Origin: Bacteroidota bacterium
Lineage (GTDB): Bacteria > Bacteroidota > Bacteroidia > Chitinophagales > Saprospiraceae
Direction of reading: 5' to 3'
Assembly: GCA_029572935.1 (NCBI GenBank)
Contig: JAKQHM010000002.1
Location: 1 to 64,000 of the forward strand
Length of the DNA: 64,000 nucleotides
In this document: one piece after another, positions 1 to 64,000 of the stretch
How the letters are laid out: each line of letters starts with the position of its first letter
Numbering within the stretch: position 1 is the stretch's first letter
Made by a program: the position numbers and the translations under genes
The notes under the pieces: generated by a model
What the model saw: the letters and a program-made list of their open reading frames with translations, nothing else
Told to the model about the DNA's origin: nothing
Database searches by the model: none

Positions 1-2106
1 GCCGGTGCGTGGATCGCGAACAGTCACCTGAAGCTGTCTTCCGATGTCCTGACGGCCCACCTGGATGCCAGCAACAGTTGGTCTTCTGTCGATGATGGCT
101 TTGGTTACCCAGTCTCTCACTTCAACAGTGTAGCTGTTGTAACATCTGTAAGGTCCACCTTCCAGAACCATGTCCGGATTGATGGTAGCCCAGCAGCTGT
201 CGTCCAGGCTGATCTGAACCAGGTCGTTACAAGCCAGTGCATTGGTAGGATTGGCATATTCGTTTACGCAAACGTCGAATTCACAACGAGCTACGTTACC
301 CTGAGCATCTGTAGCTGAGTAACACAGTCTGGTACAACCGATCGGGAAGAAACATCCCGGACCATAGAAACGAGCATTTGCATTACATGCAACGATCGGA
401 ACCATATTGCCGGAAGCTTCAGCATAAAGCACGTTTCCGGAGTATCCCCATGAAGAACAATGGAATCCACCTCCGAGGTTTGCACCTCCAACGTTGTCCA
501 GAGCAATACCATTTGGAGCAGTAGTAGCTACGTTCATTCTCACACCGGTTCCATAACCAGCTAAATTGTTACAGCTGTTGAACGGAGGCATGATGAATCC
601 GTGGTTTGCACCCGGAGCACCCGCTACGTAGATACCTCTGATCTCACCAGGCTGGAGGGTCAGGAGACCTCTGGTAGAGGTTTCGATTCTCGTACCTGCG
701 CAAGTGACAGTAGTATCGCTCACAGTAGTGGTAACTACAAATGTATCCATATTGGCAGCAGATGGAGCCACGAAACCGTTTACACGGATCTGGTTAGCTG
801 CAGAAGTAGCACCCAAAGTCCAGAGGGTTTTCGGTGAGGAAGGTCCGTTCGGACAGGATCCGGGACCACCAATGGCACCTGCCCAACCTGTTTTCCAGGA
901 AGTATTTGCTGCAGATTTAAACCAAAACTCGTAACGTCCATCGGTAGAAGGAGTTCCTGTAGAGGACATAAACCAGGCATTCCAACCCTGAATGTTTACA
1001 GGAGCGGCTGACTGGTTCTGGATGTCAAACATGTAACCCCAGGAAATACCAGATACAGAAGAGAAGTTGAGGGAAGTACCACAACCTACGGATCTTTGCT
1101 GAGCACCAAACATGGTACCAGGAACCGGACAGTTGTCCATAGCCATAAAGGCAGGAGCGTCCCAGGAAACTTCGCAGACACCAGGACCTGCATTCAAAGT
1201 CACTACACCTCCTTTAGGACATGCAGGATTGAATACTGGAGGCTCGGTGTCCTGAACGTTGATCGGAAGAACGGCACGAACCAGCTGACAGTTGGAAGCA
1301 ACAGAGCGGAACACCCTGAAATATCTTCCTACCTGAGCAGAGAATGTATCGATACCGGCACCAACGGTCATGTTGCTGTCAATACAGGCAACGAACGGAC
1401 CACCAGCCTCAAAACGGAATACTTCAACTCCCTCTCCGAAGGATGAAGCACCCCATGCAGCTGAAGGTCTGATGAAGTTGTTTCCTGTCTGGTTGAATGA
1501 ACCGATCGGAATGTTAAAGAACTGAGTGTTGTTCTGAGCAGATGTGTAGTTTGGTGTGAGGGCCGTATAAGGACCTGCTGCAGCTGTGGGGCTGATCTGC
1601 AACTGATAAGAAGCTGCAAATGAACCGGCACAGTTGTTGGTAACTGCCAAACGGATCTGAGGAACCAAAGGAATGGTTGTACAAGCACCAGCCGGGATAG
1701 AAGTGGGCGGAGGTGTTGCAGAGACAGGAATACCCGCCATAGTAGTTGTGGAGGCTATACCGCAACCAAAGCAAGTGTTACAACCTTCTGCAAAGGTACA
1801 ACCTGCCGTACTTCTGTCAACAGATGGACCTCTGGTTACCATTTGGATCTGCGCGCAACCGGGGCTGTTGAGAGGTGGCTTGGGAACAGTCACAAGCGCT
1901 CTACAGGACCCTGGTAACAGGCCGATCGTGATTGCAGGCAAAGTGTCATTTGTGTTGACACCGCCCGAGATCGTTTCACCGACAAAGAAGCAGGTTGTGG
2001 ACTGCGGCAAAGTCTGTGAAAACGAAACACCCCAGGAGATGCAACACGCCAAAAGGAGTGCCGATCTCAGGAGTGACATCGGATTAGTTAAACTTTTAAA
2101 TTTCAT
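1..2106 (-). CDS. HYR-type surface protein, C-terminus beyond window
   Basis: The reading frame is open for exactly 702 codons from the ATG at 2106 to the window edge, so the C-terminus is missing. The N-terminus has a Lys/Arg-rich start and a hydrophobic stretch (LLRSALLLACC) ending in SFSQ, a probable signal peptide. About residues 30-280 are rich in Cys, Thr and Pro. From about residue 286 a segment starting DTEPPVFNPACP matches the opening of HYR (hyalin repeat) domains. A later segment with CYSATDAQGNVARCEF has the closing pattern of such a domain. This is typical of very large adhesin-like T9SS cargo in Saprospiraceae, but the sorting domain would lie outside the window. It follows the small secreted gene at 2146-2601 by 39 nt and is probably co-transcribed. 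The exact role is unknown; adhesion or cell-surface scaffolding is inference. Confidence 0.8.
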   Translation of the reverse strand, partial: MKFKSLTNPMSLLRSALLLACCISWGVSFSQTLPQSTTCFFVGETISGGVNTNDTLPAITIGLLPGSCRALVTVPKPPLNSPGCAQIQMVTRGPSVDRSTAGCTFAEGCNTCFGCGIASTTTMAGIPVSATPPPTSIPAGACTTIPLVPQIRLAVTNNCAGSFAASYQLQISPTAAAGPYTALTPNYTSAQNNTQFFNIPIGSFNQTGNNFIRPSAAWGASSFGEGVEVFRFEAGGPFVACIDSNMTVGAGIDTFSAQVGRYFRVFRSVASNCQLVRAVLPINVQDTEPPVFNPACPKGGVVTLNAGPGVCEVSWDAPAFMAMDNCPVPGTMFGAQQRSVGCGTSLNFSSVSGISWGYMFDIQNQSAAPVNIQGWNAWFMSSTGTPSTDGRYEFWFKSAANTSWKTGWAGAIGGPGSCPNGPSSPKTLWTLGATSAANQIRVNGFVAPSAANMDTFVVTTTVSDTTVTCAGTRIETSTRGLLTLQPGEIRGIYVAGAPGANHGFIMPPFNSCNNLAGYGTGVRMNVATTAPNGIALDNVGGANLGGGFHCSSWGYSGNVLYAEASGNMVPIVACNANARFYGPGCFFPIGCTRLCYSATDAQGNVARCEFDVCVNEYANPTNALACNDLVQISLDDSCWATINPDMVLEGGPYRCYNSYTVEVRDWVTKAIIDRRPTVAGIQVGRQDIGRQLQVTVRDPRTG

Positions 2107-2145
2107 GAGATGTATTGAGTTTCAAGTTAGAAAATTGATTCCAGA

Positions 2146-2601
2146 TTAGATTTTGATCTTGTTTACGAGATCCCTGAAATCAGCAGGCCAGTTTCCAGTC
2201 TGAAAACCTTCCAGGTTTACCACCTGCTGAACACCACCTCCTGATCTCGGAGGAGCCAGCATGGGATAAATGGAGGTAACGCACTGCTCAACAGACATGT
2301 CGGGATATCCGAGGTAATCCATTAAAGCTTTCACAGCTTCATACCTGACCATCAGCCTGTCGTAAGCAGGATTGCCTACAGGACGCTTGGTAGGATCAGT
2401 ACCATATAACTTGATAGCATCCAAAGTTGCTTCAAGTTCTTGGTTAACAATGTCCAAGACCTCGGCGCGAGGCTTGAACTGGGGCAAAGGACCGGAAGTT
2501 TGGGCATTGACCTGAATGTCGCTGGAAAACAACATCAGACAGAAGACCCAAAAACCCAATCCCGGAAGAAGTCGAGACAGAATAAATTTCGTCTTTTTCA
2601 T
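2146..2601 (-). CDS. Small secreted protein of unknown function
   Basis: A 151-residue protein with an N-terminal signal peptide: KKTK, then a hydrophobic run to about residue 33, ending in VNAQ. The mature part is about 118 residues, has no cysteine outside the leader, and contains a helical-looking segment (about 45-100) followed by a Pro/Gly-rich linker (LAPPRSGGG). I do not recognise the family. It lies immediately upstream of the large HYR-type gene on the same strand with a 39-nt gap, which suggests one transcript and perhaps a partner role for the surface protein. That role is inference from position only. The start is the only ATG before the signal peptide. Confidence 0.75.
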   Translation of the reverse strand: MKKTKFILSRLLPGLGFWVFCLMLFSSDIQVNAQTSGPLPQFKPRAEVLDIVNQELEATLDAIKLYGTDPTKRPVGNPAYDRLMVRYEAVKALMDYLGYPDMSVEQCVTSIYPMLAPPRSGGGVQQVVNLEGFQTGNWPADFRDLVNKIKI

Positions 2602-3547
2602 GAGATTTAGTTTTGGTTAAATATTTAAGTTTTTAAAATTTTTACAAAATCGGTTTAGACACCCACTTTTGGGTGTTTAGGAATAAATATAACATGCCCT
2701 GTTTTGGGCACACCAAAAAAGAGCAATTTGAGCCTCCTGAACAGTAAGTTCAGAAAGTTCAAAAAAGCATACAAGAGTCAGTAAGTCAATTGTTTAAAAC
2801 AACCAACGTACTAAGCCTTGAAGGCTTTGAGAAAGGAAATGACTGATTTTCTTATGGATTTGCTTCGCCAGAGAAGAATCGAGTCATGAGTTTGGTTAAT
2901 AGGCGCACGTCCGCACCTAATTCGGTCCAAAGATATTTACAGTGACCCATATCAGGACGATATAATTTAAATATTTATTTCTTTTATTCATATATAATTG
3001 AAATACAATTATTTAATTTATTTTTTTTCAAAAAAATCCGTCCTGAATTATTAAAATCCACACCCTGTACTAACAAAGAAATAAATGAACCCCATGTTAA
3101 AACTAAAATCGAAGTATCTTTTAAAAAAATAAGACACATTATTCAAAATACTAATTTTTACTTATTTGAAATAAATTAATATACAGATTCAAAATTGATG
3201 CAATATAAGTAAGACCGCTCCAAAACCAGGCTTTATTATCCGCATTTAAGAAATATCGCACTTGATGAATCCCATGACTAAAACAGCTATAATCTTTAAA
3301 ATCAAATCGATTGAAAACCACACAGTCAATTGATAGACGATTCAATTATAACATCAATTTAGAGCCTGATTGGGAAAGAACTGGAGTCAGAGCTTTTGTT
3401 TTAAATTTTGAAAAGCCGATTAAGTCTGCCCCACTTATAATACATTACTTTTCTACAATCAAGAAGCCCTTGGCCTTTAACCAAAATGGACGCCTACCCT
3501 ATTCAGCTTGGGTGAATTGTGGATACTCTGCGAGATCGGATGTTCTT
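2602..3547. other. AT-rich intergenic region, no recognised gene
   Basis: About 950 nt between the leftward secreted-protein gene and the 3' end of the VCBS lipoprotein gene. It holds two small hairpins near the left side (2655-2710), an odd 15-base palindrome (AAGCCTTGAAGGCTT, 2813-2827), and long A/T runs around 2960-3180. Short open frames occur on both strands (for example 3151-3345 minus), but they have no start context, no family resemblance and a base composition like the surrounding non-coding DNA. I see no tRNA or insertion-sequence end. Confidence 0.5.
2655..2710 (-). promoter_or_regulatory. Two hairpins upstream of secreted protein/HYR genes
   Basis: ACACCCA (2659-2665) and TGGGTGT (2670-2676) form a perfect 7-bp stem with a 4-nt loop, extendable with A-T and G-T pairs. 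TGCCC (2695-2699) and GGGCA (2706-2710) form a second, shorter one. A TATATTTA sequence between them (minus strand, about 2683-2690) is one base from the Bacteroidota -7 box. The region may therefore be the promoter and leader of the two genes starting at 2601 and 2106. Function is inferred. Confidence 0.3.
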
Positions 3548-6500
3548 TTACCTGCCTACGGTAATCAACTGTGCCTTGGCATTGTTGTTGGCCACCAGGA
3601 TCAGGGGCTTACCGGCATAAGTCTTAGATACAAGCGCGATATTCTTGACGTCTCCATCTATGTACAAGCCGCTTGCATCGGGACTGACCTCATCAAACCA
3701 TTTGCTGCTGTTGCCTTTAAGGAACAGCCCCACCCCTGCATCCGCATTGCCTGTTTCGACTTCAGACACCTTGAGGTTTCCACCCAGAACCAGATCTTTG
3801 ATGCCGTCTTTGTCAAAATCCTCATAAAGGATGCCAGTAACCGGAGCGATCTGGGCTCTGTTGGGAAGACGTTTAATTTCAAATGTACCACCCTGGTTCA
3901 CTAAAACCACACTTTCAAATAAATTCGCCTGGTAGTGCAGGGCTCCCTTCAGTAAATCCCCGTATACTTCTTCCAGGGTCGCTTTGCCATATTCATCATA
4001 GGTTTTAAATTTATCCAGGATCATCCCCATTTGCTCGCTGGAGCACTGACGCCCTCTGACCGGGAAGAGGCGTCCGTCATTTTTGTATTGACCCAATATG
4101 ATATCAGATTTTTTGTTTTTGTCAAAATCACCTGCATAGACCTGGAATGGGCGATTCATATTGGTTTTGTACTTATAGTTCAGGCCCAGATTCCCAACAA
4201 TAAAATCAGTATCCTTGTCTCCATCGATGTCTGCTGCAACAATTCTATTCCACCATCCGGTAGTTTGATTGAGCTTCAAAGCATCTGCTTTGTTGATGAG
4301 TTTACCTTGCTCCTGGACGAATGGGGTAATATTCATCCATTCCCCAACCACCATGAGGTCCCATTTTCCATCCTGATTAAGATCCGTCCAGACTGCGTCA
4401 GTCACCATACCTACCTGCGCCAAACCTTCAGACCACCTCGATGTCGCATCGGTAAATACTCCTTTATTGTTTTCCAATAAATAGGACTGACCCGGGAAAG
4501 GATATCTGCCCGGAGAGACTCTTCCGCCAACAAAAAGATCCGTATCTCCATCACCGTCAAAATCTGCAGGTACCACACAGGATCCACTTCCGGAAAGGAC
4601 AGGTAGAGTATTCACTTTTTTAAACTTACCCGTTCCATCGTTTTCATATAACCTGTCCTGATACATGGCCGGATCATCCCATTCATTTCCTCCTGAAACC
4701 ACATATAGATCCAAGTCGCCATCCTCGTCCTTATCAAAAAACAAGGCTCCAAGGTCTTCGTATTTCTTGTCTGCCTCAAAATCAGAAGTACCCTCCAGGG
4801 TCCCAAATAAACCGGTCGGATTCTGGAAATAGATCTGACCAGCCTGACCCGCTGCGCCTCCAATATAAAAGTCTTCAGCACCATCCCCGTCTGCATCTCC
4901 AATAGCTATGGCCGGACCAAACTGAGACATTTTGTGAGGAAGCAAAATTTGACGTTTATGGTAATCGTCATAATCATTCTCATGATGCGTGAATTCAAAA
5001 CCCATCTTTTCTGTCTCATCAGTAAACAAAGCCTTAGTTGAATTTTGCGCATTTCTATCAGATGGTTGGGCGTCTTTGTAATTAAGTTTAATAATCTTAT
5101 CAGCGCTTACATTTTCCAGGACTTGTTGTTTTCCATCAGACCAAATCACCTTCAATTGATCAATCTTTGAAGATTCACCTAAGCCTATGTACAAATCATC
5201 ATCCACTGATGCCTGGTAACCACGGGTGGTCAACAATTCATAAGTCTGCTCTGTGCCAGATGTCTTGATATATACTTTTGCATTGATCTTTCTGGCATAG
5301 ACGGGCGTCTCCAATACTATTTTCAAAAAGTGGTTAGGGCTTCTTTGGATTGCATTATTCTTATACACCAATGCTTTATCGTCGATGTTGTTTACGACTA
5401 GATCGGGATCCCCATCGTTGTCCAGGTCACCATATGCTGCCCCGGAAGAGAAACCTGCAAAATTCAATTGTGCCTCGGCGGACTTATCAATAAAAGTAAG
5501 ATCTCCTTTATTTTCATAGTAAAAATTTGGAATTTTAGTCGCCCCCATAGCCACGTTTTGCTGTCGCAAAAATCTTAGTACAGATTCTGTACTTTCTCCT
5601 TTTTTCGACATTTCATTGGCATGATGGATCATGGGTTTGAAAAAATCCTTATCGAGAAAATCACGGTAATACCCGTTCGAAATAAAGATATCCTTTTTGC
5701 CATCCAGATTAAAATCCGTCAGCAATACAGACCAACTCCAGTCCGTATTGTGAATTCCACTCATTTGTCCGATCTCGCTGAAATTCTTGTGCCCGTTGTT
5801 CAGTTGGAGCATATTCCTCATGTATGAGTAATGATATCCCAGATTGTAATAACGCCAGAATCTTTCGATGTCCATGGATGCCATGTTGACCTTCTCGCGG
5901 TAATTATCCTCTGCCAACATATCCAATACGCAAAAGTCGATCAGTCCATCGTTGTTTATATCTGCGGCATCTATCCCCATCGAACTGTGACTGGTGTGTT
6001 TGACCGCTGTATAGATAATGTTTTGAAATTTGCCATTGCCCAGATTCTCAAAGAAATAATCCGGCTGTTCGTGGTCCACAGAAATGTAAATATCTGGCAA
6101 ACCATCTCCCGTCAAATCCGAAGTGGTAATGCCCAGGGTCCAGCCGTAGGTACGAAGTCCTGATTCATCCGTTATGTCTGTAAACTTACCATTGCCCTCA
6201 TTACGATAAAGATGATTGGAAGTAGCATGAGGTGGATTTTTCCAATTATCGTAATGCAAACCTTCTACTGCCATCCGATCGTTGGGATGGTTTCCTACAA
6301 CCAAATCCAAATCCCCGTCGAGATCCATATCGAAGAAGGAAGCCGTGATGCTGAAAGCATTATCATTAATGCCCATCTCTGCAGCCTTTTCTGTGAAAGT
6401 AAGATCACCGTTGTTCATAAACATCAGGTTCTCCCTACCCTTTGGATTTTCAACCGAAAAAGCCCTGCAGACGTAGATATCCTTATATCCGTTGTCATCC

Positions 6501-6904
6501 AGATCCGCTACGGCGACACCTGTACACCAACCTCCATATTTTGCAATACCTGATTTTTCCGTAATGTCTTCAAATTTAAAATCACCCTTGTTCAAGTACA
6601 ATCTGGTTGGAACCAGATTGCCCGTAAGTAAAATATCTGAGAGTCCATCGCTGTTAACATCCACCAATGCAACGCCCCCTCCGTTAAAAATATTGATATA
6701 TTCCAAAGGATTCGGAAGGTTGGCAGGATCCAATTTGTTTTCAAAATCCACACCGGACTGCTCCGAACCAATTAATTCAAAGGCAGGAAGATCCGGCTTG
6801 ATACCAGAACGGCCGCCGTCTCCGGCGCAAGCAGAAATGAAAATCAGCCCGAAAGCTAAAATTCGCAAATTGAAAACTGATATGATTCGATCCTTCATTT
6901 TCAT
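3548..6904 (-). CDS. VCBS/ASPIC-UnbV repeat lipoprotein (copy 1)
   Basis: A 1,118-residue predicted lipoprotein; the lipobox cysteine sits in FISAC about 25 residues from the start. It contains many FG-GAP/VCBS blades with Ca-binding DxDxDG motifs ([33 protein letters not shown]), folding as beta-propellers. An ASPIC/UnbV segment at about residues 538-600 includes TTRGYQAS and ends in [10 protein letters not shown] second propeller set fills the C-terminal half. The family usually sits on the outer membrane of Bacteroidota, often near SusC/SusD genes, with no established biochemical role. The frame can be read from a GTG at 6913, but the ATG at 6904 is preferred. It is the last gene of a four-gene leftward cluster and lies 46 nt downstream of its paralogue (6951-10286). 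Both copies share the motif RGxQCSSEQ in the C-terminal half. Confidence 0.87.
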
Positions 6905-6950
6905 ATTTGACACATCGTTGATGATGAACTAATAATTATACTTAATAAAA

Positions 6951-9900
6951 TCAGTATATATTTTGAAAGTAGTACAAAGCATTGTTGTTGTTGGCCACGA
7001 GAATGCCATATTTTCCGTCCACCTTGATTGATTTCAGATCCTTGACATCATATGGTACAAAAAAACCAGATTCCAAAGGTGAAATAGGATAGCTCATGAT
7101 ACCATCTTTTGTTCCTCTGAAAACCATTCCTACACTTGCGTCTGCTCGGGTGGTCTCAATTTCAGAATTGAACATGTTTCCAGCAAAAACAAGGTCCTTG
7201 TTTCCATCCCCGGTAAAATCTTCGCAAACAAAAGACTGAATGGTCGAAAATTGTGCCAGCGGAATAAAAGGAATGGCTTTGAATTTTCCTCCTTCATTTT
7301 GAAAAATCATGCTTTCAAACATGTAGGCTTTGTATTGAAGTCCCTGATCCAGTCCTTCCCCATAGATGTCCTTGACCGTGGCATTGGCAAATGAATTGTA
7401 ATTGGGGAATTTTGATCCGATCTCTGGAACCTGTTCTGATGAACACTGCTTACCACGAACCGGTACCAGGTCGCCTCCATTGTATTTTGCCAGAACGATA
7501 TCAAAGGTCCCGTTCTTGTCATAGTCATCGCAATATACCATAAAGGGTTTGTCCGGACTGGCATGGAACTTATAGTTCAGTCCCAGATTTCCTCCTAACA
7601 GGTCCATGTCGCCATCGTGATCAAAATCAACAGACATAATGGTATTCCACCATCCCTCGGTCTGGGTCAATCCGTACTGATCCGAATTAGATTTAGTCAG
7701 TACACCCTTGTTATTGAGATAAAAAGTAAGTGGCATCCACTCCCCCACCAGAACCAAATCCTGCTGCTGATCGGAATTCAGGTCTATCAGGGCTGCTCCT
7801 GTAACCATGCCTATGCCCTTCAGTTCCGGCGCCTTTTGTTCCGTCACATCGGTAAAGACTCCTGAACCATTGTTTTCAAAATAATAGGATCTCGGCGCAT
7901 AGGGATATTTATCCGGGATCACACGGCCTCCGCGAATGATATCCTGGTCTCCGTCCCCATCAAAATCATAGGCCAAAACCATGGATCCACTGGACTCTGT
8001 GCGGGGAATGGAGCTAATATTTCTTTGAAAAATACCCTTCCCGTTATTCAGATACAACCGGTCCTGATATACCAAATGACCATACTCCATTTCCGTTCCT
8101 CCGGAAACCACGTACAGATCCTTGTCTCCATCTCCGTCCGCATCAAAGAATGCACTTTGCATGTCTTCGTAATCCTTGTCGCGGTCCAATGAATTTTGTT
8201 TCTGCAAAACAAATTTGCCACTGTCTGCCTGGAAATATATCGCACCACTCTTTTTTCTGGGTCCTCCTACGAAAAAGTCCTCCTTGCCATCTCCATTGAC
8301 ATCTGCGACAGAAATAAAAGGACCCAGTCGACTCATTCTTTGAGGAAGCAAAACCTGATTCTTGTAATCGTCAAATAGATTTTCGACGTGATGATATATG
8401 GGATCAATTTTATCCTCTGTGCTTTCAGCGAATATATTTCTCAATTTGGGAGGATTCGGATACCTTTTCTGACCGGTATTGTAATCGACATTCAGGACCT
8501 GGTTGACAGGTACATTGGTGAGTTCTACAAAAGTGAAATCAGGCCATTGAACGGTAATCTTGTCCACTTTCTGGATTTGATCCAAACCAAAATGTGCGAT
8601 GGGCTCACTGGCAGAGAGATATCCCCTTGTGCTGCGCAATTGGACAAACTGAGCTTTTCCTTCATAGTAAATTGTCACTTTGGCACCTTCTCCGGTTGTA
8701 TTCATAGGCGCACCTTTACAGGCAATCCTTAAATAGTTCCTTTCTCCATCAATTTTATTCTCATACAGAAATGCAGGATCATCTACGTTGTTAACCACCA
8801 GATCCAGGTCACCATCGTTGTCCAGATCCCCCAGAGCCGCTCCATTAGAAAAACTCTGATCTTCAATCCCCCAATCCTTCATCATCTTTTTGAAGGTCAG
8901 ATCACCTTGGTTTTTATAAACATAATTGACCAGCTTTACTGAGGGAAGTATGCCTAAAACAGTTTCAACACTATCAATGACGTTATTGTGATCCTTCAGA
9001 TATTTTCTCATTTTGTCGTTGCTGTCCCGGTCGTACACATCCCTCCTGTATCCATTGGTGACATACAGATCCTTGAATCCATCCTGATCGAGGTCAGCCA
9101 GCAAGGCGGCCCAAGACCAATCGGTTTTATCCACACCAGACAACTGGGAAATATCGGAGAAAAACCCGTTCCCATTGTTGAATTGAAGTACATTGTGCAT
9201 GTATTGCATGTGAAAACCCAGGTAAGCCAACTGCTCAAAAAATTCAGGCTGCATATTGGGCATGGTGGTCTTGGATCTTTTGTAATCATCCGGGCGCATC
9301 TCTACGGTAATGATCTCTTCTTTCAGGTCATTGTTGATGTCTCCAAAATCCACTCCCATAGAATAGTAGGGCACATGGTTGGTCAGCTGCTTCACCATGT
9401 TTTTGAATTTTCCATCTCCGTAGTTGATGTACATGTAATCATTCTCGATGAAATCATTTGCAATATAAAGATCCTGAAAGCCATCGCCGTTCAGGTCGCC
9501 CGCGGTGCAACTCAATCCATAACCAAAATTAGGATAAATATCTGCCTGCAGACTGACATCCTCAAAAGTACCATTGCCATTGTTGCGATAAAGTTTATCT
9601 GTGACCAAAGGGTCATAAACCTTATTTTGGATAAAATTTTTCTTTACCGAATCGATGTAATTCTCATCAAGCGCCCAGGTCTCCGGTCTGTTGGTCAGAT
9701 AGAGATCCAAATCCCCATCGTAATCGTAATCAAAAAAACAGGCAGCAATGGAATAACCCGGATCAGCCAGACCATATTTTGCTGCTTCCTCTGTGAAGGT
9801 CATATTTTTCTGGTTAATGTACAGCAGGTTGGAATTGGAATCCGGAATATTCAAGTATCCACCACGGGTTACATATATATCCATGAACCCATCGCAATTG

Positions 9901-10286
9901 ATATCCACGATGGTCACCCCGCTTCTCCATCCGCGATTTTTGGAAATTCCGGCAGACTCCGAAATATCTTCAAATTTCATTCCGCCCTTATTTTTGTAAA
10001 GTCTGTCAGAAACCTGGTTACCCACAAAATATATATCCTGAAGGCCATCGTTGTCAAAATCCGCAATACCCACTCCCGCTCCATTGTAGATGTAGTTGAA
10101 AGTATATATATGTTCCTTTGGTGTCTCTGTGATGATGTTATTGAAGTGTATACCCGAATATTCAGGATCAACTTTTGAGAAAAGTTTGCCTCCAGAATCT
10201 AAACTGGCACTTTTCTTACAGGAGCTAAGTATGGTAAGAGAACAAAGAAAAAAGACAACAAAAAAAACATTATTATTCAAACGCAT
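6951..10286 (-). CDS. VCBS/ASPIC-UnbV repeat lipoprotein (copy 2)
   Basis: An 1,111-residue paralogue of the neighbouring 3548-6904 product, with the same architecture. A lipoprotein signal (LTILSSCKK) is followed by an N-terminal VCBS propeller with repeated DxDxDG loops (DFDNDG, DYDYDGDLD, DLDQDG). An ASPIC/UnbV segment lies at about residues 532-590 (RSTRGYLS). The C-terminal half has more VCBS repeats, the conserved GNLGLNYK stretch, and the RGxQCSSEQ motif. It is predicted to be exposed on the cell surface; carbohydrate or protein binding is the usual guess for the family but is not demonstrated. It starts 25 nt after the stop of the small lipoprotein 10312-10719, which supports one transcript. 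No SusC/SusD pair is present in the window, unlike many loci of this family. Confidence 0.87.
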   Translation of the reverse strand: MRLNNNVFFVVFFLCSLTILSSCKKSASLDSGGKLFSKVDPEYSGIHFNNIITETPKEHIYTFNYIYNGAGVGIADFDNDGLQDIYFVGNQVSDRLYKNKGGMKFEDISESAGISKNRGWRSGVTIVDINCDGFMDIYVTRGGYLNIPDSNSNLLYINQKNMTFTEEAAKYGLADPGYSIAACFFDYDYDGDLDLYLTNRPETWALDENYIDSVKKNFIQNKVYDPLVTDKLYRNNGNGTFEDVSLQADIYPNFGYGLSCTAGDLNGDGFQDLYIANDFIENDYMYINYGDGKFKNMVKQLTNHVPYYSMGVDFGDINNDLKEEIITVEMRPDDYKRSKTTMPNMQPEFFEQLAYLGFHMQYMHNVLQFNNGNGFFSDISQLSGVDKTDWSWAALLADLDQDGFKDLYVTNGYRRDVYDRDSNDKMRKYLKDHNNVIDSVETVLGILPSVKLVNYVYKNQGDLTFKKMMKDWGIEDQSFSNGAALGDLDNDGDLDLVVNNVDDPAFLYENKIDGERNYLRIACKGAPMNTTGEGAKVTIYYEGKAQFVQLRSTRGYLSASEPIAHFGLDQIQKVDKITVQWPDFTFVELTNVPVNQVLNVDYNTGQKRYPNPPKLRNIFAESTEDKIDPIYHHVENLFDDYKNQVLLPQRMSRLGPFISVADVNGDGKEDFFVGGPRKKSGAIYFQADSGKFVLQKQNSLDRDKDYEDMQSAFFDADGDGDKDLYVVSGGTEMEYGHLVYQDRLYLNNGKGIFQRNISSIPRTESSGSMVLAYDFDGDGDQDIIRGGRVIPDKYPYAPRSYYFENNGSGVFTDVTEQKAPELKGIGMVTGAALIDLNSDQQQDLVLVGEWMPLTFYLNNKGVLTKSNSDQYGLTQTEGWWNTIMSVDFDHDGDMDLLGGNLGLNYKFHASPDKPFMVYCDDYDKNGTFDIVLAKYNGGDLVPVRGKQCSSEQVPEIGSKFPNYNSFANATVKDIYGEGLDQGLQYKAYMFESMIFQNEGGKFKAIPFIPLAQFSTIQSFVCEDFTGDGNKDLVFAGNMFNSEIETTRADASVGMVFRGTKDGIMSYPISPLESGFFVPYDVKDLKSIKVDGKYGILVANNNNALYYFQNIY

Positions 10287-10311
10287 CAGATTGAATTTAT
10301 AGGATTTATCA

Positions 10312-10719
10312 TTACATGGATATAAACCTCATCATAGCCATTATGGACCTGATCTCATCACTCATTTCCATAACGACGGCTTCCACGACCACATCATTTT
10401 CATTTACGTACATTTGCATAAATTTGGGTTCCGGACCTTTTGAATAATAATCCTTATCAACCACATTGCCCTTTTCATCCTTACAAACAAAATTAAAATC
10501 GATTTGACCCTTCTGGCCCATTTCCTTCATTTCAATTACACTCAGTTTTCTCAAACCTTTGGGTTGGTAGGCCCCTGGACGCGATGCAACCATAAATCGA
10601 GGATATCGACTAGATACCTCATTGCCTTCATTATTACTTTTTTCAGTAGAATTATCGTTCTTGCATGAAATCATGAAAGAAATAAAAATCAAAGAGAATA
10701 ATATTATTAAATTTTTCAT
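10312..10719 (-). CDS. Small lipoprotein, tandem paralogue B
   Basis: A 135-residue predicted lipoprotein (signal peptide with lipobox MISC at about residue 19, then a Ser/Asn/Glu-rich linker). The mature domain of about 85 residues resembles that of the upstream gene product: both have GxYxPxGLRK, then SVxEM, and later a FMQMY block followed by VxEMxDE/D-type residues. I do not recognise the family. It is the second gene of the 11166-to-3548 cluster, 21 nt after paralogue A and 25 nt before a VCBS lipoprotein. Co-expression with the large surface lipoproteins suggests an accessory outer-membrane role (inference). Confidence 0.75.
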   Translation of the reverse strand: MKNLIILFSLIFISFMISCKNDNSTEKSNNEGNEVSSRYPRFMVASRPGAYQPKGLRKLSVIEMKEMGQKGQIDFNFVCKDEKGNVVDKDYYSKGPEPKFMQMYVNENDVVVEAVVMEMSDEIRSIMAMMRFISM

Positions 10720-10740
10720 ATTCTTAGGAATTGAATAAAA

Positions 10741-11166
10741 TCACTTGGAGTCTCTCATTTTCTGCAGTAAATCATCAGTCATTTCGAAAACTACTGTTTT
10801 CGCAACTCTACCGCTATCGTCGGCATACATTTGCATAAAAAGTTTCTTCTGAGAATTAAAAAATGAATCAATAGGATATGGATTACCGAGATGGTCCGTT
10901 AATGGCAATTTGGACACGTCATTCCCGGCCCGTCCATAACGGTACATTTCCTTTACTGACATTTTTCTCAAACCCTCGGGAACGTAAACCCCCTCGGGAG
11001 TTGGGATTAAAAAAATTGCAGGATCGTATAGTAATGAATCCTCTTCAGGAGGAGCCGGATTATACTCACCGGAAGAACCAAAAGAAGTAGAACCTGTGCC
11101 GTCCGATTTGCATGAGACAGCAATAATGGTAAGAAGATGTGCCAGGATAATGATCGTATTTTTCAT
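10741..11166 (-). CDS. Small lipoprotein, tandem paralogue A
   Basis: A 141-residue predicted lipoprotein. The frame extends upstream to 11229, but the ATG at 11166 gives a proper signal peptide (KNTIIILAHLLTIIAVSC) and fits a promoter-like box at 11277-11284, so it is chosen. After a Gly/Ser/Pro-rich linker the mature domain carries GVYVPEGLRK, SVKEM, and KLFMQMYADD with VVFEMTDD near the C-terminus. These motifs are shared with the next gene (10312-10719), so the two are tandem duplicates. The family is not recognised. It is the first gene of a four-gene leftward cluster ending in two VCBS lipoproteins. Confidence 0.75.
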   Translation of the reverse strand: MKNTIIILAHLLTIIAVSCKSDGTGSTSFGSSGEYNPAPPEEDSLLYDPAIFLIPTPEGVYVPEGLRKMSVKEMYRYGRAGNDVSKLPLTDHLGNPYPIDSFFNSQKKLFMQMYADDSGRVAKTVVFEMTDDLLQKMRDSK

Positions 11167-11567
11167 ATTGAGATTTTTACGCCAACCAGATCCAGAAAAA
11201 GTCGGGAGACGCAGCAAACTGGCATACAAACCACTTAATCCTGTAAACCCCCAAATCTGCTCGGTTAGCGGGGATGCAAAATTAACACAAAAGCGATGAA
11301 AGACCCGATTAATCTTGGAGAAGCCGCAATTGAAAAAAAAATAACAATGAAATTAAAATAATGTATTAAAAATTGATTTACTTAGACTTAGGGAAAATAA
11401 GCCTTCATTTCTTTGTATGGAGTATAATATTTTAAAAAAAGATTAACAATAGGCTGAGGCAAAACAGGGAGACGGTCCCCCTCGCCGCTTGCCAAAATGA
11501 AGTCAGAACTATCTGGTCTGAGTGGCGAAATAACTCGTTCATCGCGGTCCGGATAAATACAAAATCC
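11167..11567. other. Intergenic region with leftward promoter
   Basis: About 400 nt between the coiled-coil lipoprotein gene (ends 11568) and the lipoprotein cluster (starts 11166). It is AT-rich at 11330-11450. A -7-like box for the cluster lies at 11277-11284. The rest holds no convincing gene, RNA or repeat; I saw no terminator with a clear U-tract. Confidence 0.5.
11277..11284 (-). promoter_or_regulatory. Putative promoter of VCBS lipoprotein cluster
   Basis: The minus strand reads TAATTTTG, an exact match to the Bacteroidota -7 box TAnnTTTG, about 110 nt upstream of the ATG at 11166. No perfect TTTG -33 element is present at the usual distance. It would make the ORF extension to 11229 part of the transcribed leader, so it does not by itself fix the start. 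Confidence 0.4.
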
Positions 11568-12110
11568 TCAGTTACCACTTTCCATTTTGATGATTTCCTG
11601 ATTGGCTTTCAATGCAGCCATCAATGCACCTTCACTCCTGCGGTTCCACTCTTCTACTTTGGGTTCCAGCTCAGGAACTTTGAGACTGAGCGAATCCAGT
11701 TTATCCAAAGCACCCGGCAAAGCATTACCTTGGGACACACTCTCTTCAATACTTTTGAGCAACTGGGATCCAGCTTTCCATTGATTATGGTACTCAGCTA
11801 CCTGCTCTTTCATTCCTTTCAATCCATTGAACTGGGCGTCAAAAGCAATCGTCATTTCCTTCAGTCTTTCCTGATTGGCAGGGCTGAGTGCACCTGATTT
11901 ATCCTTGACTTGCTGGACAGCCATGTTCATCAGTTCAATGCTGTGGATATTCTGATCCAGTTTGGAGACGGCTTCATCCAGTTTTCTGGTGGCCTCGCTC
12001 CACTCATATACCACCGAATCCATTTGTTCTTTTAACTTTTTGTTGCCTCCACAAGCCATGCCCAGAAAGAGCACAAATGCAATAACGATAGAATTTTTCA
12101 TAAGATTCAT
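11568..12110 (-). CDS. Coiled-coil lipoprotein of unknown function
   Basis: A 180-residue predicted lipoprotein: a short hydrophobic signal (IVIAFVLFLGMAC) with cysteine at about residue 20, then GGNKK. The remainder is rich in Leu, Glu, Lys and Gln with heptad-like spacing (KLDEAVSKLDQNIHS; MKEQVAEYHNQW), so it is probably a helical coiled coil in the periplasm or on the inner face of the outer membrane. It has no catalytic motif. Two ATGs (12110 and 12101) are possible; the first is used. An inverted repeat over the -7 box lies 16-35 nt upstream. The family is not recognised. Confidence 0.75.
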   Translation of the reverse strand: MNLMKNSIVIAFVLFLGMACGGNKKLKEQMDSVVYEWSEATRKLDEAVSKLDQNIHSIELMNMAVQQVKDKSGALSPANQERLKEMTIAFDAQFNGLKGMKEQVAEYHNQWKAGSQLLKSIEESVSQGNALPGALDKLDSLSLKVPELEPKVEEWNRRSEGALMAALKANQEIIKMESGN

Positions 12111-12125
12111 ACTTGATTGGAACGG

Positions 12126-12145
12126 GCAAAATTAGTCAATTTTGC
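12126..12145 (-). promoter_or_regulatory. Promoter box inside a perfect palindrome
   Basis: GCAAAATT (12126-12133), AGTC, AATTTTGC (12138-12145) is a perfect 8-bp inverted repeat with a 4-nt spacer. On the minus strand it contains TAATTTTG (12134-12127), an exact TAnnTTTG -7 box, ending about 16 nt from the lipoprotein ATG at 12110. This looks like an operator overlapping the promoter. The regulator is unknown. Confidence 0.45.
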
Positions 12146-12317
12146 AAATAAGCTATTTTCAGGCTTCCAGACCATTTTTATCGATCAACACTAAGGATGG
12201 AAGGATGGTCATCTGCACACATGAAATACATTATTACTAGAAATTTAAGTTCCATCTTCGCTCCTTCCCTTTCTGTTTTCCCGGATCCGGGCTACTGGTA
12301 AACCAATAGACCGATCA

Positions 12318-12348
12318 CTTGTTTGTTCGACATAAAGGGCTTAATTTG
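12318..12348 (+). promoter_or_regulatory. Putative promoter of superoxide dismutase gene
   Basis: CTTG at 12318-12321 and TTAATTTG at 12341-12348 are separated by 19 nt. The second is one mismatch from the Bacteroidota -7 box. The predicted start of transcription leaves a leader of about 30 nt before the ATG at 12384. A perfect 12-base palindrome CCCGGATCCGGG lies upstream at 12280-12291. Confidence 0.35.
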
Positions 12349-12383
12349 GCCACACAATTCTAAAATCCATAAAAAACTCTAAA

Positions 12384-12992
12384 ATGGCTTTCAAACTTCC
12401 TGAATTACCTTACCCAGTGCAGGCTCTGGAACCGTATATCGATCAGCGCACCATGGAAATACACCATGGCAAGCATCATGCAGCTTACACCAACAACTTA
12501 AACGCAGCTATTCAGGGCACTCCCATGGATTCCATGAGCATCGAAGAACTGCTTAAAAATCTGGATATGAACAACATGGCAGTACGAAACAATGGCGGCG
12601 GTTATTATAACCATTGTCTCTTCTGGGAAATCATGGCCCCCCCTACAGGAAGCAAACCTGAAGGAGCTTTGGCAAATGCCATTCAGGAAAGCTTCGGTAG
12701 CTTTGACGCTTTCAAAGAAAAATTCACCCAAGCGGCCATGACGCGCTTTGGCTCCGGCTGGGCCTGGTTGTGTGTTCACCCCGGGGGTAAGCTGGAAATT
12801 TGCTCTACTTCCAACCAGGACAATACGCTGATGCCGGGAATAGGTTGCGGAGGTACCCCTGTACTGGGAATAGACGTGTGGGAACATGCATATTACCTGC
12901 ATTATCAAAACCGCCGGGCCGATTACATCAACAATTTTTTTGACGTGATCAACTGGTCTGAAGTAGCACGCCGGTACGAAGCCGGTAAATAA
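12384..12992 (+). CDS. sodA: Superoxide dismutase, Mn-type
   Basis: A 202-residue Fe/Mn-family superoxide dismutase, converting superoxide to oxygen and hydrogen peroxide; cytoplasmic, as no signal peptide is seen. Expected metal ligands are present: H27 (in the [10 protein letters not shown] region), H77 (GGGYYNH), D164 and H168 (DVWEHAYY). The second-shell glutamine is at Q145 (NQDNTLMPG), and position 73 (GGG) lacks the Gln of Fe enzymes, which favours manganese or cambialistic specificity. Metal choice is inference from these residues. Length is normal for the family. It is transcribed alone or with cutC, whose start follows 25 nt later. Confidence 0.95.
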
Positions 12993-13017
12993 TCCTCACA
13001 AAATGGAAGCTTAGGGC

Positions 13018-13752
13018 ATGAACTCCTCTGGACAGGGTGCAGGGTTTGTATTTGAGTTATGCCTGGAGGATTTGTATTCGGTAGATCTGGCTCTGAATTA
13101 CGGGATCGGGGCAATCGAACTTTGTTCGGCACTTGACCTGGGAGGAGTCAGCCCTTCTGCAGGGTTGATCCGTGCTGTCCGGAAGCGCTTTCAGGGTGAA
13201 CTGTCCGTCCTGATCCGACCCAGACCCGGAAATTTCGAATTTTCCAATCAGGAAAAATATCTGATCCAAGAAGATGCAAGAATGGCCCTGGATATGGGAG
13301 TAGATATGGTGGTAACCGGTGCCCTCGATGCACAGGGAAATATCGACATGACATTTTTGGAAAATCTGGGACAGACCGTTGGTATGGAAAAGATCTGCTT
13401 TCACAGGGCTATCGATCAAACACCCGACCTGGTCAGATCCCTGGAAAATCTCCTTAATCTGGGCATCCCGCGTGTACTTTCATCCGGACAGGCTTCCAGT
13501 GCGGAAAAAGGAGCCAAAAATCTCCAAAAAATGGGCATTCTCACCCAAGGAAAAATGGTCGTCATGGCCGGAGGGGGAATCAGGGCCTCCAATCTTGAAC
13601 AGATCATCCAAACTACGGGTCTGGAAAGATTTCACAGCTCCTTAAAACAAATCTTATCAGGTCATTCTCAGTTTGGAAATCCAACCGGAGTGGACGAGGG
13701 TGAGTTACAGAAGTGTCTCGGGATAATGAGATCATGGAAAGTATCGAATTGA
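13018..13752 (+). CDS. cutC: CutC family copper homeostasis protein
   Basis: A 244-residue CutC-type TIM barrel, full length for the family. Diagnostic features are FELC near the N-terminus, the IRPRPGNFEF strand-loop, DMVVTGALD, CFHRAID, the VLSSGQ strand (the family usually has TSGG), MAGGGIR, and FHSS near the C-terminus. CutC was linked to copper tolerance in E. coli, but its biochemical role is unsettled, so the name is by family. It starts 25 nt downstream of the superoxide dismutase gene and is likely co-transcribed. The start ATG at 13018 directly precedes the first barrel strand. Confidence 0.92.
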   Translation: MNSSGQGAGFVFELCLEDLYSVDLALNYGIGAIELCSALDLGGVSPSAGLIRAVRKRFQGELSVLIRPRPGNFEFSNQEKYLIQEDARMALDMGVDMVVTGALDAQGNIDMTFLENLGQTVGMEKICFHRAIDQTPDLVRSLENLLNLGIPRVLSSGQASSAEKGAKNLQKMGILTQGKMVVMAGGGIRASNLEQIIQTTGLERFHSSLKQILSGHSQFGNPTGVDEGELQKCLGIMRSWKVSN

Positions 13753-13772
13753 ATGATTAATCGAAATCCCTC

Positions 13773-14714
13773 ATGAAAATAAATTCCCAATCATCCTTGA
13801 TTTTGTGGTCTTTGTTGATGATCGTCTGGATGTCATCCTGCAATCGTACTTTTTGGGCCAAGAGGGCGCAAAGCCCAGATTCCCTAACTGGCATCCAGGA
13901 TGACAGCCTGGCTGTGTCAAACCGCATCGAAACGCTGGATACGGCCAATCTCCCCTTTTTGGAAATCAGGGTCAACATCCATATCATACCGGACCGACAC
14001 GGTAATTTTCTGGCCGGTGGACCGGAGGATGAAAGACCCATCAATGGACTCGAATATGGCAAACGGCTGATCAACCACATCAACAGCATTTACAGGGACT
14101 TCAAGCCCAGTCCGACGAGCCGTTCTGATTTTATCGGAGACAGCCGTTTCAGAGTGGTCCTTTACACAGACCCGGCACAACCGGCAGACAGCTTCGGAGG
14201 GGTATTTTATTGGAATACTTATCGCGAAATGAAAGGACCTTATGGAGACACTGTACTCAACATTCTTTTACGGGAAAATGGAGTAAAGGGCGATTTCAAG
14301 CTCAATGGTTCCGCCTGTGGGTTCAGCATGGATGGGTGCAATCAGATCACCATGTGGGATGCCTATGACAATATGGCCAACGGAGGAAATTTTGGCTGGT
14401 GGTCTTTTGCCAGCAATGCCGTCCACGAAATAGGCCATCTAATGGGGCTTTGTCACAGTTTTTACTGTCAGAACGAATGCCGTGACCTGGACCTGGATCT
14501 GGAGGCGGAATGCGTGACCAATCCTTGCTTTGACGACTGCGGCGGTCCTAATATTAAACATTGCGACAACTGGCATTCCGGCAGCCGGAATGTAATGGGA
14601 TACAATGGAAATAACGATGCCATGACACCCTGTCAATGGAAAACTGCTTACAGGAATGTATATTTTTCCAAGGCTAAATACATCAGAAAAGTGAATCCCG
14701 ACGGATCATACTGA
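13773..14714 (+). CDS. Cys-rich metzincin lipoprotein
   Basis: A 313-residue predicted lipoprotein (lipobox MSSC at about residue 23). It has a zinc protease motif HExxHxxGxxH at residues 218-228 (HEIGHLMGLCH) and a Met-turn with NVMGYN at about 273-278, so it is a metzincin, closest in layout to pappalysin-like M43 peptidases. Between the zinc motif and the Met-turn is an insertion with eight cysteines (CHSFYCQNEC ... CVTNPCFDDC), which probably forms disulfides outside the cytoplasm. It acts at the cell envelope. It begins 20 nt after cutC and converges on the thiolase gene. Family assignment beyond metzincin is moderate; the substrate is unknown. Confidence 0.8.
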   Translation: MKINSQSSLILWSLLMIVWMSSCNRTFWAKRAQSPDSLTGIQDDSLAVSNRIETLDTANLPFLEIRVNIHIIPDRHGNFLAGGPEDERPINGLEYGKRLINHINSIYRDFKPSPTSRSDFIGDSRFRVVLYTDPAQPADSFGGVFYWNTYREMKGPYGDTVLNILLRENGVKGDFKLNGSACGFSMDGCNQITMWDAYDNMANGGNFGWWSFASNAVHEIGHLMGLCHSFYCQNECRDLDLDLEAECVTNPCFDDCGGPNIKHCDNWHSGSRNVMGYNGNNDAMTPCQWKTAYRNVYFSKAKYIRKVNPDGSY

Positions 14715-14729
14715 ACGATCTTCTTCGGA

Positions 14730-15902
14730 TTAGATAGCTTCTAAAACGGCCGCAATGCCCTGACCTCCACCCACGCAGGCAGTCACCACCCCATATTTTT
14801 TATTCCTCTCTCTGAGTTCGCGGAGCAGGGTCATGGTGAGTCTGGCGCCACTGCATCCCAGCGGATGTCCCAAAGCAATGGCCCCACCGTTTACATTTAC
14901 TATTTCCGGATTGAGCCCGGCTTCTCGGATGACCGCAATCGATTGCGCAGCAAAAGCTTCATTGAGTTCGATCAGGGAAATATCCTGCAAGGATAATCCT
15001 GCAGCGCCGAGTGCCTTGGGAATGGCCGCACAAGGACCTATACCCATATACAGAGGGTCCACCCCTGCTACCGAACAGGATACCAATCGGCCAATAGGCT
15101 TGAGTCCCAGTTCTGCCACCATGCTTTCTGCCATGATTACTGCAAATGCGCCGCCATCTGTGGTCTGAGAAGAATTTCCAGCCGTAACGGATCCCTTAGC
15201 TGAAAAAGCGGGTTTCAAAGCCGCCAGGGCTTCCAGAGTCGTGTCGGCACGAATGCCTTCATCCTGTTGAATGATTTGGGTGATTTCCTTTCTTTTTCCG
15301 TTTTCTACGAATACCTCCTGAACCTGAACAGGCAAAATTTCGGCTGCGAAGGCTCCCCTGTCGGCAGCCGCTTTGGCTTTGAGATGAGATTCCAAAGAAA
15401 AACGATCCTGCTCCTCCCGGCTTACCTTGTATTTCCCGGAAACCGCCTCAGCGGTCAATCCCATCCCGATGAGATAATCAGGATGTTCATCTGCCACTTT
15501 AAAGTTTAATGCCAGTTTGTAACCTTCCATGGGAATCTGGCTCATGCTTTCGATTCCGCCAGCGACAAAGCAACGCCCCATACCGGCACGTATCTTGGCA
15601 GTAGCTATAGCAATGGTCTCCAATCCGGAAGCACAATACCGGTTGACGGTGACACCGGGCACCGATTCCCCCAAAGCCCGGATGGCAATTTGCCTTCCGA
15701 TCTGAAGACCTTGCTCCCCTTCGGGGTTGGCACAACCCACCAACAGGTCATCCACACGGGCAGGGTCAAGGCCTTTTGTCCGGGCGATCAGCTGACGGAT
15801 CAGGTCAACGGCCAGGTCATCAGAGCGCATGTTTCTGAAGCCACCTTTTTTGGCTTTGGTAAATGCCGATCTGCCAAACGATACGATAAATGCATCTTCC
15901 AT
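14730..15902 (-). CDS. fadA: Acetyl-CoA acyltransferase (thiolase)
   Basis: A 390-residue thiolase catalysing CoA-dependent cleavage of 3-ketoacyl-CoA, or the reverse condensation. The nucleophilic cysteine is C90 (NRYCASGLET). The second active-site pair is H346 (GGAIALGHPLGCSG) and C376 (TACVGGGQG). The full family length is present and the protein is cytoplasmic. The NPEGEQGLQIGR stretch and the overall pattern resemble FadA-type degradative thiolases, so fatty acid beta-oxidation is the likely pathway, but a biosynthetic acetyl-CoA acetyltransferase cannot be ruled out. No FadB partner is adjacent. It is last in a leftward group with ompH, tatA and an oxygenase, after a 73-nt gap. Confidence 0.92.
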   Translation of the reverse strand: MEDAFIVSFGRSAFTKAKKGGFRNMRSDDLAVDLIRQLIARTKGLDPARVDDLLVGCANPEGEQGLQIGRQIAIRALGESVPGVTVNRYCASGLETIAIATAKIRAGMGRCFVAGGIESMSQIPMEGYKLALNFKVADEHPDYLIGMGLTAEAVSGKYKVSREEQDRFSLESHLKAKAAADRGAFAAEILPVQVQEVFVENGKRKEITQIIQQDEGIRADTTLEALAALKPAFSAKGSVTAGNSSQTTDGGAFAVIMAESMVAELGLKPIGRLVSCSVAGVDPLYMGIGPCAAIPKALGAAGLSLQDISLIELNEAFAAQSIAVIREAGLNPEIVNVNGGAIALGHPLGCSGARLTMTLLRELRERNKKYGVVTACVGGGQGIAAVLEAI

Positions 15903-15975
15903 AAACGAAGTGGTTACCTAAAAGGAATAAAGATAAGTCGATTAAGTGGCACATGGAAGCCCGTCCATGTCCATT

Positions 15976-16488
15976 TTATTTTTGGTTGAGAATCCGGATC
16001 AATTCCGGAGCAAGGTCATACGTGGGATCCTGGTGGATCAGGCCGAAGGAGCTGTCGAAAACAAACAAATAGCCATGAGACCTTGCATAATCATTGATGG
16101 TCTTCTGTATTTTTTCAAGCAATGGAGTGAACAACTCCTTTCTTTTATTTTCCAAAGATTCAGTGGCATTGGTCTGATATTTTCCAACCGCATCCTGCTC
16201 CATTTCCAGATTTTCCTCCATTTCGCGCTTCTTTTGGGCAGTCAGCTTTCCGGTTGCGACTTCTGATTTGTAGACCTCCATATTCAACTGGAGTCTGGAA
16301 ATCATTTTATCGCCGGTCTCCTTAAGTGCCTTTTCGTAGCGAGACAACTGAGCAATCAGATCCTTGGTTTCGTTTAAAGAGTCAACCAAAGAGGCAGAAT
16401 TCACATGTCCGTATTTCTGAGCCTGGAGGGCATAAGCTACCAGACTAAAAAACAGGATGCCAAAATAATTCCTTACTGATCCCGTCAT
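15976..16488 (-). CDS. OmpH/Skp family periplasmic chaperone
   Basis: A 170-residue secreted protein. The signal peptide ends in YALQAQ, followed by KYGHVNS, the typical short strand at the start of OmpH/Skp proteins. A long charged helical segment (about 35-125, rich in Lys, Glu and Gln) matches the Skp tentacles, and the C-terminal strand GYLFVFDSS closes the body domain. Skp trimers hold unfolded outer-membrane proteins in the periplasm. It begins 12 nt after the tatA stop, so the two are probably co-transcribed. Family call is good; equivalence to E. coli Skp is by fold only. Confidence 0.85.
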   Translation of the reverse strand: MTGSVRNYFGILFFSLVAYALQAQKYGHVNSASLVDSLNETKDLIAQLSRYEKALKETGDKMISRLQLNMEVYKSEVATGKLTAQKKREMEENLEMEQDAVGKYQTNATESLENKRKELFTPLLEKIQKTINDYARSHGYLFVFDSSFGLIHQDPTYDLAPELIRILNQK

Positions 16489-16500
16489 GCAGGTAAAAAA

Positions 16501-16725
16501 TCAGGACTGTGGATTGGAATCGGATACACTTTTCCGGTCTGCTTCCCGCATTCCCTCTTTAATTTCCGAGTTGATGGCGTTTTTGGCATTGTTGAATTCG
16601 CGAATACCAGCCCCCAGACCTCTCATGAGCTCAGGGATTTTCTTACCTCCAAAAAGGAGCAGGATGACGAAAACAATGGCCACCATTTCCCATCCGCCCA
16701 GATTTCCAATAAACAATAGATTCAT
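16501..16725 (-). CDS. tatA: Sec-independent translocase subunit TatA
   Basis: A 74-residue TatA/E-type protein. A single N-terminal membrane helix ([14 protein letters not shown]) is followed by the hinge [14 protein letters not shown], an amphipathic helix, and a charged Ser/Asp-rich tail. It forms the pore of the twin-arginine pathway with TatC, which is not in this window. It lies 28 nt downstream of the oxygenase gene and 12 nt upstream of the OmpH gene. A Tat-like leader on the class V aminotransferase at 30577-31854 is a possible client. Confidence 0.93.
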
Positions 16726-16753
16726 ATGATTCCAGATTTAAATTGCAAAGTTA

Positions 16754-17704
16754 CTATTTCTTCAGACCAATCTCCCGCAAACGTTCATCCAGGTATGCTC
16801 CGGCCGTGATGGAATCGTAATGCAAGGAATTCTCCTGGCTGATGCAGGAAGGCAGGCAGCTTAGGTCCATGGTACTACGGGGATGGAGAAAGAAAGGAAT
16901 GGAAAGTCGGGGCACATGCCACAATTCCCTGGGTGGATTGACCACACGGTGGGTCGTTGACTTCAGCACATTGTTGGTCAGTCTTTGCAGCATATCGCCC
17001 ACATTGACCACAATTTCGTTTTCACCTGGAAGTACATCCATCCATTTATCTTCCTTGGTTAAAACCTGAAGCCCTCCTGCACTGGCCCCAACCAGCAGGG
17101 TAATGAGGTTGATATCCTCGTGTTGTTCCGATCTGATGGCTGAATCCGGCTCCTGAAGAATGGGTGGATAATGAATGGCCCGGAGGATGCTGTTCCCGTT
17201 TTTGATCCTGGAATCAAAATAATCCACCTCAAGGCCCAAATCCAGAGCTATTGCCCTCAGCAGCAATGCACCTGAGGCTTCAAATGATCTGAATAAGGCT
17301 GCTCCCACCTCGGTAAAATCAGGAAGGTCAGTGGTAACGACATTGTCCGGATATTCCAACCTGATTGGATCATCGTCCGATACGGTCTGTCCAATCTGAA
17401 AGAATTCCTTGAGGTCTGCCACCTTCGAATGCTTGGCGTGTTCCTTGCCGAATGAGGTATACCCCCTCTGACCGGCTAATCCGGGAATTTCGTACTTATG
17501 TTTGACTTCCAAAGGAAGCGAAAAAAAGGCCTTGGCTGCAGCATAAAAGCGATCCACCAGTTCCTGGTCAATACCGTGGTTTCTGATCCCCACAAAGCCA
17601 ATATTCCTGAATGCGTGACCCAATTCATGCACAAACCGATCCCTGTCAGCCATATTTTGACTTCTGAACAGATTTAAGTCCAAAACTGGTACATAACTAG
17701 CCAT
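16754..17704 (-). CDS. 2-oxoglutarate/Fe(II) oxygenase, IPNS-like
   Basis: A 316-residue member of the isopenicillin N synthase-like 2OG-Fe(II) dioxygenase family. The N-terminal non-haem domain (about 5-110) starts VPVLDL and contains GFVGIRNHG. The C-terminal jelly roll has iron ligands H195 and D197 (SEQHEDINLITLL) and H252 (STTHRVVNP). R266 and S268 (PRLS) bind the 2-oxoglutarate carboxylate. It is cytoplasmic with no signal. Substrate is unknown; relatives act on amino acids, peptides and small metabolites. First gene of a leftward group with tatA and ompH. Confidence 0.9.
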   Translation of the reverse strand: MASYVPVLDLNLFRSQNMADRDRFVHELGHAFRNIGFVGIRNHGIDQELVDRFYAAAKAFFSLPLEVKHKYEIPGLAGQRGYTSFGKEHAKHSKVADLKEFFQIGQTVSDDDPIRLEYPDNVVTTDLPDFTEVGAALFRSFEASGALLLRAIALDLGLEVDYFDSRIKNGNSILRAIHYPPILQEPDSAIRSEQHEDINLITLLVGASAGGLQVLTKEDKWMDVLPGENEIVVNVGDMLQRLTNNVLKSTTHRVVNPPRELWHVPRLSIPFFLHPRSTMDLSCLPSCISQENSLHYDSITAGAYLDERLREIGLKK

Positions 17705-18022
17705 ATCATTTACTTTTTGACCTTTACGAGCAAAAACCCTGCCTTAACCCATTATAAACGAAATTTTTTTAAAGTAAGTTCTTTCAACTTTGTTTGAACT
17801 CAGTCAGAATCCCCTTTCGATTTTAAATACCTGCATAAGAATATTATAACATAAAATATAAATACAATATGTATATTATTCAATAATAATATTTTAAATA
17901 AATTTCAATTCAGATAAAAATTAAATATTTCTAAATTTTTTAAATCGCTTGCTTAATATTAACCAAAACCAAATTACCTTTCGACCCGAAAATTTTACTT
18001 ACTCATCAAAACCCAACGTATT
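17705..18022. other. AT-rich divergent intergenic region
   Basis: 318 nt separating the leftward oxygenase gene from the rightward TM2 gene. It is strongly A/T-rich between 17830 and 17960. It contains the candidate promoter for the TM2 gene near 17949-17982 and a TATAAT-like stretch on the minus strand near 17754-17759 ahead of the oxygenase ATG. No gene or RNA was recognised. Confidence 0.5.
17949..17982 (+). promoter_or_regulatory. Possible promoter of TM2 lipoprotein gene
   Basis: TTG at 17949-17951 and TACCTTTC at 17975-17982, the latter one base from the TAnnTTTG box. Spacing is slightly long (23 nt). The ATG follows at 18023. Weak evidence only. Confidence 0.25.
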
Positions 18023-18688
18023 ATGAAAAAACTTTTATTTGCCCTGCTTGGATTCGTTGTCATTCTGAGTTCTTGCTCCAAGCATGCACAGGTGAGCTGT
18101 CCCAGTTTTAAAGACAGCCACAAAGACATTTCCTGGTCTTTTGAATTTCCCAAAGCCCACAAAAAGAAAAGCACCAAAAGCTATGTCGGTTCCCGCAACC
18201 TGGCTGCTAACGAGGCTGTAAGTCGCGAAGATGTAAATCTTGATTTGTTGACCACCCGTCCTGCATCTTCCTCCCTTTATGCTTCCACAGAGCCCGGATT
18301 GGTCAGCGTACCATCTGTATCTGCTGTTGCCACCGATAAAAAGACAGGTCAAGCTGTATGCAAGACTGCCAAAAAAACCAGCTCCAACAGCGTGGTTGCC
18401 TCTGAAGAAGGAGGAAAAAACAAGGTGGTTCTGAAGAAAGCCAAAAAAGAGGAATTCAAAAAACCTGCTGAAAAGAAAGCTGACGGTAAAAGCCAGCTGG
18501 TTGCCCTGATCCTGGCTATTTTCGTAGGTGGATTGGGTATTCACAGGTTTTACCTGGGCTACACCACCATCGGCATTATCCAGCTGCTCACGGCAGGCGG
18601 TTGCGGTATCTGGGCCTTAATTGACATGATTCGCATTGCCACCGGAGACCTTCAGCCTAAAAACGGCCGTTATACCGAGACCCTATAA
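18023..18688 (+). CDS. TM2-domain lipoprotein
   Basis: A 221-residue protein with a lipoprotein signal (FVVILSSCSK, Cys at about residue 18), a long low-complexity Lys/Ser/Ala-rich middle (about 40-155), and a C-terminal TM2 domain (about 158-210). The TM2 domain has two membrane helices separated by the short turn typical of the family: VGGLGIHRFYLGY, then GGCGIWALIDMIRI. TM2 proteins in Bacteroidota are of unknown function. A lipid anchor plus two C-terminal membrane helices is odd, since the lipoprotein signal and TM2 could direct opposite ends to the membrane. The DUF2752 gene follows after 21 nt, a pairing common in the phylum. Confidence 0.85.
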   Translation: MKKLLFALLGFVVILSSCSKHAQVSCPSFKDSHKDISWSFEFPKAHKKKSTKSYVGSRNLAANEAVSREDVNLDLLTTRPASSSLYASTEPGLVSVPSVSAVATDKKTGQAVCKTAKKTSSNSVVASEEGGKNKVVLKKAKKEEFKKPAEKKADGKSQLVALILAIFVGGLGIHRFYLGYTTIGIIQLLTAGGCGIWALIDMIRIATGDLQPKNGRYTETL

Positions 18689-18709
18689 GGAGGAGACCTC
18701 AGATCCTAC

Positions 18710-19009
18710 ATGAAACTGAAAAAAGCGGGACATGCGGCAGTGATCATCATTGCTATGCTTGTCCCGCTTTTTTTATGGCTATTGCCTGCCGATTTTTTTG
18801 ACAAAGGTGAAAGCCTGTGTATTTCTGTAATTTTATTCGACACACCCTGTTATGCCTGTGGAATGACGAGAGCCATACAACACCTGATGCATCTGGATTT
18901 TGAAACAGCCTGGGCTTTCAACAGACTTTCCTATGCAGTGCTTCCCATGCTGATCTATCTCTGGGGCACCACGATCCTGGACCAATACCGGAAGTTCAAA
19001 ACTATTTGA
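18710..19009 (+). CDS. DUF2752 membrane protein
   Basis: A 99-residue DUF2752 protein: an N-terminal membrane helix (AAVIIIAMLVPLFLWLLP), the family signature CYACGMTRA at about residues 47-55, and a second helix (YAVLPMLIYLWG). Function is unknown for the family; the CxxCGMTR motif may bind metal or form a disulfide. It lies 21 nt downstream of the TM2 gene, with a purine-rich AAGGAGGAG stretch in between that would serve as a ribosome binding site. The first 22 codons overlap a perfect terminator-like hairpin (18719-18773, see separate entry), so read-through from the TM2 gene may be limited. Confidence 0.85.
   Translation: MKLKKAGHAAVIIIAMLVPLFLWLLPADFFDKGESLCISVILFDTPCYACGMTRAIQHLMHLDFETAWAFNRLSYAVLPMLIYLWGTTILDQYRKFKTI
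18719..18774 (+). terminator. Terminator-like hairpin inside DUF2752 start
   Basis: A run of six A plus GCGGGACA (18719-18732) pairs perfectly with TGTCCCGC plus six T (18760-18773), a 14-bp stem. The loop can itself fold: positions 37-43 of the 18700s pair with 47-53 with one G-U. The right arm ends in a T-tract of seven. This is the layout of an intrinsic terminator, yet it starts nine bases after the ATG of the DUF2752 gene (18710). It may end TM2 transcripts, or act as an attenuator opened by ribosomes. Confidence 0.6.
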
Positions 19010-19062
19010 ATTTTCCATCCGGACAGAAACTTCAATTTTCCCCTTCTGCTTTATTTTCATTA

Positions 19063-19070
19063 TAACTTTG
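19063..19070 (+). promoter_or_regulatory. Promoter box of aldehyde dehydrogenase gene
   Basis: TAACTTTG, an exact TAnnTTTG match. Transcription would begin near 19076, downstream of the alternative ATG at 19072, which supports the ATG at 19117 as the true start. Confidence 0.5.
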
Positions 19071-19116
19071 CGTGAATAGGGGGATCGCTCCATTACAAAA
19101 AAGCAAACTGCCAAAT

Positions 19117-20562
19117 ATGCAACACATCAGAAATTTTATTGGAGGGGAATTTAAAGAACCGGCTTCCGGACTTTGGATCGAAAAAATAAATCCAGCAACA
19201 GGACATACATCCGGCTCCATACCCGACAGCGATCAGCGCGATGTGGAACTTGCTGTGGCGAGTGCCCGGGATGCCTTGAGCCGTTGGTCTGAGACCAGCC
19301 CACAGGAACGTTTTTTGATCCTGGAACGCATCGCCCGTCTGATCCAGGAACGAAACGAAGATCTGGCACTGGCAGAAACCAACGATACGGGAAAACCCCT
19401 GGCACTTTCTTCAAACGTAGAAATCCCCCGCGCTGCCAGTAATTTCAGATTTTTTGCCACAGCAGCCATGCAGTTTTCCTCTGAAAGCCATGCCATGCCG
19501 GATTCCATCAATTTTACCCTGAGACAGCCGATCGGGATCGTGGGATGTATCTCTCCCTGGAATCTCCCCTTGTACCTGTTCAGCTGGAAGGTAGCTCCTG
19601 CATTGGCAGCCGGCAACTGCGTGGTCGCCAAACCTTCAGAATTAAGCCCCACGACAGCTTACTTGCTGGGAGAAATCTGCCAGGAGGCTGGCTTGCCGCC
19701 CGGTGTCCTCAACATCGTGCATGGACTGGGCTTTAAAACAGGAGAAGCCATTGTCCGTCATCCCGACATCAAAGCCATTTCCTTTACAGGAGGCACACAG
19801 ACAGGGAAGACCATCAGCAGCATCACGGGACCCATGTTTAAAAAAACCAGCCTCGAACTCGGCGGAAAGAATCCCTGTCTGGTATTTGAGGATTGCGATT
19901 TTGACAAAACGGTCAGCGAGGTAGCGCGCCTTGCCTTTTCGAATCAGGGACAAATTTGCCTGTGCGGATCGAGGATTCTGGTACAGCGCAGCATTTATGA
20001 GAGATTCCGCGATGCTTTGGTCCAAAAGGCCGAGAAACTTCGCATCGGTGACCCACTGGATGAACATACCCAGTTTGGATCCCTGATCTCCGAGGCACAT
20101 CTGAAAAAGGTGATGGGATACATTGATCTGGCCAGACAGGAGGGTGGAATTTGCCTGACCGGGGGAGAAATTTTCCGGCCGGAAGGCAGATGCAAAAACG
20201 GATTTTTCCTCAGACCGACCATTTTTGAAGGACTGGGTCCATCCTGCCGGGTTAATCAGGAAGAAGTTTTTGGACCGGTCATTACCCTTCAGGTCTTTGA
20301 AGATGAAACCGAAGCACTTGCACTGGCCAATGACAGCCCTTATGGCCTGGCGGCTACACTCTGGACCCGTGATTTATCAAGGGCACACAGAGTGGCCAAC
20401 AAAATACAGACCGGAATTGTCTGGGTGAATTGCTGGCTCAACCGGGATCTCAGAACCCCATTTGGCGGGGTGAGGCAAAGCGGAGTGGGCAGAGAAGGAG
20501 GATGGGAGGCCATGAAGTTTTTTACAGAACCCAAGAATGTTTGCATCCAGTACAGCAAATAA
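19117..20562 (+). CDS. Aldehyde dehydrogenase, muconic-semialdehyde type
   Basis: A 481-residue NAD-dependent aldehyde dehydrogenase, full length. Catalytic cysteine C281 sits in GQICLCG, the general base E247 in LELGGKNP, the oxyanion Asn in SPWNLPL, and the cofactor motif in FTGGTQTG. The C-terminal stretch WLNRDLRTPFGGVRQSG with REGG is typical of 2-aminomuconate or 2-hydroxymuconate semialdehyde dehydrogenases (ALDH8/DmpC group), as used in tryptophan/kynurenine or aromatic meta-cleavage breakdown. No other gene of those pathways lies nearby, so the substrate is uncertain. The frame extends to an ATG at 19072, but the promoter box and family N-terminus (HIRNFIGGEF) favour 19117. Confidence 0.88.
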   Translation: MQHIRNFIGGEFKEPASGLWIEKINPATGHTSGSIPDSDQRDVELAVASARDALSRWSETSPQERFLILERIARLIQERNEDLALAETNDTGKPLALSSNVEIPRAASNFRFFATAAMQFSSESHAMPDSINFTLRQPIGIVGCISPWNLPLYLFSWKVAPALAAGNCVVAKPSELSPTTAYLLGEICQEAGLPPGVLNIVHGLGFKTGEAIVRHPDIKAISFTGGTQTGKTISSITGPMFKKTSLELGGKNPCLVFEDCDFDKTVSEVARLAFSNQGQICLCGSRILVQRSIYERFRDALVQKAEKLRIGDPLDEHTQFGSLISEAHLKKVMGYIDLARQEGGICLTGGEIFRPEGRCKNGFFLRPTIFEGLGPSCRVNQEEVFGPVITLQVFEDETEALALANDSPYGLAATLWTRDLSRAHRVANKIQTGIVWVNCWLNRDLRTPFGGVRQSGVGREGGWEAMKFFTEPKNVCIQYSK

Positions 20563-20630
20563 GCCTCGCTCCAAAGCTCAAAAAGTATTTGCTCTATCTC
20601 AAAATCCTGCAAGGAGTAGTCCAATTCGTC

Positions 20631-20638
20631 TAACTTTG
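20631..20638 (+). promoter_or_regulatory. Promoter box of mlaE operon
   Basis: TAACTTTG, an exact TAnnTTTG match, ends only 8 nt before the mlaE ATG (20647). The transcript would have almost no 5' leader. Confidence 0.5.
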
Positions 20639-20646
20639 CTCCTGAT

Positions 20647-21387
20647 ATGAGGCTATTCCATCATTTTGGAAATTATGTGATCTGGCTGGGCCAGGTATTC
20701 CGCAAGCCTGAAAATCTGCGGATGTACTGGAAGGAAACCCTTCGACAGATGGAATCCATTGGCATTGGTTCCCTGATCATCGTTGGCTTGATTGCTGTAT
20801 TTATCGGAGCTGTCACGGCTGTTCAGTTTTCCTACCAAATGGAAGGATCACTGATCCCAAGGTATTACATTGGATACATCGTCCGCGACATGACGATCAT
20901 TGAGCTGGCGCCTACTTTTTCTTGTATGGTGCTGGCAGGAAAGGTAGGTTCAAGTCTGGCATCTGAGCTTGGCGGCATGAGACAAAAGGAACATATTGAT
21001 GCCATGGAGATCATGGGGGTAAATACAGCGGCATTTCTGGTCCAACCCAAGATCATTGCTGCCATTGTGGTGGTGCCGATGCTGGTCTGCCTGGCAGCCG
21101 GTATCAGCATTGTGGGTGGCTATATGGCGAGCGTGCCTACCGGACTGTTCAGCAATGAAGAATACATCCAGGGGCTCCGGTCCTTTTTTGTACCCTACAA
21201 CATCACCATGATGTTTGTGAAATCGCTGGTATTTTCTTTCATATTGACAAGTGTTTCCTGCTACCAGGGATACTTTGTGAAAGGAGGCAGCATCGAACTG
21301 GGAAAGGCCAGCACACAGGCAGTAGTGGTATCCAACATCCTGATACTCCTTTCTGATTACGTGATTGCCATGTTGATGACCGCATGA
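20647..21387 (+). CDS. mlaE: ABC transporter permease MlaE
   Basis: A 246-residue MlaE/YrbE-type permease of the phospholipid (Mla/MCE) transport system in the inner membrane. It has an amphipathic N-terminus, then several membrane helices (SLIIVGLIAVFIGAVTA; IIAAIVVVPMLVCLAAG; NILILLSDYVIAML). The family-typical cytoplasmic loop ELGGMRQKEHIDAMEIMGV couples to the ATPase. The stop overlaps the mlaF start by 4 nt, so the two are translationally coupled. In the family it moves lipids between inner and outer membranes together with an MCE (MlaD) protein, which is not seen next to it; an HlyD adaptor is there instead. Confidence 0.93.
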   Translation: MRLFHHFGNYVIWLGQVFRKPENLRMYWKETLRQMESIGIGSLIIVGLIAVFIGAVTAVQFSYQMEGSLIPRYYIGYIVRDMTIIELAPTFSCMVLAGKVGSSLASELGGMRQKEHIDAMEIMGVNTAAFLVQPKIIAAIVVVPMLVCLAAGISIVGGYMASVPTGLFSNEEYIQGLRSFFVPYNITMMFVKSLVFSFILTSVSCYQGYFVKGGSIELGKASTQAVVVSNILILLSDYVIAMLMTA

Positions 21388-22142
21388 TAAGAGCCGAGCA
21401 TATATACAAGCAATTTGGAGACCACCAGATCCTCAAGGATGTCAGTTGTGAGTTTGACAAGGGAAAAACCAATTTGATTATTGGCCGGTCGGGTGCGGGG
21501 AAGACCGTATTGCTCAAAATACTGATCGGACTTATCCCCCCGTCTTCCGGTCGCGTTTTCTTCAACGAAACAGATTTTTATTCTCTTTCGAAACAGGCAA
21601 AGAGAGAACTCCGTATGCAGATCGGAATGCTGTTTCAGGGTTCAGCTTTGTTTGATTCCATGACCGTAGAGGAGAACATCCGGTTTCCCATGGATATGTT
21701 CACAAATTATACCCAGAAGGAAAAAGAAAACCAGGTGAACCATTGTCTGGAAAGAGTCAATCTGACAGGACAAAATAAAAAATATCCCTCCGAACTATCC
21801 GGAGGCATGCAAAAGCGCGTGGGAATCGCACGAGCAATTGTGCTTAACCCAAAATATCTTTTTTGCGATGAGCCCAACAGCGGTTTGGATCCCAAGACAT
21901 CGATCGTGATCGACGAACTGATCGCGAGTATCACCCACGAAATGGATATCATCACAGTCATCAACACGCACGATATGAACAGCGTGATGCAGATCGGAGA
22001 AAAGATTTTTTTCATTCACGAAGGCAGGCTCCACTGGACGGGTACCAGTGCGCAGGTGTTAAGCAGTCGAGACCAAATTCTGGAGGGATTCATTTTCGCC
22101 TCGCCCTTTTTGCAAAAGCTTAGATCCAATATGTCCGTTTAG
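21384..22142 (+). CDS. mlaF: ABC transporter ATPase MlaF
   Basis: A 252-residue ABC ATPase, partner of MlaE. Walker A is GRSGAGKT (about 34-41), the Q-loop lies at MLFQGSALFDSMTV, the signature is LSGGMQKRVGIARA, Walker B is YLFCDEPNSGLDP, and the switch histidine is in INTHDM. The LFDSMTV/EENI region and SGGMQKR are typical of MlaF-type ATPases. It supplies ATP hydrolysis for lipid transport across the periplasm. The ATG overlaps the mlaE stop codon (ATGA). Confidence 0.93.
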   Translation: MIRAEHIYKQFGDHQILKDVSCEFDKGKTNLIIGRSGAGKTVLLKILIGLIPPSSGRVFFNETDFYSLSKQAKRELRMQIGMLFQGSALFDSMTVEENIRFPMDMFTNYTQKEKENQVNHCLERVNLTGQNKKYPSELSGGMQKRVGIARAIVLNPKYLFCDEPNSGLDPKTSIVIDELIASITHEMDIITVINTHDMNSVMQIGEKIFFIHEGRLHWTGTSAQVLSSRDQILEGFIFASPFLQKLRSNMSV

Positions 22143-22200
22143 AACCGTACGTAGTAATAATCCGTTTATCTATTGACCTCAACAAAAATCTGGTAAGTGC

Positions 22201-23601
22201 ATGAAAACAAAAACTAAATGGTGGATCTGGTTCATTCTGGCAGCTCTCGTAGCCGGTGGGCTGGGTGTATGGTACAAGACCAAAAACCGACCAAGAGGCA
22301 CAGAAGTCACGACGGAAAAAGCCAGCCTGCGGGATATCACGGAAACTGTCTCAGCCAGTGGCAAAATTTATCCGGAAAAGGAAATTAAAATATCCTCTGA
22401 TGTGTCCGGAGAGATTGTTGACCTTTTCGTGCACGAAGGGGACTCTGTCCGTGCCGGACAAATCCTGGCACGTATCAATCCCGATGTATATCAATCAGCT
22501 GTGGAACGCACGACAGCCGGTGTAAATGTAGCGCGCTCTCAAGCGAGAGCTACACAGGTTAACATTGTCGCAGCCCGCTCCCAAAGAGATCAGGTGAAAG
22601 CACAATACCAAAATGCACTGCGGGTGCTGGAACGAAATAAAAAGCTTTATCAGGATGGCGTGATCGCTCTGGCAGACCTGGAGTTATCGGAAACGAATGC
22701 ACGAAACCTGGAAGCCAGCCTAAGTTCTGCAGAGGCCAATATCGAAGCAGTCTCCCGGCAGTCTGAAGGATCCGGTTTCAGCGTACAGGATGCCGAGGCC
22801 ATGCTGAAAGAACAAAGGACCAATCTGGGTCGCACCATCATCAAAGCACCTGTCACCGGAATAATCTCCAAGTTGAACGTGGAAAAAGGAGAGCGCGTGG
22901 TAGGAACCATCCAGATGTCCGGTACGGAAATGATGCGCATAGCAGATCTGAGTGTCATGGAGGTACAGGTGGAGGTCAGCGAAAACGACATCGTGCGCAT
23001 CCAAAACGGCAATCCCGCCGATATAGATGTGGATGCCTACCAAAACAGGGTCTTCACAGGAGTGGTCACAGAAATATCCAACAGCGCATCCAACCTTGGA
23101 TCAGTCCAGCTCACCAACGACCAGGTTACCAAATTTATCGTGAAAGTCCGGATCGATACTTCATCCTATCAGAATCTGATCCAACAAAGAAGAACCGCTC
23201 CTTTTAAACCCGGGATGTCGGCTACTGTGGAAATTAAAACCAGCAAAGTGGAGGGCACTTTGAGTGTGCCGATCCAAAGCGTTACTGCATACAATCCCGA
23301 AGACGAGAAAAAGAAAATGAACAAAACGCTGGAGAAGGATACTCCTAAAAAAGTGAATGACAAGACCCCCACTGTAGTTTCCAGCAAATTCATCGAAGCA
23401 GTGTATCTGGTTTCCGGAGACAGTGTCACCCGCAGAGATGTGGAGACGGGCATTCAGGATCAGGATTACATTCAGATACTCAACGGCCTGGAAGCCGGAG
23501 ATGAGGTGGTCACCGGACCTTATACTGCCATCAGCCGGGATCTGAAACAAGGAAGTAAAATCCGCAGACAAAAAGAGAAGGAAAAAATAAATAAAAAATG
23601 A
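22201..23601 (+). CDS. HlyD/MacA-type periplasmic adaptor
   Basis: A 466-residue membrane-fusion protein: an N-terminal anchor helix (WWIWFILAALVAGGLGVWY), then a biotinyl-lipoyl half (SGKIYPEKEIKISSDVSGEI; GDSVRAGQIL), a long alpha-hairpin (about 105-205), the second lipoyl half (GRTIIKAPVTGIISKLNVEKG), and beta-barrel and membrane-proximal domains. It should bridge an inner-membrane transporter and a TolC-type channel; a TolC homologue lies at 52702-54084. There is no MacB-type permease next to it, only MlaE-MlaF upstream (58-nt gap). The C-terminus has an unusual Lys-rich insert (about 365-390) and a basic tail. Confidence 0.9.
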   Translation: MKTKTKWWIWFILAALVAGGLGVWYKTKNRPRGTEVTTEKASLRDITETVSASGKIYPEKEIKISSDVSGEIVDLFVHEGDSVRAGQILARINPDVYQSAVERTTAGVNVARSQARATQVNIVAARSQRDQVKAQYQNALRVLERNKKLYQDGVIALADLELSETNARNLEASLSSAEANIEAVSRQSEGSGFSVQDAEAMLKEQRTNLGRTIIKAPVTGIISKLNVEKGERVVGTIQMSGTEMMRIADLSVMEVQVEVSENDIVRIQNGNPADIDVDAYQNRVFTGVVTEISNSASNLGSVQLTNDQVTKFIVKVRIDTSSYQNLIQQRRTAPFKPGMSATVEIKTSKVEGTLSVPIQSVTAYNPEDEKKKMNKTLEKDTPKKVNDKTPTVVSSKFIEAVYLVSGDSVTRRDVETGIQDQDYIQILNGLEAGDEVVTGPYTAISRDLKQGSKIRRQKEKEKINKK

Positions 23602-24080
23602 TCACTTCATCAAAGGAAGCCAGAGACCTTCGGATCATTGACCATAAACACATTATAATTTTCTTTTCTCTTTGGTTTTGCCTGGGCAATATTTCTAGAC
23701 TGGAAGCTCAAAATATCTGGCCTTCCCTAAGTCAGGTTACTTATAAAAAAGTAAAGGACGAGCTGCTTGGATTTGACGTGGATTACCCGATATTCGGTCC
23801 GGAACTGAAAGCGATGGATGGAAAACTGGTTCGCGTAAAAGGTTACATCATTCCCACAGATGGTTACAAAAGCCATAAAGAATTTGTCTTTTCGGCTTAC
23901 CCTTACAAAAATTGTTACTTCTGTGGTGGCGCCGGTCCCGAAACAGTGATGGAAGTTCAATCCCGCAAGGGGATCCCTTTCACTTCCGAGAAAATTGAAC
24001 TGCAGGGAATCCTCAGGTTAAATTCATTTGATTTGAACAGACTGATGTTTCTGCTGACAGATGCGGAGCCTGTACCCTGA
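23598..24080 (+). CDS. Small secreted protein, DUF3299-like
   Basis: A 160-residue protein with an N-terminal basic stretch, a hydrophobic helix and a probable cleavage site after LEAQ (about residue 38). The mature part has a strand-rich core resembling an OB-fold (GKLVRVKGYIIP; KIELQGILRL) and a Cys pair in NCYFCGGAGPE that may bind metal. It resembles DUF3299-type proteins, assigned with moderate confidence. The start codon overlaps the adaptor stop (ATGA), so it is translationally coupled to the HlyD gene and probably serves the same envelope process. Function is unknown. Confidence 0.65.
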   Translation: MITSSKEARDLRIIDHKHIIIFFSLWFCLGNISRLEAQNIWPSLSQVTYKKVKDELLGFDVDYPIFGPELKAMDGKLVRVKGYIIPTDGYKSHKEFVFSAYPYKNCYFCGGAGPETVMEVQSRKGIPFTSEKIELQGILRLNSFDLNRLMFLLTDAEPVP

Positions 24081-24305
24081 ACAAAATTCAAAAAATCAGA
24101 ACACGTCTTTAGGGTGAATGCAATGGATGCATTTTACAATCATGATTCTCCGAAACAATCTTTTCCTCAAAATTAAGTTAACGAATTACTAACCAGGGAG
24201 ATACACCCCCAGGCCTCGGCTCCAAATCATTAAAAGTAAAAACGAGATTCCGGCAATAAATTGAACTCCTGTTTCAAATCTTCTGTTTATGAGGCTGAAT
24301 TGTTT

Positions 24306-24313
24306 TATTTTTG
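24306..24313 (+). promoter_or_regulatory. Promoter box of fatty acid desaturase gene
   Basis: TATTTTTG matches TAnnTTTG exactly and lies 28 nt before the ATG at 24342. The upstream 24081-24305 interval contains no gene that I can recognise. Confidence 0.45.
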
Positions 24314-24341
24314 CGCCGTATTTTGATAGTTAAAAGGTATA

Positions 24342-25385
24342 ATGGACATTGAAAAAGAGGAGTTTATCTCCAAAGTTAAACTTGCGCTGAAGACCCTCAG
24401 GACTTATCAGACACCCGATCACAAGAAAGCAATCATTCAGATTCTGAATTCTTTTCTGCCCTTCCTGGGTATTTGGGTCCTGATTTATTTTCTCTGGGAT
24501 TACAGCATTGCCCTCAGTTTGATACTGGCGGTTCTGAATGCATTTTTCCTGGTCAGGATCTTTATCATCCAGCACGATTGTGGTCATCAGACTTTTGTTA
24601 GTTCAGACCGTTGGAGAAAAGTGATTGGATACACCTGCAGTCTGGTCAGTTCTGTTCCCTATTTCTACTGGGCCAAATCCCATCATTTCCATCATATGAA
24701 CAATGGAATGCTGGAAGTGAGGGATATCGGTGACATAGACACCCTGACAGTAGAAGAATACTCCCGTCTTTCCCGATTCAAGAAGATCATGTACCGCATC
24801 TACAGGTCTCCGATCGTCATGTTCTTTTTCGGCCCCCTGTACTACATTTTTATTCACAATCGCCTTCCGCTTGTCAACCTCAAGGAGTTTAAGAAATTAA
24901 ACTGGACGCTCTACGTAAACAATCTGATTTACGCGGGCATCATCGTAGGGCTCTGTTTTGTGCTGGACTGGAAGAAATTCCTGATGGTTCATTTCGTCAT
25001 TCTTTCGCTGTTTGCGATTATAGCGATCTGGTTCTTTTACATTCAGCATCAGCACGAAAACGGGTACAAGGAATGGAAGAACCGCTGGGAGTTCATGTAT
25101 GCCGCAATCAAAGGCAGCACCTATTATAAACTACCTGCCATCATGAACTGGTTTACCGGCAACATTGCCATCCACCACATACACCACCTGAATCCTGCCA
25201 TCCCCAATTATCATCTGAAAGACTGCGTCAAGTCCATTCCCTGGTTTAATAAATATACTACTGAGCTGGGATTTTGGGAGAGCCTGAAACTTGCCTCTCA
25301 CAAATTATGGGATGAAAACCAGAAAAGGATGATCACATTCAGGGAATACAGGCAGATGGTGAAATCAGGCCTGGTCCCCTCCTGA
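24342..25385 (+). CDS. Membrane fatty acid desaturase
   Basis: A 347-residue integral-membrane di-iron desaturase. The three histidine boxes are HDCGHQ (78-83), HHFHH (114-118) and HHIHH (278-282). Hydrophobic pairs at about 35-70, 135-175 and 190-235 form the four-helix membrane core. The box pattern HDCGHxxF ... HHIHHLNPAIPNY is that of acyl-lipid (delta-12/omega-3 type) desaturases, which insert double bonds into membrane fatty acids and adjust fluidity. Regiospecificity cannot be read from sequence alone. It stands between its own promoter and mfd, 36 nt upstream of the latter. Confidence 0.9.
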   Translation: MDIEKEEFISKVKLALKTLRTYQTPDHKKAIIQILNSFLPFLGIWVLIYFLWDYSIALSLILAVLNAFFLVRIFIIQHDCGHQTFVSSDRWRKVIGYTCSLVSSVPYFYWAKSHHFHHMNNGMLEVRDIGDIDTLTVEEYSRLSRFKKIMYRIYRSPIVMFFFGPLYYIFIHNRLPLVNLKEFKKLNWTLYVNNLIYAGIIVGLCFVLDWKKFLMVHFVILSLFAIIAIWFFYIQHQHENGYKEWKNRWEFMYAAIKGSTYYKLPAIMNWFTGNIAIHHIHHLNPAIPNYHLKDCVKSIPWFNKYTTELGFWESLKLASHKLWDENQKRMITFREYRQMVKSGLVPS

Positions 25386-25421
25386 ATCCATCAGGAAGAG
25401 ACCGCGCTCCCACAATAGAGT

Positions 25422-28400
25422 ATGGTCACAGACAGGCAGCCTTTGGCTGAATATTTTTTGAAAGACCCTCTGGCCGAACAGTTATTCCAATTATGGAACA
25501 ACCAGGACAGGAGGATTTGGCTCAGGGGCCTTTCCGGTTCTAGAGACAGCATCCTGTTTGTATCCCTCATGCGAAAATTTCGCAGCAAGATCCTGGTGAT
25601 AACCCCCTCCAAAGAAGAAGCAAGTTACCTCAACGATGATTTATCTGCCTTTTGCCAGGAACAGGAATTGAATTTTTTTCCGGATTCTTTCAAAAAGGCT
25701 GGTCAATTTGATCAAACCGATCCGTTTCAGATCCAGCAAAGAATCGATTCCATAGCAGGGATCACCAAACCCGGCCCCTGGATCGCAGTCACCTACCCGC
25801 ATGCATTGTTTGAAAAAATAGCGGCACCGGAAGAGTTTCAGCAAAAAAAACTGGAATTTGCAAAAGGGCAGGAAATCGATCCGGACCATGTCATCACCCA
25901 GCTGGTGAATTATGGATTCACCCGCGTAGATTTTGTATACGAACCCGGACAATTTTCGATCCGTGGTGGCATACTCGATATTTTCTCCTATTCCGGTGAA
26001 CATCCTTATCGTATCGAGTTGGTGGATGTTCAAATTGAAAGCATCCGTAGCTTTGATACCAACAGCCAGCTATCCCTGAAAAACATCGGAAAGTTCTCCA
26101 TCGTACCCAATGTAAATACCGATTTTGATAACATTGAGAAATACACCATCAGCTCGCTGCTCGACGAAGACGTTCTGATATTCATCAAGGATGAAGAGTC
26201 ATTGATGAGTCAGATCCAGGACTGCTTTGATGCTGCGGAGCGCTATGCAGAAAAGATGGAGCACTACGATGATGAGCACAAGACCGCACTCATAAGGGAA
26301 CGAGCTTTTGTGTATCCCTCCCAGTTGCTCGAGGAATTAACCTCTTTCAGAAAAATTTACTACCACCTCAAACCAACCGGTGCAGAACCTCTGACTGAAC
26401 TGGAGGCGCACTGCAAGCCACAGCCCAGCATCAACAAGAATTTCAACCTTCTGATTGAACACATCAGGAAGCTGAATGAAGCGCAATACCATACCCTTCT
26501 GTGCACCAATACTGCCCAACAGATCGAGCGATTTTACCGGATCTTTGAAGACCTCAAAGCCGATATTCAGTTTACCCCTCTGCTCGTATCGCTGAGGGAG
26601 GGATTTATAGACGATGATCTGAGATTAGCCTGTTTTACGGATCATCAGATCTTTTCCCGATTTCATGCCCTCAAATCCAAAAAGCAGGTCACCAGCGATC
26701 AGGCCAGTTCCATGAGGATCCTGAAGGAACTGCAGCCCGGCGATTATGTCTCACACCTGGATCATGGCATCGGACGATTTGCTGGACTGGAAAAGATCAA
26801 CGTAAACGGACAGATGCAGGAGGCGGTGCGGCTGATCTACAAAAATCACGACATTCTGTATGTCAGCATCCATTCTCTGCACAAGATCAGCAAGTATGTA
26901 GGCCAGGAAGGTACGGAGCCCACCCTGCACAAACTGGGTTCAGATCAGTGGAAACAATTAAAACAAAGGACCAAGCAAAAGGTCAAGGATATAGCCCGCG
27001 AACTCATCAAACTCTATGCTGCACGAAAAGCGGCCAAAGGATTTGCATTTTCTCCGGATAACTATCTCCAGGCAGAACTGGAAGCATCGTTCATTTACGA
27101 AGATACGCCCGATCAGGGAAAGGCCACACTGGATGTAAAAGCCGATATGGAGAAACCCCATCCGATGGACCGTCTGGTCTGCGGTGACGTAGGATTTGGC
27201 AAAACGGAAGTAGCCATCCGGGCTGCCTTCAAAGCCGTACAGGATGGCAAACAGGTAGCCATTCTCGTGCCAACTACGATCCTGGCACTGCAACATTACC
27301 GGACCCTGAAGGAAAGGCTCAAGGAGTTTCCAGTGGATGTCGATTACGTATCTAGATTTCGCACCACCAAAGAAAAGAACGCCATCCTCAAAAGACTCAA
27401 AGAGGGCAATCTCGATATCATCATCGGCACCCACACCCTGCTGAACAAAAACACGGAATTCAAGGACCTGGGATTGCTGATCATCGATGAGGAACAGAAA
27501 TTCGGGGTAGCAGCCAAGGAAAAATTACGTCAGTTTAAAGTAAACGTCGACACGCTCACGCTGACTGCCACGCCCATTCCGAGGACCTTACAATTTTCTC
27601 TGATGGCCGCCCGGGATCTAAGCGTCATCAACACCCCTCCTCCCAACCGCCAGCCCATCCACACCGAACGGAGAGTCTTCAATGACGAACTCATCCGCGA
27701 TGCCATCATGAATGAGGTCTACCGGGGCGGGCAGGTGTTTTTTGTACACAACCGCATTAAAAATCTGGCAGAGATCAAGGACATGATCGAAAAACTCTGT
27801 CCCGATGTGTCCGTCGCTGTGGGACACGGACAGATGGAGGCCGACCAGCTGGAAAAAGTGCTGGTCGAATTCATCGATCACGAATACGATGTGCTGGTCT
27901 GCACGAACATCATCGAAACCGGTCTCGACATACCCAATGCCAACACGATCATCATCAACAACGCGCATCAATTTGGACTGAGCGACCTGCATCAGCTCAG
28001 AGGCCGTGTGGGCAGATCCAACCGGCGTGCTTACTGTTATCTCTTTGCGCCACCTTCCTCGGTGCTGACACAAGAAGCGCGAAAGAGACTGAAAACCCTG
28101 GAAGAGTTTTCTGATCTGGGCAGCGGATTTCAGATATCCATGCGGGATCTGGACATACGCGGAGCCGGTAATTTATTGGGCGGAGAACAGAGTGGTTTTA
28201 TCACGGACATCGGTTATGAAACCTATCAGCGAATTCTCGAAGAAGCCATGGAGGAACTGAAAGAGGAAGAATACAGCGGTTTGTTTGAAACACCCAGGGA
28301 AGAGAAAAAGCTGTACGTCCGGGACACCGTCATCGACAGCGATACAGAGATGTTTATGCCGGATCAATATGTGAGCAACACCCAGGAAAGGTTGTCCCTT

Positions 28401-28793
28401 TACCAGCAACTCGACAAGCTGACCAATGAGGATGAGATCAGAAAATTTCAGTCCATGCTGGCCGATCGCTTTGGCCCTATTCCCAAGAGTGTGGAAGAAT
28501 TGTTTGAAGGACTGCGTACCCGCTGGACGGCCCGGCAAATGGGCATTGAGCGCGTGTCCCTGAAGAAGAAAAAACTCCAGGCTTATTTTATTTCCAATCC
28601 TCAATCCAGCTTTTACGAGAGCCCCTATTTTCAGACGCTGCTCAAACTGATGACGCGACCGGAAGTATCGGGTACTTTCAGCTTAAAACAATCGAGCCAA
28701 AACCTCATCCTGATCTCTGAAAACGTGAAGAATCTGAGACAGGCACAAAAGCTGCTCGAGGGGTTGAACAAACTGATCCTGGAATCGAATTAA
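25422..28793 (+). CDS. mfd: Transcription-repair coupling factor Mfd
   Basis: A 1,123-residue Mfd, which removes RNA polymerase stalled at DNA damage and recruits UvrA. The domains in order are: N-terminal UvrB-like region (about 1-330, including [13 protein letters not shown]), the CarD/RNA-polymerase interaction domain starting near residue 439 ([14 protein letters not shown]), and superfamily-2 helicase lobes with Walker A at about 587-596 ([10 protein letters not shown]) and DEEQKFGV at about 689. Motif VI follows ([14 protein letters not shown]), then the TRCF C-terminal domain binding UvrA. Length is typical. The start ATG at 25422 lies 36 nt after the desaturase stop. Confidence 0.97.
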
Positions 28794-28797
28794 AGAA

Positions 28798-29631
28798 TTA
28801 GTCGGCCAGGATCGCCATCAATTTATTGGTAAATGCGAATTTTATCACATGTGATTTTCCATTGATGGTATACTTTCGACACAAACCTCTATTGATGTGA
28901 AAAGTCAAGTATGCACCAACTGGAATATCTTTGAACAAATCATTAGGTAATTCCAATGTTCCGTTATCTTTTTTATAATGGATAACACGCACAACCGGTT
29001 CTTTTCGTGGTGATTGGAGATCCTCAAAAGTAGAGTTTATAGTCACACCTGAATAACTCATGGTCAACAAAATACCATCTTCATTTCCATTGGAGGCATT
29101 GTAATTCAAAGTCCTTGAATTCTTTGAAATTTTATACAAATTGCTTGGAGTCTGTGTTCTATATTGAACAAGATTATTAAATTTTAAGGGCCCAGAAATA
29201 AATACAGAATCCAATAAGATTTCTTTGCCAGCTAAAGTAAGAGCTATTGGATTATTTTTACTAAAATATGTATCCTTAAAATATTCAAAGTCCTTCAACC
29301 CATCCAAATTATCAGGATGGTTATTGTATTTCAATTCGAGTCGGTCAAGTGACTTGTTCATTTGGTAAACATCATCTCCAATCTGGAATTTTAAATCATC
29401 AGAATAAGTTGAAATGACGCTATTATAAAAACGCTTTTTTCCAAAATTACCTTCATCGAAATAAAAAGAAATAAAAAAATCAAAAGGATCATTCTGCATT
29501 GGTATTCCATATGTACCTACATACTGCTTTATACTACCATTTAGTACCTGAATATTGTGATCACTGCTTTCTTTCCTACAATTTGAAAATAGTAAAATAG
29601 AAAAGTATAAAAAATTAATTAAATATTTCAT
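28798..29631 (-). CDS. AT-rich orphan lipoprotein
   Basis: A 277-residue predicted lipoprotein (lipobox FSNC at about residue 18). The mature part has no cysteine until near the C-terminus (GLCRKY) and is strand-rich, with Asn, Tyr, Lys and Phe enriched. I do not recognise the family. Base composition is clearly more A/T-rich than the flanking mfd and nfu genes, suggesting recent acquisition or relaxed selection. Its stop lies only 4 nt from the mfd stop (convergent). It has its own -7 box at 29648-29655. It may be a habitat-specific surface protein; this is inference. Confidence 0.7.
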   Translation of the reverse strand: MKYLINFLYFSILLFSNCRKESSDHNIQVLNGSIKQYVGTYGIPMQNDPFDFFISFYFDEGNFGKKRFYNSVISTYSDDLKFQIGDDVYQMNKSLDRLELKYNNHPDNLDGLKDFEYFKDTYFSKNNPIALTLAGKEILLDSVFISGPLKFNNLVQYRTQTPSNLYKISKNSRTLNYNASNGNEDGILLTMSYSGVTINSTFEDLQSPRKEPVVRVIHYKKDNGTLELPNDLFKDIPVGAYLTFHINRGLCRKYTINGKSHVIKFAFTNKLMAILAD

Positions 29632-29647
29632 TTTAAAATCTTTATCA

Positions 29648-29655
29648 CAAATCTA
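29648..29655 (-). promoter_or_regulatory. Promoter box of orphan lipoprotein gene
   Basis: The minus strand reads TAGATTTG, an exact TAnnTTTG match, 16 nt upstream of the ATG at 29631. Confidence 0.4.
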
Positions 29656-29798
29656 TTAATTAACTTTGAATTTAACTGGAAACAGGGGAAATAGCTATAT
29701 TAACATTATTTTAACATTTGATTGCCTACGATTACTGACTTAATCCTTGAAACATAATCGTTTAAAAACTGTTAAAGCTTAATATCAGAAATAAGAAA

Positions 29799-30413
29799 AT
29801 GGAAACAACTCAGAAACCTGCCATATTGCTTTATACCGAGCAGACCCCCAATCCCGAATCGTTGAAGTTCGTCAGCAACCGCATACTGTACAAGGGCATT
29901 GCAGAATTCAAAGATGCAGAATCCTGCAAAGGATGGTCTATCCTCGCAGAGGCATTGTTTGGTCTGGAATACGTAAAGTCGGTGTACATTTCCAATAATT
30001 TTGTGACCATCACCAAAAAAGCTGAGTTTGACTGGCACGAGATCATGATCCCTGCTAAAGAATTCATCCGCAATTTCATCATAGAGCATGTAGAGGAAGA
30101 TCTGGTCCATGCCGGATATGAAGCGCACCGTCAGGCTGTCGAAAAAGATCAGAACAGTGCTTCCTATTCTGAAGCCGATCAGGACACGGTCACGCGCATC
30201 AAGGAAATCATAGATCACTACGTGAAACCGGCCGTCGAAATGGACGGAGGAAATATAGAATTCAAGTCTTTTCAGGACGGAGTCGTCACCGTGTACATGC
30301 AGGGTTCCTGCAGCGGCTGTCCGTCCTCCACTGTTACCCTCAAAGCGGGCATCGAAGGTCTGATGAAAAGAATGCTGCCATCTGTCAAGGAAGTTGTGGC
30401 AGAAGCTCAATAA
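29799..30413 (+). CDS. nfu: Fe-S scaffold/carrier protein Nfu
   Basis: A 204-residue protein with an N-terminal Nfu/NifU-N domain (about 8-95, starting YTEQTPNPESLKFV) and a C-terminal NifU domain (about 128-200). The latter contains the paired cysteines C171 and C174 in GSCSGCPSS that hold a bridging [4Fe-4S] cluster. It delivers clusters to client enzymes in the cytoplasm. Two-domain Nfu proteins of this length are usual in Bacteroidota. The gene stands alone, convergent with the aminotransferase gene. Confidence 0.92.
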   Translation: METTQKPAILLYTEQTPNPESLKFVSNRILYKGIAEFKDAESCKGWSILAEALFGLEYVKSVYISNNFVTITKKAEFDWHEIMIPAKEFIRNFIIEHVEEDLVHAGYEAHRQAVEKDQNSASYSEADQDTVTRIKEIIDHYVKPAVEMDGGNIEFKSFQDGVVTVYMQGSCSGCPSSTVTLKAGIEGLMKRMLPSVKEVVAEAQ

Positions 30414-30576
30414 GGCCTTTCCGCTCCTGAGTTTTCGGGAAATTAGACTGTGATTTTTTCAGGTAATGCGGGTGTTCCCATTAAAAGGAATCCACCTATC
30501 TTTCAATCCAGCCCAAGCCTATCTGAAATCAAAAGATAAGTCGGGATAGACAGCCAAATAAACCTAGTTGTTTCCA

Positions 30577-31854
30577 TCAGGAATCTGCAAATTTGAGAAT
30601 CCCCCTGGCCAGTTTATCCAGTTCGGATTTCATCGTATAAACATTGGGGGTGATGCGCACACCGTGAATGTTCTCCCAGTCGATGGAGACCGTGTGGATT
30701 TTATACTCATTGTGGAGAAATTCAGAAAGCTGAGCCGGTGTTTTGCCTTCAACGGCGACATCGCAAATAGCCCCGCTGAATACCTTGGAGAGGGGCGAAA
30801 TGAGTTTCACTTTGGGATGAGATTTAACCTGGTCTGCCCAATGCATTTTGAGTTCGTGTAACCTGTTGAATTTGCGTTCTGCGCCGATCATCAAAAAGAA
30901 GTCAATGGCTTGTGCAATGGCATGCTCCAGAGCAAGAGAACGCGTACCCAATGATTCAAACTTGCGGATATCCTCACTTTCCGGATCTGCAGCTGCCAGC
31001 AGCGGATAGAGATTTTTAATTTTCTCCTTGCGCACGTACAGCAGACCGCTGCCGATGGGCGCACTCAGCCATTTGTGCAAACTGGTGCCCCAGTAATCGC
31101 AATTGAGATCCGAAATTTTATAAGGAATATGGGCAAAACTATGTGCGGCATCCACCATCACTTCGATGCCTCTTTTGTGGGCTTCATCGGCGATCTCTCT
31201 GGCAGGCAAGAGCTGACCATTCCAGTTGATCACATGCGTAATCTGGACAACCCTGGTCTTTGAAGAAAAAGCCTCAACAAATTTTTTTACAATGGTATCC
31301 TTGTCTTCGATCGGAAAATCGAAACTGATCCATTTCAGCACAATTCCATCCCTTTTCTCTCTTTGCTTCCAGGCATTGATCATATTGGGATAATCCTGTT
31401 TGGTCAGTACCACTTCATCCCCTGCTTTCAGCCTGAGGCCAAAAATGATGGTTTCGAGTGACTCAGACGAATTCCTGTGAAAGGCCAGTTCTTCAGCCGA
31501 ACAGCCCGCAATCTCTGCCATTTTCTGCCGAAGGGGTTCCCGGCCCTGATCCAGGATCCTCCACATAAAATAAGAGGGAGCTTCATTGCACAATCTGCTG
31601 TAATACTCCACTGCTTCCTGGACCACCCTGGGACTGGGTGCCACCCCGCCGTTGTTGAGATTAATGAGCGTAGGGGATGCGGAATAAGCCTGCCGTATCT
31701 GGTGCCAGAAATCCTCTCCATCCGAATCCGCCAGATCTGAAAACTGGTGGAGACTATCCTGAAAACTTCTTTCTGAGGCACGCAGCATCAGACTGGGACT
31801 CATGACCCCGGCTGCAGTCGCGGCCATAAAACGGAATGCCGATCTTCTATCCAT
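30577..31854 (-). CDS. Class V aminotransferase with Tat-like leader
   Basis: A 425-residue PLP-dependent enzyme of the class V aminotransferase/cysteine desulfurase superfamily, of the isopenicillin N epimerase-like type. The Schiff-base lysine is K261 (TSLHKWLSAPIGSG), and the aspartate binding the pyridine nitrogen is in VMVDAAHSF. The N-terminus DRRSAFRFMAATAAG has a twin arginine followed by a hydrophobic region, resembling a Tat signal, so the folded enzyme may be exported to the periplasm. TatA is encoded at 16501-16725. Substrate is unknown; relatives catalyse epimerisation, desulfuration or transamination. Confidence 0.85.
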   Translation of the reverse strand: MDRRSAFRFMAATAAGVMSPSLMLRASERSFQDSLHQFSDLADSDGEDFWHQIRQAYSASPTLINLNNGGVAPSPRVVQEAVEYYSRLCNEAPSYFMWRILDQGREPLRQKMAEIAGCSAEELAFHRNSSESLETIIFGLRLKAGDEVVLTKQDYPNMINAWKQREKRDGIVLKWISFDFPIEDKDTIVKKFVEAFSSKTRVVQITHVINWNGQLLPAREIADEAHKRGIEVMVDAAHSFAHIPYKISDLNCDYWGTSLHKWLSAPIGSGLLYVRKEKIKNLYPLLAAADPESEDIRKFESLGTRSLALEHAIAQAIDFFLMIGAERKFNRLHELKMHWADQVKSHPKVKLISPLSKVFSGAICDVAVEGKTPAQLSEFLHNEYKIHTVSIDWENIHGVRITPNVYTMKSELDKLARGILKFADS

Positions 31855-31956
31855 TTTCGCTTTGTTTGAGAGACGAAGATAGACAAAAAAATGCGGGGAT
31901 TCATCATGACCCGGAATACCTGGGAAAATTAGTTTTCATTAAAACTATTTAAAATA

Positions 31957-31985
31957 GAAAAGCCACCCCAATGAGGTGGCTTTTC
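31957..31985. terminator. Intrinsic terminator (usable in both directions)
   Basis: GAAAAGCCACC (31957-31967), a 7-nt loop, and GGTGGCTTTTC (31975-31985) form a perfect 11-bp stem with A-tract and T-tract flanks. It lies 22 nt after the stop of the leftward fungalysin gene (32007) and ahead of the start of the aminotransferase gene (31854, same strand), so it separates the two transcripts. Confidence 0.75.
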
Positions 31986-32006
31986 CATATATCGTTGGAT
32001 GTGAAT

Positions 32007-35000
32007 TTATTTCAACATCAGTTTCTGAGTGAAGACCTTGCCAGACTGAAGTACTTCCACCAATACCATTCCTCTTGGATAAGCAGACAGATCCATCTGG
32101 ATCCACTGCGCATTTCCGGAAGGATATTTCGCACTGTGAAGCAGTTGACCCTGTAAACTTCTCAGTTGAACGAGGGTTTCACCGGCAGTTTCAGGAATAC
32201 TCAAAACAGCTTTGTCCCTGGCCGGATTGGGGAAAATGCGGATGTCTGATTCTGAGCTCTTGTCATCGCTGGAGCTGATTACTTTTTTGGAGTCAACCAG
32301 CACACCACGGACACCCAGTGTTACGCATTCGCGTTCTCCGAGACCAGTGGTCATACACAGATCGGAATTGTAAAAATAGGGCTTGATCACCTCCAGATTG
32401 TCGATGATCCAACCTTTTTCGCCGCTCTGGTTGGATTCGAGTTCCGCATCATTACCTGCGTTAAAGCGGATTTGGATGTCCTTGCCACGGTATTTGCTGA
32501 TATCCAGTACTACCGGAGTAAAATCCTTGACATACCCACTAAATCCTTTCAGGAAAGGAATCGGGAAGGTACTATAATCCAATGCTCCCGGATAACCGTT
32601 AATGAAGAAATCCTTGCTGTCCACTCTTTCCCAAATCTGGCCATCGGTGGAAATGTCAATAAAACCTCCGTCGATGCCTTGCTGGGTGTTGATCTTGTGG
32701 TAGAAAAAGACGGCAGATTCTACATCCGGCACACTGATTGGATTCAGATTGAACAAATAGTTCTTTCTTGCTTCGGACGCAGAGGTTTCCCACCACCAGG
32801 CTGTACTTTGGTTCACACCCAGGCCGCCTGCCCACAGGAAGGCTCCGTTTCCTTCTGTACCCGGGGTACCGATCCATTCGTAGTTGAGTTCGGTATCGGG
32901 GTGTTCAAAATCATCGTAAAACAATGTATTGGAAAATCTATTGGTAGCAGACCTCAGCTTGTAGGTGATAGTACGGGCCTCCAGCGAATTCATGGAACTG
33001 ATGGCCCACTCAATTTTTGTACCATCCGCTGAGACCGGAGCAAGTGAAGCAGAGCCCTGCACGAAGGTACAACCGTCCGGGATGGCTTCTTCCAACACGA
33101 CATTGCTGACCGGACCATTGCGCAGATTCCTGACGCGAATGGTAACCGTAAATTCTTCACCAGCCTTGATCACATAAGGAGCTGATTTTGTCACCACGGT
33201 TTTGTTGATACAGGTCGGGAAAGCTTCAAAATCTTCGGTTTCATCTCCAACAAAATCGGAAGAACCCTGAGATGCATTGTAGCCCAAACCTCTCCTTGCA
33301 AAAACCTCCCAGATCAGACAGGAATTGGCTGCAGCGTTGTTGATGGAATCTGCTTTCAGGATCGCGTTTCTGCCATCTACAAAACCCGGCCTGCAAGGCT
33401 GCAATTTCATGCCATCCATCACAAGTTGTATGGCTATGTTGTTACCTGCTGTTTTGCTGGTGAAAGTTGGATCATAACCGTACTTGTCAGACAAAGCCCA
33501 GTAAAGATCCCAGAGCATGACTGCCCAAACTTCTCCCAGGTCGTGCACGGAGGTATTGATGTTTTTGTAGGTGAATTCATTGACGGCCATATTCGTAGCA
33601 TAAGGCCTTCTTCTGATGCCATTGCCATCGGAGGTTGAATTGGTAGCATAGTTTCCGATTCCCTTCACCAGGTTGCGGTTGTCTCCTGCTTTTTGGGTCA
33701 AAATCAAGGACATAAAATCACTCCATCCTTCTCCCATTTGCTCGGCATTGCCCAGGCAGTTGGAAAGTGCCGGTCCACCGGTCAACCGGTTGGAAACACC
33801 ATGTCCGTATTCATGAGCAATGATGCCATTGTCAAAATCACCGTCCAGGGAGTCCGGACCTGCACCAGTGCCTGTAGGTTTTTGAATTTTAATCACCAGT
33901 CCATTTTCTATAAATGCGATGATCTTATCACAAATAGATTTTCTTGCAAAATAGGCCGGTATGGTAACCTGGGTACCAAACACACCGCCAGCCATGGAAA
34001 CGTTCTGCTCGTCAAATCCGCAGATGATGACTGCAATCGCACCTGCTTTCTGAGCGTACAGGGCTTTGGCTCCAAACTCGCATTCTCCGCGATCGATGAC
34101 CACAATTTTCCCAGCGACCTTCGCCTTATTTTGACTATCGCGGCAGCCCAGACGAGCCTTGCCGGGTGTACCATCATCTGACCAGACCACTTCACCAATG
34201 AGGGGAGTTTCCGTACCTCGTCCCCCCCAATCGGATCCGGGACTCATGGGCAATGGTCCTGCGATGCTGGAAGGCTCAACTGCTGCCACATCACCTGCTG
34301 CTCCACTCCAAAGGTACATCTGCATGCGCCCGGAACTTCCATCTGAGGGAGTAGCGAAGTTGGCATTGTTGATGCCACTTCCATCCTGGGCTTCCGCAAG
34401 TACAAAATCACCTCCAGTGCCGCCCTTTCCGTAGTTGTTTTGCTGAAAGTTGCCGGCTGCCTCATTAAATCCAAACTGATACAGCACATCGTGCATCATA
34501 TTGTTCATGTAAAAAAGGTTGGTCATGGCAGCCTTGGTATAGGAGGCCGGATTGGCCTTCTCATCAAATGGAAAATCAAATACCAAAGAAGCTCCGCCAT
34601 CGGCCCTTTCCGGATCCGGTTGATTGTCAGCATTGCGATCGAGGTAAGCATTTACGTTGTTGCCACGGGTGATGGTGAATTCTGCACCGGGCTGTCCGTT
34701 GGTGTCATGCCATCCATATGGAGAAGCGTTCTTATACTCAGGATCCGTCACCAACCTACGGGTTCCATGTATGGGACTTTCGACGGGAACTGGCAACACG
34801 TTGTAAACAGAAGCGCCGGTTGTCGCAGGAGCAGCTGCAGATTGAATGGTCTGATCATTGGGCTGAACAGCAGAAACGCCATGGCCGGATTGGCAAAGGT
34901 CGCTGTGTTTGTGCTCAAATTTACAGTAAACTGTATAGTTGTGCTCGTCGATCACTTCACCTGTCAGTGCATCGATGCGGGTACTCCAATAATCCGTTCT

Positions 35001-35558
35001 GTCCGCAAGGTCCATGCTGATGTCCCAGGATAATCTGAGCATCCCTTCCTTATTCAATGTATAGACCAGTTTGACCGGTATATCGGAATGTGTGAAATTG
35101 GTCTTGGTATAAACCCGGCTGTTACCATCTGTACGGTAGGATGGAGAGGGCAACAAAGCATTTTTAACCCCATAATGAAGGATCATTTTTTCCATGGCCT
35201 GGATCGGATTGATCCGGGCCTGGGTCGTATTGGCCTTTGACCGGATGTCTGAAACAAAACGGGCTGGAGAATCAAACACCCGGCCGTCGCGGGCTATGTG
35301 AACAGAAGTAACCGCATTGTGTATGGGAATTCCCTTGTAACATTGCTGGTAATAAATGTGGGTAACACCATTGTGTTCGGATTTGTACTGATCGCTTATA
35401 ATCAGTTCATCCAGGTCTGCAGATAGCAAACCCATAGCGGTAGCGGCAGCCGACAAATACTGCCTGCCCTGCAAGCCAGGATCACTACCCTGGGCCTGAA
35501 TCGGTTCAAATCGGCATAAAAAGCTGATTGTTAATAGGTAAAAGATTAAATTTTTCAT
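32007..35558 (-). CDS. T9SS-exported fungalysin (M36) metalloprotease
   Basis: An 1,183-residue secreted metalloprotease. A signal peptide (LIFYLLTISFLC) precedes an FTP-type propeptide (about 30-190). The M36 catalytic domain carries HEYGHG with H582, E583 and H586, and a downstream GEGWSDF glutamate as third ligand. A PA domain is inserted before it (KIVVIDRGECEFGAKAL). Then follow a DUF11-like Ig fold (VVLEEAIPDGCTF), a lectin-like jelly roll (about 880-1060), and a C-terminal T9SS type A sorting domain (IFPNPARDKAVL to the end). It degrades extracellular protein. The frame extends to 35597, but the ATG at 35558 gives the proper signal peptide. It is divergent from rlmB; a terminator follows at 31957-31985. 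Confidence 0.93.
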   Translation of the reverse strand: MKNLIFYLLTISFLCRFEPIQAQGSDPGLQGRQYLSAAATAMGLLSADLDELIISDQYKSEHNGVTHIYYQQCYKGIPIHNAVTSVHIARDGRVFDSPARFVSDIRSKANTTQARINPIQAMEKMILHYGVKNALLPSPSYRTDGNSRVYTKTNFTHSDIPVKLVYTLNKEGMLRLSWDISMDLADRTDYWSTRIDALTGEVIDEHNYTVYCKFEHKHSDLCQSGHGVSAVQPNDQTIQSAAAPATTGASVYNVLPVPVESPIHGTRRLVTDPEYKNASPYGWHDTNGQPGAEFTITRGNNVNAYLDRNADNQPDPERADGGASLVFDFPFDEKANPASYTKAAMTNLFYMNNMMHDVLYQFGFNEAAGNFQQNNYGKGGTGGDFVLAEAQDGSGINNANFATPSDGSSGRMQMYLWSGAAGDVAAVEPSSIAGPLPMSPGSDWGGRGTETPLIGEVVWSDDGTPGKARLGCRDSQNKAKVAGKIVVIDRGECEFGAKALYAQKAGAIAVIICGFDEQNVSMAGGVFGTQVTIPAYFARKSICDKIIAFIENGLVIKIQKPTGTGAGPDSLDGDFDNGIIAHEYGHGVSNRLTGGPALSNCLGNAEQMGEGWSDFMSLILTQKAGDNRNLVKGIGNYATNSTSDGNGIRRRPYATNMAVNEFTYKNINTSVHDLGEVWAVMLWDLYWALSDKYGYDPTFTSKTAGNNIAIQLVMDGMKLQPCRPGFVDGRNAILKADSINNAAANSCLIWEVFARRGLGYNASQGSSDFVGDETEDFEAFPTCINKTVVTKSAPYVIKAGEEFTVTIRVRNLRNGPVSNVVLEEAIPDGCTFVQGSASLAPVSADGTKIEWAISSMNSLEARTITYKLRSATNRFSNTLFYDDFEHPDTELNYEWIGTPGTEGNGAFLWAGGLGVNQSTAWWWETSASEARKNYLFNLNPISVPDVESAVFFYHKINTQQGIDGGFIDISTDGQIWERVDSKDFFINGYPGALDYSTFPIPFLKGFSGYVKDFTPVVLDISKYRGKDIQIRFNAGNDAELESNQSGEKGWIIDNLEVIKPYFYNSDLCMTTGLGERECVTLGVRGVLVDSKKVISSSDDKSSESDIRIFPNPARDKAVLSIPETAGETLVQLRSLQGQLLHSAKYPSGNAQWIQMDLSAYPRGMVLVEVLQSGKVFTQKLMLK

Positions 35559-35608
35559 TATTTGTGATTTGAATAAGAAATGTAAATTTACGATCATTTT
35601 GCAAATTC

Positions 35609-36352
35609 ATGAACAAACAAAATTCAGAATGGATCACGGGTAAAAACGGGCTCCTGGAAGGCCTGGAGTCAGGACAGGAAATCCAAAAGGTTTACCTGGG
35701 CGATTATCTGGAAACCGAGGTATTGCGTCAGCTGATCAAGATTGTCAGAAAACATAAAATTTCGGTTTTAACTGTACCGCGGACCAAGCTCGACAAGCTC
35801 TGTAAATCCAATCACCAGGGTGTCCTGGCGCTCATCAGTCCGATCCGATTTGAAAATCCATATGACCTGGCCAGTCATGCCTTTGAATCAGGCGTCTTAC
35901 CGGTCATGGCCATGCTGGACGGGGTAACCGATGTGCATAATTTTGGAGCCATCGCCCGATCTGCTGAGGTCCTGGGCATCACCGGACTGATCATAGGAAA
36001 AAGGAACAGTGCCCCGGTGAACCACGAAGCCATAAAAATCTCTGCGGGTGCCCTGTTGCGCATTCCGATCTGCAAGGAAACCAGTTTGTTCCATACGCTC
36101 AGGAATCTTAAAAAAATGGGTTTCACGGTACTGGCCGCTGACGAAAGAGCAACACTCAGGCCCAGAGAAGCGGATCTAAAGAAACCTCTGGTGATCATCA
36201 TGGGATCAGAGGGCGAGGGCATTTCAGATGAGCTCAAAAGCGAAGCGGATCTTTCAGTCAGCATTCCCCAAGCCGGCAAAATAAACTCTCTTAATGTATC
36301 GGTGGCGGCGGGGATTTTGTTTTACGAAGTCATGCTGCAAAGACAGGAATAA
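35609..36352 (+). CDS. rlmB: 23S rRNA 2'-O-methyltransferase RlmB (TrmH family)
   Basis: A 247-residue SpoU/TrmH-type methyltransferase. The N-terminal L30e-like RNA-binding domain (about 5-85, with GKNGLLEGL and NHQGVLALI) precedes the knotted SAM-binding domain with motif 1 (DGVTDVHNFGAIARSAEV), motif 2 (IIMGSEGEGIS) and motif 3 (IPQAGKINSLNVSVAAGI). It methylates a guanosine of 23S rRNA, G2251 in E. coli numbering if it is a true RlmB. Length and domain order match. It is divergent from the fungalysin gene, with 50 nt between the two starts, so promoters overlap. Confidence 0.92.
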   Translation: MNKQNSEWITGKNGLLEGLESGQEIQKVYLGDYLETEVLRQLIKIVRKHKISVLTVPRTKLDKLCKSNHQGVLALISPIRFENPYDLASHAFESGVLPVMAMLDGVTDVHNFGAIARSAEVLGITGLIIGKRNSAPVNHEAIKISAGALLRIPICKETSLFHTLRNLKKMGFTVLAADERATLRPREADLKKPLVIIMGSEGEGISDELKSEADLSVSIPQAGKINSLNVSVAAGILFYEVMLQRQE

Positions 36353-36418
36353 AAAAAGTACGCTTTCAGCAAATCTATTTGCCCGATCCGGCGTTTTCGT
36401 TTAAATCTGCATCACAAT

Positions 36419-37315
36419 ATGAATTCATTAACCAAGGCAGCCGGATGGCTGATGTTGTCCCTGAGCTGGCTGGCCATGTCGGCACAGGACAGTCTGCAGC
36501 ATTCTTTGTTGTGGAAGATCAGTGGCAACCAACTGAGAGAGCCCTCATATTTGTTTGGAACGATCCACATGATCCCTGCAGCTGATTTCTTCCTGCCAAA
36601 AGGCACCGAAGAATGTCTCATCAACAGCAGTTCGGTCGTGATGGAGCTCGATCTGAGCGAAGCAGGCGACCTGGACAATATGCTGCCCATCATGGATAAA
36701 ATTTTCATGGAGGGCGATACCACGCTGGCAGATCTCCTCAGTCCTGAGGAATACATGCTGGTCAGTGAATCATTGGAAAAAATGGGACTACCGATGATGT
36801 TCTTTGAACGGATGAAACCCATGTTCCTGAGTGCCATGGCCTCGCCTGAAATGAACCCTACGCAATTGCAGGACGGATCGGTCAAGTCCTACGAACTTGA
36901 ATTTGCTGCCCTGGCCAAAAAATACAAGAAGAAGGTAAAAGGTCTGGAAACAGTGGCTTTTCAGATCTCTGTATTCGACTCCATTCCCTACTCAGTGCAG
37001 GCCAAAATGTTGATCCAGGCCATGAAAAGCACAGATGGGGCAGAAGGATCTTTGGAAAAAATGGTCCAATTATACAAATCTCAAAATCTCAATTTGCTCC
37101 AGGACGCCTTTCAGGACGATTCAGATGGGTTGAGACCGTATATGAGTGTCCTGCTCAACAACCGCAATCAAAACTGGATACCTGTGATGAAAAACATGAT
37201 GGACCAGGGTAGCTGTTTTTTTGCGGTCGGTGCCGGTCACCTGGCCGGTAAAGCAGGTGTGATCGAACTTCTGAAAAAGGAAAAATACCAGGTTGAACCC
37301 GTTTCCCAACTTTAA
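36419..37315 (+). CDS. TraB/GumN (Tiki-like) family protein
   Basis: A 298-residue protein with a signal peptide (GWLMLSLSWLAMSAQ). The fold is the TraB/GumN (erythromycin esterase/Tiki-related) family: LLWKISGN, SYLFGTIHMIP (the conserved GTIH), VMELDLSEA, and the C-terminal VGAGHLAGKAGVIELLKK. Some relatives are metal-dependent proteases; the activity of bacterial GumN-like members is not known. It is predicted to act in the periplasm. The stop lies 2 nt before the gamma-carbonic anhydrase-like gene, so the two are co-transcribed. Confidence 0.9.
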   Translation: MNSLTKAAGWLMLSLSWLAMSAQDSLQHSLLWKISGNQLREPSYLFGTIHMIPAADFFLPKGTEECLINSSSVVMELDLSEAGDLDNMLPIMDKIFMEGDTTLADLLSPEEYMLVSESLEKMGLPMMFFERMKPMFLSAMASPEMNPTQLQDGSVKSYELEFAALAKKYKKKVKGLETVAFQISVFDSIPYSVQAKMLIQAMKSTDGAEGSLEKMVQLYKSQNLNLLQDAFQDDSDGLRPYMSVLLNNRNQNWIPVMKNMMDQGSCFFAVGAGHLAGKAGVIELLKKEKYQVEPVSQL

Positions 37316-37317
37316 TC

Positions 37318-37830
37318 ATGCCCATCATCAAATCGGTAAGGGGGTACAGCCCCATCCTGGCCCAGGACTGCTGGGTTGCTGAAAATGCCACCCTTGTAGG
37401 AGATGTCGTGGTAGGAAATAAAAGCAGCATTTGGTTTCAGGCCGTGATCCGCGGCGATGTGAATTCCATCCGAATCGGCGATCAGGTCAACATCCAGGAT
37501 GGTGCAGTCCTGCACTGTACCTACAACAAAAGTGTCACCTTGATCGGTGACAGGGTCAGTGTCGGTCACAACGCGATCGTACATGGATGTATCATCGAAT
37601 CCGATGTTCTGATCGGAATGGGTGCGATCGTCATGGACCATGCCTTTATCCCATCCAGGGTGATTGTGGGTGCCGGTGCTCTGATACCGGAAGGAATGAT
37701 CCTGGAGAGCGGTTTTGTGTATGCCGGAGTACCCGCCAAAAAACTCAAACCCATCGATCCTGAAAAGTTCGACTTTTTTATCCGCAGAACTGCAGACAAC
37801 TATCAGATGTATGCCGGATGGCTGGATTGA
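37318..37830 (+). CDS. Gamma carbonic anhydrase-like hexapeptide protein
   Basis: A 170-residue left-handed beta-helix protein of the gamma-carbonic anhydrase (YrdA/PaaY) family. The three metal-ligand histidines are H66 (LHCTY), H84 (SVGHNA) and H89 (IVHGC). Hexapeptide repeats run from about 10 to 140, followed by a C-terminal helix. Many relatives are hydratases or thioesterases rather than carbonic anhydrases, so the reaction is uncertain. It is cytoplasmic and 2 nt downstream of the TraB/GumN gene. Confidence 0.9.
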   Translation: MPIIKSVRGYSPILAQDCWVAENATLVGDVVVGNKSSIWFQAVIRGDVNSIRIGDQVNIQDGAVLHCTYNKSVTLIGDRVSVGHNAIVHGCIIESDVLIGMGAIVMDHAFIPSRVIVGAGALIPEGMILESGFVYAGVPAKKLKPIDPEKFDFFIRRTADNYQMYAGWLD

Positions 37831-38008
37831 AATAGTCTTTACCTACCTGGGAATACCATTATCTTTCTGAACTTCTCGCGATCAAGCGGTCACAAACTAT
37901 ATCCGGACTTTTCCTTATGAGGGCCAGTCATAAAGTGTATAAATATTTTCCTGCCCTCCCTGTTATAAAATCAAGGTTGAGGAATTTACACCCAGGCCGA
38001 TATATTCT

Positions 38009-38016
38009 TATCTTTG
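38009..38016 (+). promoter_or_regulatory. Promoter-like box overlapping gene start
   Basis: TATCTTTG is an exact TAnnTTTG match ending 3 nt before the ATG at 38020. It either drives a leaderless transcript or is not used. Confidence 0.3.
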
Positions 38017-38019
38017 AAA

Positions 38020-41000
38020 ATGAATTTGTGGAAAGAGTCGGTTTCTGTGGTACTGTTCCTGGTATCCATCAGCGGGTCTTTTGCTCAAAACCACAGTCTC
38101 TGCGGGCCAAGCCCAGTCCCCTTGTCAAACGATTGTGCCGGAGCCTGCGTAGTGTGCGATCTGAACGGAGTGACTGCCCGTACAGAAAACTCGACTCAGG
38201 GACAGTCGCCTCCAGGATATTGTACCATGGTCGTGCACACCATGCAATGGCTGGCCTTCGTGGCCGGCTCGACCAATTTGTCCATCAATGTGTCTGTTTC
38301 CGGCTGCACCCAGCCCAATGGGGTGGAAATGGGCATTTATGCCTCGATGGACTGCAGCAGCTTCAACCTGGTTTCCAATTGCAACACCAATATGTACGAC
38401 AACCAGACCTGGCCGTTTACCACGACCACGCCCCTTAAACCCGGTTGTGTATACTACCTCGTCTGGGATGGCAATGGGCCCAATTCCTGCAATGTTTCCA
38501 TGTCGGTGACGGCCGGAAGTGCCAAGGCACCCGTCCCCAATACCAATGACAAGATCACAGGCAGAACCCTGGTATGTCCCGGGGAAACGATCCCTTACCA
38601 GATCAATGAAATTTTAGGTGCCTGCGAATACGAATGGCGCGTGGTCAACGGAACCATTGTATCTGAAAATGGAAATAAAGTCGAAGTACAATGGGATACA
38701 CCCGGGCCCGGTCAGATCTGTGTGAAGGGTAAAAATATCTGCCATCAAGGCAATGAAGTTTGTCTGGATGTCCTGGTCGGTTCTGATTCTCCCCCGACTG
38801 ATCTTGGTCCCTTTTATGTTTGTCCGGGCCAAATCCACCGGATTGGCAACCAGACCTTCTCGCCGGGCTTGACCAGCTTGCAGTTTAAAAACAAATTTGG
38901 TTGCGACAGTCTGGTCAATGTAACGGTTGAAGAATTTATTATTGAAGAAGGAAAGTTGGATACCACCATCTGCTGGCCCGGCACGCTGAGCCTGGGCAAT
39001 CAGATCTACGACAAATCAGGACTGTACGTGTTCCAGACCCAATCGAAAGTTCCTCCCAATTGTGACTCTTTGGTTTTTATAGACCTCAAGATCCATAAAC
39101 TATCTCCCTTGCTGAAAAAATCAGGCGATATCAATTGCAGGGACAGTCTGGTGACCCTTTCTATGGATTCATCCGCCACGGATTTCAAAGACATCCTGGG
39201 ATATGTCTGGGTATCGGAAAAGGGAGACACCATAGCCTTTAATGCAAATGCCATTGTGCGCAACGCAGGAGCCTACCATCTGGCGATTATTCCCAAAGAC
39301 AGCAGTGCTTTGGCCTGCCCTACCCGATTTGACATCACCGTGACCGGTTCCCGCAAGATTCCGGAGTTGGTCCTGGATTCCGCATTGCGCATTTGTTTCG
39401 GAGACTCTGTTTTATTTTATAACATCCCGATTACGGATGTGCAGCAATCCGGCGCAAACATCAGTTTTCACAGTGCTCTTCCCTGCGATTCATCCAATAT
39501 TATTTCCGATACCGTTATTTTTCCTGATCGCGACACCATCCTGTATGCCAAAGCCACAAATGGCAGCTGCTCCGATGAACTGGCCCTGCCCATTGAAGTT
39601 AGACCCAGAACCATCCTGAGCGCACCGGACATCAAAATCTGCGCAGGAGATACTTTGTGGTGGAAGGACATCCCCATTCAATCTTCCGGACCGATGCCCC
39701 AAACATGGTCCTTTCATACCTGCCCGGACACAAATTGTTTGACAGGACAGAACTATTGGATTGCCTGGATCGACACTAGTTTTTGGTTATATCCTATCGG
39801 AGTGCCCTGTCCGGAATGGTCAGCGGTCAAGATCCAAGTAACTCCCTTGCCCCCATCAGATTTCACGATAGACCGAAGGATGTTCTGCACCGGCGACACC
39901 CTTGCCATCCGGTGGCATCCCGATCCAATGGCCATGCGTTATTTCGTCACAAGACAAACAGAGTTTTTGCTGCCCGCCTCCGGAGGTTTTGATACCGTAC
40001 AGAATCAGGCAGGTATTTTTTCCTTTTGCATTCGGGCAGAAAAGGAAAGATGTCAATCCATCCGATGTGACTCCGTTACTTTTCAGGATGCTTTGCCTTT
40101 GCCATCCGGTCACTGCATTTCCACTGACAGCAGTGTTCTTTTCCATTGGAATGAAATTCCAGGTTCAGAATTTGAAATAGTAAATATCAGCGGCCAGACA
40201 CAAGGTATTTCTATAACCGATACGACTTATCTTTTCAACGGACTGGCCAGAGGAGAGGAGGCAAAGATCCGCGTCATCAGAAAAGACAGTATCTGCGGCG
40301 ACCAGTCGATCGAACTAACATGCAAGGCGATTGACTGTCCCGTGATCAAAATTTTAAACCCTCCGGAAATCAGAGTTTGTCTGGATGCTCAGACGGACAC
40401 CTTCAGGATTGCAGCCACTTTAGATTCAGGTACCGGAAATGGCAGCTGGCTTTTCAGCGGAGCTGGAATAACAGACAGCACACTGGGAATATTTGATCCA
40501 CGGAAGGCAGGTCGGGGCGTACACACCATTCAAATTGAATACAAGGAAAGTTCTTGTGTCTTTCGCAATCAAATTCTGATCAAAGTGCGGGAAAATCCTT
40601 TGGCTTCTTTTGAACTGGATAGTATCATTTGTCAGGATTCCTTTTTGCTGGTCCGGTTTACAGGAAGAAAAGAGGATACTACGATCAATCAATGGCAATC
40701 GGATGGAGGATTTATCCGTCAAAAAGCTAAGGATTTGTTTGAGATGAAGTGGGACAAACCCGGGAAAAAGAAAATAAAACTGAGGCTACCGGAAGAATTT
40801 TGTCAGGACGAACAGGAACGCGAAACAGAAGTTTTGGCTCCTCTTGAAAGACCTGAGATCAGTTGCGTTTCGACTGATTCGACGGTAACTTTTTTTTGGA
40901 AAAAAAATCCACGGGCCCTGAACTATCTGGTCCTTCAGGATCGGGGACCGGCAGGTTTTAAAAACAGCGATACCAGTTTTCAGATTCGCATATCCAAACC

Positions 41001-42102
41001 CGGAGATACCGCGTCCATCCGGTTGCGGATGTTTGACAGTGGACCTTGTGCCGATGTCGAATCAGATGCTCTACAGTGTATTTCACCAGCCTGCCCTCCA
41101 CGGAATCTTTTGAAAGATACCACGCTGAGTTATTGCGCCCATCAAACCGCTTTTGTTTTTCTGGGAAAGTACCTTTCCATCCCTGATTCCGGATACCATT
41201 TCACTGGACCACAGGTACAGGGCGATACGGTGCATTTTGATAAAATAAGTGAAGGATCTCATTTGTATCGTCTCTTCCTATCAAAAGGTAATTGTTCTTA
41301 CCAGGACAGCATCCTTCTGATCAAGAAGCCTCTGCCCAAAATCGAGCAGATATCCATTACACCCATCCCGTGCCCTGAAACAGACAGCACGGGTGCGATC
41401 GAAGTCCTTAGTGTTTCGGGAGGGCAGTCTCCATTGCTATATTCTATTGACGGCTCCGCTTATGGAGGTTCAGGTCAGTTTGATCAGCTTACGGCTGGTC
41501 AACATAGGATCTCCGTGCTCGATTCCAATGGTTGCAGGACCGACACCCTGGTTTTTCTTGCACCACCTGATCGCGTACAAATAGACCTGGGAATGGACCT
41601 TGAGGTGGATCGAGGCAGCCTGGTCGAAATCAATTCCCAAATCACTGGCAAATACACACAGATCATATGGACGGGTTACAGCGGTCTGAATTGCGACAGC
41701 TGTACTAAAGTCAGTTTCAGGACTGAAAAAGACCTGATCCTGGTAGCTCAGGTTTCCAATGAATATGGATGTACGGATGAAGATGAAATCAAAATACTCA
41801 TCAGAGACAAGCGAATCTTTGCACCCAGTTCGTTTTCCCCCAATGGGGATGGTGTAAACGACGGCTTTATTTTGTACGGACCCGATCATACCGTTTTGAT
41901 CGACCGGATGGCCATTTATGACAGATGGGGTGCTCAGGTTTTCCTGGGTCAGAACCTGCGCCTCAATGATCCCCAAAACGGATGGAACGGGGAATTCCGT
42001 GGACAAAAACTATTGCCCGGAGTGTATGTGTACCAAGCAAAAGTGGTCTTTGAGGATGGCAGTACCACTCTGGTAAGCGGGGAGATCACTTTAGTCCGAT
42101 AA
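38020..42102 (+). CDS. Large T9SS type B surface protein
   Basis: A 1,360-residue secreted protein. The signal peptide (VVLFLVSISGSFAQ) is followed by a Cys-rich N-terminal domain (about 25-170), then several PKD/Ig-like repeats through about residue 1,260. Many of these contain CxGD and CxGE turns (RICFGDSV, KICAGDTL). The C-terminal type B sorting domain has the hallmark FSPNGDGVNDGF, then YDRWGAQVF, and LLPGVYVYQ, which direct export by the type IX system (gliding motility-associated C-terminal family). Probable role: adhesion or surface matrix (inference). A TTG 6 nt upstream is in frame, but the ATG at 38020 is preferred. Confidence 0.9.
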   Translation: MNLWKESVSVVLFLVSISGSFAQNHSLCGPSPVPLSNDCAGACVVCDLNGVTARTENSTQGQSPPGYCTMVVHTMQWLAFVAGSTNLSINVSVSGCTQPNGVEMGIYASMDCSSFNLVSNCNTNMYDNQTWPFTTTTPLKPGCVYYLVWDGNGPNSCNVSMSVTAGSAKAPVPNTNDKITGRTLVCPGETIPYQINEILGACEYEWRVVNGTIVSENGNKVEVQWDTPGPGQICVKGKNICHQGNEVCLDVLVGSDSPPTDLGPFYVCPGQIHRIGNQTFSPGLTSLQFKNKFGCDSLVNVTVEEFIIEEGKLDTTICWPGTLSLGNQIYDKSGLYVFQTQSKVPPNCDSLVFIDLKIHKLSPLLKKSGDINCRDSLVTLSMDSSATDFKDILGYVWVSEKGDTIAFNANAIVRNAGAYHLAIIPKDSSALACPTRFDITVTGSRKIPELVLDSALRICFGDSVLFYNIPITDVQQSGANISFHSALPCDSSNIISDTVIFPDRDTILYAKATNGSCSDELALPIEVRPRTILSAPDIKICAGDTLWWKDIPIQSSGPMPQTWSFHTCPDTNCLTGQNYWIAWIDTSFWLYPIGVPCPEWSAVKIQVTPLPPSDFTIDRRMFCTGDTLAIRWHPDPMAMRYFVTRQTEFLLPASGGFDTVQNQAGIFSFCIRAEKERCQSIRCDSVTFQDALPLPSGHCISTDSSVLFHWNEIPGSEFEIVNISGQTQGISITDTTYLFNGLARGEEAKIRVIRKDSICGDQSIELTCKAIDCPVIKILNPPEIRVCLDAQTDTFRIAATLDSGTGNGSWLFSGAGITDSTLGIFDPRKAGRGVHTIQIEYKESSCVFRNQILIKVRENPLASFELDSIICQDSFLLVRFTGRKEDTTINQWQSDGGFIRQKAKDLFEMKWDKPGKKKIKLRLPEEFCQDEQERETEVLAPLERPEISCVSTDSTVTFFWKKNPRALNYLVLQDRGPAGFKNSDTSFQIRISKPGDTASIRLRMFDSGPCADVESDALQCISPACPPRNLLKDTTLSYCAHQTAFVFLGKYLSIPDSGYHFTGPQVQGDTVHFDKISEGSHLYRLFLSKGNCSYQDSILLIKKPLPKIEQISITPIPCPETDSTGAIEVLSVSGGQSPLLYSIDGSAYGGSGQFDQLTAGQHRISVLDSNGCRTDTLVFLAPPDRVQIDLGMDLEVDRGSLVEINSQITGKYTQIIWTGYSGLNCDSCTKVSFRTEKDLILVAQVSNEYGCTDEDEIKILIRDKRIFAPSSFSPNGDGVNDGFILYGPDHTVLIDRMAIYDRWGAQVFLGQNLRLNDPQNGWNGEFRGQKLLPGVYVYQAKVVFEDGSTTLVSGEITLVR

Positions 42103-42213
42103 ACAAGATAGGCAGCCATCAGGCAGTTAAGCTGATTTTTGGAACTGGTAGAATAATTTGGCAAAGAAGATCTTACTTTTACATCCTGAACCCAGAAAAG
42201 GGTAAGTCGAATT

Positions 42214-42741
42214 TTGAACAGGTTTCTGTCCATAGGGATGATTTTAATGCTGATCGCACCCTTCTTCGCGGTGTGGATGGTCCATTCCATTCAAAAATCA
42301 AAAGTCAAGAAAGAGGTCAGGAATATCATCCTCAGTGGTCCTGATTCCCATGAATTGGTGCAGTTTGAATTGGATGATCAAAATGCCGGCCAATTCAAAT
42401 GGGAGCACTCCGGTGAATTTGAATACAAGGGCCATATGTACGACGTGGTATATAAGGAAAAATGCGGTGCCAAAACGGTATACCTATGCTGGCCTGACCG
42501 TGCTGATACCAAGTTAAATCAAAAACTGGCACAATGGATTGCCAGAACTCTGAATAAACTACCCGATCATAAGGATAGCCAGGTAAGATTGCAGGAATAT
42601 TTTAAAAATCTTTATTTTTTCACATACGAGTTTTCAATCCAAAACCCTTTTGCAATTGAAAACAATCTCCCCTCTTTGGTCATCCACCTGATTTGCAAAG
42701 AAGCTCCCAGCCCGACCACACCGCCTCCGGACGATATCTAA
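42214..42741 (+). CDS. Small membrane-anchored protein beside TonB receptor
   Basis: A 175-residue protein (TTG start at 42214; an ATG at 42238 is the alternative). The N-terminal membrane segment (MILMLIAPFFAVWMV) is followed by KKEVRN, then a soluble domain with FKWEHSGEFEYKGHMYDVV and YLCWPDRADTKLN, and a Pro-rich C-terminus. The WxHSxEFEYxGxMYDVV block recurs in small Bacteroidota proteins, as I recall them, often encoded next to TonB-dependent receptor genes. Here it is 76 nt upstream of one. Function is unknown; a part in metal or haem import is inference. Confidence 0.7.
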   Translation: MNRFLSIGMILMLIAPFFAVWMVHSIQKSKVKKEVRNIILSGPDSHELVQFELDDQNAGQFKWEHSGEFEYKGHMYDVVYKEKCGAKTVYLCWPDRADTKLNQKLAQWIARTLNKLPDHKDSQVRLQEYFKNLYFFTYEFSIQNPFAIENNLPSLVIHLICKEAPSPTTPPPDDI

Positions 42742-42817
42742 AGTCATACTTCATTCCTCTTGCACAGAGGCAATTCGAATTGTATTTTTTTATTAAAATC
42801 TATTCAATCATATCATC

Positions 42818-45238
42818 ATGATGAGACTTTTATTTGTGCTGGTGCTGTACCAGCTTTCTTGTATTTTATATGCCCAGGTCGTGACAGTCAAGGATATTGA
42901 AAGCAATCTTCCCATTGAATCTGTCATCATAAGGGCTGAAAAATCAAACGAAATATTGATGACCGATTTAATGGGAAAAGCGGATCTATCTATTCTTATG
43001 AAGTCGGGAAAATTGATCTTTTCTAAAACAGGATATCAAACGATCTCCCTGGATTCCACCCAATTGACAGAACCCTATCTGGAGATCAGGATGCCAGCCA
43101 TACCAATCAACCTCCGGGAGGTGGTCATTTCGGCTACGAGATGGAGTCAATCTATCCGCGATGTTCCAGGACGCATCACAGGAATATCGACACGGGAAGT
43201 TAGACTTCAAAATCCACAAACAGCTGCTGATCTGCTGGGCATTTCCGGAGAGGTGTTCATTCAGAAAAGCCAACAGGGAGGCGGCAGTCCGATGATCCGG
43301 GGTTTTTCTGCCAATCGACTGCTTTACTCAGTGGATGGTGTGAGGATGAATACTGCCATATTCCGTGCGGGAAATCTGCAAAATGTCATTTCCCTGGATC
43401 CATTTTCCATCGAAAAAACCGAAGTACTCATGGGCACCGGCTCGGTGATTTACGGAAGCGATGCCATAGGCGGGGTCATGAGTTTTCGTACACTGACTCC
43501 GGAATTTGGCAATACCAAGGAGCCCAGGATCAAAGGTGCATCCAGCTTCAGGTATTCCTCTGCCAACCAGGAAAAAACCGGGCATTTGGATGTACAGGTG
43601 GGTTGGAAAAAATGGGCTATGGTCAGTTCCATCAGTAGTAACCGGTTTGAAGATCTGCGGATGGGCAGCCATGGTCCGGATGAATACCTCAGAAATTTTT
43701 ATGTGCAACGCATGGACAGTGCAGACCGGATCCTGACGAATTCCGATCCACAGGTCCAGGTTCCGACCGGATACACTCAGATCAACCTGATGCAAAAACT
43801 CAGATTTGCTCCCAATAAATCATGGGATCTCCAATACGGGTTTCATTTTTCTGAAACTTCAGATTTTTCCAGATACGATAGACTCATTGAAACAAATTCT
43901 GAGGGTCTGCCCAGATCCGCAGTATGGAATTACGGACCTCAGAAATGGATGATGAACCAACTCAGCATCACGCACAAATTAAAGAATCTGGTTTACGACA
44001 ATATGAGCATTCGGATTGCATTTCAGCAGTTTGAAGAAAGCCGGATGGACAGGAATTTCGGAGGAAGCAACAAGTACCGCCTGAGAAATCAAAAGGAGCA
44101 TGTGGATGCTTACTCAATCAATACGGATTTTGAAAAAACAATGGGTAAATCGAGAATTTTTTATGGTCTTGAATCCATTTTGAACAAGGTGCGCTCTAGG
44201 GGCGCGGCTACAGACATCCGGACCGGCAGTCCCATTGCCACACCCGACCGTTATCCGCAATCCGACTGGCAAAGTCACGCTGTTTATTTCAGCGGCCAAC
44301 ATCGATTCAGCGATCATGTTCTGGCAGAAGGAGGCATTCGTATGAATCTGTACGCCATCGATGCCGACTTCAGCCGGCATTTAAGTTTTTATCCATTTGA
44401 TTTTACCCGATCCCGACTACAGGACCAATCCCTGAGTGGCAATCTGGGCATTGTGTTTACTCCTGCAGAACAGTGGAAAATTGGCATTCAGACGGCAACT
44501 GGATTTCGCGCACCCAATGTGGACGATATCGGAAAGATCTTTGATTTTGCAGCCGGTGACGTCGTGGTACCCAATAGCAATCTCCGATCTGAGCAGGCTT
44601 ACAATTTTGAATTGAATGTGGCCAGAATCCTGGGCAACTATCTGAAGCTGGATTTCTCCGCCTATTATACCTATTTGGATCAGGCGATGGTCCGCAGGCC
44701 CTTTCAGGTGGCAGGCCAGGACAGCATCCTGTATAACGGCGAACTCAGCAGGGTTTTTGCCATTCAAAATGCTGCCTATGCAGATGTGTACGGATTTCAC
44801 CTTGGTTTTGAGGCCAAGATTCCCGGAGGCTTTTCCCTGCTGAGCAAATACAATTTTCAAATTGGTCATGAAGAGATGGACAGCGGGGTAAGGAGCAGGT
44901 CACGGCATGCCGCACCGCCCAATGGCCTTACACGGCTCTCCTATACTAAAGACGGACTGAATATACAATTGAGCGCTGTGTACAGCAGCAGGGTGAGTTA
45001 TGCAAATCTGAATGAAGAAGAACGACAAAAACCGGCCATCTATGCGCGGGACGTAAATGGTAACCCCTGGTCACCCGCCTGGTGTATTTTCAACCTGAAG
45101 GTACAGATGAAACTAATGGATCAAATCTCGGTCAGCGGAGGCGTCGAAAACCTGACTGATCGCAGGTACAGACCTTACAGTTCGGGAATCGTTGCTCCGG
45201 GAAGAAACTTCATCCTTTCCCTGAATCTCAGGTTTTAA
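42818..45238 (+). CDS. TonB-dependent receptor, haem type
   Basis: An 806-residue outer-membrane receptor. After the signal peptide (to about residue 20) there is a CarboxypepD-regulatory-like domain (about 22-95), then a TonB-dependent plug (about 110-230) with VVISATRWSQS, SPMIRGFSANRLLYSVDGVRM and GSVIYGSDAIGGV, followed by the 22-strand barrel ending FILSLNLRF. The plug pattern with NTAIFRAGNLQNVISLD is shared by haem/haemoglobin-type receptors (HmuR group), so haem or another iron source is the likely ligand, with moderate confidence. It has no SusD partner. The small membrane protein gene upstream probably belongs to the same unit. Confidence 0.9.
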   Translation: MMRLLFVLVLYQLSCILYAQVVTVKDIESNLPIESVIIRAEKSNEILMTDLMGKADLSILMKSGKLIFSKTGYQTISLDSTQLTEPYLEIRMPAIPINLREVVISATRWSQSIRDVPGRITGISTREVRLQNPQTAADLLGISGEVFIQKSQQGGGSPMIRGFSANRLLYSVDGVRMNTAIFRAGNLQNVISLDPFSIEKTEVLMGTGSVIYGSDAIGGVMSFRTLTPEFGNTKEPRIKGASSFRYSSANQEKTGHLDVQVGWKKWAMVSSISSNRFEDLRMGSHGPDEYLRNFYVQRMDSADRILTNSDPQVQVPTGYTQINLMQKLRFAPNKSWDLQYGFHFSETSDFSRYDRLIETNSEGLPRSAVWNYGPQKWMMNQLSITHKLKNLVYDNMSIRIAFQQFEESRMDRNFGGSNKYRLRNQKEHVDAYSINTDFEKTMGKSRIFYGLESILNKVRSRGAATDIRTGSPIATPDRYPQSDWQSHAVYFSGQHRFSDHVLAEGGIRMNLYAIDADFSRHLSFYPFDFTRSRLQDQSLSGNLGIVFTPAEQWKIGIQTATGFRAPNVDDIGKIFDFAAGDVVVPNSNLRSEQAYNFELNVARILGNYLKLDFSAYYTYLDQAMVRRPFQVAGQDSILYNGELSRVFAIQNAAYADVYGFHLGFEAKIPGGFSLLSKYNFQIGHEEMDSGVRSRSRHAAPPNGLTRLSYTKDGLNIQLSAVYSSRVSYANLNEEERQKPAIYARDVNGNPWSPAWCIFNLKVQMKLMDQISVSGGVENLTDRRYRPYSSGIVAPGRNFILSLNLRF

Positions 45239-45279
45239 AATATCCTTGTAAAAGGGAATAGAGATCAGACAGATCAGGG

Positions 45280-45352
45280 CCGGGTCCAAAGGCAGATGTT
45301 TCATATTGGGAATCAATGTTAGTTTTTTCCTAATTTCTTCCTTTGGGCCCGG
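45280..45352. repeat. Long inverted repeat between receptor and M28 genes
   Basis: CCGGGTCCAAAGG (45280-45292) pairs with CCTTTGGGCCCGG (45340-45352) over 13 bases with a single G-U, leaving a 47-nt loop that contains a T-run. It lies between the TonB receptor stop (45238) and the M28 ATG (45417). It could be a leader structure of the peptidase gene or a terminator for the receptor gene; the large loop argues against a simple terminator. Confidence 0.4.
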
Positions 45353-45416
45353 AATTTTGTGAAAGTTCTTTTCTTTTGTACTGAATTGTAAAAACAGAAT
45401 GCGACCCTTCTCGGCC

Positions 45417-46382
45417 ATGAACATAAAATTACTGATGAGTTTATCCGCAGCCATGCTGCTTTCTATGATCCATACTTCCTGTAAACGCGGCCCAGCGGAA
45501 GAGCCGGATTTTGATAAAACACGTGCATTTTCTTATGTGCGCAAACAAGTGGAGTTTGGACCCCGGGTACCCAATACGGAAGCCCACAAAAAATGCTCTG
45601 CCTGGATGATCGAAGAATTCAAATCTCACGGAGCGCGCGTGATTGCTCAGGAATTCCAGCCCACTGCATTTGACGGAACAGTTCTCCAGGGCACCAACAT
45701 CATAGCCAGTCACAATCCATCCGCGAGTCACCGGATCATACTGGCTGCCCATTGGGATTCCAGACCCTTTTCTGATCAGGATCCCGACAGTTCCCAGCAC
45801 AAAACCCCTGTGGACGGTGCAGACGACGGAGCCAGCGGAGTGGGCGTGCTGATGGAGATCTCACGGAATCTGCAGCTCAGTCCATTGAAAAAACTGGGCA
45901 TCGACATCATTCTGTTTGATTGCGAAGATTATGGAAACGACGGAGGTGAAATGGAAAGCTGGTGCCTGGGAAGCCAGCACTGGTCAAAAAATTTCCACCA
46001 GGAAGGATACAAGGCGGATTACGGTATTCTGCTGGATATGGTGGGTGGAAAAGACCCGAATTTCAGCCAGGAATACTACAGCAGGCAACTTGCTCCCCGG
46101 GTTATGGACAAGGTTTGGGGCATAGCGCAGGAAATGGGATATGGACAATGGTTTGTCAATACAGCCGGTGCACCCATCATTGACGATCATATTTTTGTCA
46201 ACAAGGATGCCCGCATTCCGATGATCAATATCATCAACCGCCCAGCTGGAAGCAAGACCGGATTTGTGCATCACTGGCATACGCAAAAGGACAATCTCAA
46301 TGCGATCGAACCCGCTACTCTGGAGGCCGTGGGCAAGGTACTGATCCGCCTGATTTACCTGGAAGACGCAGACAAGATCTGA
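45417..46382 (+). CDS. M28 metallopeptidase lipoprotein (QC-like)
   Basis: A 321-residue predicted lipoprotein (lipobox IHTSC). The M28 fold has zinc ligands in AAHWDSRP, DGADDGASG, FDCEDYG and HHWHTQKD, with a conserved LDMVGGKDPNF. The pattern FGPRVPNTEAH and HWDSRPFSDQD is that of glutaminyl-peptide cyclotransferase-like members, so either cyclase or aminopeptidase activity is possible. It acts at the cell envelope. The frame can begin at 45399, but the ATG at 45417 gives a short, typical signal peptide. It stands alone between the receptor and prfC. Confidence 0.88.
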   Translation: MNIKLLMSLSAAMLLSMIHTSCKRGPAEEPDFDKTRAFSYVRKQVEFGPRVPNTEAHKKCSAWMIEEFKSHGARVIAQEFQPTAFDGTVLQGTNIIASHNPSASHRIILAAHWDSRPFSDQDPDSSQHKTPVDGADDGASGVGVLMEISRNLQLSPLKKLGIDIILFDCEDYGNDGGEMESWCLGSQHWSKNFHQEGYKADYGILLDMVGGKDPNFSQEYYSRQLAPRVMDKVWGIAQEMGYGQWFVNTAGAPIIDDHIFVNKDARIPMINIINRPAGSKTGFVHHWHTQKDNLNAIEPATLEAVGKVLIRLIYLEDADKI

Positions 46383-46489
46383 TCATTGTACTTGATCCAT
46401 GCAATGAGATCCAATGAAATTCCAAGTCTTAATTTAAGCAGTAGAATCAATATTTTAGAAAAGTCAGCTTCATGTGCGGTCGAATCTCC

Positions 46490-46519
46490 TTGTGTTTTGG
46501 TCCATTTGCCTTACTTTTG
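46490..46519 (+). promoter_or_regulatory. Promoter of prfC-tmk operon
   Basis: TTG at 46490-46492 and TACTTTTG at 46512-46519, an exact -7 box, with 19 nt between. The box ends 8 nt before the ATG at 46528, so the leader is only a few bases and the in-frame ATG at 46474 is not transcribed. Confidence 0.6.
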
Positions 46520-46527
46520 CGGCCCTT

Positions 46528-48108
46528 ATGAGCCTAACGGAAGAAATCAACAAACGCCGGACCTTTGGGATCGTCTCGCATCCGGATGCCGGTAAAACCA
46601 CCCTCACTGAAAAACTCCTTCTCTTCGGTGGTGCCATCCAGACCGCCGGTGCGGTAAAATCCAATAAGATCAAAAAGCACGCGACTTCCGACTTTATGGA
46701 AATCGAGCGGCAAAGAGGTATCTCGGTCGCTACTTCGGTGATGGCATTTCCCTATCGCGATCTGCAGATCAATATTTTGGATACTCCCGGTCACAAGGAC
46801 TTTGCGGAAGACACGTTCAGAACCCTGACCGCTGTGGACAGCGTGATTGTCGTAATTGATGTGGCCAAAGGGGTGGAGGAACAAACCGAAAAACTGGTGG
46901 AAGTCTGCCGCATGCGCAAAACCCCGATCATTGTTTTCATCAACAAACTGGACCGGGAAGGAAAAGACTCCTTTGACCTGCTGGACGAAGTGGAAACCAA
47001 ACTAAAACTCAAGGTCACTCCGCTGACCTGGCCCATCGGAATGGGACAGGATTTTCAGGGCGTGTATAGTTTATACGAGCGGAAGTTCATTCACTTCAGA
47101 CCCCACGGAAAACAGGAAGGTGAAGAAGTACACATCGTAGAAGATCTGAACGATGCACGTTTTTCCGACATCATAGGGCCCAGGGCACACAAGCGACTGG
47201 GTGAGGATCTTGAAACGATTCATGGAGTGTACCCCGGTTTCAAAAGAGAAGATTATCTGGAGGGAAGGATCTGTCCGGTATTTTATGGGAGTGCTGTCAA
47301 TAATTTCGGTGTACGCGAATTGCTGGATTGTTTTGTGGAAATTGCACCCACTCCCCTGCCCCGTGAAACGGAAGAAAGAAAAGTCCTGCCAGAAGAAGTA
47401 AAAATGACGGGTTTTGTTTTCAAAATTCACGCCAACATGGATCCCAAGCACCGGGACAGGATCGCATTCTTCCGGATTTGTTCCGGTAAATTCGAACGCA
47501 ACACGAATTATTATCACGTGCGTCTGGGAAGACAACTGAGATTCTCCAACCCTACTTCTTTTATGGCTGCACGCAAGGAAGTCGTAGACGAAGCCTATCC
47601 GGGCGATGTAGTCGGATTATACGACAGTGGCAATTTCAAGATCGGAGATGCCCTCACGGAAGGAGAAAATCTTCATTTCAAGGGAATACCCCGTTTTTCT
47701 CCTGAGATTTTCCGGTTCGTCAACAATGCAGACCCTTCCAAATTCAAGCAATTTGCAAAAGGTCTGGAGCAGTTGATGGATGAAGGCGTGGCTCAATTAT
47801 TTACCAAAGAAGATTCCGGACGCAAGATCATAGGCGTCGTCGGTGCGCTGCAGTTTGACGTGATACAATACAGATTGGAACACGAATATGGCGCAGCATG
47901 CAGCTACGATCCGATCCAACTGCACAAAGCTTTATGGATCGAATGTTCAGACCCAAAAGAATTAAATGAATTCACCACGCGCAGAAAAAAAGACCTGGCT
48001 CAGGACAAGGACGGAAAAATGGTGTTTCTGGCAGAATCCGCATGGTCATTAAAACTGGCCCAGGAAAATTTCCCCAAGGTCAAATTCCATTTGAGCAGCG
48101 AATTCTGA
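46528..48108 (+). CDS. prfC: Peptide chain release factor 3
   Basis: A 526-residue RF3, a GTPase that recycles RF1/RF2 from the ribosome after peptide release. The G1 motif is HPDAGKTT (18-25), switch I includes [13 protein letters not shown]3 is [12 protein letters not shown], and G4 is NKLDREGKD. Domain II and the RF3 C-terminal domain follow; length is standard. The upstream ATG at 46474 is in frame but lies before the promoter box, so 46528 ([15 protein letters not shown]) is the start. tmk follows 3 nt later. Confidence 0.96.
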
Positions 48109-48111
48109 GTC

Positions 48112-48762
48112 ATGACAGCAGCTAAAACCAATAAAAAACCACTGCCAAAAAAAGGGAGACTGATCGCCTTCGAGGGCATAGACGGATCGGGCAAATCTAC
48201 CCAGGCCAGATTGCTTTACAAACAACTTCAATCTGAAGGAATTCCCGTATGGCTGACGGCAGAGCCTACCTCTAATCAGATCGGCACCCTGATCAGGCAG
48301 GGATTTTCAGGTGCCATCTCTTTCGATCACAGGACCATTGCAGGACTTTTTGTCGCTGACCGCCTGGACCATATCCTCAATCCCGAATTTGGGATGAAGG
48401 CCAAAGTAGAACAGGGTTATACCGTCATTTGCGATCGCTATTATCTTTCCTCCTTTGCCTATCAGGGCAGCCACATGCCCATGGAATGGGTCATGCAGGC
48501 GAACAGTATGGCAGTTGAATTATTGAAACCCGATCTGACCATATTCATTGACGTAACACCTGAATTGGCTATGCGGAGAATTCAGGAAACCAGGGCCAAT
48601 ACAGAGCTTTACGAAACGGAGAAAAATCTGAAAAAGGTCAGAACCAACTATCGCAAAGCCATTTCCCTCATGCAGCCATCCGAACGCATCGTCAGTCTAA
48701 ACGGAAAAGAAGGCGTAGAAAGCCTTCATAAAAAAATAATGATGTTGCTGAAAACAGTCTGA
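48112..48762 (+). CDS. tmk: Thymidylate kinase
   Basis: A 216-residue dTMP kinase that phosphorylates dTMP to dTDP. The P-loop is FEGIDGSGKST (20-30), the substrate motif CDRYYLSSFAYQG lies at about 103-115, and the DVTPELAMRRI lid-region segment follows. The lid is shorter in basic residues than in E. coli type I enzymes. An N-terminal extension of about 14 Lys-rich residues precedes the first strand. It starts 3 nt after prfC and is presumably translated from the same message. Confidence 0.95.
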   Translation: MTAAKTNKKPLPKKGRLIAFEGIDGSGKSTQARLLYKQLQSEGIPVWLTAEPTSNQIGTLIRQGFSGAISFDHRTIAGLFVADRLDHILNPEFGMKAKVEQGYTVICDRYYLSSFAYQGSHMPMEWVMQANSMAVELLKPDLTIFIDVTPELAMRRIQETRANTELYETEKNLKKVRTNYRKAISLMQPSERIVSLNGKEGVESLHKKIMMLLKTV

Positions 48763-48777
48763 TCCAGTCAGGCAGTT

Positions 48778-49383
48778 CTATCGCCCGATCATTACAATAT
48801 CCACCCTTCTGTTTTTCATTCCGGATGAAATCCCATTTTGATGGGGAGGAGCCGGATCAGCACTGCAAGCTTTTGAAATGAATCTTTCCCGGTTGATCCC
48901 TGACATGGACAAATAGGATGCACAAACTTCCACTCTTTTTTCAGATAAGCTTTTGGTGTTTTTTAAACATTCCATTCGATCTGAATGGCCTTCCAGAGTG
49001 ATCATCAATTCGGGAAATTTTCTCAGCACGACACAGATACTGTCCAGATCTGACTTTGCCTTGGTTCCCAAACGGGCAGAACCCCTTTTGAAATAAACCG
49101 AAAGCAATCCAGGGGTTTGCCCGAAATATTTTTCAATGACGATGTATCCTTTCGGATTCATGTATTGCTGTGCCTGATTTGCCTCTAGCCATCCTGCTTG
49201 GCAGTCTCTATTTATCCCAAAAAAGGTCTTTTCATTTAATTGAATCTGCTCCCGACTCCAGGTATGCTCTGGCGTCATTCCTAACATGATGAAAAAGAAA
49301 ATGAAAGCGTTTGAAACAAGCGCTTTCCTATACCACAAGATCTGATTTCTGAGCATGATCCATTTTGACTGCAGATCAAACAT
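48778..49383 (-). CDS. OmpA-like domain protein
   Basis: A 201-residue protein: a hydrophobic N-terminal stretch (VSNAFIFFFIMLG) and a C-terminal OmpA-like peptidoglycan-associated domain (about 80-200). The domain carries VYFKRGSARLGTKAKSDLD, LEGHSDRMECLKNTKSLSEKRVEVC and GMKNRRVDI, the expected peptidoglycan-binding residues. Three extra cysteines in the domain may form a disulfide. The chosen ATG (49383) overlaps the alkB stop (ATGTTTGA), giving translational coupling to the hydroxylase gene; the frame also extends upstream to 49422. It converges with tmk. Confidence 0.82.
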   Translation of the reverse strand: MFDLQSKWIMLRNQILWYRKALVSNAFIFFFIMLGMTPEHTWSREQIQLNEKTFFGINRDCQAGWLEANQAQQYMNPKGYIVIEKYFGQTPGLLSVYFKRGSARLGTKAKSDLDSICVVLRKFPELMITLEGHSDRMECLKNTKSLSEKRVEVCASYLSMSGINRERFISKACSADPAPPHQNGISSGMKNRRVDIVMIGR

Positions 49384-50434
49384 TGGCTTCTGCATGAGAT
49401 TTCCTAATGAGGTTGTGTGCATCTACCAGGGGATTCCTTTCTTTAAACCAGATGACCGGAATCAGAGCGCGTAAAATGCTTTCGGGATAGCCAACCGGCA
49501 TTTTAGGCGATTCCTCCTGGATATTCAGTTCGCAATAGGGCTTGTCGGCATGGGTATGATGATCGGCATGACGACTCAGCTCAAAAAGCGCCAATCTGCC
49601 CAGCAAATGGTCGGAGTCCCAGGAATCGGATGCCTGCACTCGTTCATAAAAACCTCCACCCATTTTCCTGCGTGTCAAACCATAGTGTTCAATGTAATTG
49701 ACCGATTCCAGCATCAATATACCGATGAGGGAGCAGACGATAAAAAACAAAAGTGCCTGCGCACCCAGATAATAAAATATGATTGCATACAGGGTCAGTG
49801 ATGCAGCAAGATAAATCCACATCATATGGAAGGGCATCCGTCCATTTACAACCCATTGTCCGGCCAGATGCCAGGCACTCCGGTATCCTCCGGAAATGCT
49901 TCTCCACCAGAAACGGTATAACGATTCATTTTTTCTGGAACTGGCCGGATCCTCTTCTGTGGCTACCCGCTTGTGGTGACCATAATTGTGCTCGATGTAA
50001 AAATGAAGGTAGCTGGTGCAAAGTAAAAGCAGATGTGCGATTAAACGATAGAATCCCGATTTTCTGTGACCCAGTTCGTGCGCTACGTTGATGCCGATGA
50101 CGCCATTACATATTCCTACAGCCAGAGCCGCACCCAGAAACTCCCATACACCCCGAGACTCCTCTTGTATCCATTGCAAACTGTGGTAATGCAAAAGGGG
50201 CAGAACGACTGCGGAGGGAAGCAACAACAAATCAAATATCCATTTTCGGGAACCGAATTCGTGTATGGATCCGCGTAGCGGAATCAAACGCTCTGCCAAT
50301 GGGATTAAGGCAAAAACATAGATCAGGGTAAGCCAGACCCATGCTCCACCTAATGTCAGGGATGCAAATGCGGACAGAGGGACCGTATAAGCAAACAAAT
50401 ACTGTAAAGCGATCCAGGGATTCGTGGATTTCAT
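49376..50434 (-). CDS. alkB: AlkB-type alkane 1-monooxygenase
   Basis: A 352-residue integral-membrane di-iron hydroxylase. The histidine motifs are HELGHRK (119-125), EHNYGHHK (148-155), NYIEHYG (about 248) and LSRHADHH (about 292), which together mark the AlkB/xylene monooxygenase group rather than desaturases. At least six hydrophobic helices are present. It oxidises terminal methyl groups of alkanes or related hydrocarbons with electrons from rubredoxin; no rubredoxin gene is nearby. The start ATG at 50434 is preferred over an extension to 50470. It is divergent from galM, with overlapping promoter DNA. Confidence 0.9.
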   Translation of the reverse strand: MKSTNPWIALQYLFAYTVPLSAFASLTLGGAWVWLTLIYVFALIPLAERLIPLRGSIHEFGSRKWIFDLLLLPSAVVLPLLHYHSLQWIQEESRGVWEFLGAALAVGICNGVIGINVAHELGHRKSGFYRLIAHLLLLCTSYLHFYIEHNYGHHKRVATEEDPASSRKNESLYRFWWRSISGGYRSAWHLAGQWVVNGRMPFHMMWIYLAASLTLYAIIFYYLGAQALLFFIVCSLIGILMLESVNYIEHYGLTRRKMGGGFYERVQASDSWDSDHLLGRLALFELSRHADHHTHADKPYCELNIQEESPKMPVGYPESILRALIPVIWFKERNPLVDAHNLIRKSHAEANV

Positions 50435-50438
50435 CCTA

Positions 50439-50446
50439 TACCTTTG
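50439..50446 (+). promoter_or_regulatory. Promoter box of galM-rsmB operon
   Basis: TACCTTTG, an exact TAnnTTTG box, ends 4 nt before a GTG at 50451. The in-frame ATG at 50424 lies upstream of the box, so it would not be transcribed. Confidence 0.45.
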
Positions 50447-50450
50447 CGTT

Positions 50451-51476
50451 GTGACGGAATTCAGGAACAAAGTACAAAACTATCAAAAAGAATCCTTTGG
50501 AAAAAGGATACAGGCCTTTGTATTGGGACATTCCGATTTTCAGGTTCTCCTTTCGAACTATGGTGCCCGGATCATCGGGATTATGACCCCGGATCGCAAA
50601 GGTGAACTGGCTGACATTTGTGCGGGCTATGACCATATAGACGAATACCTGAGGGGTAGCTCCTATTTTGGAGCCATCTGTGGAAGATTTGCAAACCGCA
50701 TCGCCCATGGTACTTTTGAATTGGATGGTCAGATCCACAGAACGAACCTGAATCATCGGGGGCACACCCTTCATGGAGGCAAAGATGGATTTCACACCAA
50801 GATCTGGGAAGTTCTGTCTTACAACCAGGAAGAGCTGATCCTGGGATTGAACAGCCCGGATGGGGACATGGGCTTTCCTGGAAATTTATCCGTGCGACTC
50901 AGCTATCGCATCGAGGGAAGCAGCCAGATCATGATACAATATTCCGCTCAAACGGACAGGCCGACCGTGGTCAATCTGGCCACCCATTCGTATTTCAACC
51001 TGGGCCGAACAGCCGATATCAGCCAACACATTTTGCAGGTTGGAGCTGATCACATTACCGAAGTAAATGAAGAGCTCATCCCTACCGGAAAATTGTTGGA
51101 AATAAACGATGGACCTTTGGATTTCAGGATTCCACGTCCGATCCGCCTGGATTCCGAAACCGGGTCAATATGGCGCGGCTACGATCATAATTTCGCTCTC
51201 AGAGGCGGACATCCGGCGGCCGTTCTGACCGATCCCATCTCGGGCAGGAGACTGAGTATTGAAACCAGCCAACCGGGCCTTCAGCTGTACACCTGCAATT
51301 GGGGTGACAAGACAGAATCGGGGAAATACGGACAAACCTATCGCGCCCACTCATTCGTCTGTCTCGAGCCTCAACATTTTCCTGACAGTCCCAACCATGC
51401 CCATTTTCCAGGCACCCGACTCGATCCAGGACAAGTTTATGACCATTACTGCCTTTACTCATTTGACACCCTCTGA
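50451..51476 (+). CDS. galM: Aldose 1-epimerase (mutarotase)
   Basis: A 341-residue GalM that interconverts alpha and beta anomers of hexoses. The family core includes YGARIIGI, GRFANRIAHGTF, HRGHTLHGGKDGFH (catalytic histidine), ATHSYFNLG (second histidine) and VCLEPQHFPDSPNH (catalytic glutamate). Two starts are possible: ATG at 50424 or GTG at 50451. The promoter box between them favours GTG, which would make the message leaderless. It is cytoplasmic as no signal is seen. The next gene, an rRNA methyltransferase, starts 3 nt after its stop. Confidence 0.92.
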   Translation: MTEFRNKVQNYQKESFGKRIQAFVLGHSDFQVLLSNYGARIIGIMTPDRKGELADICAGYDHIDEYLRGSSYFGAICGRFANRIAHGTFELDGQIHRTNLNHRGHTLHGGKDGFHTKIWEVLSYNQEELILGLNSPDGDMGFPGNLSVRLSYRIEGSSQIMIQYSAQTDRPTVVNLATHSYFNLGRTADISQHILQVGADHITEVNEELIPTGKLLEINDGPLDFRIPRPIRLDSETGSIWRGYDHNFALRGGHPAAVLTDPISGRRLSIETSQPGLQLYTCNWGDKTESGKYGQTYRAHSFVCLEPQHFPDSPNHAHFPGTRLDPGQVYDHYCLYSFDTL

Positions 51477-51479
51477 ACC

Positions 51480-52670
51480 ATGAAATACCATAAGATCTTA
51501 CTGGATGCCGTGGTCGAAGTACTGAACCGCATCATGCTTCAAGGCAACTATGCGGACAAGGCCCTCCAGACCGTATTCCGCAGTCAACCCAAATGGGGTG
51601 CACGGGACAGAAGTTTTGTCGCAGAAACCTGCTACGATCTGGTCCGCTACTGGCGTCTGTATGAACACTGCAGTGGGCCTCATCCATCTTTGCATCAAAT
51701 TATTGGATCCTATCTCTGTATCCGGTATGGCAATGCTCCGGAAGGAGAGATCTGGGGCAATCAGAGCGCTGACGAAATCCGGGAAAAGATCCATGCTGTC
51801 AAAAATTCCAGGACTTTGACCGAATCGATTCCAGATTGGATGGACCAACTGGGAATTCTGGAACTGGGAGAAGAAAACTGGACCCGTGAAATCCATGCCC
51901 TCAACGAGGAAGCTGCGGTCATTCTGCGGTGTAACAGCCTGAAGACAAATCCCAGCCAACTGATGAAAAAACTGGAACTGGAAAACGTCTACACCGACCT
52001 GATATCATCTTATCCCGAAGCTTTGATACTAAAGGTAAGGAAGAATGTTTTCAGCACGAGTTGTTTCAAAGATGGATTGTTTGAAGTACAGGATGCTTCA
52101 TCTCAGCTGGTAGCCCCCTTCCTGGAGGTCAGCCCAGGGATGAGGGTGATCGATGCCTGCGCGGGCGCCGGGGGAAAGTCCCTTCATCTGGCCTGTCTGA
52201 TGAAAAACAAGGGAACGCTGATCTCCATGGATACAGAAAAATACAAATTGGACGAACTCAGAAAAAGAGCCGGCCGCAATGGGGTCGATATCATTCGCAC
52301 CCAGACCATCGAAGATTCCAAAACCATCAAACGCCTGGCGCAGACAGCTGATCGGCTCCTGCTGGATGTACCCTGCAGCGGACTGGGCGTGCTCCGCAGG
52401 AATCCGGATGCCAAATGGAAACTCTCTCCGGAATTCATTGAAAAAGTTAAAATCACTCAGGCTGAAATACTGAGGTCCTATTCCCGCATGCTCAAGCCGG
52501 GTGGCAAAATGGTCTATGCTACCTGCAGCATCCTGTACTCTGAAAATGAGAATCAGGTGGCTGCTTTTCTGAAAGAAAATCCTGCTTTCAAACTGGAAGA
52601 AGAAAAAAGAATCTCACCCGCAGAATCCGGATTCGATGGATTTTATATGGCGAGAATGAGGTTGGATTGA
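51480..52670 (+). CDS. rsmB: NSUN/RsmB-type rRNA m5C methyltransferase
   Basis: A 396-residue RNA cytosine-C5 methyltransferase. The N-terminal NusB-like RNA-binding region (about 1-140) precedes the catalytic Fmu/NSUN domain with SAM-binding DACAGAGGKSLHLA, the general cysteine C299 (DVPCSGLG) and the nucleophile C349 (YATCSILYSENENQV). It methylates rRNA, probably C967 of 16S rRNA if it is a true RsmB. The full family length is present. It starts 3 nt after galM, so the two are co-transcribed despite unrelated functions. Confidence 0.9.
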   Translation: MKYHKILLDAVVEVLNRIMLQGNYADKALQTVFRSQPKWGARDRSFVAETCYDLVRYWRLYEHCSGPHPSLHQIIGSYLCIRYGNAPEGEIWGNQSADEIREKIHAVKNSRTLTESIPDWMDQLGILELGEENWTREIHALNEEAAVILRCNSLKTNPSQLMKKLELENVYTDLISSYPEALILKVRKNVFSTSCFKDGLFEVQDASSQLVAPFLEVSPGMRVIDACAGAGGKSLHLACLMKNKGTLISMDTEKYKLDELRKRAGRNGVDIIRTQTIEDSKTIKRLAQTADRLLLDVPCSGLGVLRRNPDAKWKLSPEFIEKVKITQAEILRSYSRMLKPGGKMVYATCSILYSENENQVAAFLKENPAFKLEEEKRISPAESGFDGFYMARMRLD

Positions 52671-52701
52671 GATCCGGTTGAAAAACAACTATGAATCTCT
52701 T

Positions 52702-54084
52702 TTAAATTTTGCCCAAAGCCTTGTCCAGATCTGTTTTGGCCAGGATCAACTGATATTGCGATTCCAATACGTTTGCCTGTGCCTGATACAGATCGCGCTC
52801 TGCCTGGGTGATCTCTACAGAAGATCCCAGACCCTGTTTGAATTTTATCTGGCTGGTCTGGTATATCTTTTCTGCCAAGGCCAAAGATTTTTTGCGGGCT
52901 TCCAGGGTATTCAGCGCATTGAGGTACTGGGTGCGGGCGTTTCCGTATTCCAGGTTGACCGCCCTTTCAAATTCCGCGAGCTGCATACCCGTACGGGTGG
53001 AAACGGTTCTCGCCCTGCGGATCTTGGCCCGTCTGTCCAAACCGTCGAAAATCGGAACATTCAGGTTTACTCCGATGATACTCGTGGGGAACCAACCATT
53101 TTGCTTGTTGTCAAAAAGATTGTTGCGCTGTAATACTTCCTGATGTGTGATGAATCCCGTGAGCGTAGGCAGATAACTGGCCTGAAAACGCTTGATGTTG
53201 ATGTCAGCCAGCATTTTCCCCTGCTCGATGACCTGATATTCAGGCCGTGCTGAGGCATTGATTTTGATCGCCGGATCCATGACCTCCGCATAGGACTGAT
53301 TGACAATGTCTCCCAGCTTCTGGCTTTGAACCAGTTCTTTTTCCAGAGGGTAGGACATCTGAAACTTGAGCAGGTTGAGGGTAAACTCCGCGATGCGCTG
53401 AAGTTTTTCGCGCTCAGCACGCAGATTTTGCAGGGATAGTTCGATCCGCTCCACATCCAATAGCTCAGCAAAACCGGCACGATTTACTTCCTTTACTTCC
53501 TGATAGACCTTTTCCAGATTGCCGATGTTCTTATCGAGTACATCCATGTTTTCCCGGACAGACAGTGCAGTCAGATAAGCTTTGGTCACCTGGTAACGGA
53601 TGTCCGCTTCCGATTGGCTGATCTGTTTGCGGATCAGCTCGGAATACATTTTCTGGGCCTTGAGACCCACAAAAAAGCTGCCGTCAAAAATCAGGGTATT
53701 GAGTTGAAGTCCTGCAGTGAGGCTGTTTTTTACCCCAAATTGCGCCGGAAAACCCGAGCCAAAGTCAATGTCCCGTTCAGGTAAAAGATTTTCCTTAAAC
53801 AGAACTCCGTAGACAGAAGGTGAAATGAAATCGGGAATGATGCTCGTGGGAATATTGAGAAAATGATTGTATCCTACAGTCCCTGTGATCTTGGGCATTC
53901 CGATCGCATAGTACTCGCTGATCTGATCCTTGGCATCCTGAATGTCGAGTTTTTGAATGGCCAGAGACTTGCTGTTTTCCTGAGCATAACGGACCGCCTG
54001 TTCCAAAGAAAAGCTTTCCTGGGCTGTCAGGTCCAAAGAAGTCCAAACGGAAAGGGTCAGTACAATTAAAGAGAAGTTTTTCAT
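52702..54084 (-). CDS. tolC: TolC family outer-membrane efflux channel
   Basis: A 460-residue outer-membrane efflux protein: a signal peptide (NFSLIVLTLSVWTSLDLTAQ), then two OEP repeats of long helices (about 60-220, 280-455), each ending in the family stretch where YLNALNTLEARKKSLALAEKIY is typical. The barrel strands are short. It forms the periplasmic tunnel and outer-membrane pore for tripartite efflux; the HlyD adaptor at 22201-23601 is the only candidate partner in the window. The ATG at 54084 is favoured over 54105 for the signal peptide. The promoter region shared with the cytochrome gene has four TTGTTAA elements. Confidence 0.92.
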   Translation of the reverse strand: MKNFSLIVLTLSVWTSLDLTAQESFSLEQAVRYAQENSKSLAIQKLDIQDAKDQISEYYAIGMPKITGTVGYNHFLNIPTSIIPDFISPSVYGVLFKENLLPERDIDFGSGFPAQFGVKNSLTAGLQLNTLIFDGSFFVGLKAQKMYSELIRKQISQSEADIRYQVTKAYLTALSVRENMDVLDKNIGNLEKVYQEVKEVNRAGFAELLDVERIELSLQNLRAEREKLQRIAEFTLNLLKFQMSYPLEKELVQSQKLGDIVNQSYAEVMDPAIKINASARPEYQVIEQGKMLADINIKRFQASYLPTLTGFITHQEVLQRNNLFDNKQNGWFPTSIIGVNLNVPIFDGLDRRAKIRRARTVSTRTGMQLAEFERAVNLEYGNARTQYLNALNTLEARKKSLALAEKIYQTSQIKFKQGLGSSVEITQAERDLYQAQANVLESQYQLILAKTDLDKALGKI

Positions 54085-54158
54085 GCAAAAGGTTTCGATA
54101 AGCAAATATCCGGGAATATTCTTCCCAAACGTGCGAAAGAAAAGGTATTTTAAAGGAG

Positions 54159-54217
54159 TTTAACAAAATTGGCCCCAGCTTGTTAAAATGGCTGTTTGTT
54201 AAAGCCGGCATTAACAA
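54159..54217. promoter_or_regulatory. Array of four TTGTTAA elements, divergent promoter
   Basis: TTTAACAA (54159-54166), TTGTTAAA (54180-54187), TTGTTAAA (54196-54203) and TTAACAA (54211-54217) occur within 59 nt between the tolC (leftward) and cytochrome c (rightward) genes. Outer copies face inward, inner copies face the same way; the starts are 21, 16 and 15 nt apart. This looks like a set of operator half-sites. The regulator is unknown. Confidence 0.45.
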
Positions 54218-54297
54218 TTTATGCCCTGCATATTACAAATTCAAGGCCTCTTTGGCTTCCAAAGCTGAAAAGACCATAGTTTAGCGCCTCCTAACAC

Positions 54298-54633
54298 ATG
54301 AAAAAAATCACATTCACTACCATTTACTTTCTTCTGTTGTCGCTGACAGCCTCTGTTTTGATGCAGTGCCGATCCCACTCAGATGCCGCTTCCGGCAAAG
54401 AGATTTACAAAAGATATTGCGTCACGTGTCATGGCATCCACGGAGACCTGAAGACCAACGGAGCCCGGGATTTGAACTACTCCGTACTCAGCCTGGAAGA
54501 AAGGATCCTGGTCATTACAGAGGGCAGAAATGTCATGACTCCTTTTAAAAGTATCCTGAGCCCCTCCCAGATCAGGGCAGTAGCCGAGTTTACCCTGGGC
54601 TTCAAAACCAAAGCCGATGGATCCGGAAACTAA
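54298..54633 (+). CDS. Class I cytochrome c lipoprotein
   Basis: A 111-residue predicted lipoprotein (signal SLTASVLMQC, Cys24). It has one haem-attachment motif CVTCH (41-45) and a distal methionine in GRNVMTPF (M80), so it is a small monohaem class I cytochrome anchored in the envelope. It transfers electrons between periplasmic or outer-membrane partners; the partner is unknown. A possible promoter (TTTG 54251-54254 and TAGTTTAG 54277-54284) precedes it. Its last codons overlap the start of the epimerase gene by 17 nt. Confidence 0.9.
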   Translation: MKKITFTTIYFLLLSLTASVLMQCRSHSDAASGKEIYKRYCVTCHGIHGDLKTNGARDLNYSVLSLEERILVITEGRNVMTPFKSILSPSQIRAVAEFTLGFKTKADGSGN

Positions 54634-55459
54634 GAAACGGGTTCTGATGACCGGTGCCGGTGGTTTTCTGGGCAGCCGACTGATGCACAAGATGCTTGCC
54701 CAGACGTCTGTGGAAATCATGGGAATGTTGCAAAAGCCTGGTGAGAATCTGGATCCGGGGCACCTCTTTGTGGCTGACCTGCTGGATCCGGAGACCTATG
54801 AGAACCAGCTGGAAGGAGTCGATACGGTCATCCACCTGGCCCAGACCAAGGGAAGTTTTGAGGAAAGCGAGTCTGCGGTTTTTTCCAGAAACCTTCGGAT
54901 GACGACTCAACTGGTAGACAGTTGTCTGGCCTTTCAGGTGAAAAAACTCATTTTCATGAGCTCTGCCTCAACCATGATCCGAACTTCCGATAGCTTTCTG
55001 GTTACCTCTGAAGGTAAGATCAGTCCCACACTGCATACCCAATATTCCAAAACCAAATACAAGGAAGAACTTGAGATTCGCAGGGGGGAAGCCGAAGGCC
55101 TTCAAGTAGCCATCCTGAATCCCAGTCCAATCTGCGACAGGTCAACATCCATGAAAGCTCTGCAAATGAACCCTGAATTCGGTCCCTTTTCATCCGGATT
55201 TCTTAGAAATCATATACCGCTTTGTCCTGTCAACAAGTTAGAAGACTTATTGGTACAACTGGTTACCGGGGATTTAAAAGGGGAACAAATCCTTTTGTGC
55301 CAAAAGTCTGAAGAATGGAATCCAGACGATCCGGCTTACCGGAAGCCAAATCCATCCTATTCTTTTATGGCTTCTATCCGGAAATTCTTTTTTGGCACCC
55401 GCTTGCCTAGTGAGGCAGCGTTTCTGGCATCAGGATCGTTAAACTATGAATGTATATGA
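54617..55459 (+). CDS. NAD-dependent epimerase/SDR family protein
   Basis: A 280-residue extended SDR protein. The nucleotide-binding glycine motif is TGAGGFLGS (12-20), DLLDPETYEN marks the adenine-binding region, HLAQTKGS follows the third strand, MSSAST contains the catalytic Ser, and YSKTKYK supplies Tyr and Lys. It probably acts on a sugar nucleotide or related alcohol in the cytoplasm; substrate unknown. It overlaps the cytochrome gene by 17 nt, so it is presumably translated from the same message. The C-terminus has a basic, membrane-proximal-looking stretch (SIRKFFFGTRLP). Confidence 0.85.
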   Translation: MDPETKKRVLMTGAGGFLGSRLMHKMLAQTSVEIMGMLQKPGENLDPGHLFVADLLDPETYENQLEGVDTVIHLAQTKGSFEESESAVFSRNLRMTTQLVDSCLAFQVKKLIFMSSASTMIRTSDSFLVTSEGKISPTLHTQYSKTKYKEELEIRRGEAEGLQVAILNPSPICDRSTSMKALQMNPEFGPFSSGFLRNHIPLCPVNKLEDLLVQLVTGDLKGEQILLCQKSEEWNPDDPAYRKPNPSYSFMASIRKFFFGTRLPSEAAFLASGSLNYECI

Positions 55460-55650
55460 AGGATTCTGAAGATAAACATGGCATTTTCGGATTCCGCTCA
55501 TTTACAGCTTTTGACATATAACAATTTAATAATTTTATAATAAATTGATTTTGAAAATATTTTAATTTTCGTTTCAATATTATTAAACTTTATAGAAGCC
55601 GATTTGTGTAATAGACGTAACTTTATAGCAAAATTTCAAAACAGTTAAAT

Positions 55651-57513
55651 ATGAAAAGATTTTTACTATTATCCATTTTTGTTTCACTGGTTGCCGGGCT
55701 CTCCGCACAGAAGGTTGTGACGAGGGTGAATCTCCCGGCCAACATTGCAGGTGGCAAAGTATTTCTGGCCGCTGATTTTGGTGCGGACCTTTCCACCGGA
55801 GTCTGGACTGCCGATGCAGTTTGTGCTGTCCCCAACCTGGCCTGTACGCCTTTGACTAACGCAGCGGAAGTAGCAGGTAAAATTGCTTTGATCGACAGGG
55901 GAACCTGTAATTTCGATCAGAAGTGTTTGAACGCACAAAATGCGGGTGCCATCGGTGTACTGGTTATGAACCACAACGATCAGAACAACCGCGGTGGCGC
56001 TCCCTTTATCATGGGTAGGGCTACAGAAGCCATTTCTGCTCAGGTGACCATCCCTTGTGTGATGATCGGCTTTGAAGATGGTGTTGCTTTGAAAGCTGCC
56101 TGTGCAGCAGGTCAGACGATCAACATTACATTGGGTGCACTTCCAAGGGCAGAGAATGATTTGGCTATCTACACCAACATTCTTCCCAACTACAGCGAAA
56201 CCTATGTTTTCAACCCACCCTGGGGTGCCATTCCTAACACAGAAATACAGGCTGATGGTGATTTCTCTTTCCAGGGAGGTGCTTTCTTCAGAAATGAAGG
56301 AACCGCTACCATCGACAACATCAATGTAGGTCTCGAGATTAAAAAAGGAGCTAATTCCTTGTTTACTCAGAAAACATCTGACAACGTTTCACTTGAGGTG
56401 GATTCCATCGCCGGATTGCTGAACGATACACAGTTTGATTTCAACAGCCTGCCTTTTGCCGGCAGAACCGGAAGATATGATTTCACTTACAATGCTTCCA
56501 ACGATAAAGCTGATCCAGTAAATACAGACAACAATTATTCCACTTATATGAATGTGACTAACAACATTTTGTCTAAGTGTCGCTTCAACACAACATCCAA
56601 AGCTCCTGTAGCTTCACAGTACTGGGGTGGAGGCACCGCTTACCGCGAACTGCTTTCTCCTTTTAATCTGAGACATGGCAAAGGTGCAACCATCGACAGC
56701 TTGTTTTCAGCTTTGGCTTCCAACGAACCATTGGCCGGTATGTACGTCGAAGGAAGAATTTACAAATTCACCGACCTGAACGGCGATGGTGACATTCAGA
56801 ACGACGAACTGGAAACAGTCGCTATCGGCTCCTATACTTTCCCTAACTCTGCTACCGGTAACTTTGGAACTATACGCTTTGGATTGGATGACCTCGTAGG
56901 AGACCCCAACGATCCTTACATGGTAGAAGATGACAGCACCTTGTTCTTCGCCAGCCTTATGTATCCCGGCGGAGCCAACAGCTTCTTCCCCGGATATGAT
57001 GTAGAATTCACGCAAAGGCAGTATTTCAACTTTAAGGACGGACTTATGGAACTGGATATCACAGACTGGCCTTATGTTTCTTCCAGCGCACAGGATGCCA
57101 TCACCGGTGGACCGGATCTCGAAAATGCAGGTTTGTTCTACGTGGATGCAAACGGTGACGGTACTGCACAGGACCAAGAAGTTGCCTTCTTTGCTCCAGC
57201 CATTGCAGTGGAAATCAACTTCCCGCCGATCGCAACCCGCGACCTTGGAAACGATCTGGGTGTAAACATCGAGCTGAGTCCGGTACCAACCAAAGACATC
57301 CTCAATGTGAGCTTCTCCTTGCCTACTGCATCACAGGTGAATTACCAGATCATCGGTGCCAACGGAAACCTCGTGATGAGCCAGGACGACCGCACCAATG
57401 GCAAAGAGTTCAGAACCAGCTTCAACGTTGCCAACCTGCCTGCAGGTCAGTACATTCTGAAAATCAACACTGCTGAAGGATACGTGAAGAAAGCCTTCAC
57501 CAAAGTAAATTAA
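55651..57513 (+). CDS. PA-domain T9SS cargo protein (copy 1)
   Basis: A 620-residue secreted protein. Signal peptide (FLLLSIFVSLVAGLSAQ), N-terminal PA (protease-associated) domain at about 25-170 with DRGTCNFDQKCLNAQ and CVMIGFEDG, a middle beta-rich region, an EF-hand-like loop (DLNGDGDIQNDE, about residue 375), a second Ca-type loop (DANGDGTAQDQE), and a C-terminal T9SS type A sorting domain (LSPVPTKDILNVSF to YVKKAFTKVN). It has no catalytic domain that I can recognise, which is unusual for a PA-containing protein. A terminator follows at 57540-57570. A diverged tandem copy lies directly downstream. Confidence 0.9.
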   Translation: MKRFLLLSIFVSLVAGLSAQKVVTRVNLPANIAGGKVFLAADFGADLSTGVWTADAVCAVPNLACTPLTNAAEVAGKIALIDRGTCNFDQKCLNAQNAGAIGVLVMNHNDQNNRGGAPFIMGRATEAISAQVTIPCVMIGFEDGVALKAACAAGQTINITLGALPRAENDLAIYTNILPNYSETYVFNPPWGAIPNTEIQADGDFSFQGGAFFRNEGTATIDNINVGLEIKKGANSLFTQKTSDNVSLEVDSIAGLLNDTQFDFNSLPFAGRTGRYDFTYNASNDKADPVNTDNNYSTYMNVTNNILSKCRFNTTSKAPVASQYWGGGTAYRELLSPFNLRHGKGATIDSLFSALASNEPLAGMYVEGRIYKFTDLNGDGDIQNDELETVAIGSYTFPNSATGNFGTIRFGLDDLVGDPNDPYMVEDDSTLFFASLMYPGGANSFFPGYDVEFTQRQYFNFKDGLMELDITDWPYVSSSAQDAITGGPDLENAGLFYVDANGDGTAQDQEVAFFAPAIAVEINFPPIATRDLGNDLGVNIELSPVPTKDILNVSFSLPTASQVNYQIIGANGNLVMSQDDRTNGKEFRTSFNVANLPAGQYILKINTAEGYVKKAFTKVN

Positions 57514-57539
57514 TTTAACAGCAGATAAGAACTTCATAG

Positions 57540-57570
57540 AGCCCTTCCGGTTTCCGGGAGGGCTTTTTTA
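57540..57570 (+). terminator. Intrinsic terminator after PA-domain copy 1
   Basis: AGCCCTTCCGG (57540-57550), a 3-nt loop, and CCGGGAGGGCT (57554-57564) form an 11-bp stem with one G-U pair, followed by a run of six T. It lies 26 nt after the stop at 57513 and separates the two tandem PA-domain genes. Confidence 0.9.
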
Positions 57571-57680
57571 TTGGGGTTATTTTGCCAATCACTCAACTAT
57601 CTACATATTCCTCTAACAGACGTTTACTCATAAAGGGGTATTTGTCTTCATTGGAGTGCTTTCATTGAAAATTATTCAAA

Positions 57681-59564
57681 ATGTTCAACTGGGATAGTAC
57701 ATTCACATCAATTAAAATTACAAATTGTCTAATTCTGCATGTTCTACTTTGTCAGATCAGCTTAGCCCAAAAGGTCGTCACTAGAATCAACACGCCTGCG
57801 ACCATTGCAGGGACCAAAATTTTTGCAAGCTCTGATTTTGGAGCTGACCTGAGTTCCGGGCTGTGGACTGCTGATGCGGTAAGAGCAGATCCTTTTTTGG
57901 CTTGTCAAAAACTCAAAAATCCAGCTTCGCTTTCAGGTAAAATGGCTTTAATAGAAAATGGAGGGTGTTTCGTTGAAGAAAAATGTCTGAAAGCCCAAGA
58001 GGCTGGAGCCATAGCAGTGGTGATTTTAAATCATGGAGAATTAAGCAACCAAGGTGGCCCACCTTATAAAATATCTGCGCGATCCAGAATTACTGCCGAA
58101 AAGCTCACCATTCCCTGTGTCATGTTGGGTTATGAAGAAAATCTCAACATAAATGAAGCTATTTCACGGGGTGAAAGTATAAACATCACCATTGGTTCAG
58201 AGGCTTTACAAGAAAATGACATGGCCATTTATACCAAAGTTCTGCCGGGATTTAATGAATCTTATGTTATGAATCCAAAATTAGGTTGTATACCATACAG
58301 GGAGTTGAAAGAGACGGAAGATTATATTTTTCAACCTGGTGCAATTGTTAGAAATGAAAGCCCATCCAAAGTGGAAAATGTCAATTTAAGCATTTCTATC
58401 CAAAGGAACAAGAGTATTGAGTATAGGCATACTACAGATCATAATATCATCATCGAATCCGATTCCACTTCAAAATTGTTGAATGAACCTTATATTTTGA
58501 AGGCCACCATTTTAGGGCGCAGAGATATCACGTATAACGTTTCCAACGATAAAGCTGATCCATTTCAATTTGATAATGAATTTAAAACATTTTACAACAT
58601 TAGTGATGGTGTGATAAGTAAATGTAGATTTGACTTGGACAGGAATGCACCGATTGCCACTCAATATTTAGGTGGAGATAAGGACTATCGGGATATCATT
58701 TTTCCATTTAGGTTAAAACGTGCCAAATGGGCATTCATCGATAGTCTTTTTGCTAACGTTGCCTCCGATGAACCACTGAAAGGGATGTATTTTGAAGGAA
58801 AAATTTTTAAATTTACTGATCTTAATGTGGATGGAAATATTACCAATGATGAACTGGAATTAATTGCGATAGGAGCTTACACCTTTCCCAGCTCTGCCAC
58901 AGGCTTCTACGGAACTGTCCGAATAGGATTGGAAGATCTGATCGGAGACCCCAAAGACCCTTATTTTATTGATCAAGATTCGATTACACTTCTGGCCAGT
59001 TTACACTATCCTGGTGGAATTAATTCCTTTTTTATGGGATATGATGCTGCCTTTTCCCAGAGACTAAATTTCTACCGCAAGGATAGTTTAAAAAGGCTGG
59101 ATATAACTGACTGGCCATATATTTTCGCGAGAAAACAGGATGTTATTACAGGATGGCCGGATATAGAACAGGCAGGATTATTTTTTCTCGATGCAAATGG
59201 CGATGGAGTATCTCAAACTGAGGAGATCGTATTTTTTCCTCCCAGTATGGCAATTAATATAATATACCCACCTGAAGCCTCCTATCGGGAAATCAACCAT
59301 CACCAATATCAAGATATCATTATCAGCCCCTTACCGGCAGTGGACCATCTAAATATTGGTTTTCATTTGGATAATGCAGGTAAAGTTAGATATAGAATTT
59401 ATCATACTAATGGAGAGTTGATATTTCAACAAGAAGACATCTCATTAGATAAAGAAATCACCAAACAAATCAACATAACCCAACTTCCAGCCGGAAATTA
59501 TTTTATCCAAATTCATACTGAGGATGGCTTGATTAAAAAGGCATTTCAAAAAGTGAATCGGTAA
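57681..59564 (+). CDS. PA-domain T9SS cargo protein (copy 2, AT-rich)
   Basis: A 627-residue paralogue of the 55651-57513 product with the same order: signal peptide (LILHVLLCQISLAQ), PA domain (GGCFVEEKCLKAQ, CVMLGYEEN), middle region, EF-hand-like loops (DLNVDGNITNDE; DANGDGVSQTEE) and a type A sorting domain (ISPLPAVDHLNIGF to LIKKAFQKVN). Long shared stretches such as SNDKADP and LDITDWPY show a tandem duplication. The nucleotide composition is much more A/T-rich than copy 1, and codons differ at most third positions, so the copies have diverged or one was replaced. The first EF-hand has lost Gly3 (NGDG to NVDG). Confidence 0.88.
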   Translation: MFNWDSTFTSIKITNCLILHVLLCQISLAQKVVTRINTPATIAGTKIFASSDFGADLSSGLWTADAVRADPFLACQKLKNPASLSGKMALIENGGCFVEEKCLKAQEAGAIAVVILNHGELSNQGGPPYKISARSRITAEKLTIPCVMLGYEENLNINEAISRGESINITIGSEALQENDMAIYTKVLPGFNESYVMNPKLGCIPYRELKETEDYIFQPGAIVRNESPSKVENVNLSISIQRNKSIEYRHTTDHNIIIESDSTSKLLNEPYILKATILGRRDITYNVSNDKADPFQFDNEFKTFYNISDGVISKCRFDLDRNAPIATQYLGGDKDYRDIIFPFRLKRAKWAFIDSLFANVASDEPLKGMYFEGKIFKFTDLNVDGNITNDELELIAIGAYTFPSSATGFYGTVRIGLEDLIGDPKDPYFIDQDSITLLASLHYPGGINSFFMGYDAAFSQRLNFYRKDSLKRLDITDWPYIFARKQDVITGWPDIEQAGLFFLDANGDGVSQTEEIVFFPPSMAINIIYPPEASYREINHHQYQDIIISPLPAVDHLNIGFHLDNAGKVRYRIYHTNGELIFQQEDISLDKEITKQINITQLPAGNYFIQIHTEDGLIKKAFQKVNR

Positions 59565-59600
59565 ATATCATTTCTCGTAAGAACAACCCTTTTAGTCTAT

Positions 59601-61781
59601 TCACTCCTTCACCAATTTCCTGGTTTCCATAGATCCTCCCGTGCGTATTGTCAACAGATACGTGCCGGCCGGATATGCGCTGGTGCTGACTACCTGTTTT
59701 GCAGAAGCCTGAAGCACTCCGTCTGCCATGAGGAAACCTTGTGGAGAAAGGATCTGCCAGTGGGTCGGAGCTGACTGGTCTGTGCTGGATGGTTCCAGGA
59801 TCAGAATCTCATCAAAGGGAACCGGGAAGGCTCTGACGTCCGGTACCTGAGAATGGAAGTCCCTGTGGGATGAAACCAGTCCGCAGTCAGGTGTTTTGGA
59901 GTAGGGCAACTGCGCTTGCGAGAAAGTCTGATATCCCTTGTTCAGATACTCATTTGCAGGATGCACGTCCAGCCCGTCGCAATCCCTGCCGTAGGCTCCC
60001 TGCACCTGCAGATAAGTGCCTGCGCTGCAGGGACGGAAATACTCTGCATCCCCGCCTAATTTTACCGTGCCGTATAGCTCTGCACCCCAGCAAAAAATAT
60101 TGTCTTCGAGCAAAGCCTGACCGTAGACCTGCGTACCAAAAATAACGCTGTGTCCCCGCACGACGGCATCGCCGGAAATGCGGTTTCCTCCAAAAACCCA
60201 GGCATGTCCGCTCACTTCTGCCCTGCCCGTCAGGCTGGCGTCCTCGCCGATCGTCACATAATCTCTCAGGCGGGCATTTTCGCCAATCCTGGCGTTGTGT
60301 TTGACCAGGGCGTGTCCTTCTATCCTCGCCTGCCCGCTGACCTCAGCCCGATCCAAAACACAGGCTCCTGGCGCTACATAGGCTGTGGGAGCCACGCGTG
60401 CCGTCGATGCCACGAAACCTCCCCCATTGGGATGAGGAGCTCCTGCCACGCCTTCCGGTACGCGCGTATAGCCGGGTTGGTGACCTTCAGGGAAAGCTCC
60501 TCTGAGCCGGAAAGCATAAGGATAGCGCCAGATCCTGGGGAATCCGGCCTCCCAGGCATAATTATGATGTCGATCGGGGGCACCGCTGACCACGAGGAAA
60601 AGCTCCTTTTCATCCTCTTCCATTCGAAATTCCAATTCTCCTTCGTCGCGCATCATTTCACTGTAGCGGATGTTTCCCACGCTGTCACGGGCCACCAGAC
60701 CCCAACGCCATCCTGCGTCTCCGGCGGTCTCGTCATAACCTTTCAGTCTGATCTGTACGATCGTCTCATCGCAGCTGTCCGCGCGGACAGGATAGAGCTG
60801 AATGTGGTTGTATCCATAATCCTGGGGAGCCCTATGGTCCTGGATCTGATAAAGTCCTTCTGCGGGATCCAGGGCATCGGGAATGATTTCAGGATTGAGC
60901 CTGAATACCTCTGGCAGGGTCGCGATCCGCTCCCGCAACCTGTCCCCGATCTCGTAGTCCCAATGGACATTTTTCATGGCGTACTGACCAAACAGATCGT
61001 TGAGCTCCTGCTGGCTGCGGCCTGTCAGGCGCATATAAGTTTCCAGGGGATGTTCGCCGATATTGGATTCGCGCCACATTCTGTTGATCAACTCAAGTCC
61101 ATCCAGTTCCTTGACAAACTGCAGAAAAATGAATGCCTGATAGTGATGCCGGGTAGAACTCCAGTGGAACTGACTGGTGTTGAGCCACCTTGCCATGTCA
61201 AAGTGCTTCGCGATGTCGGGATAGCGCTGCATCGCCATGAACTCGGCATGGGTCTCCCAGAAAAATCCGACGTAATCGTGGTTGACAAAGCTGTGACCGG
61301 GAAACATCATCCATGTATAGTTTTGCATGGCATGGGTAAACTCGTGCGCCAGGGTCGGACCATCCGATGCGGCATGCGGATGCATCCACATGGCTCCGGT
61401 GGTGCCGTCGTAATTGCCGCCAAAGGCCCATCCTTCCACGCCTTCCCAGGTATGGAGCATCACCAGGATCATCTTCCACTCTGCCAGCAAGCCTCCCGTA
61501 TCGGACAGAAAACGGAGGCTATCGATGTAAAAACCGTAAAGCTCTTCTGCGGTCTCCAGGACTTTGGCCGGATCAAAAGCAATATCTGATGGGGCAGTCC
61601 TGGGATCTGTGCCTGCCAGAGGACCCCAGAAAATGATGAAATTATCGGATTGGGCAGAGCGCTGGAATGAATAATCAAACGTGCCGTTCTTCCATTCGTT
61701 GGGGATGTATACTTTCTTTTGGGAAAAGGAATCCACTACGCTGAAGGTCAGGATCAGAAAGGAAATGAGTCGGAGTGACAT
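59601..61781 (-). CDS. DUF6055-type metalloprotease fused to beta-helix
   Basis: A 726-residue secreted protein. Signal peptide (LISFLILTFSVVDSFSQ), a DUF6055-like gluzincin domain (about 25-300) with HEFTH (H146, E147, H150) and downstream WETHAEF glutamates (E176, E180) as candidate third ligands. An Ig-like segment follows, then a left-handed hexapeptide beta-helix at about 457-595 (VAPTAYVAPGAC, ARIGENARLRDYVTI, AEVSGHAWVFGGNRISG), and a T9SS sorting domain (FPVPFDEIL to the end). The promoter box at 61797-61804 puts the ATG at 61781 as start, although a TTG at 61799 is in frame. The combination of protease and acyltransferase-like helix in one exported protein is unusual. Confidence 0.8.
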   Translation of the reverse strand: MSLRLISFLILTFSVVDSFSQKKVYIPNEWKNGTFDYSFQRSAQSDNFIIFWGPLAGTDPRTAPSDIAFDPAKVLETAEELYGFYIDSLRFLSDTGGLLAEWKMILVMLHTWEGVEGWAFGGNYDGTTGAMWMHPHAASDGPTLAHEFTHAMQNYTWMMFPGHSFVNHDYVGFFWETHAEFMAMQRYPDIAKHFDMARWLNTSQFHWSSTRHHYQAFIFLQFVKELDGLELINRMWRESNIGEHPLETYMRLTGRSQQELNDLFGQYAMKNVHWDYEIGDRLRERIATLPEVFRLNPEIIPDALDPAEGLYQIQDHRAPQDYGYNHIQLYPVRADSCDETIVQIRLKGYDETAGDAGWRWGLVARDSVGNIRYSEMMRDEGELEFRMEEDEKELFLVVSGAPDRHHNYAWEAGFPRIWRYPYAFRLRGAFPEGHQPGYTRVPEGVAGAPHPNGGGFVASTARVAPTAYVAPGACVLDRAEVSGQARIEGHALVKHNARIGENARLRDYVTIGEDASLTGRAEVSGHAWVFGGNRISGDAVVRGHSVIFGTQVYGQALLEDNIFCWGAELYGTVKLGGDAEYFRPCSAGTYLQVQGAYGRDCDGLDVHPANEYLNKGYQTFSQAQLPYSKTPDCGLVSSHRDFHSQVPDVRAFPVPFDEILILEPSSTDQSAPTHWQILSPQGFLMADGVLQASAKQVVSTSAYPAGTYLLTIRTGGSMETRKLVKE

Positions 61782-61796
61782 GGATTGAATTTGGCT

Positions 61797-61804
61797 CAAA
61801 TATA
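61797..61804 (-). promoter_or_regulatory. Promoter box of DUF6055-type gene
   Basis: The minus strand reads TATATTTG, an exact TAnnTTTG match, ending 15 nt upstream of the ATG at 61781. Confidence 0.45.
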
Positions 61805-61894
61805 AAGACAGAATGAGGGATTCGTCTATCTTAAGATGACGCTAAAAAAACTGCAGAGTTCTTCTGATTTCGATTCTCCATATTTGCTGCTGCA

Positions 61895-64000
61895 ATGACA
61901 GCTAAACAAGGAGTGGAGATCAGGATCCTGGGCATACGGCATCATGGTTCGGGTTCCTGCCTGCGGATGTTGCGTGCGCTTGAAGATTTTGAGCCGGAGG
62001 TCATCTGCGTGGAACTGCCGCCTGAGACCGGTTTTCATCTGCCGGAACTGCTGGAGCCCTCCAATTCTGCACCCCTCGCTTTTTTACTGTACCATGCCCA
62101 GAAGCCGGAACAATGCTACTACCTGCCCCTGGCTGATTTTTCGCCTGAATACCAGGCCGTCCGCTTTGGTCTGAGCAGGGGCATCGATGTACGCGCCATG
62201 GATATGCCTGCGGCTCATATGCTGCTGAGCCATCAATTCAAAGGTCGGGAAGCAGGCGTCCTGGACGATGATCAGATCTTTATGATCCGGGACCCGCTGG
62301 GCTATCTGGCCAAAAGCCAGGGATATGAGGACAGCGAGGTCTGGTGGACTCAATACTTCGAGCATTGGACAGACCACGCGCAACTCTTTGACATGATCTT
62401 ACAACTCATGGCGGAGCTCAGAAAGCTCAGCAAGGGCAGTGACGATGAGGAAACCCTCATACGGGAGAAGTTCATGAGAGAATGCATCAGAAAATGTCTG
62501 AAGGAAGGCTTTCAAAAAATTGCGGTAGTTTGTGGAGCCTGGCACGGACCGGTGCTCACCCTGCCGTATTTAAAAAAAACAGAAAAAGAAAGCATACGCG
62601 CACTGAAATCCGTACCGGTATCCTGCACCCTGATCCCCTGGTCCTACGAGCGGCTGATGCTCAACCGCTCCTATTCTGCAGGAATCCTGTCTCCTTCCTG
62701 GAACGAATCCTTGTACAGGATGCCCGAAGCCCCGATTTCCCATTGGATGAGTCAGGCAGCACGTGCCTTCCGTGAATATGGATACCAGGCTGGTACGGCA
62801 GAAATCATCGATGCCGAACGCATGGCCTACAACCTGAGCCTGCTGCGCGGAATGCCGGCACCGGGCATCGAAGAATTGCGGGATGCCTTGATCTCCACAC
62901 TCGGACAGGGCGATGCGGGTCGCGTGAACTTACTGGCCGGAAAGATCTTTACCGGCTCACGCATCGGCAAAATTTCCCTGGAACGGACGGAATTGCCCAT
63001 GGTGACAGCCTTTAAAAAACAGCTCAAAATCCTGAATCTGCTGCTCTACTGGGAAGAATCAAACGACCAGGTGCTGAAACTGGATCTTCGTAAATCCAAC
63101 CACCTGGAGAAAAGCAGATTGATTCACCAATCCCGTTTGCTGCAACTGGACTGGGCCGTAGAAATGCCACTGAGCATTTCTGCCCAGGGTACCTTTCACG
63201 AACACTGGAAATTCAATTGGTCACCAGAACTGGAAGTACAACTCATCCGGTCGGCGACACTGGGCAACCAGATAGAAGAAGTCATACTGAGGATGATCTC
63301 CGAGAAACTGGACAAACGCTCGGAGGATATAGCTTTGCTCGGCGAGCTGCTTGAGCATGCATTAAAAGCAGGTATGGACCAGCTTTTTGAAGATCTCGCA
63401 CAAAAGATCCGCGAGCTGTGCCTGGAGGTAGAAGATACCGAACGTCTGGCGCTCCTGCTGAGACCCCTGATCGCAGGCCTGAGTTATGGCAATCTGCATG
63501 GCTACAGTACCGCTCATTGTCAAAATCTGATCAGCCTGATCCTGCCCAGATTGGTTTACAATTTTGGTCCGCAATGTGTCAACATCCAGCTGGAGCGGGC
63601 TCAGAAAATGGTGCAGGTTTTCTATCTGATCCACAGCTATTTCTTCCATTTTCAGGATGAGGATCTTCGTCTGGGCTGGCGGGACCAGGTCCTCAAGTTT
63701 CGGGCAGATACGGCCACCCATCCCCTGTTGAGGGGAAGAGCATCCTTTGTGGCCATCGATGAAGGCTGGATCAGCCATTCAGAGCTGGGCCTTAGCCTGC
63801 TGCAGGAGTGCGACCCCGTAAGTGGTGCCCAGCCCGCAGCCAGGTGGATCGAAGGATTTCTGATCGGTGCCAATGCCTTCTACCTGCTCCGTGATGAGCT
63901 GATCGAAATCCTGGACAACTGGGTGGTCAATCTGAGTGATGAAGACTTCAAGGAAGTGTTGCCCTTGTTGCGGAGGAGCTTCAGCCAGGTAACCTACTCT
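61895..64000 (+). CDS. DUF5682 family protein, C-terminus beyond window
   Basis: The frame is open for exactly 702 codons from the ATG at 61895 to the window edge. The N-terminus carries the DUF5682 hallmark IRILGIRHHGSGSCLRML followed by VICVELPPE, AMDMPAAHM, VVCGAWHGP and WSYERL. The rest is long, helical and mostly Leu/Glu-rich. I recall this family as commonly encoded with a MoxR-type AAA ATPase, a SWIM zinc-finger protein and a VWA-domain protein in operons proposed to act in biological conflict or stress. Those partners would lie beyond 64000. No signal peptide, so it is cytoplasmic. A possible promoter box (CATATTTG, one mismatch) lies at about 61880-61887. Confidence 0.75.
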   Translation, partial: MTAKQGVEIRILGIRHHGSGSCLRMLRALEDFEPEVICVELPPETGFHLPELLEPSNSAPLAFLLYHAQKPEQCYYLPLADFSPEYQAVRFGLSRGIDVRAMDMPAAHMLLSHQFKGREAGVLDDDQIFMIRDPLGYLAKSQGYEDSEVWWTQYFEHWTDHAQLFDMILQLMAELRKLSKGSDDEETLIREKFMRECIRKCLKEGFQKIAVVCGAWHGPVLTLPYLKKTEKESIRALKSVPVSCTLIPWSYERLMLNRSYSAGILSPSWNESLYRMPEAPISHWMSQAARAFREYGYQAGTAEIIDAERMAYNLSLLRGMPAPGIEELRDALISTLGQGDAGRVNLLAGKIFTGSRIGKISLERTELPMVTAFKKQLKILNLLLYWEESNDQVLKLDLRKSNHLEKSRLIHQSRLLQLDWAVEMPLSISAQGTFHEHWKFNWSPELEVQLIRSATLGNQIEEVILRMISEKLDKRSEDIALLGELLEHALKAGMDQLFEDLAQKIRELCLEVEDTERLALLLRPLIAGLSYGNLHGYSTAHCQNLISLILPRLVYNFGPQCVNIQLERAQKMVQVFYLIHSYFFHFQDEDLRLGWRDQVLKFRADTATHPLLRGRASFVAIDEGWISHSELGLSLLQECDPVSGAQPAARWIEGFLIGANAFYLLRDELIEILDNWVVNLSDEDFKEVLPLLRRSFSQVTYS

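Follow-up and report, generated by a model that had tools for sequence, protein, structure and literature searches.

Four neighbouring leftward genes on a contig of an uncultured Saprospiraceae bacterium are predicted to encode lipoproteins, two of them small and two very large. Do they belong to a sugar-uptake system, or to another assembly of the cell envelope?

Gene layout and coding evidence

The window, the whole stretch of 64,000 nt that we analysed, carries the four genes as minus-strand ORFs in the order small-small-large-large, separated by gaps of 21, 25 and 46 nt (exact from coordinates). Together with two adjoining genes, the features are as follows.

10741..11166, minus strand: small lipoprotein s1, 141 aa; ATG start; no Pfam or NCBIfam family over cut-off
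10312..10719, minus strand: small lipoprotein s2, 135 aa; modelled at pLDDT 81; no clear PDB match
6951..10286, minus strand: VCBS-A, lipoprotein of 1,111 aa; CRTAC1-like propeller and ASPIC/UnbV, then a second propeller
3548..6904, minus strand: VCBS-B, lipoprotein of 1,118 aa; Pfam domains as in VCBS-A; separate clade
2146..2601, minus strand: s150, 151 aa; signal-peptide-like start ending in NAQ; relatives adjoin a VCBS cluster across the genus
1..2106, minus strand: first 702 aa of a giant secreted protein whose gene runs off the contig end; two full-length homologues

The preliminary description had called all four cluster genes lipoprotein genes, and the ORF coordinates and protein N-termini agree with it: a hydrophobic stretch was judged by eye at the N-terminus of 4/4 proteins, and pattern search plus inspection by eye placed a lipobox-like cysteine in each (AVSC, MISC, LSSC and ISAC). 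The lipobox motif used for this check is general knowledge. No lipobox cysteine was seen in s150. The s1 frame opens upstream of its ATG, at TTG 11229, and VCBS-B, with its ATG start, has an alternative GTG at 6913. Judged by conservation, the small genes are conserved coding genes and not chance ORFs, because six other genomes have relatives with the same motif at this position.

Sigma-70-like and terminator-like sites occurred in numbers near shuffle expectation. The two-part promoter pattern known for Bacteroidota was found six times in the window versus about three times in mononucleotide shuffles, and none of the six lies upstream of s1. A -7-like TAATTTTG was seen at 11284.

From the cysteine on, the four proteins read CKSD, CKND, CKKS and CAGD. 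The Capnocytophaga consensus for surface export after the cysteine is K-(D/E)2 or Q-A-(D/E)2, according to the available text of PMC5080379. An exact match to either form was present in 0/4 cluster proteins, with the proviso that other genera may differ from Capnocytophaga; therefore, the cluster proteins may face the periplasm.

The large lipoproteins and the scarcity of SusD

The large pair had been assigned to the VCBS/ASPIC type, and the domain scores uphold this: FG-GAP_3 reached 260.2 and 229.7 bits (cut-off 26.9), UnbV_ASPIC (PF07593) reached 69.9 and 68.1 bits (cut-off 23.4), and FG-GAP was also far over its Pfam cut-off in both. VCBS-A contains 11 DxDxDGxxD-type calcium motifs, and VCBS-B 11 calcium-type motifs. 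In the structure model, made for VCBS-A only (pLDDT 85), a CRTAC1-like part is followed by a second propeller at residues 616-1111, and the best PDB match was 9etn (Foldseek E 3.2e-27; VIA Z 38.7 over 463 residues, rmsd 2.5). An FG-GAP propeller followed by a UnbV/ASPIC domain is the arrangement of the CRTAC1/ASPIC-UnbV family (PF07593 plus FG-GAP); unlike that family, the proteins here are lipoproteins from bacteria, carry a second propeller at the C-terminus and are encoded in a locus with T9SS-type products. Bacterial proteins with two tandem integrin-type propellers are on record, as the accessible part of PMC3192720 states.

Each pair had been described as a tandem duplication, and homology was found within each: s1 and s2 share 30% over 118 aa (E 3e-16), VCBS-A and VCBS-B 41% over 1,115 columns. 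The large genes, however, are not sisters in the tree, where VCBS-A clusters with copies elsewhere in the genomes and not with VCBS-B. Given this and the gene order, we rejected the suggestion that a small-plus-large couple had been duplicated as a unit.

VCBS/ASPIC lipoproteins are abundant in the order, with a match of E 1e-100 or better in 30/40 genomes, our own included, and VCBS arrays are also present in genomes of the order where the small-domain gene was not found. The literature searched, as far as its text was available, gave no function for them. In the accessible portions, an ice-binding-protein table in PMC9957290 labels the ASPIC/UnbV domain 'cell adhesion' and PMC3174227 has ASPIC/UnbV among its table entries, neither with a function test. 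PMC12611786, a paper on BAM in Flavobacterium, uses none of the terms propeller, VCBS, FKBP and BamJ in its main text.

Bacteroidota surface lipoproteins are often parts of Sus-like systems, according to the available text of PMC5080379, and the row of outer-membrane lipoproteins resembles Sus-like polysaccharide utilisation loci. The VCBS contigs of the genus differ from such loci in lacking SusD, as the preliminary description had said of the surroundings: the SusD profile, the only Sus profile used, had 0 matches on the window contig or any VCBS-match contig of the nine genus genomes. There were 0-2 SusD genes per genome, and 0/9 hits shared a contig with a VCBS match, on contigs that are often short; our own genome has one, on contig C36. 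The VCBS lipoproteins could still bind nutrients or glycans together with a TonB-dependent transporter encoded elsewhere, the small proteins being minor accessories and the T9SS neighbours incidental. The Sus-like membership of so many surface lipoproteins and the VCBS arrays in many genomes of the order fit this explanation, but SusD is scarce and never on a VCBS-match contig, and we consider it doubtful. The cluster probably represents parts of an unnamed cell-surface complex, not a sugar-uptake system.

The small domain within and beyond the genus

The small family had been left unnamed, and so it stays: the Pfam and NCBIfam scan of the pair gave 0 families above cut-off, and NCBIfam gave two faint hits to small protein P0002 (E 0.04 and 0.057), both well short of the cut-offs. 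The Foldseek comparison that had been proposed returned nothing under E 0.4 from the PDB, and VIA-align gave no Z over 2.6; such weak matches prove nothing either way. A profile search of PDB sequences found nothing under E 0.3.

In 7/9 genus genomes, the small gene or genes directly adjoin the VCBS-A orthologue; these are all seven genomes that have such an orthologue at 62-100% identity. The outer flank of this contact is sodB/cutC-like in four genomes and PorP in three. Two subgroups of the genus differ in outer flank and in small-gene direction. As the small gene is transcribed away from the VCBS genes in 3/7 genomes, co-transcription fails as a general rule. In G002, two small domains are fused into one 250-aa protein.

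Outside the genus, we collected 46 small-domain loci, and the flanks that were fetched contained a VCBS gene in 0/46; they measured between 58 nt and about 10 kb, making the absence weak where they are short. The small-VCBS coupling is therefore a genus-level one, and the neighbourhood check that had been proposed comes out against the preliminary description beyond the genus. This restriction would also suit two unrelated sets of genes that became neighbours in the genus ancestor and are linked by common descent, not by joint function, as would the differing strand relation in the two subgroups. We regard such an origin as unlikely: the contact outlasted changes of outer flank and of small-gene direction, and the small copies have stayed in position although their sequences have drifted far apart (23-46% to P0002).

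In 44 of the 46 loci the domain heads a longer protein, and in two it stands alone. Among the 44 long proteins, 36 carry DUF6624, two have thioredoxin-type and one esterase matches, and several are cut or unassigned. DUF6624 lipoproteins (PF20329) thus share their N-terminal part with the small proteins as one unnamed domain family; the small proteins differ in lacking the DUF6624 part (PF20329 was not found in P0001/P0002 by Pfam scan) and, within the genus, in their coupling to VCBS genes. These counts exclude the G182 hit (L182, 149 aa), judged by eye to be an unrelated lipoprotein matching through its signal peptide, and omit the hits G292:C188, G295:C190 and G351:C161, weaker hits of E 0.001 to 0.01, and G577 and G175:C98. 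Genome numbers for the domain are lower bounds, with up to 10 or 11 candidates scored per genome; the G110 hit appeared when 21 were scored and was missing from the 10- and 11-candidate scorings. DUF6624 is named as a neighbour in graspetide clusters in the part of the literature available.

Both stand-alone genes outside the genus (G075, G332) adjoin PorP/SprF, an observation on two loci noticed post hoc. One of them has a CHU_C (type B) protein on one side and PorP on the other, at gaps of 0 and 25 nt. In G332, the PorP match is below its NCBIfam cut-off, and PorP alone is visible on the cut contig. PorP/SprF was found beside 0/44 long versions. By Pfam, PF11751 was present in 0/67 PorP-sized neighbours from 38/44 loci, a scan that found the G075 positive control and missed the G332 one, and Por_Secre_tail in 2/69 proteins of the PorP-sized neighbour set. 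When left out singly, the G332, G075 and G002 proteins were recovered by the PorP model (E 4e-8, 4e-14 and 3e-8); when all three were left out together, 1/3 was recovered, which means that the model may overlook a divergent PorP in a flank. The domain is a recurrent, unnamed lipoprotein module that merits its own family entry.

T9SS-type neighbours and a candidate surface complex

One VCBS cluster per genome adjoins s150, an exported protein of about 150 aa, and a giant T9SS-type protein in 8/8 genomes where the contig continues, with one gene between in G004 and a divergent arrangement in G006. Run as a control over 1,950 ORFs from the loci covered, the s150 model matched genus s150 genes only, copies included. 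Full-length relatives of the giant (G007; our own genome, C19) are about 2,100 aa long, with HYR and cohesin domains and a putative type A sorting domain of the T9SS. The sorting-domain scores come from these relatives, the window copy being cut before its C-terminus: TIGR04183 gave 27.6 and 34.2, over the NCBIfam cut-off of 23, and Pfam Por_Secre_tail 18.7 and 21.8, under the cut-off of 27. Other VCBS loci of the genus need not adjoin a giant: the VCBS pair on contig C10 of G008 had none within 20 kb, and the C19 pair of our own genome has ABC-type genes in between.

The recurrence of T9SS-type neighbours in every testable genome also speaks against nutrient or glycan binding. That one VCBS cluster has a T9SS-type giant next to it throughout the genus points to surface display, and not glycan uptake, as its possible role. 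The undescribed surface complex of the preliminary description stays plausible, with T9SS products, which it did not mention, as the likely partners. We tentatively favour a Sus-independent, T9SS-linked complex, for which we infer surface location, physical contact, and the roles of adaptor and scaffold. VCBS-A and VCBS-B would be calcium-stabilised, CRTAC1-like double propellers serving as binding scaffolds, and the small proteins, as the stand-alone form of the lipoprotein domain, membrane-anchored adaptors. Jointly they would keep giant surface proteins secreted by the T9SS in place, or stabilise them, the adjacent giant included.

In some relatives, the complex may also hold a PorP/SprF-anchored type B adhesin with SprB repeats or cohesin. 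An operon of PorP/SprF and a type B cohesin/SprB protein adjoins VCBS genes in 4/9 genus genomes (G004, G005, G007 and G008), and PorP/SprF has a stand-alone small gene as its neighbour in G005, G007, G008, G075 and G332. Both arrangements recall the PorP/SprF-anchored type B T9SS adhesin units SprB-SprF and PG1035-PorP given in the accessible text of PMC9143113, beside which the literature searched, in its available parts, names no small lipoprotein of this kind. The window locus differs in having no PorP/SprF or type B operon; our own genome has one on contig C4, and the PorP link is therefore not constant. Outside the genus, inspection by eye found no PorP within 24 kb of a VCBS match among the PorP genes listed. 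A broader proposal, which we hold to be questionable, is that the domain, of about 90 residues, defines a new family of lipoproteins that assist in anchoring T9SS adhesins. With PorP/SprF barrels it would hold type B adhesins, and in the genus it would have been co-opted by a double-propeller scaffold that depends on calcium and displays a giant with cohesin, as a SusCD-independent complex.

It is improbable that the cluster instead acts as a set of envelope-assembly helpers, aiding large proteins of the outer membrane and surface in their folding or export. The hint of this comes from two other genomes: the G004 VCBS cluster includes an FKBP_C lipoprotein (29.2 bits, cut-off 21.1), and a lipoprotein in the G006 VCBS cluster scores 19.7 for FKBP_C, just under the cut-off, and also matches BamJ weakly (24.9 bits, cut-off 100). 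The window cluster, however, has no FKBP-type gene, and the VCBS genes of the G004 and G006 clusters fall into other clades of the tree.

A four-gene lipoprotein locus conserved in one genus

Four consecutive genes encode two small proteins, s1 and s2, and two large ones, VCBS-A and VCBS-B. The ORF coordinates agree with the preliminary description: all lie on the minus strand, with gaps of 21, 25 and 46 nt.

Genes of the locus (window coordinates)
10741-11166, minus strand: s1, small predicted lipoprotein
10312-10719, minus strand: s2, small predicted lipoprotein
6951-10286, minus strand: VCBS-A, with FG-GAP_3, FG-GAP and UnbV_ASPIC
3548-6904, minus strand: VCBS-B, with FG-GAP_3, FG-GAP and UnbV_ASPIC

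The proposal that all four are lipoproteins is borne out by a hydrophobic N-terminal stretch and a lipobox-like cysteine in each. s1 matches s2 at 30% over 118 aa, and VCBS-A matches VCBS-B at 41%. From 2001 to 12000, the window has 39.5-43% GC per 2 kb, more A+T than most of its length; three later 2-kb blocks are equally low.

We compared nine genomes of the genus (G000, the source of the window, to G008). A VCBS-A orthologue was found in seven, the own genome included (62-66% in the other six), and in all seven it is immediately adjoined by small genes: two in G000, G001 and G003, a double gene fused into one in G002, and a single divergent gene in G005, G007 and G008. VCBS-B comes next in six genomes; in G003 the contig stops after VCBS-A, and VCBS-B lies on a separate short contig. 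G004 and G006 have neither a VCBS-A orthologue at the 62-66% level nor a small gene. The outer-flank genes are what we take to be sodB- and cutC-like genes in four genomes and a PorP/SprF gene in three. Since this flank differs, the contact between small gene and VCBS-A outlived a rearrangement. The strand direction of the small gene relative to the VCBS genes varies within the genus, so co-transcription is no general rule. The locus is real and conserved inside one genus, and adjoins T9SS-type surface proteins; all its domains are known ones except a single lipoprotein domain that has no name. It is a modest but concrete lead.

The small domain

s1 and s2 matched no curated Pfam or NCBIfam family over its cut-off, which agrees with the preliminary description, where no name could be given to the small family. 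A model of s2 (pLDDT 81) found no clear relative among solved structures. With a profile built first from genus members and then from a broader set, we found the domain in at least 50 of 398 genomes of the family, one of the 50 being rejected, and in at least 27 of 112 genera. In the class sample, at least 3 of 395 genomes matched, a count known to lose members; one is the own genome, and the other two lie outside the family, with weak E-values.

Outside the genus, the domain leads a longer protein (187-359 aa) in 44 of 46 loci, with DUF6624 behind it in 36 of the 44 and apparently a thioredoxin/AhpC-like domain in two. Because it also appears to precede the latter domain, it may be an N-terminal lipoprotein module used in several architectures. 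In the domain tree, the 11 genus domains all fall to one side (99/97); s2 copies form a group (95/96), and s1 has no resolved placement. At one fetched locus (L111 2068-2988), the small domain apparently stands ahead of a thioredoxin/AhpC-like domain, on a weak domain match.

The remaining two loci (G075 and G332) carry a stand-alone small gene, and a PorP/SprF gene adjoins it in both. In G075 a CHU_C (type B) protein comes first, then the small gene, then PorP, separated by 0 and 25 nt. The small gene of G332 is followed after 252 nt by PorP, with the contig end upstream; its PorP match scored 53.6 bits against an NCBIfam cut-off of 90.55, with no Pfam match. No PorP gene was found in the fetched flanks of the 44 long versions, nor PF11751 among 67 PorP-sized neighbours at 38 of these loci, although a control indicated that the PorP model can overlook divergent members. 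Fisher's exact test (2/2 vs 0/44) gave about 0.001, for a pattern noticed post hoc in two loci only.

Fold and history of the large proteins

FG-GAP_3, FG-GAP and UnbV_ASPIC scored far above their cut-offs in VCBS-A and VCBS-B, and calcium motifs of the DxDxDGxxD type occur 11 times in each. The AlphaFold model of VCBS-A, built on an alignment of 25 proteins, reached a mean pLDDT of 85 and a pTM of 0.84. Its top solved-structure match was murine CRTAC1 (Foldseek E 3.2e-27; VIA Z 38.7 over 463 residues), also recovered by sequence profile (E 2.2e-28). A second modeled propeller (residues 616-1111) best matched the LGI1 EPTP domain (Z 31). Tandem integrin-type propellers inside one protein have a bacterial precedent (PMC3192720). 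VCBS matches at E 1e-100 or better occurred in 30 of 40 genomes, own genome counted, and outside the genus 39 of 100 matches lay in arrays with gaps below 1 kb, across 11 of 21 genomes. Such genes are common, which makes large VCBS genes in tandem unremarkable in themselves.

The locus had been read as a duplicated small-plus-large couple, which did not hold: the gene order is small-small-large-large, and clade A is nearer to copies elsewhere than to clade B. Our tree covered 25 of the 36 VCBS matches of the genus, without the G005 clade A and B copies, G003 VCBS-B and 8 further matches. Clades A (6 rows) and B (5 rows) each had full support, and A joined copies from other places (G008 C10, G006 C27, G000 C19, G001 C92 and relatives) before meeting B (SH-aLRT 99). 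Judging from these sequences, separate older duplications fit better than a couple duplicated as a unit. The G000 C19 copies form a second VCBS pair (L043 9081-12354), whose second gene is broken into 689- and 399-aa frames by a frameshift or an assembly error.

Surface-protein neighbours and a possible assembly

The reported absence of SusD near the cluster was confirmed: genus genomes have 0-2 SusD matches each, and none of the nine shares a contig with a VCBS match. Instead, s150, an exported-type protein of about 150 aa with a signal-peptide-like start, and a giant, putatively secreted protein of T9SS type adjoin one VCBS cluster per genome in all eight genomes with enough contig (G003 allows no view). 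One gene intervenes in G004, and the VCBS gene is divergent in G006. The arrangement is not common to all VCBS loci, as the G008 C10 pair has neither neighbour within 20 kb. When an s150 protein was left out of the profile, the others still recovered it (E 4e-7 to 1e-38, with the lowest values for the near-identical G005/G007 pair), and their model matched nothing else among 1,950 ORFs. Eight giants tested, most of them cut, were all homologous; that of G004, outside this test, was assigned by position. The full-length giants (2,103 aa, G000 C19; 2,106 aa, G007) both carry HYR and cohesin, and a type A sorting domain above the NCBIfam but below the Pfam cut-off. The former and an s150 gene come after the C19 VCBS pair, past several other genes.

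On the opposite side of the VCBS genes, G004, G005, G007 and G008 have a PorP/SprF gene and, ahead of it, a gene for a SprB-repeat/cohesin/type B protein, with domains taken from the G008 copy and relatives identified by BLAST. This operon is on a different contig in the other five genomes.

Anchoring of type B substrates has been ascribed to PorP-like barrels (PMC9143113), and the adhesin SprB is connected via SprF to the gliding-track lipoprotein GldK (PMC12635249). The gene linkage and the domains were observed directly. As to location, contacts and function of the cluster proteins, we infer that the small lipoprotein may be a membrane-anchored adaptor for PorP/SprF- and type B-like surface assemblies, and that VCBS-A and VCBS-B could be calcium-stabilised scaffolds binding or stabilising the neighbouring giant. 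A periplasmic face is possible, because the Capnocytophaga surface-export consensus (PMC5080379) has no exact fit in the four lipoproteins. Literature on VCBS/ASPIC with Sus or T9SS, covering abstract openings and few subscription journals, yielded no such locus.

FKBP-type isomerase matches, either moderate or below the cut-off, came from lipoproteins encoded within the VCBS clusters of G004 and G006 (L181 9955-11328 and 18132-19073; L183 6874-7773); one lipoprotein of the G004 cluster gave a sub-cut-off PAP2 match. The window further encodes a periplasmic chaperone and three T9SS-type products.

Further genes of the window
15976-16488: Skp/OmpH-like periplasmic chaperone
38014-42102: CHU_C/PKD_6 protein, 1,362 aa, T9SS-type product
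55651-57513: PA-domain protein, Por_Secre_tail over cut-off, T9SS-type product
57681-59564: PA-domain protein, Por_Secre_tail over cut-off, T9SS-type product
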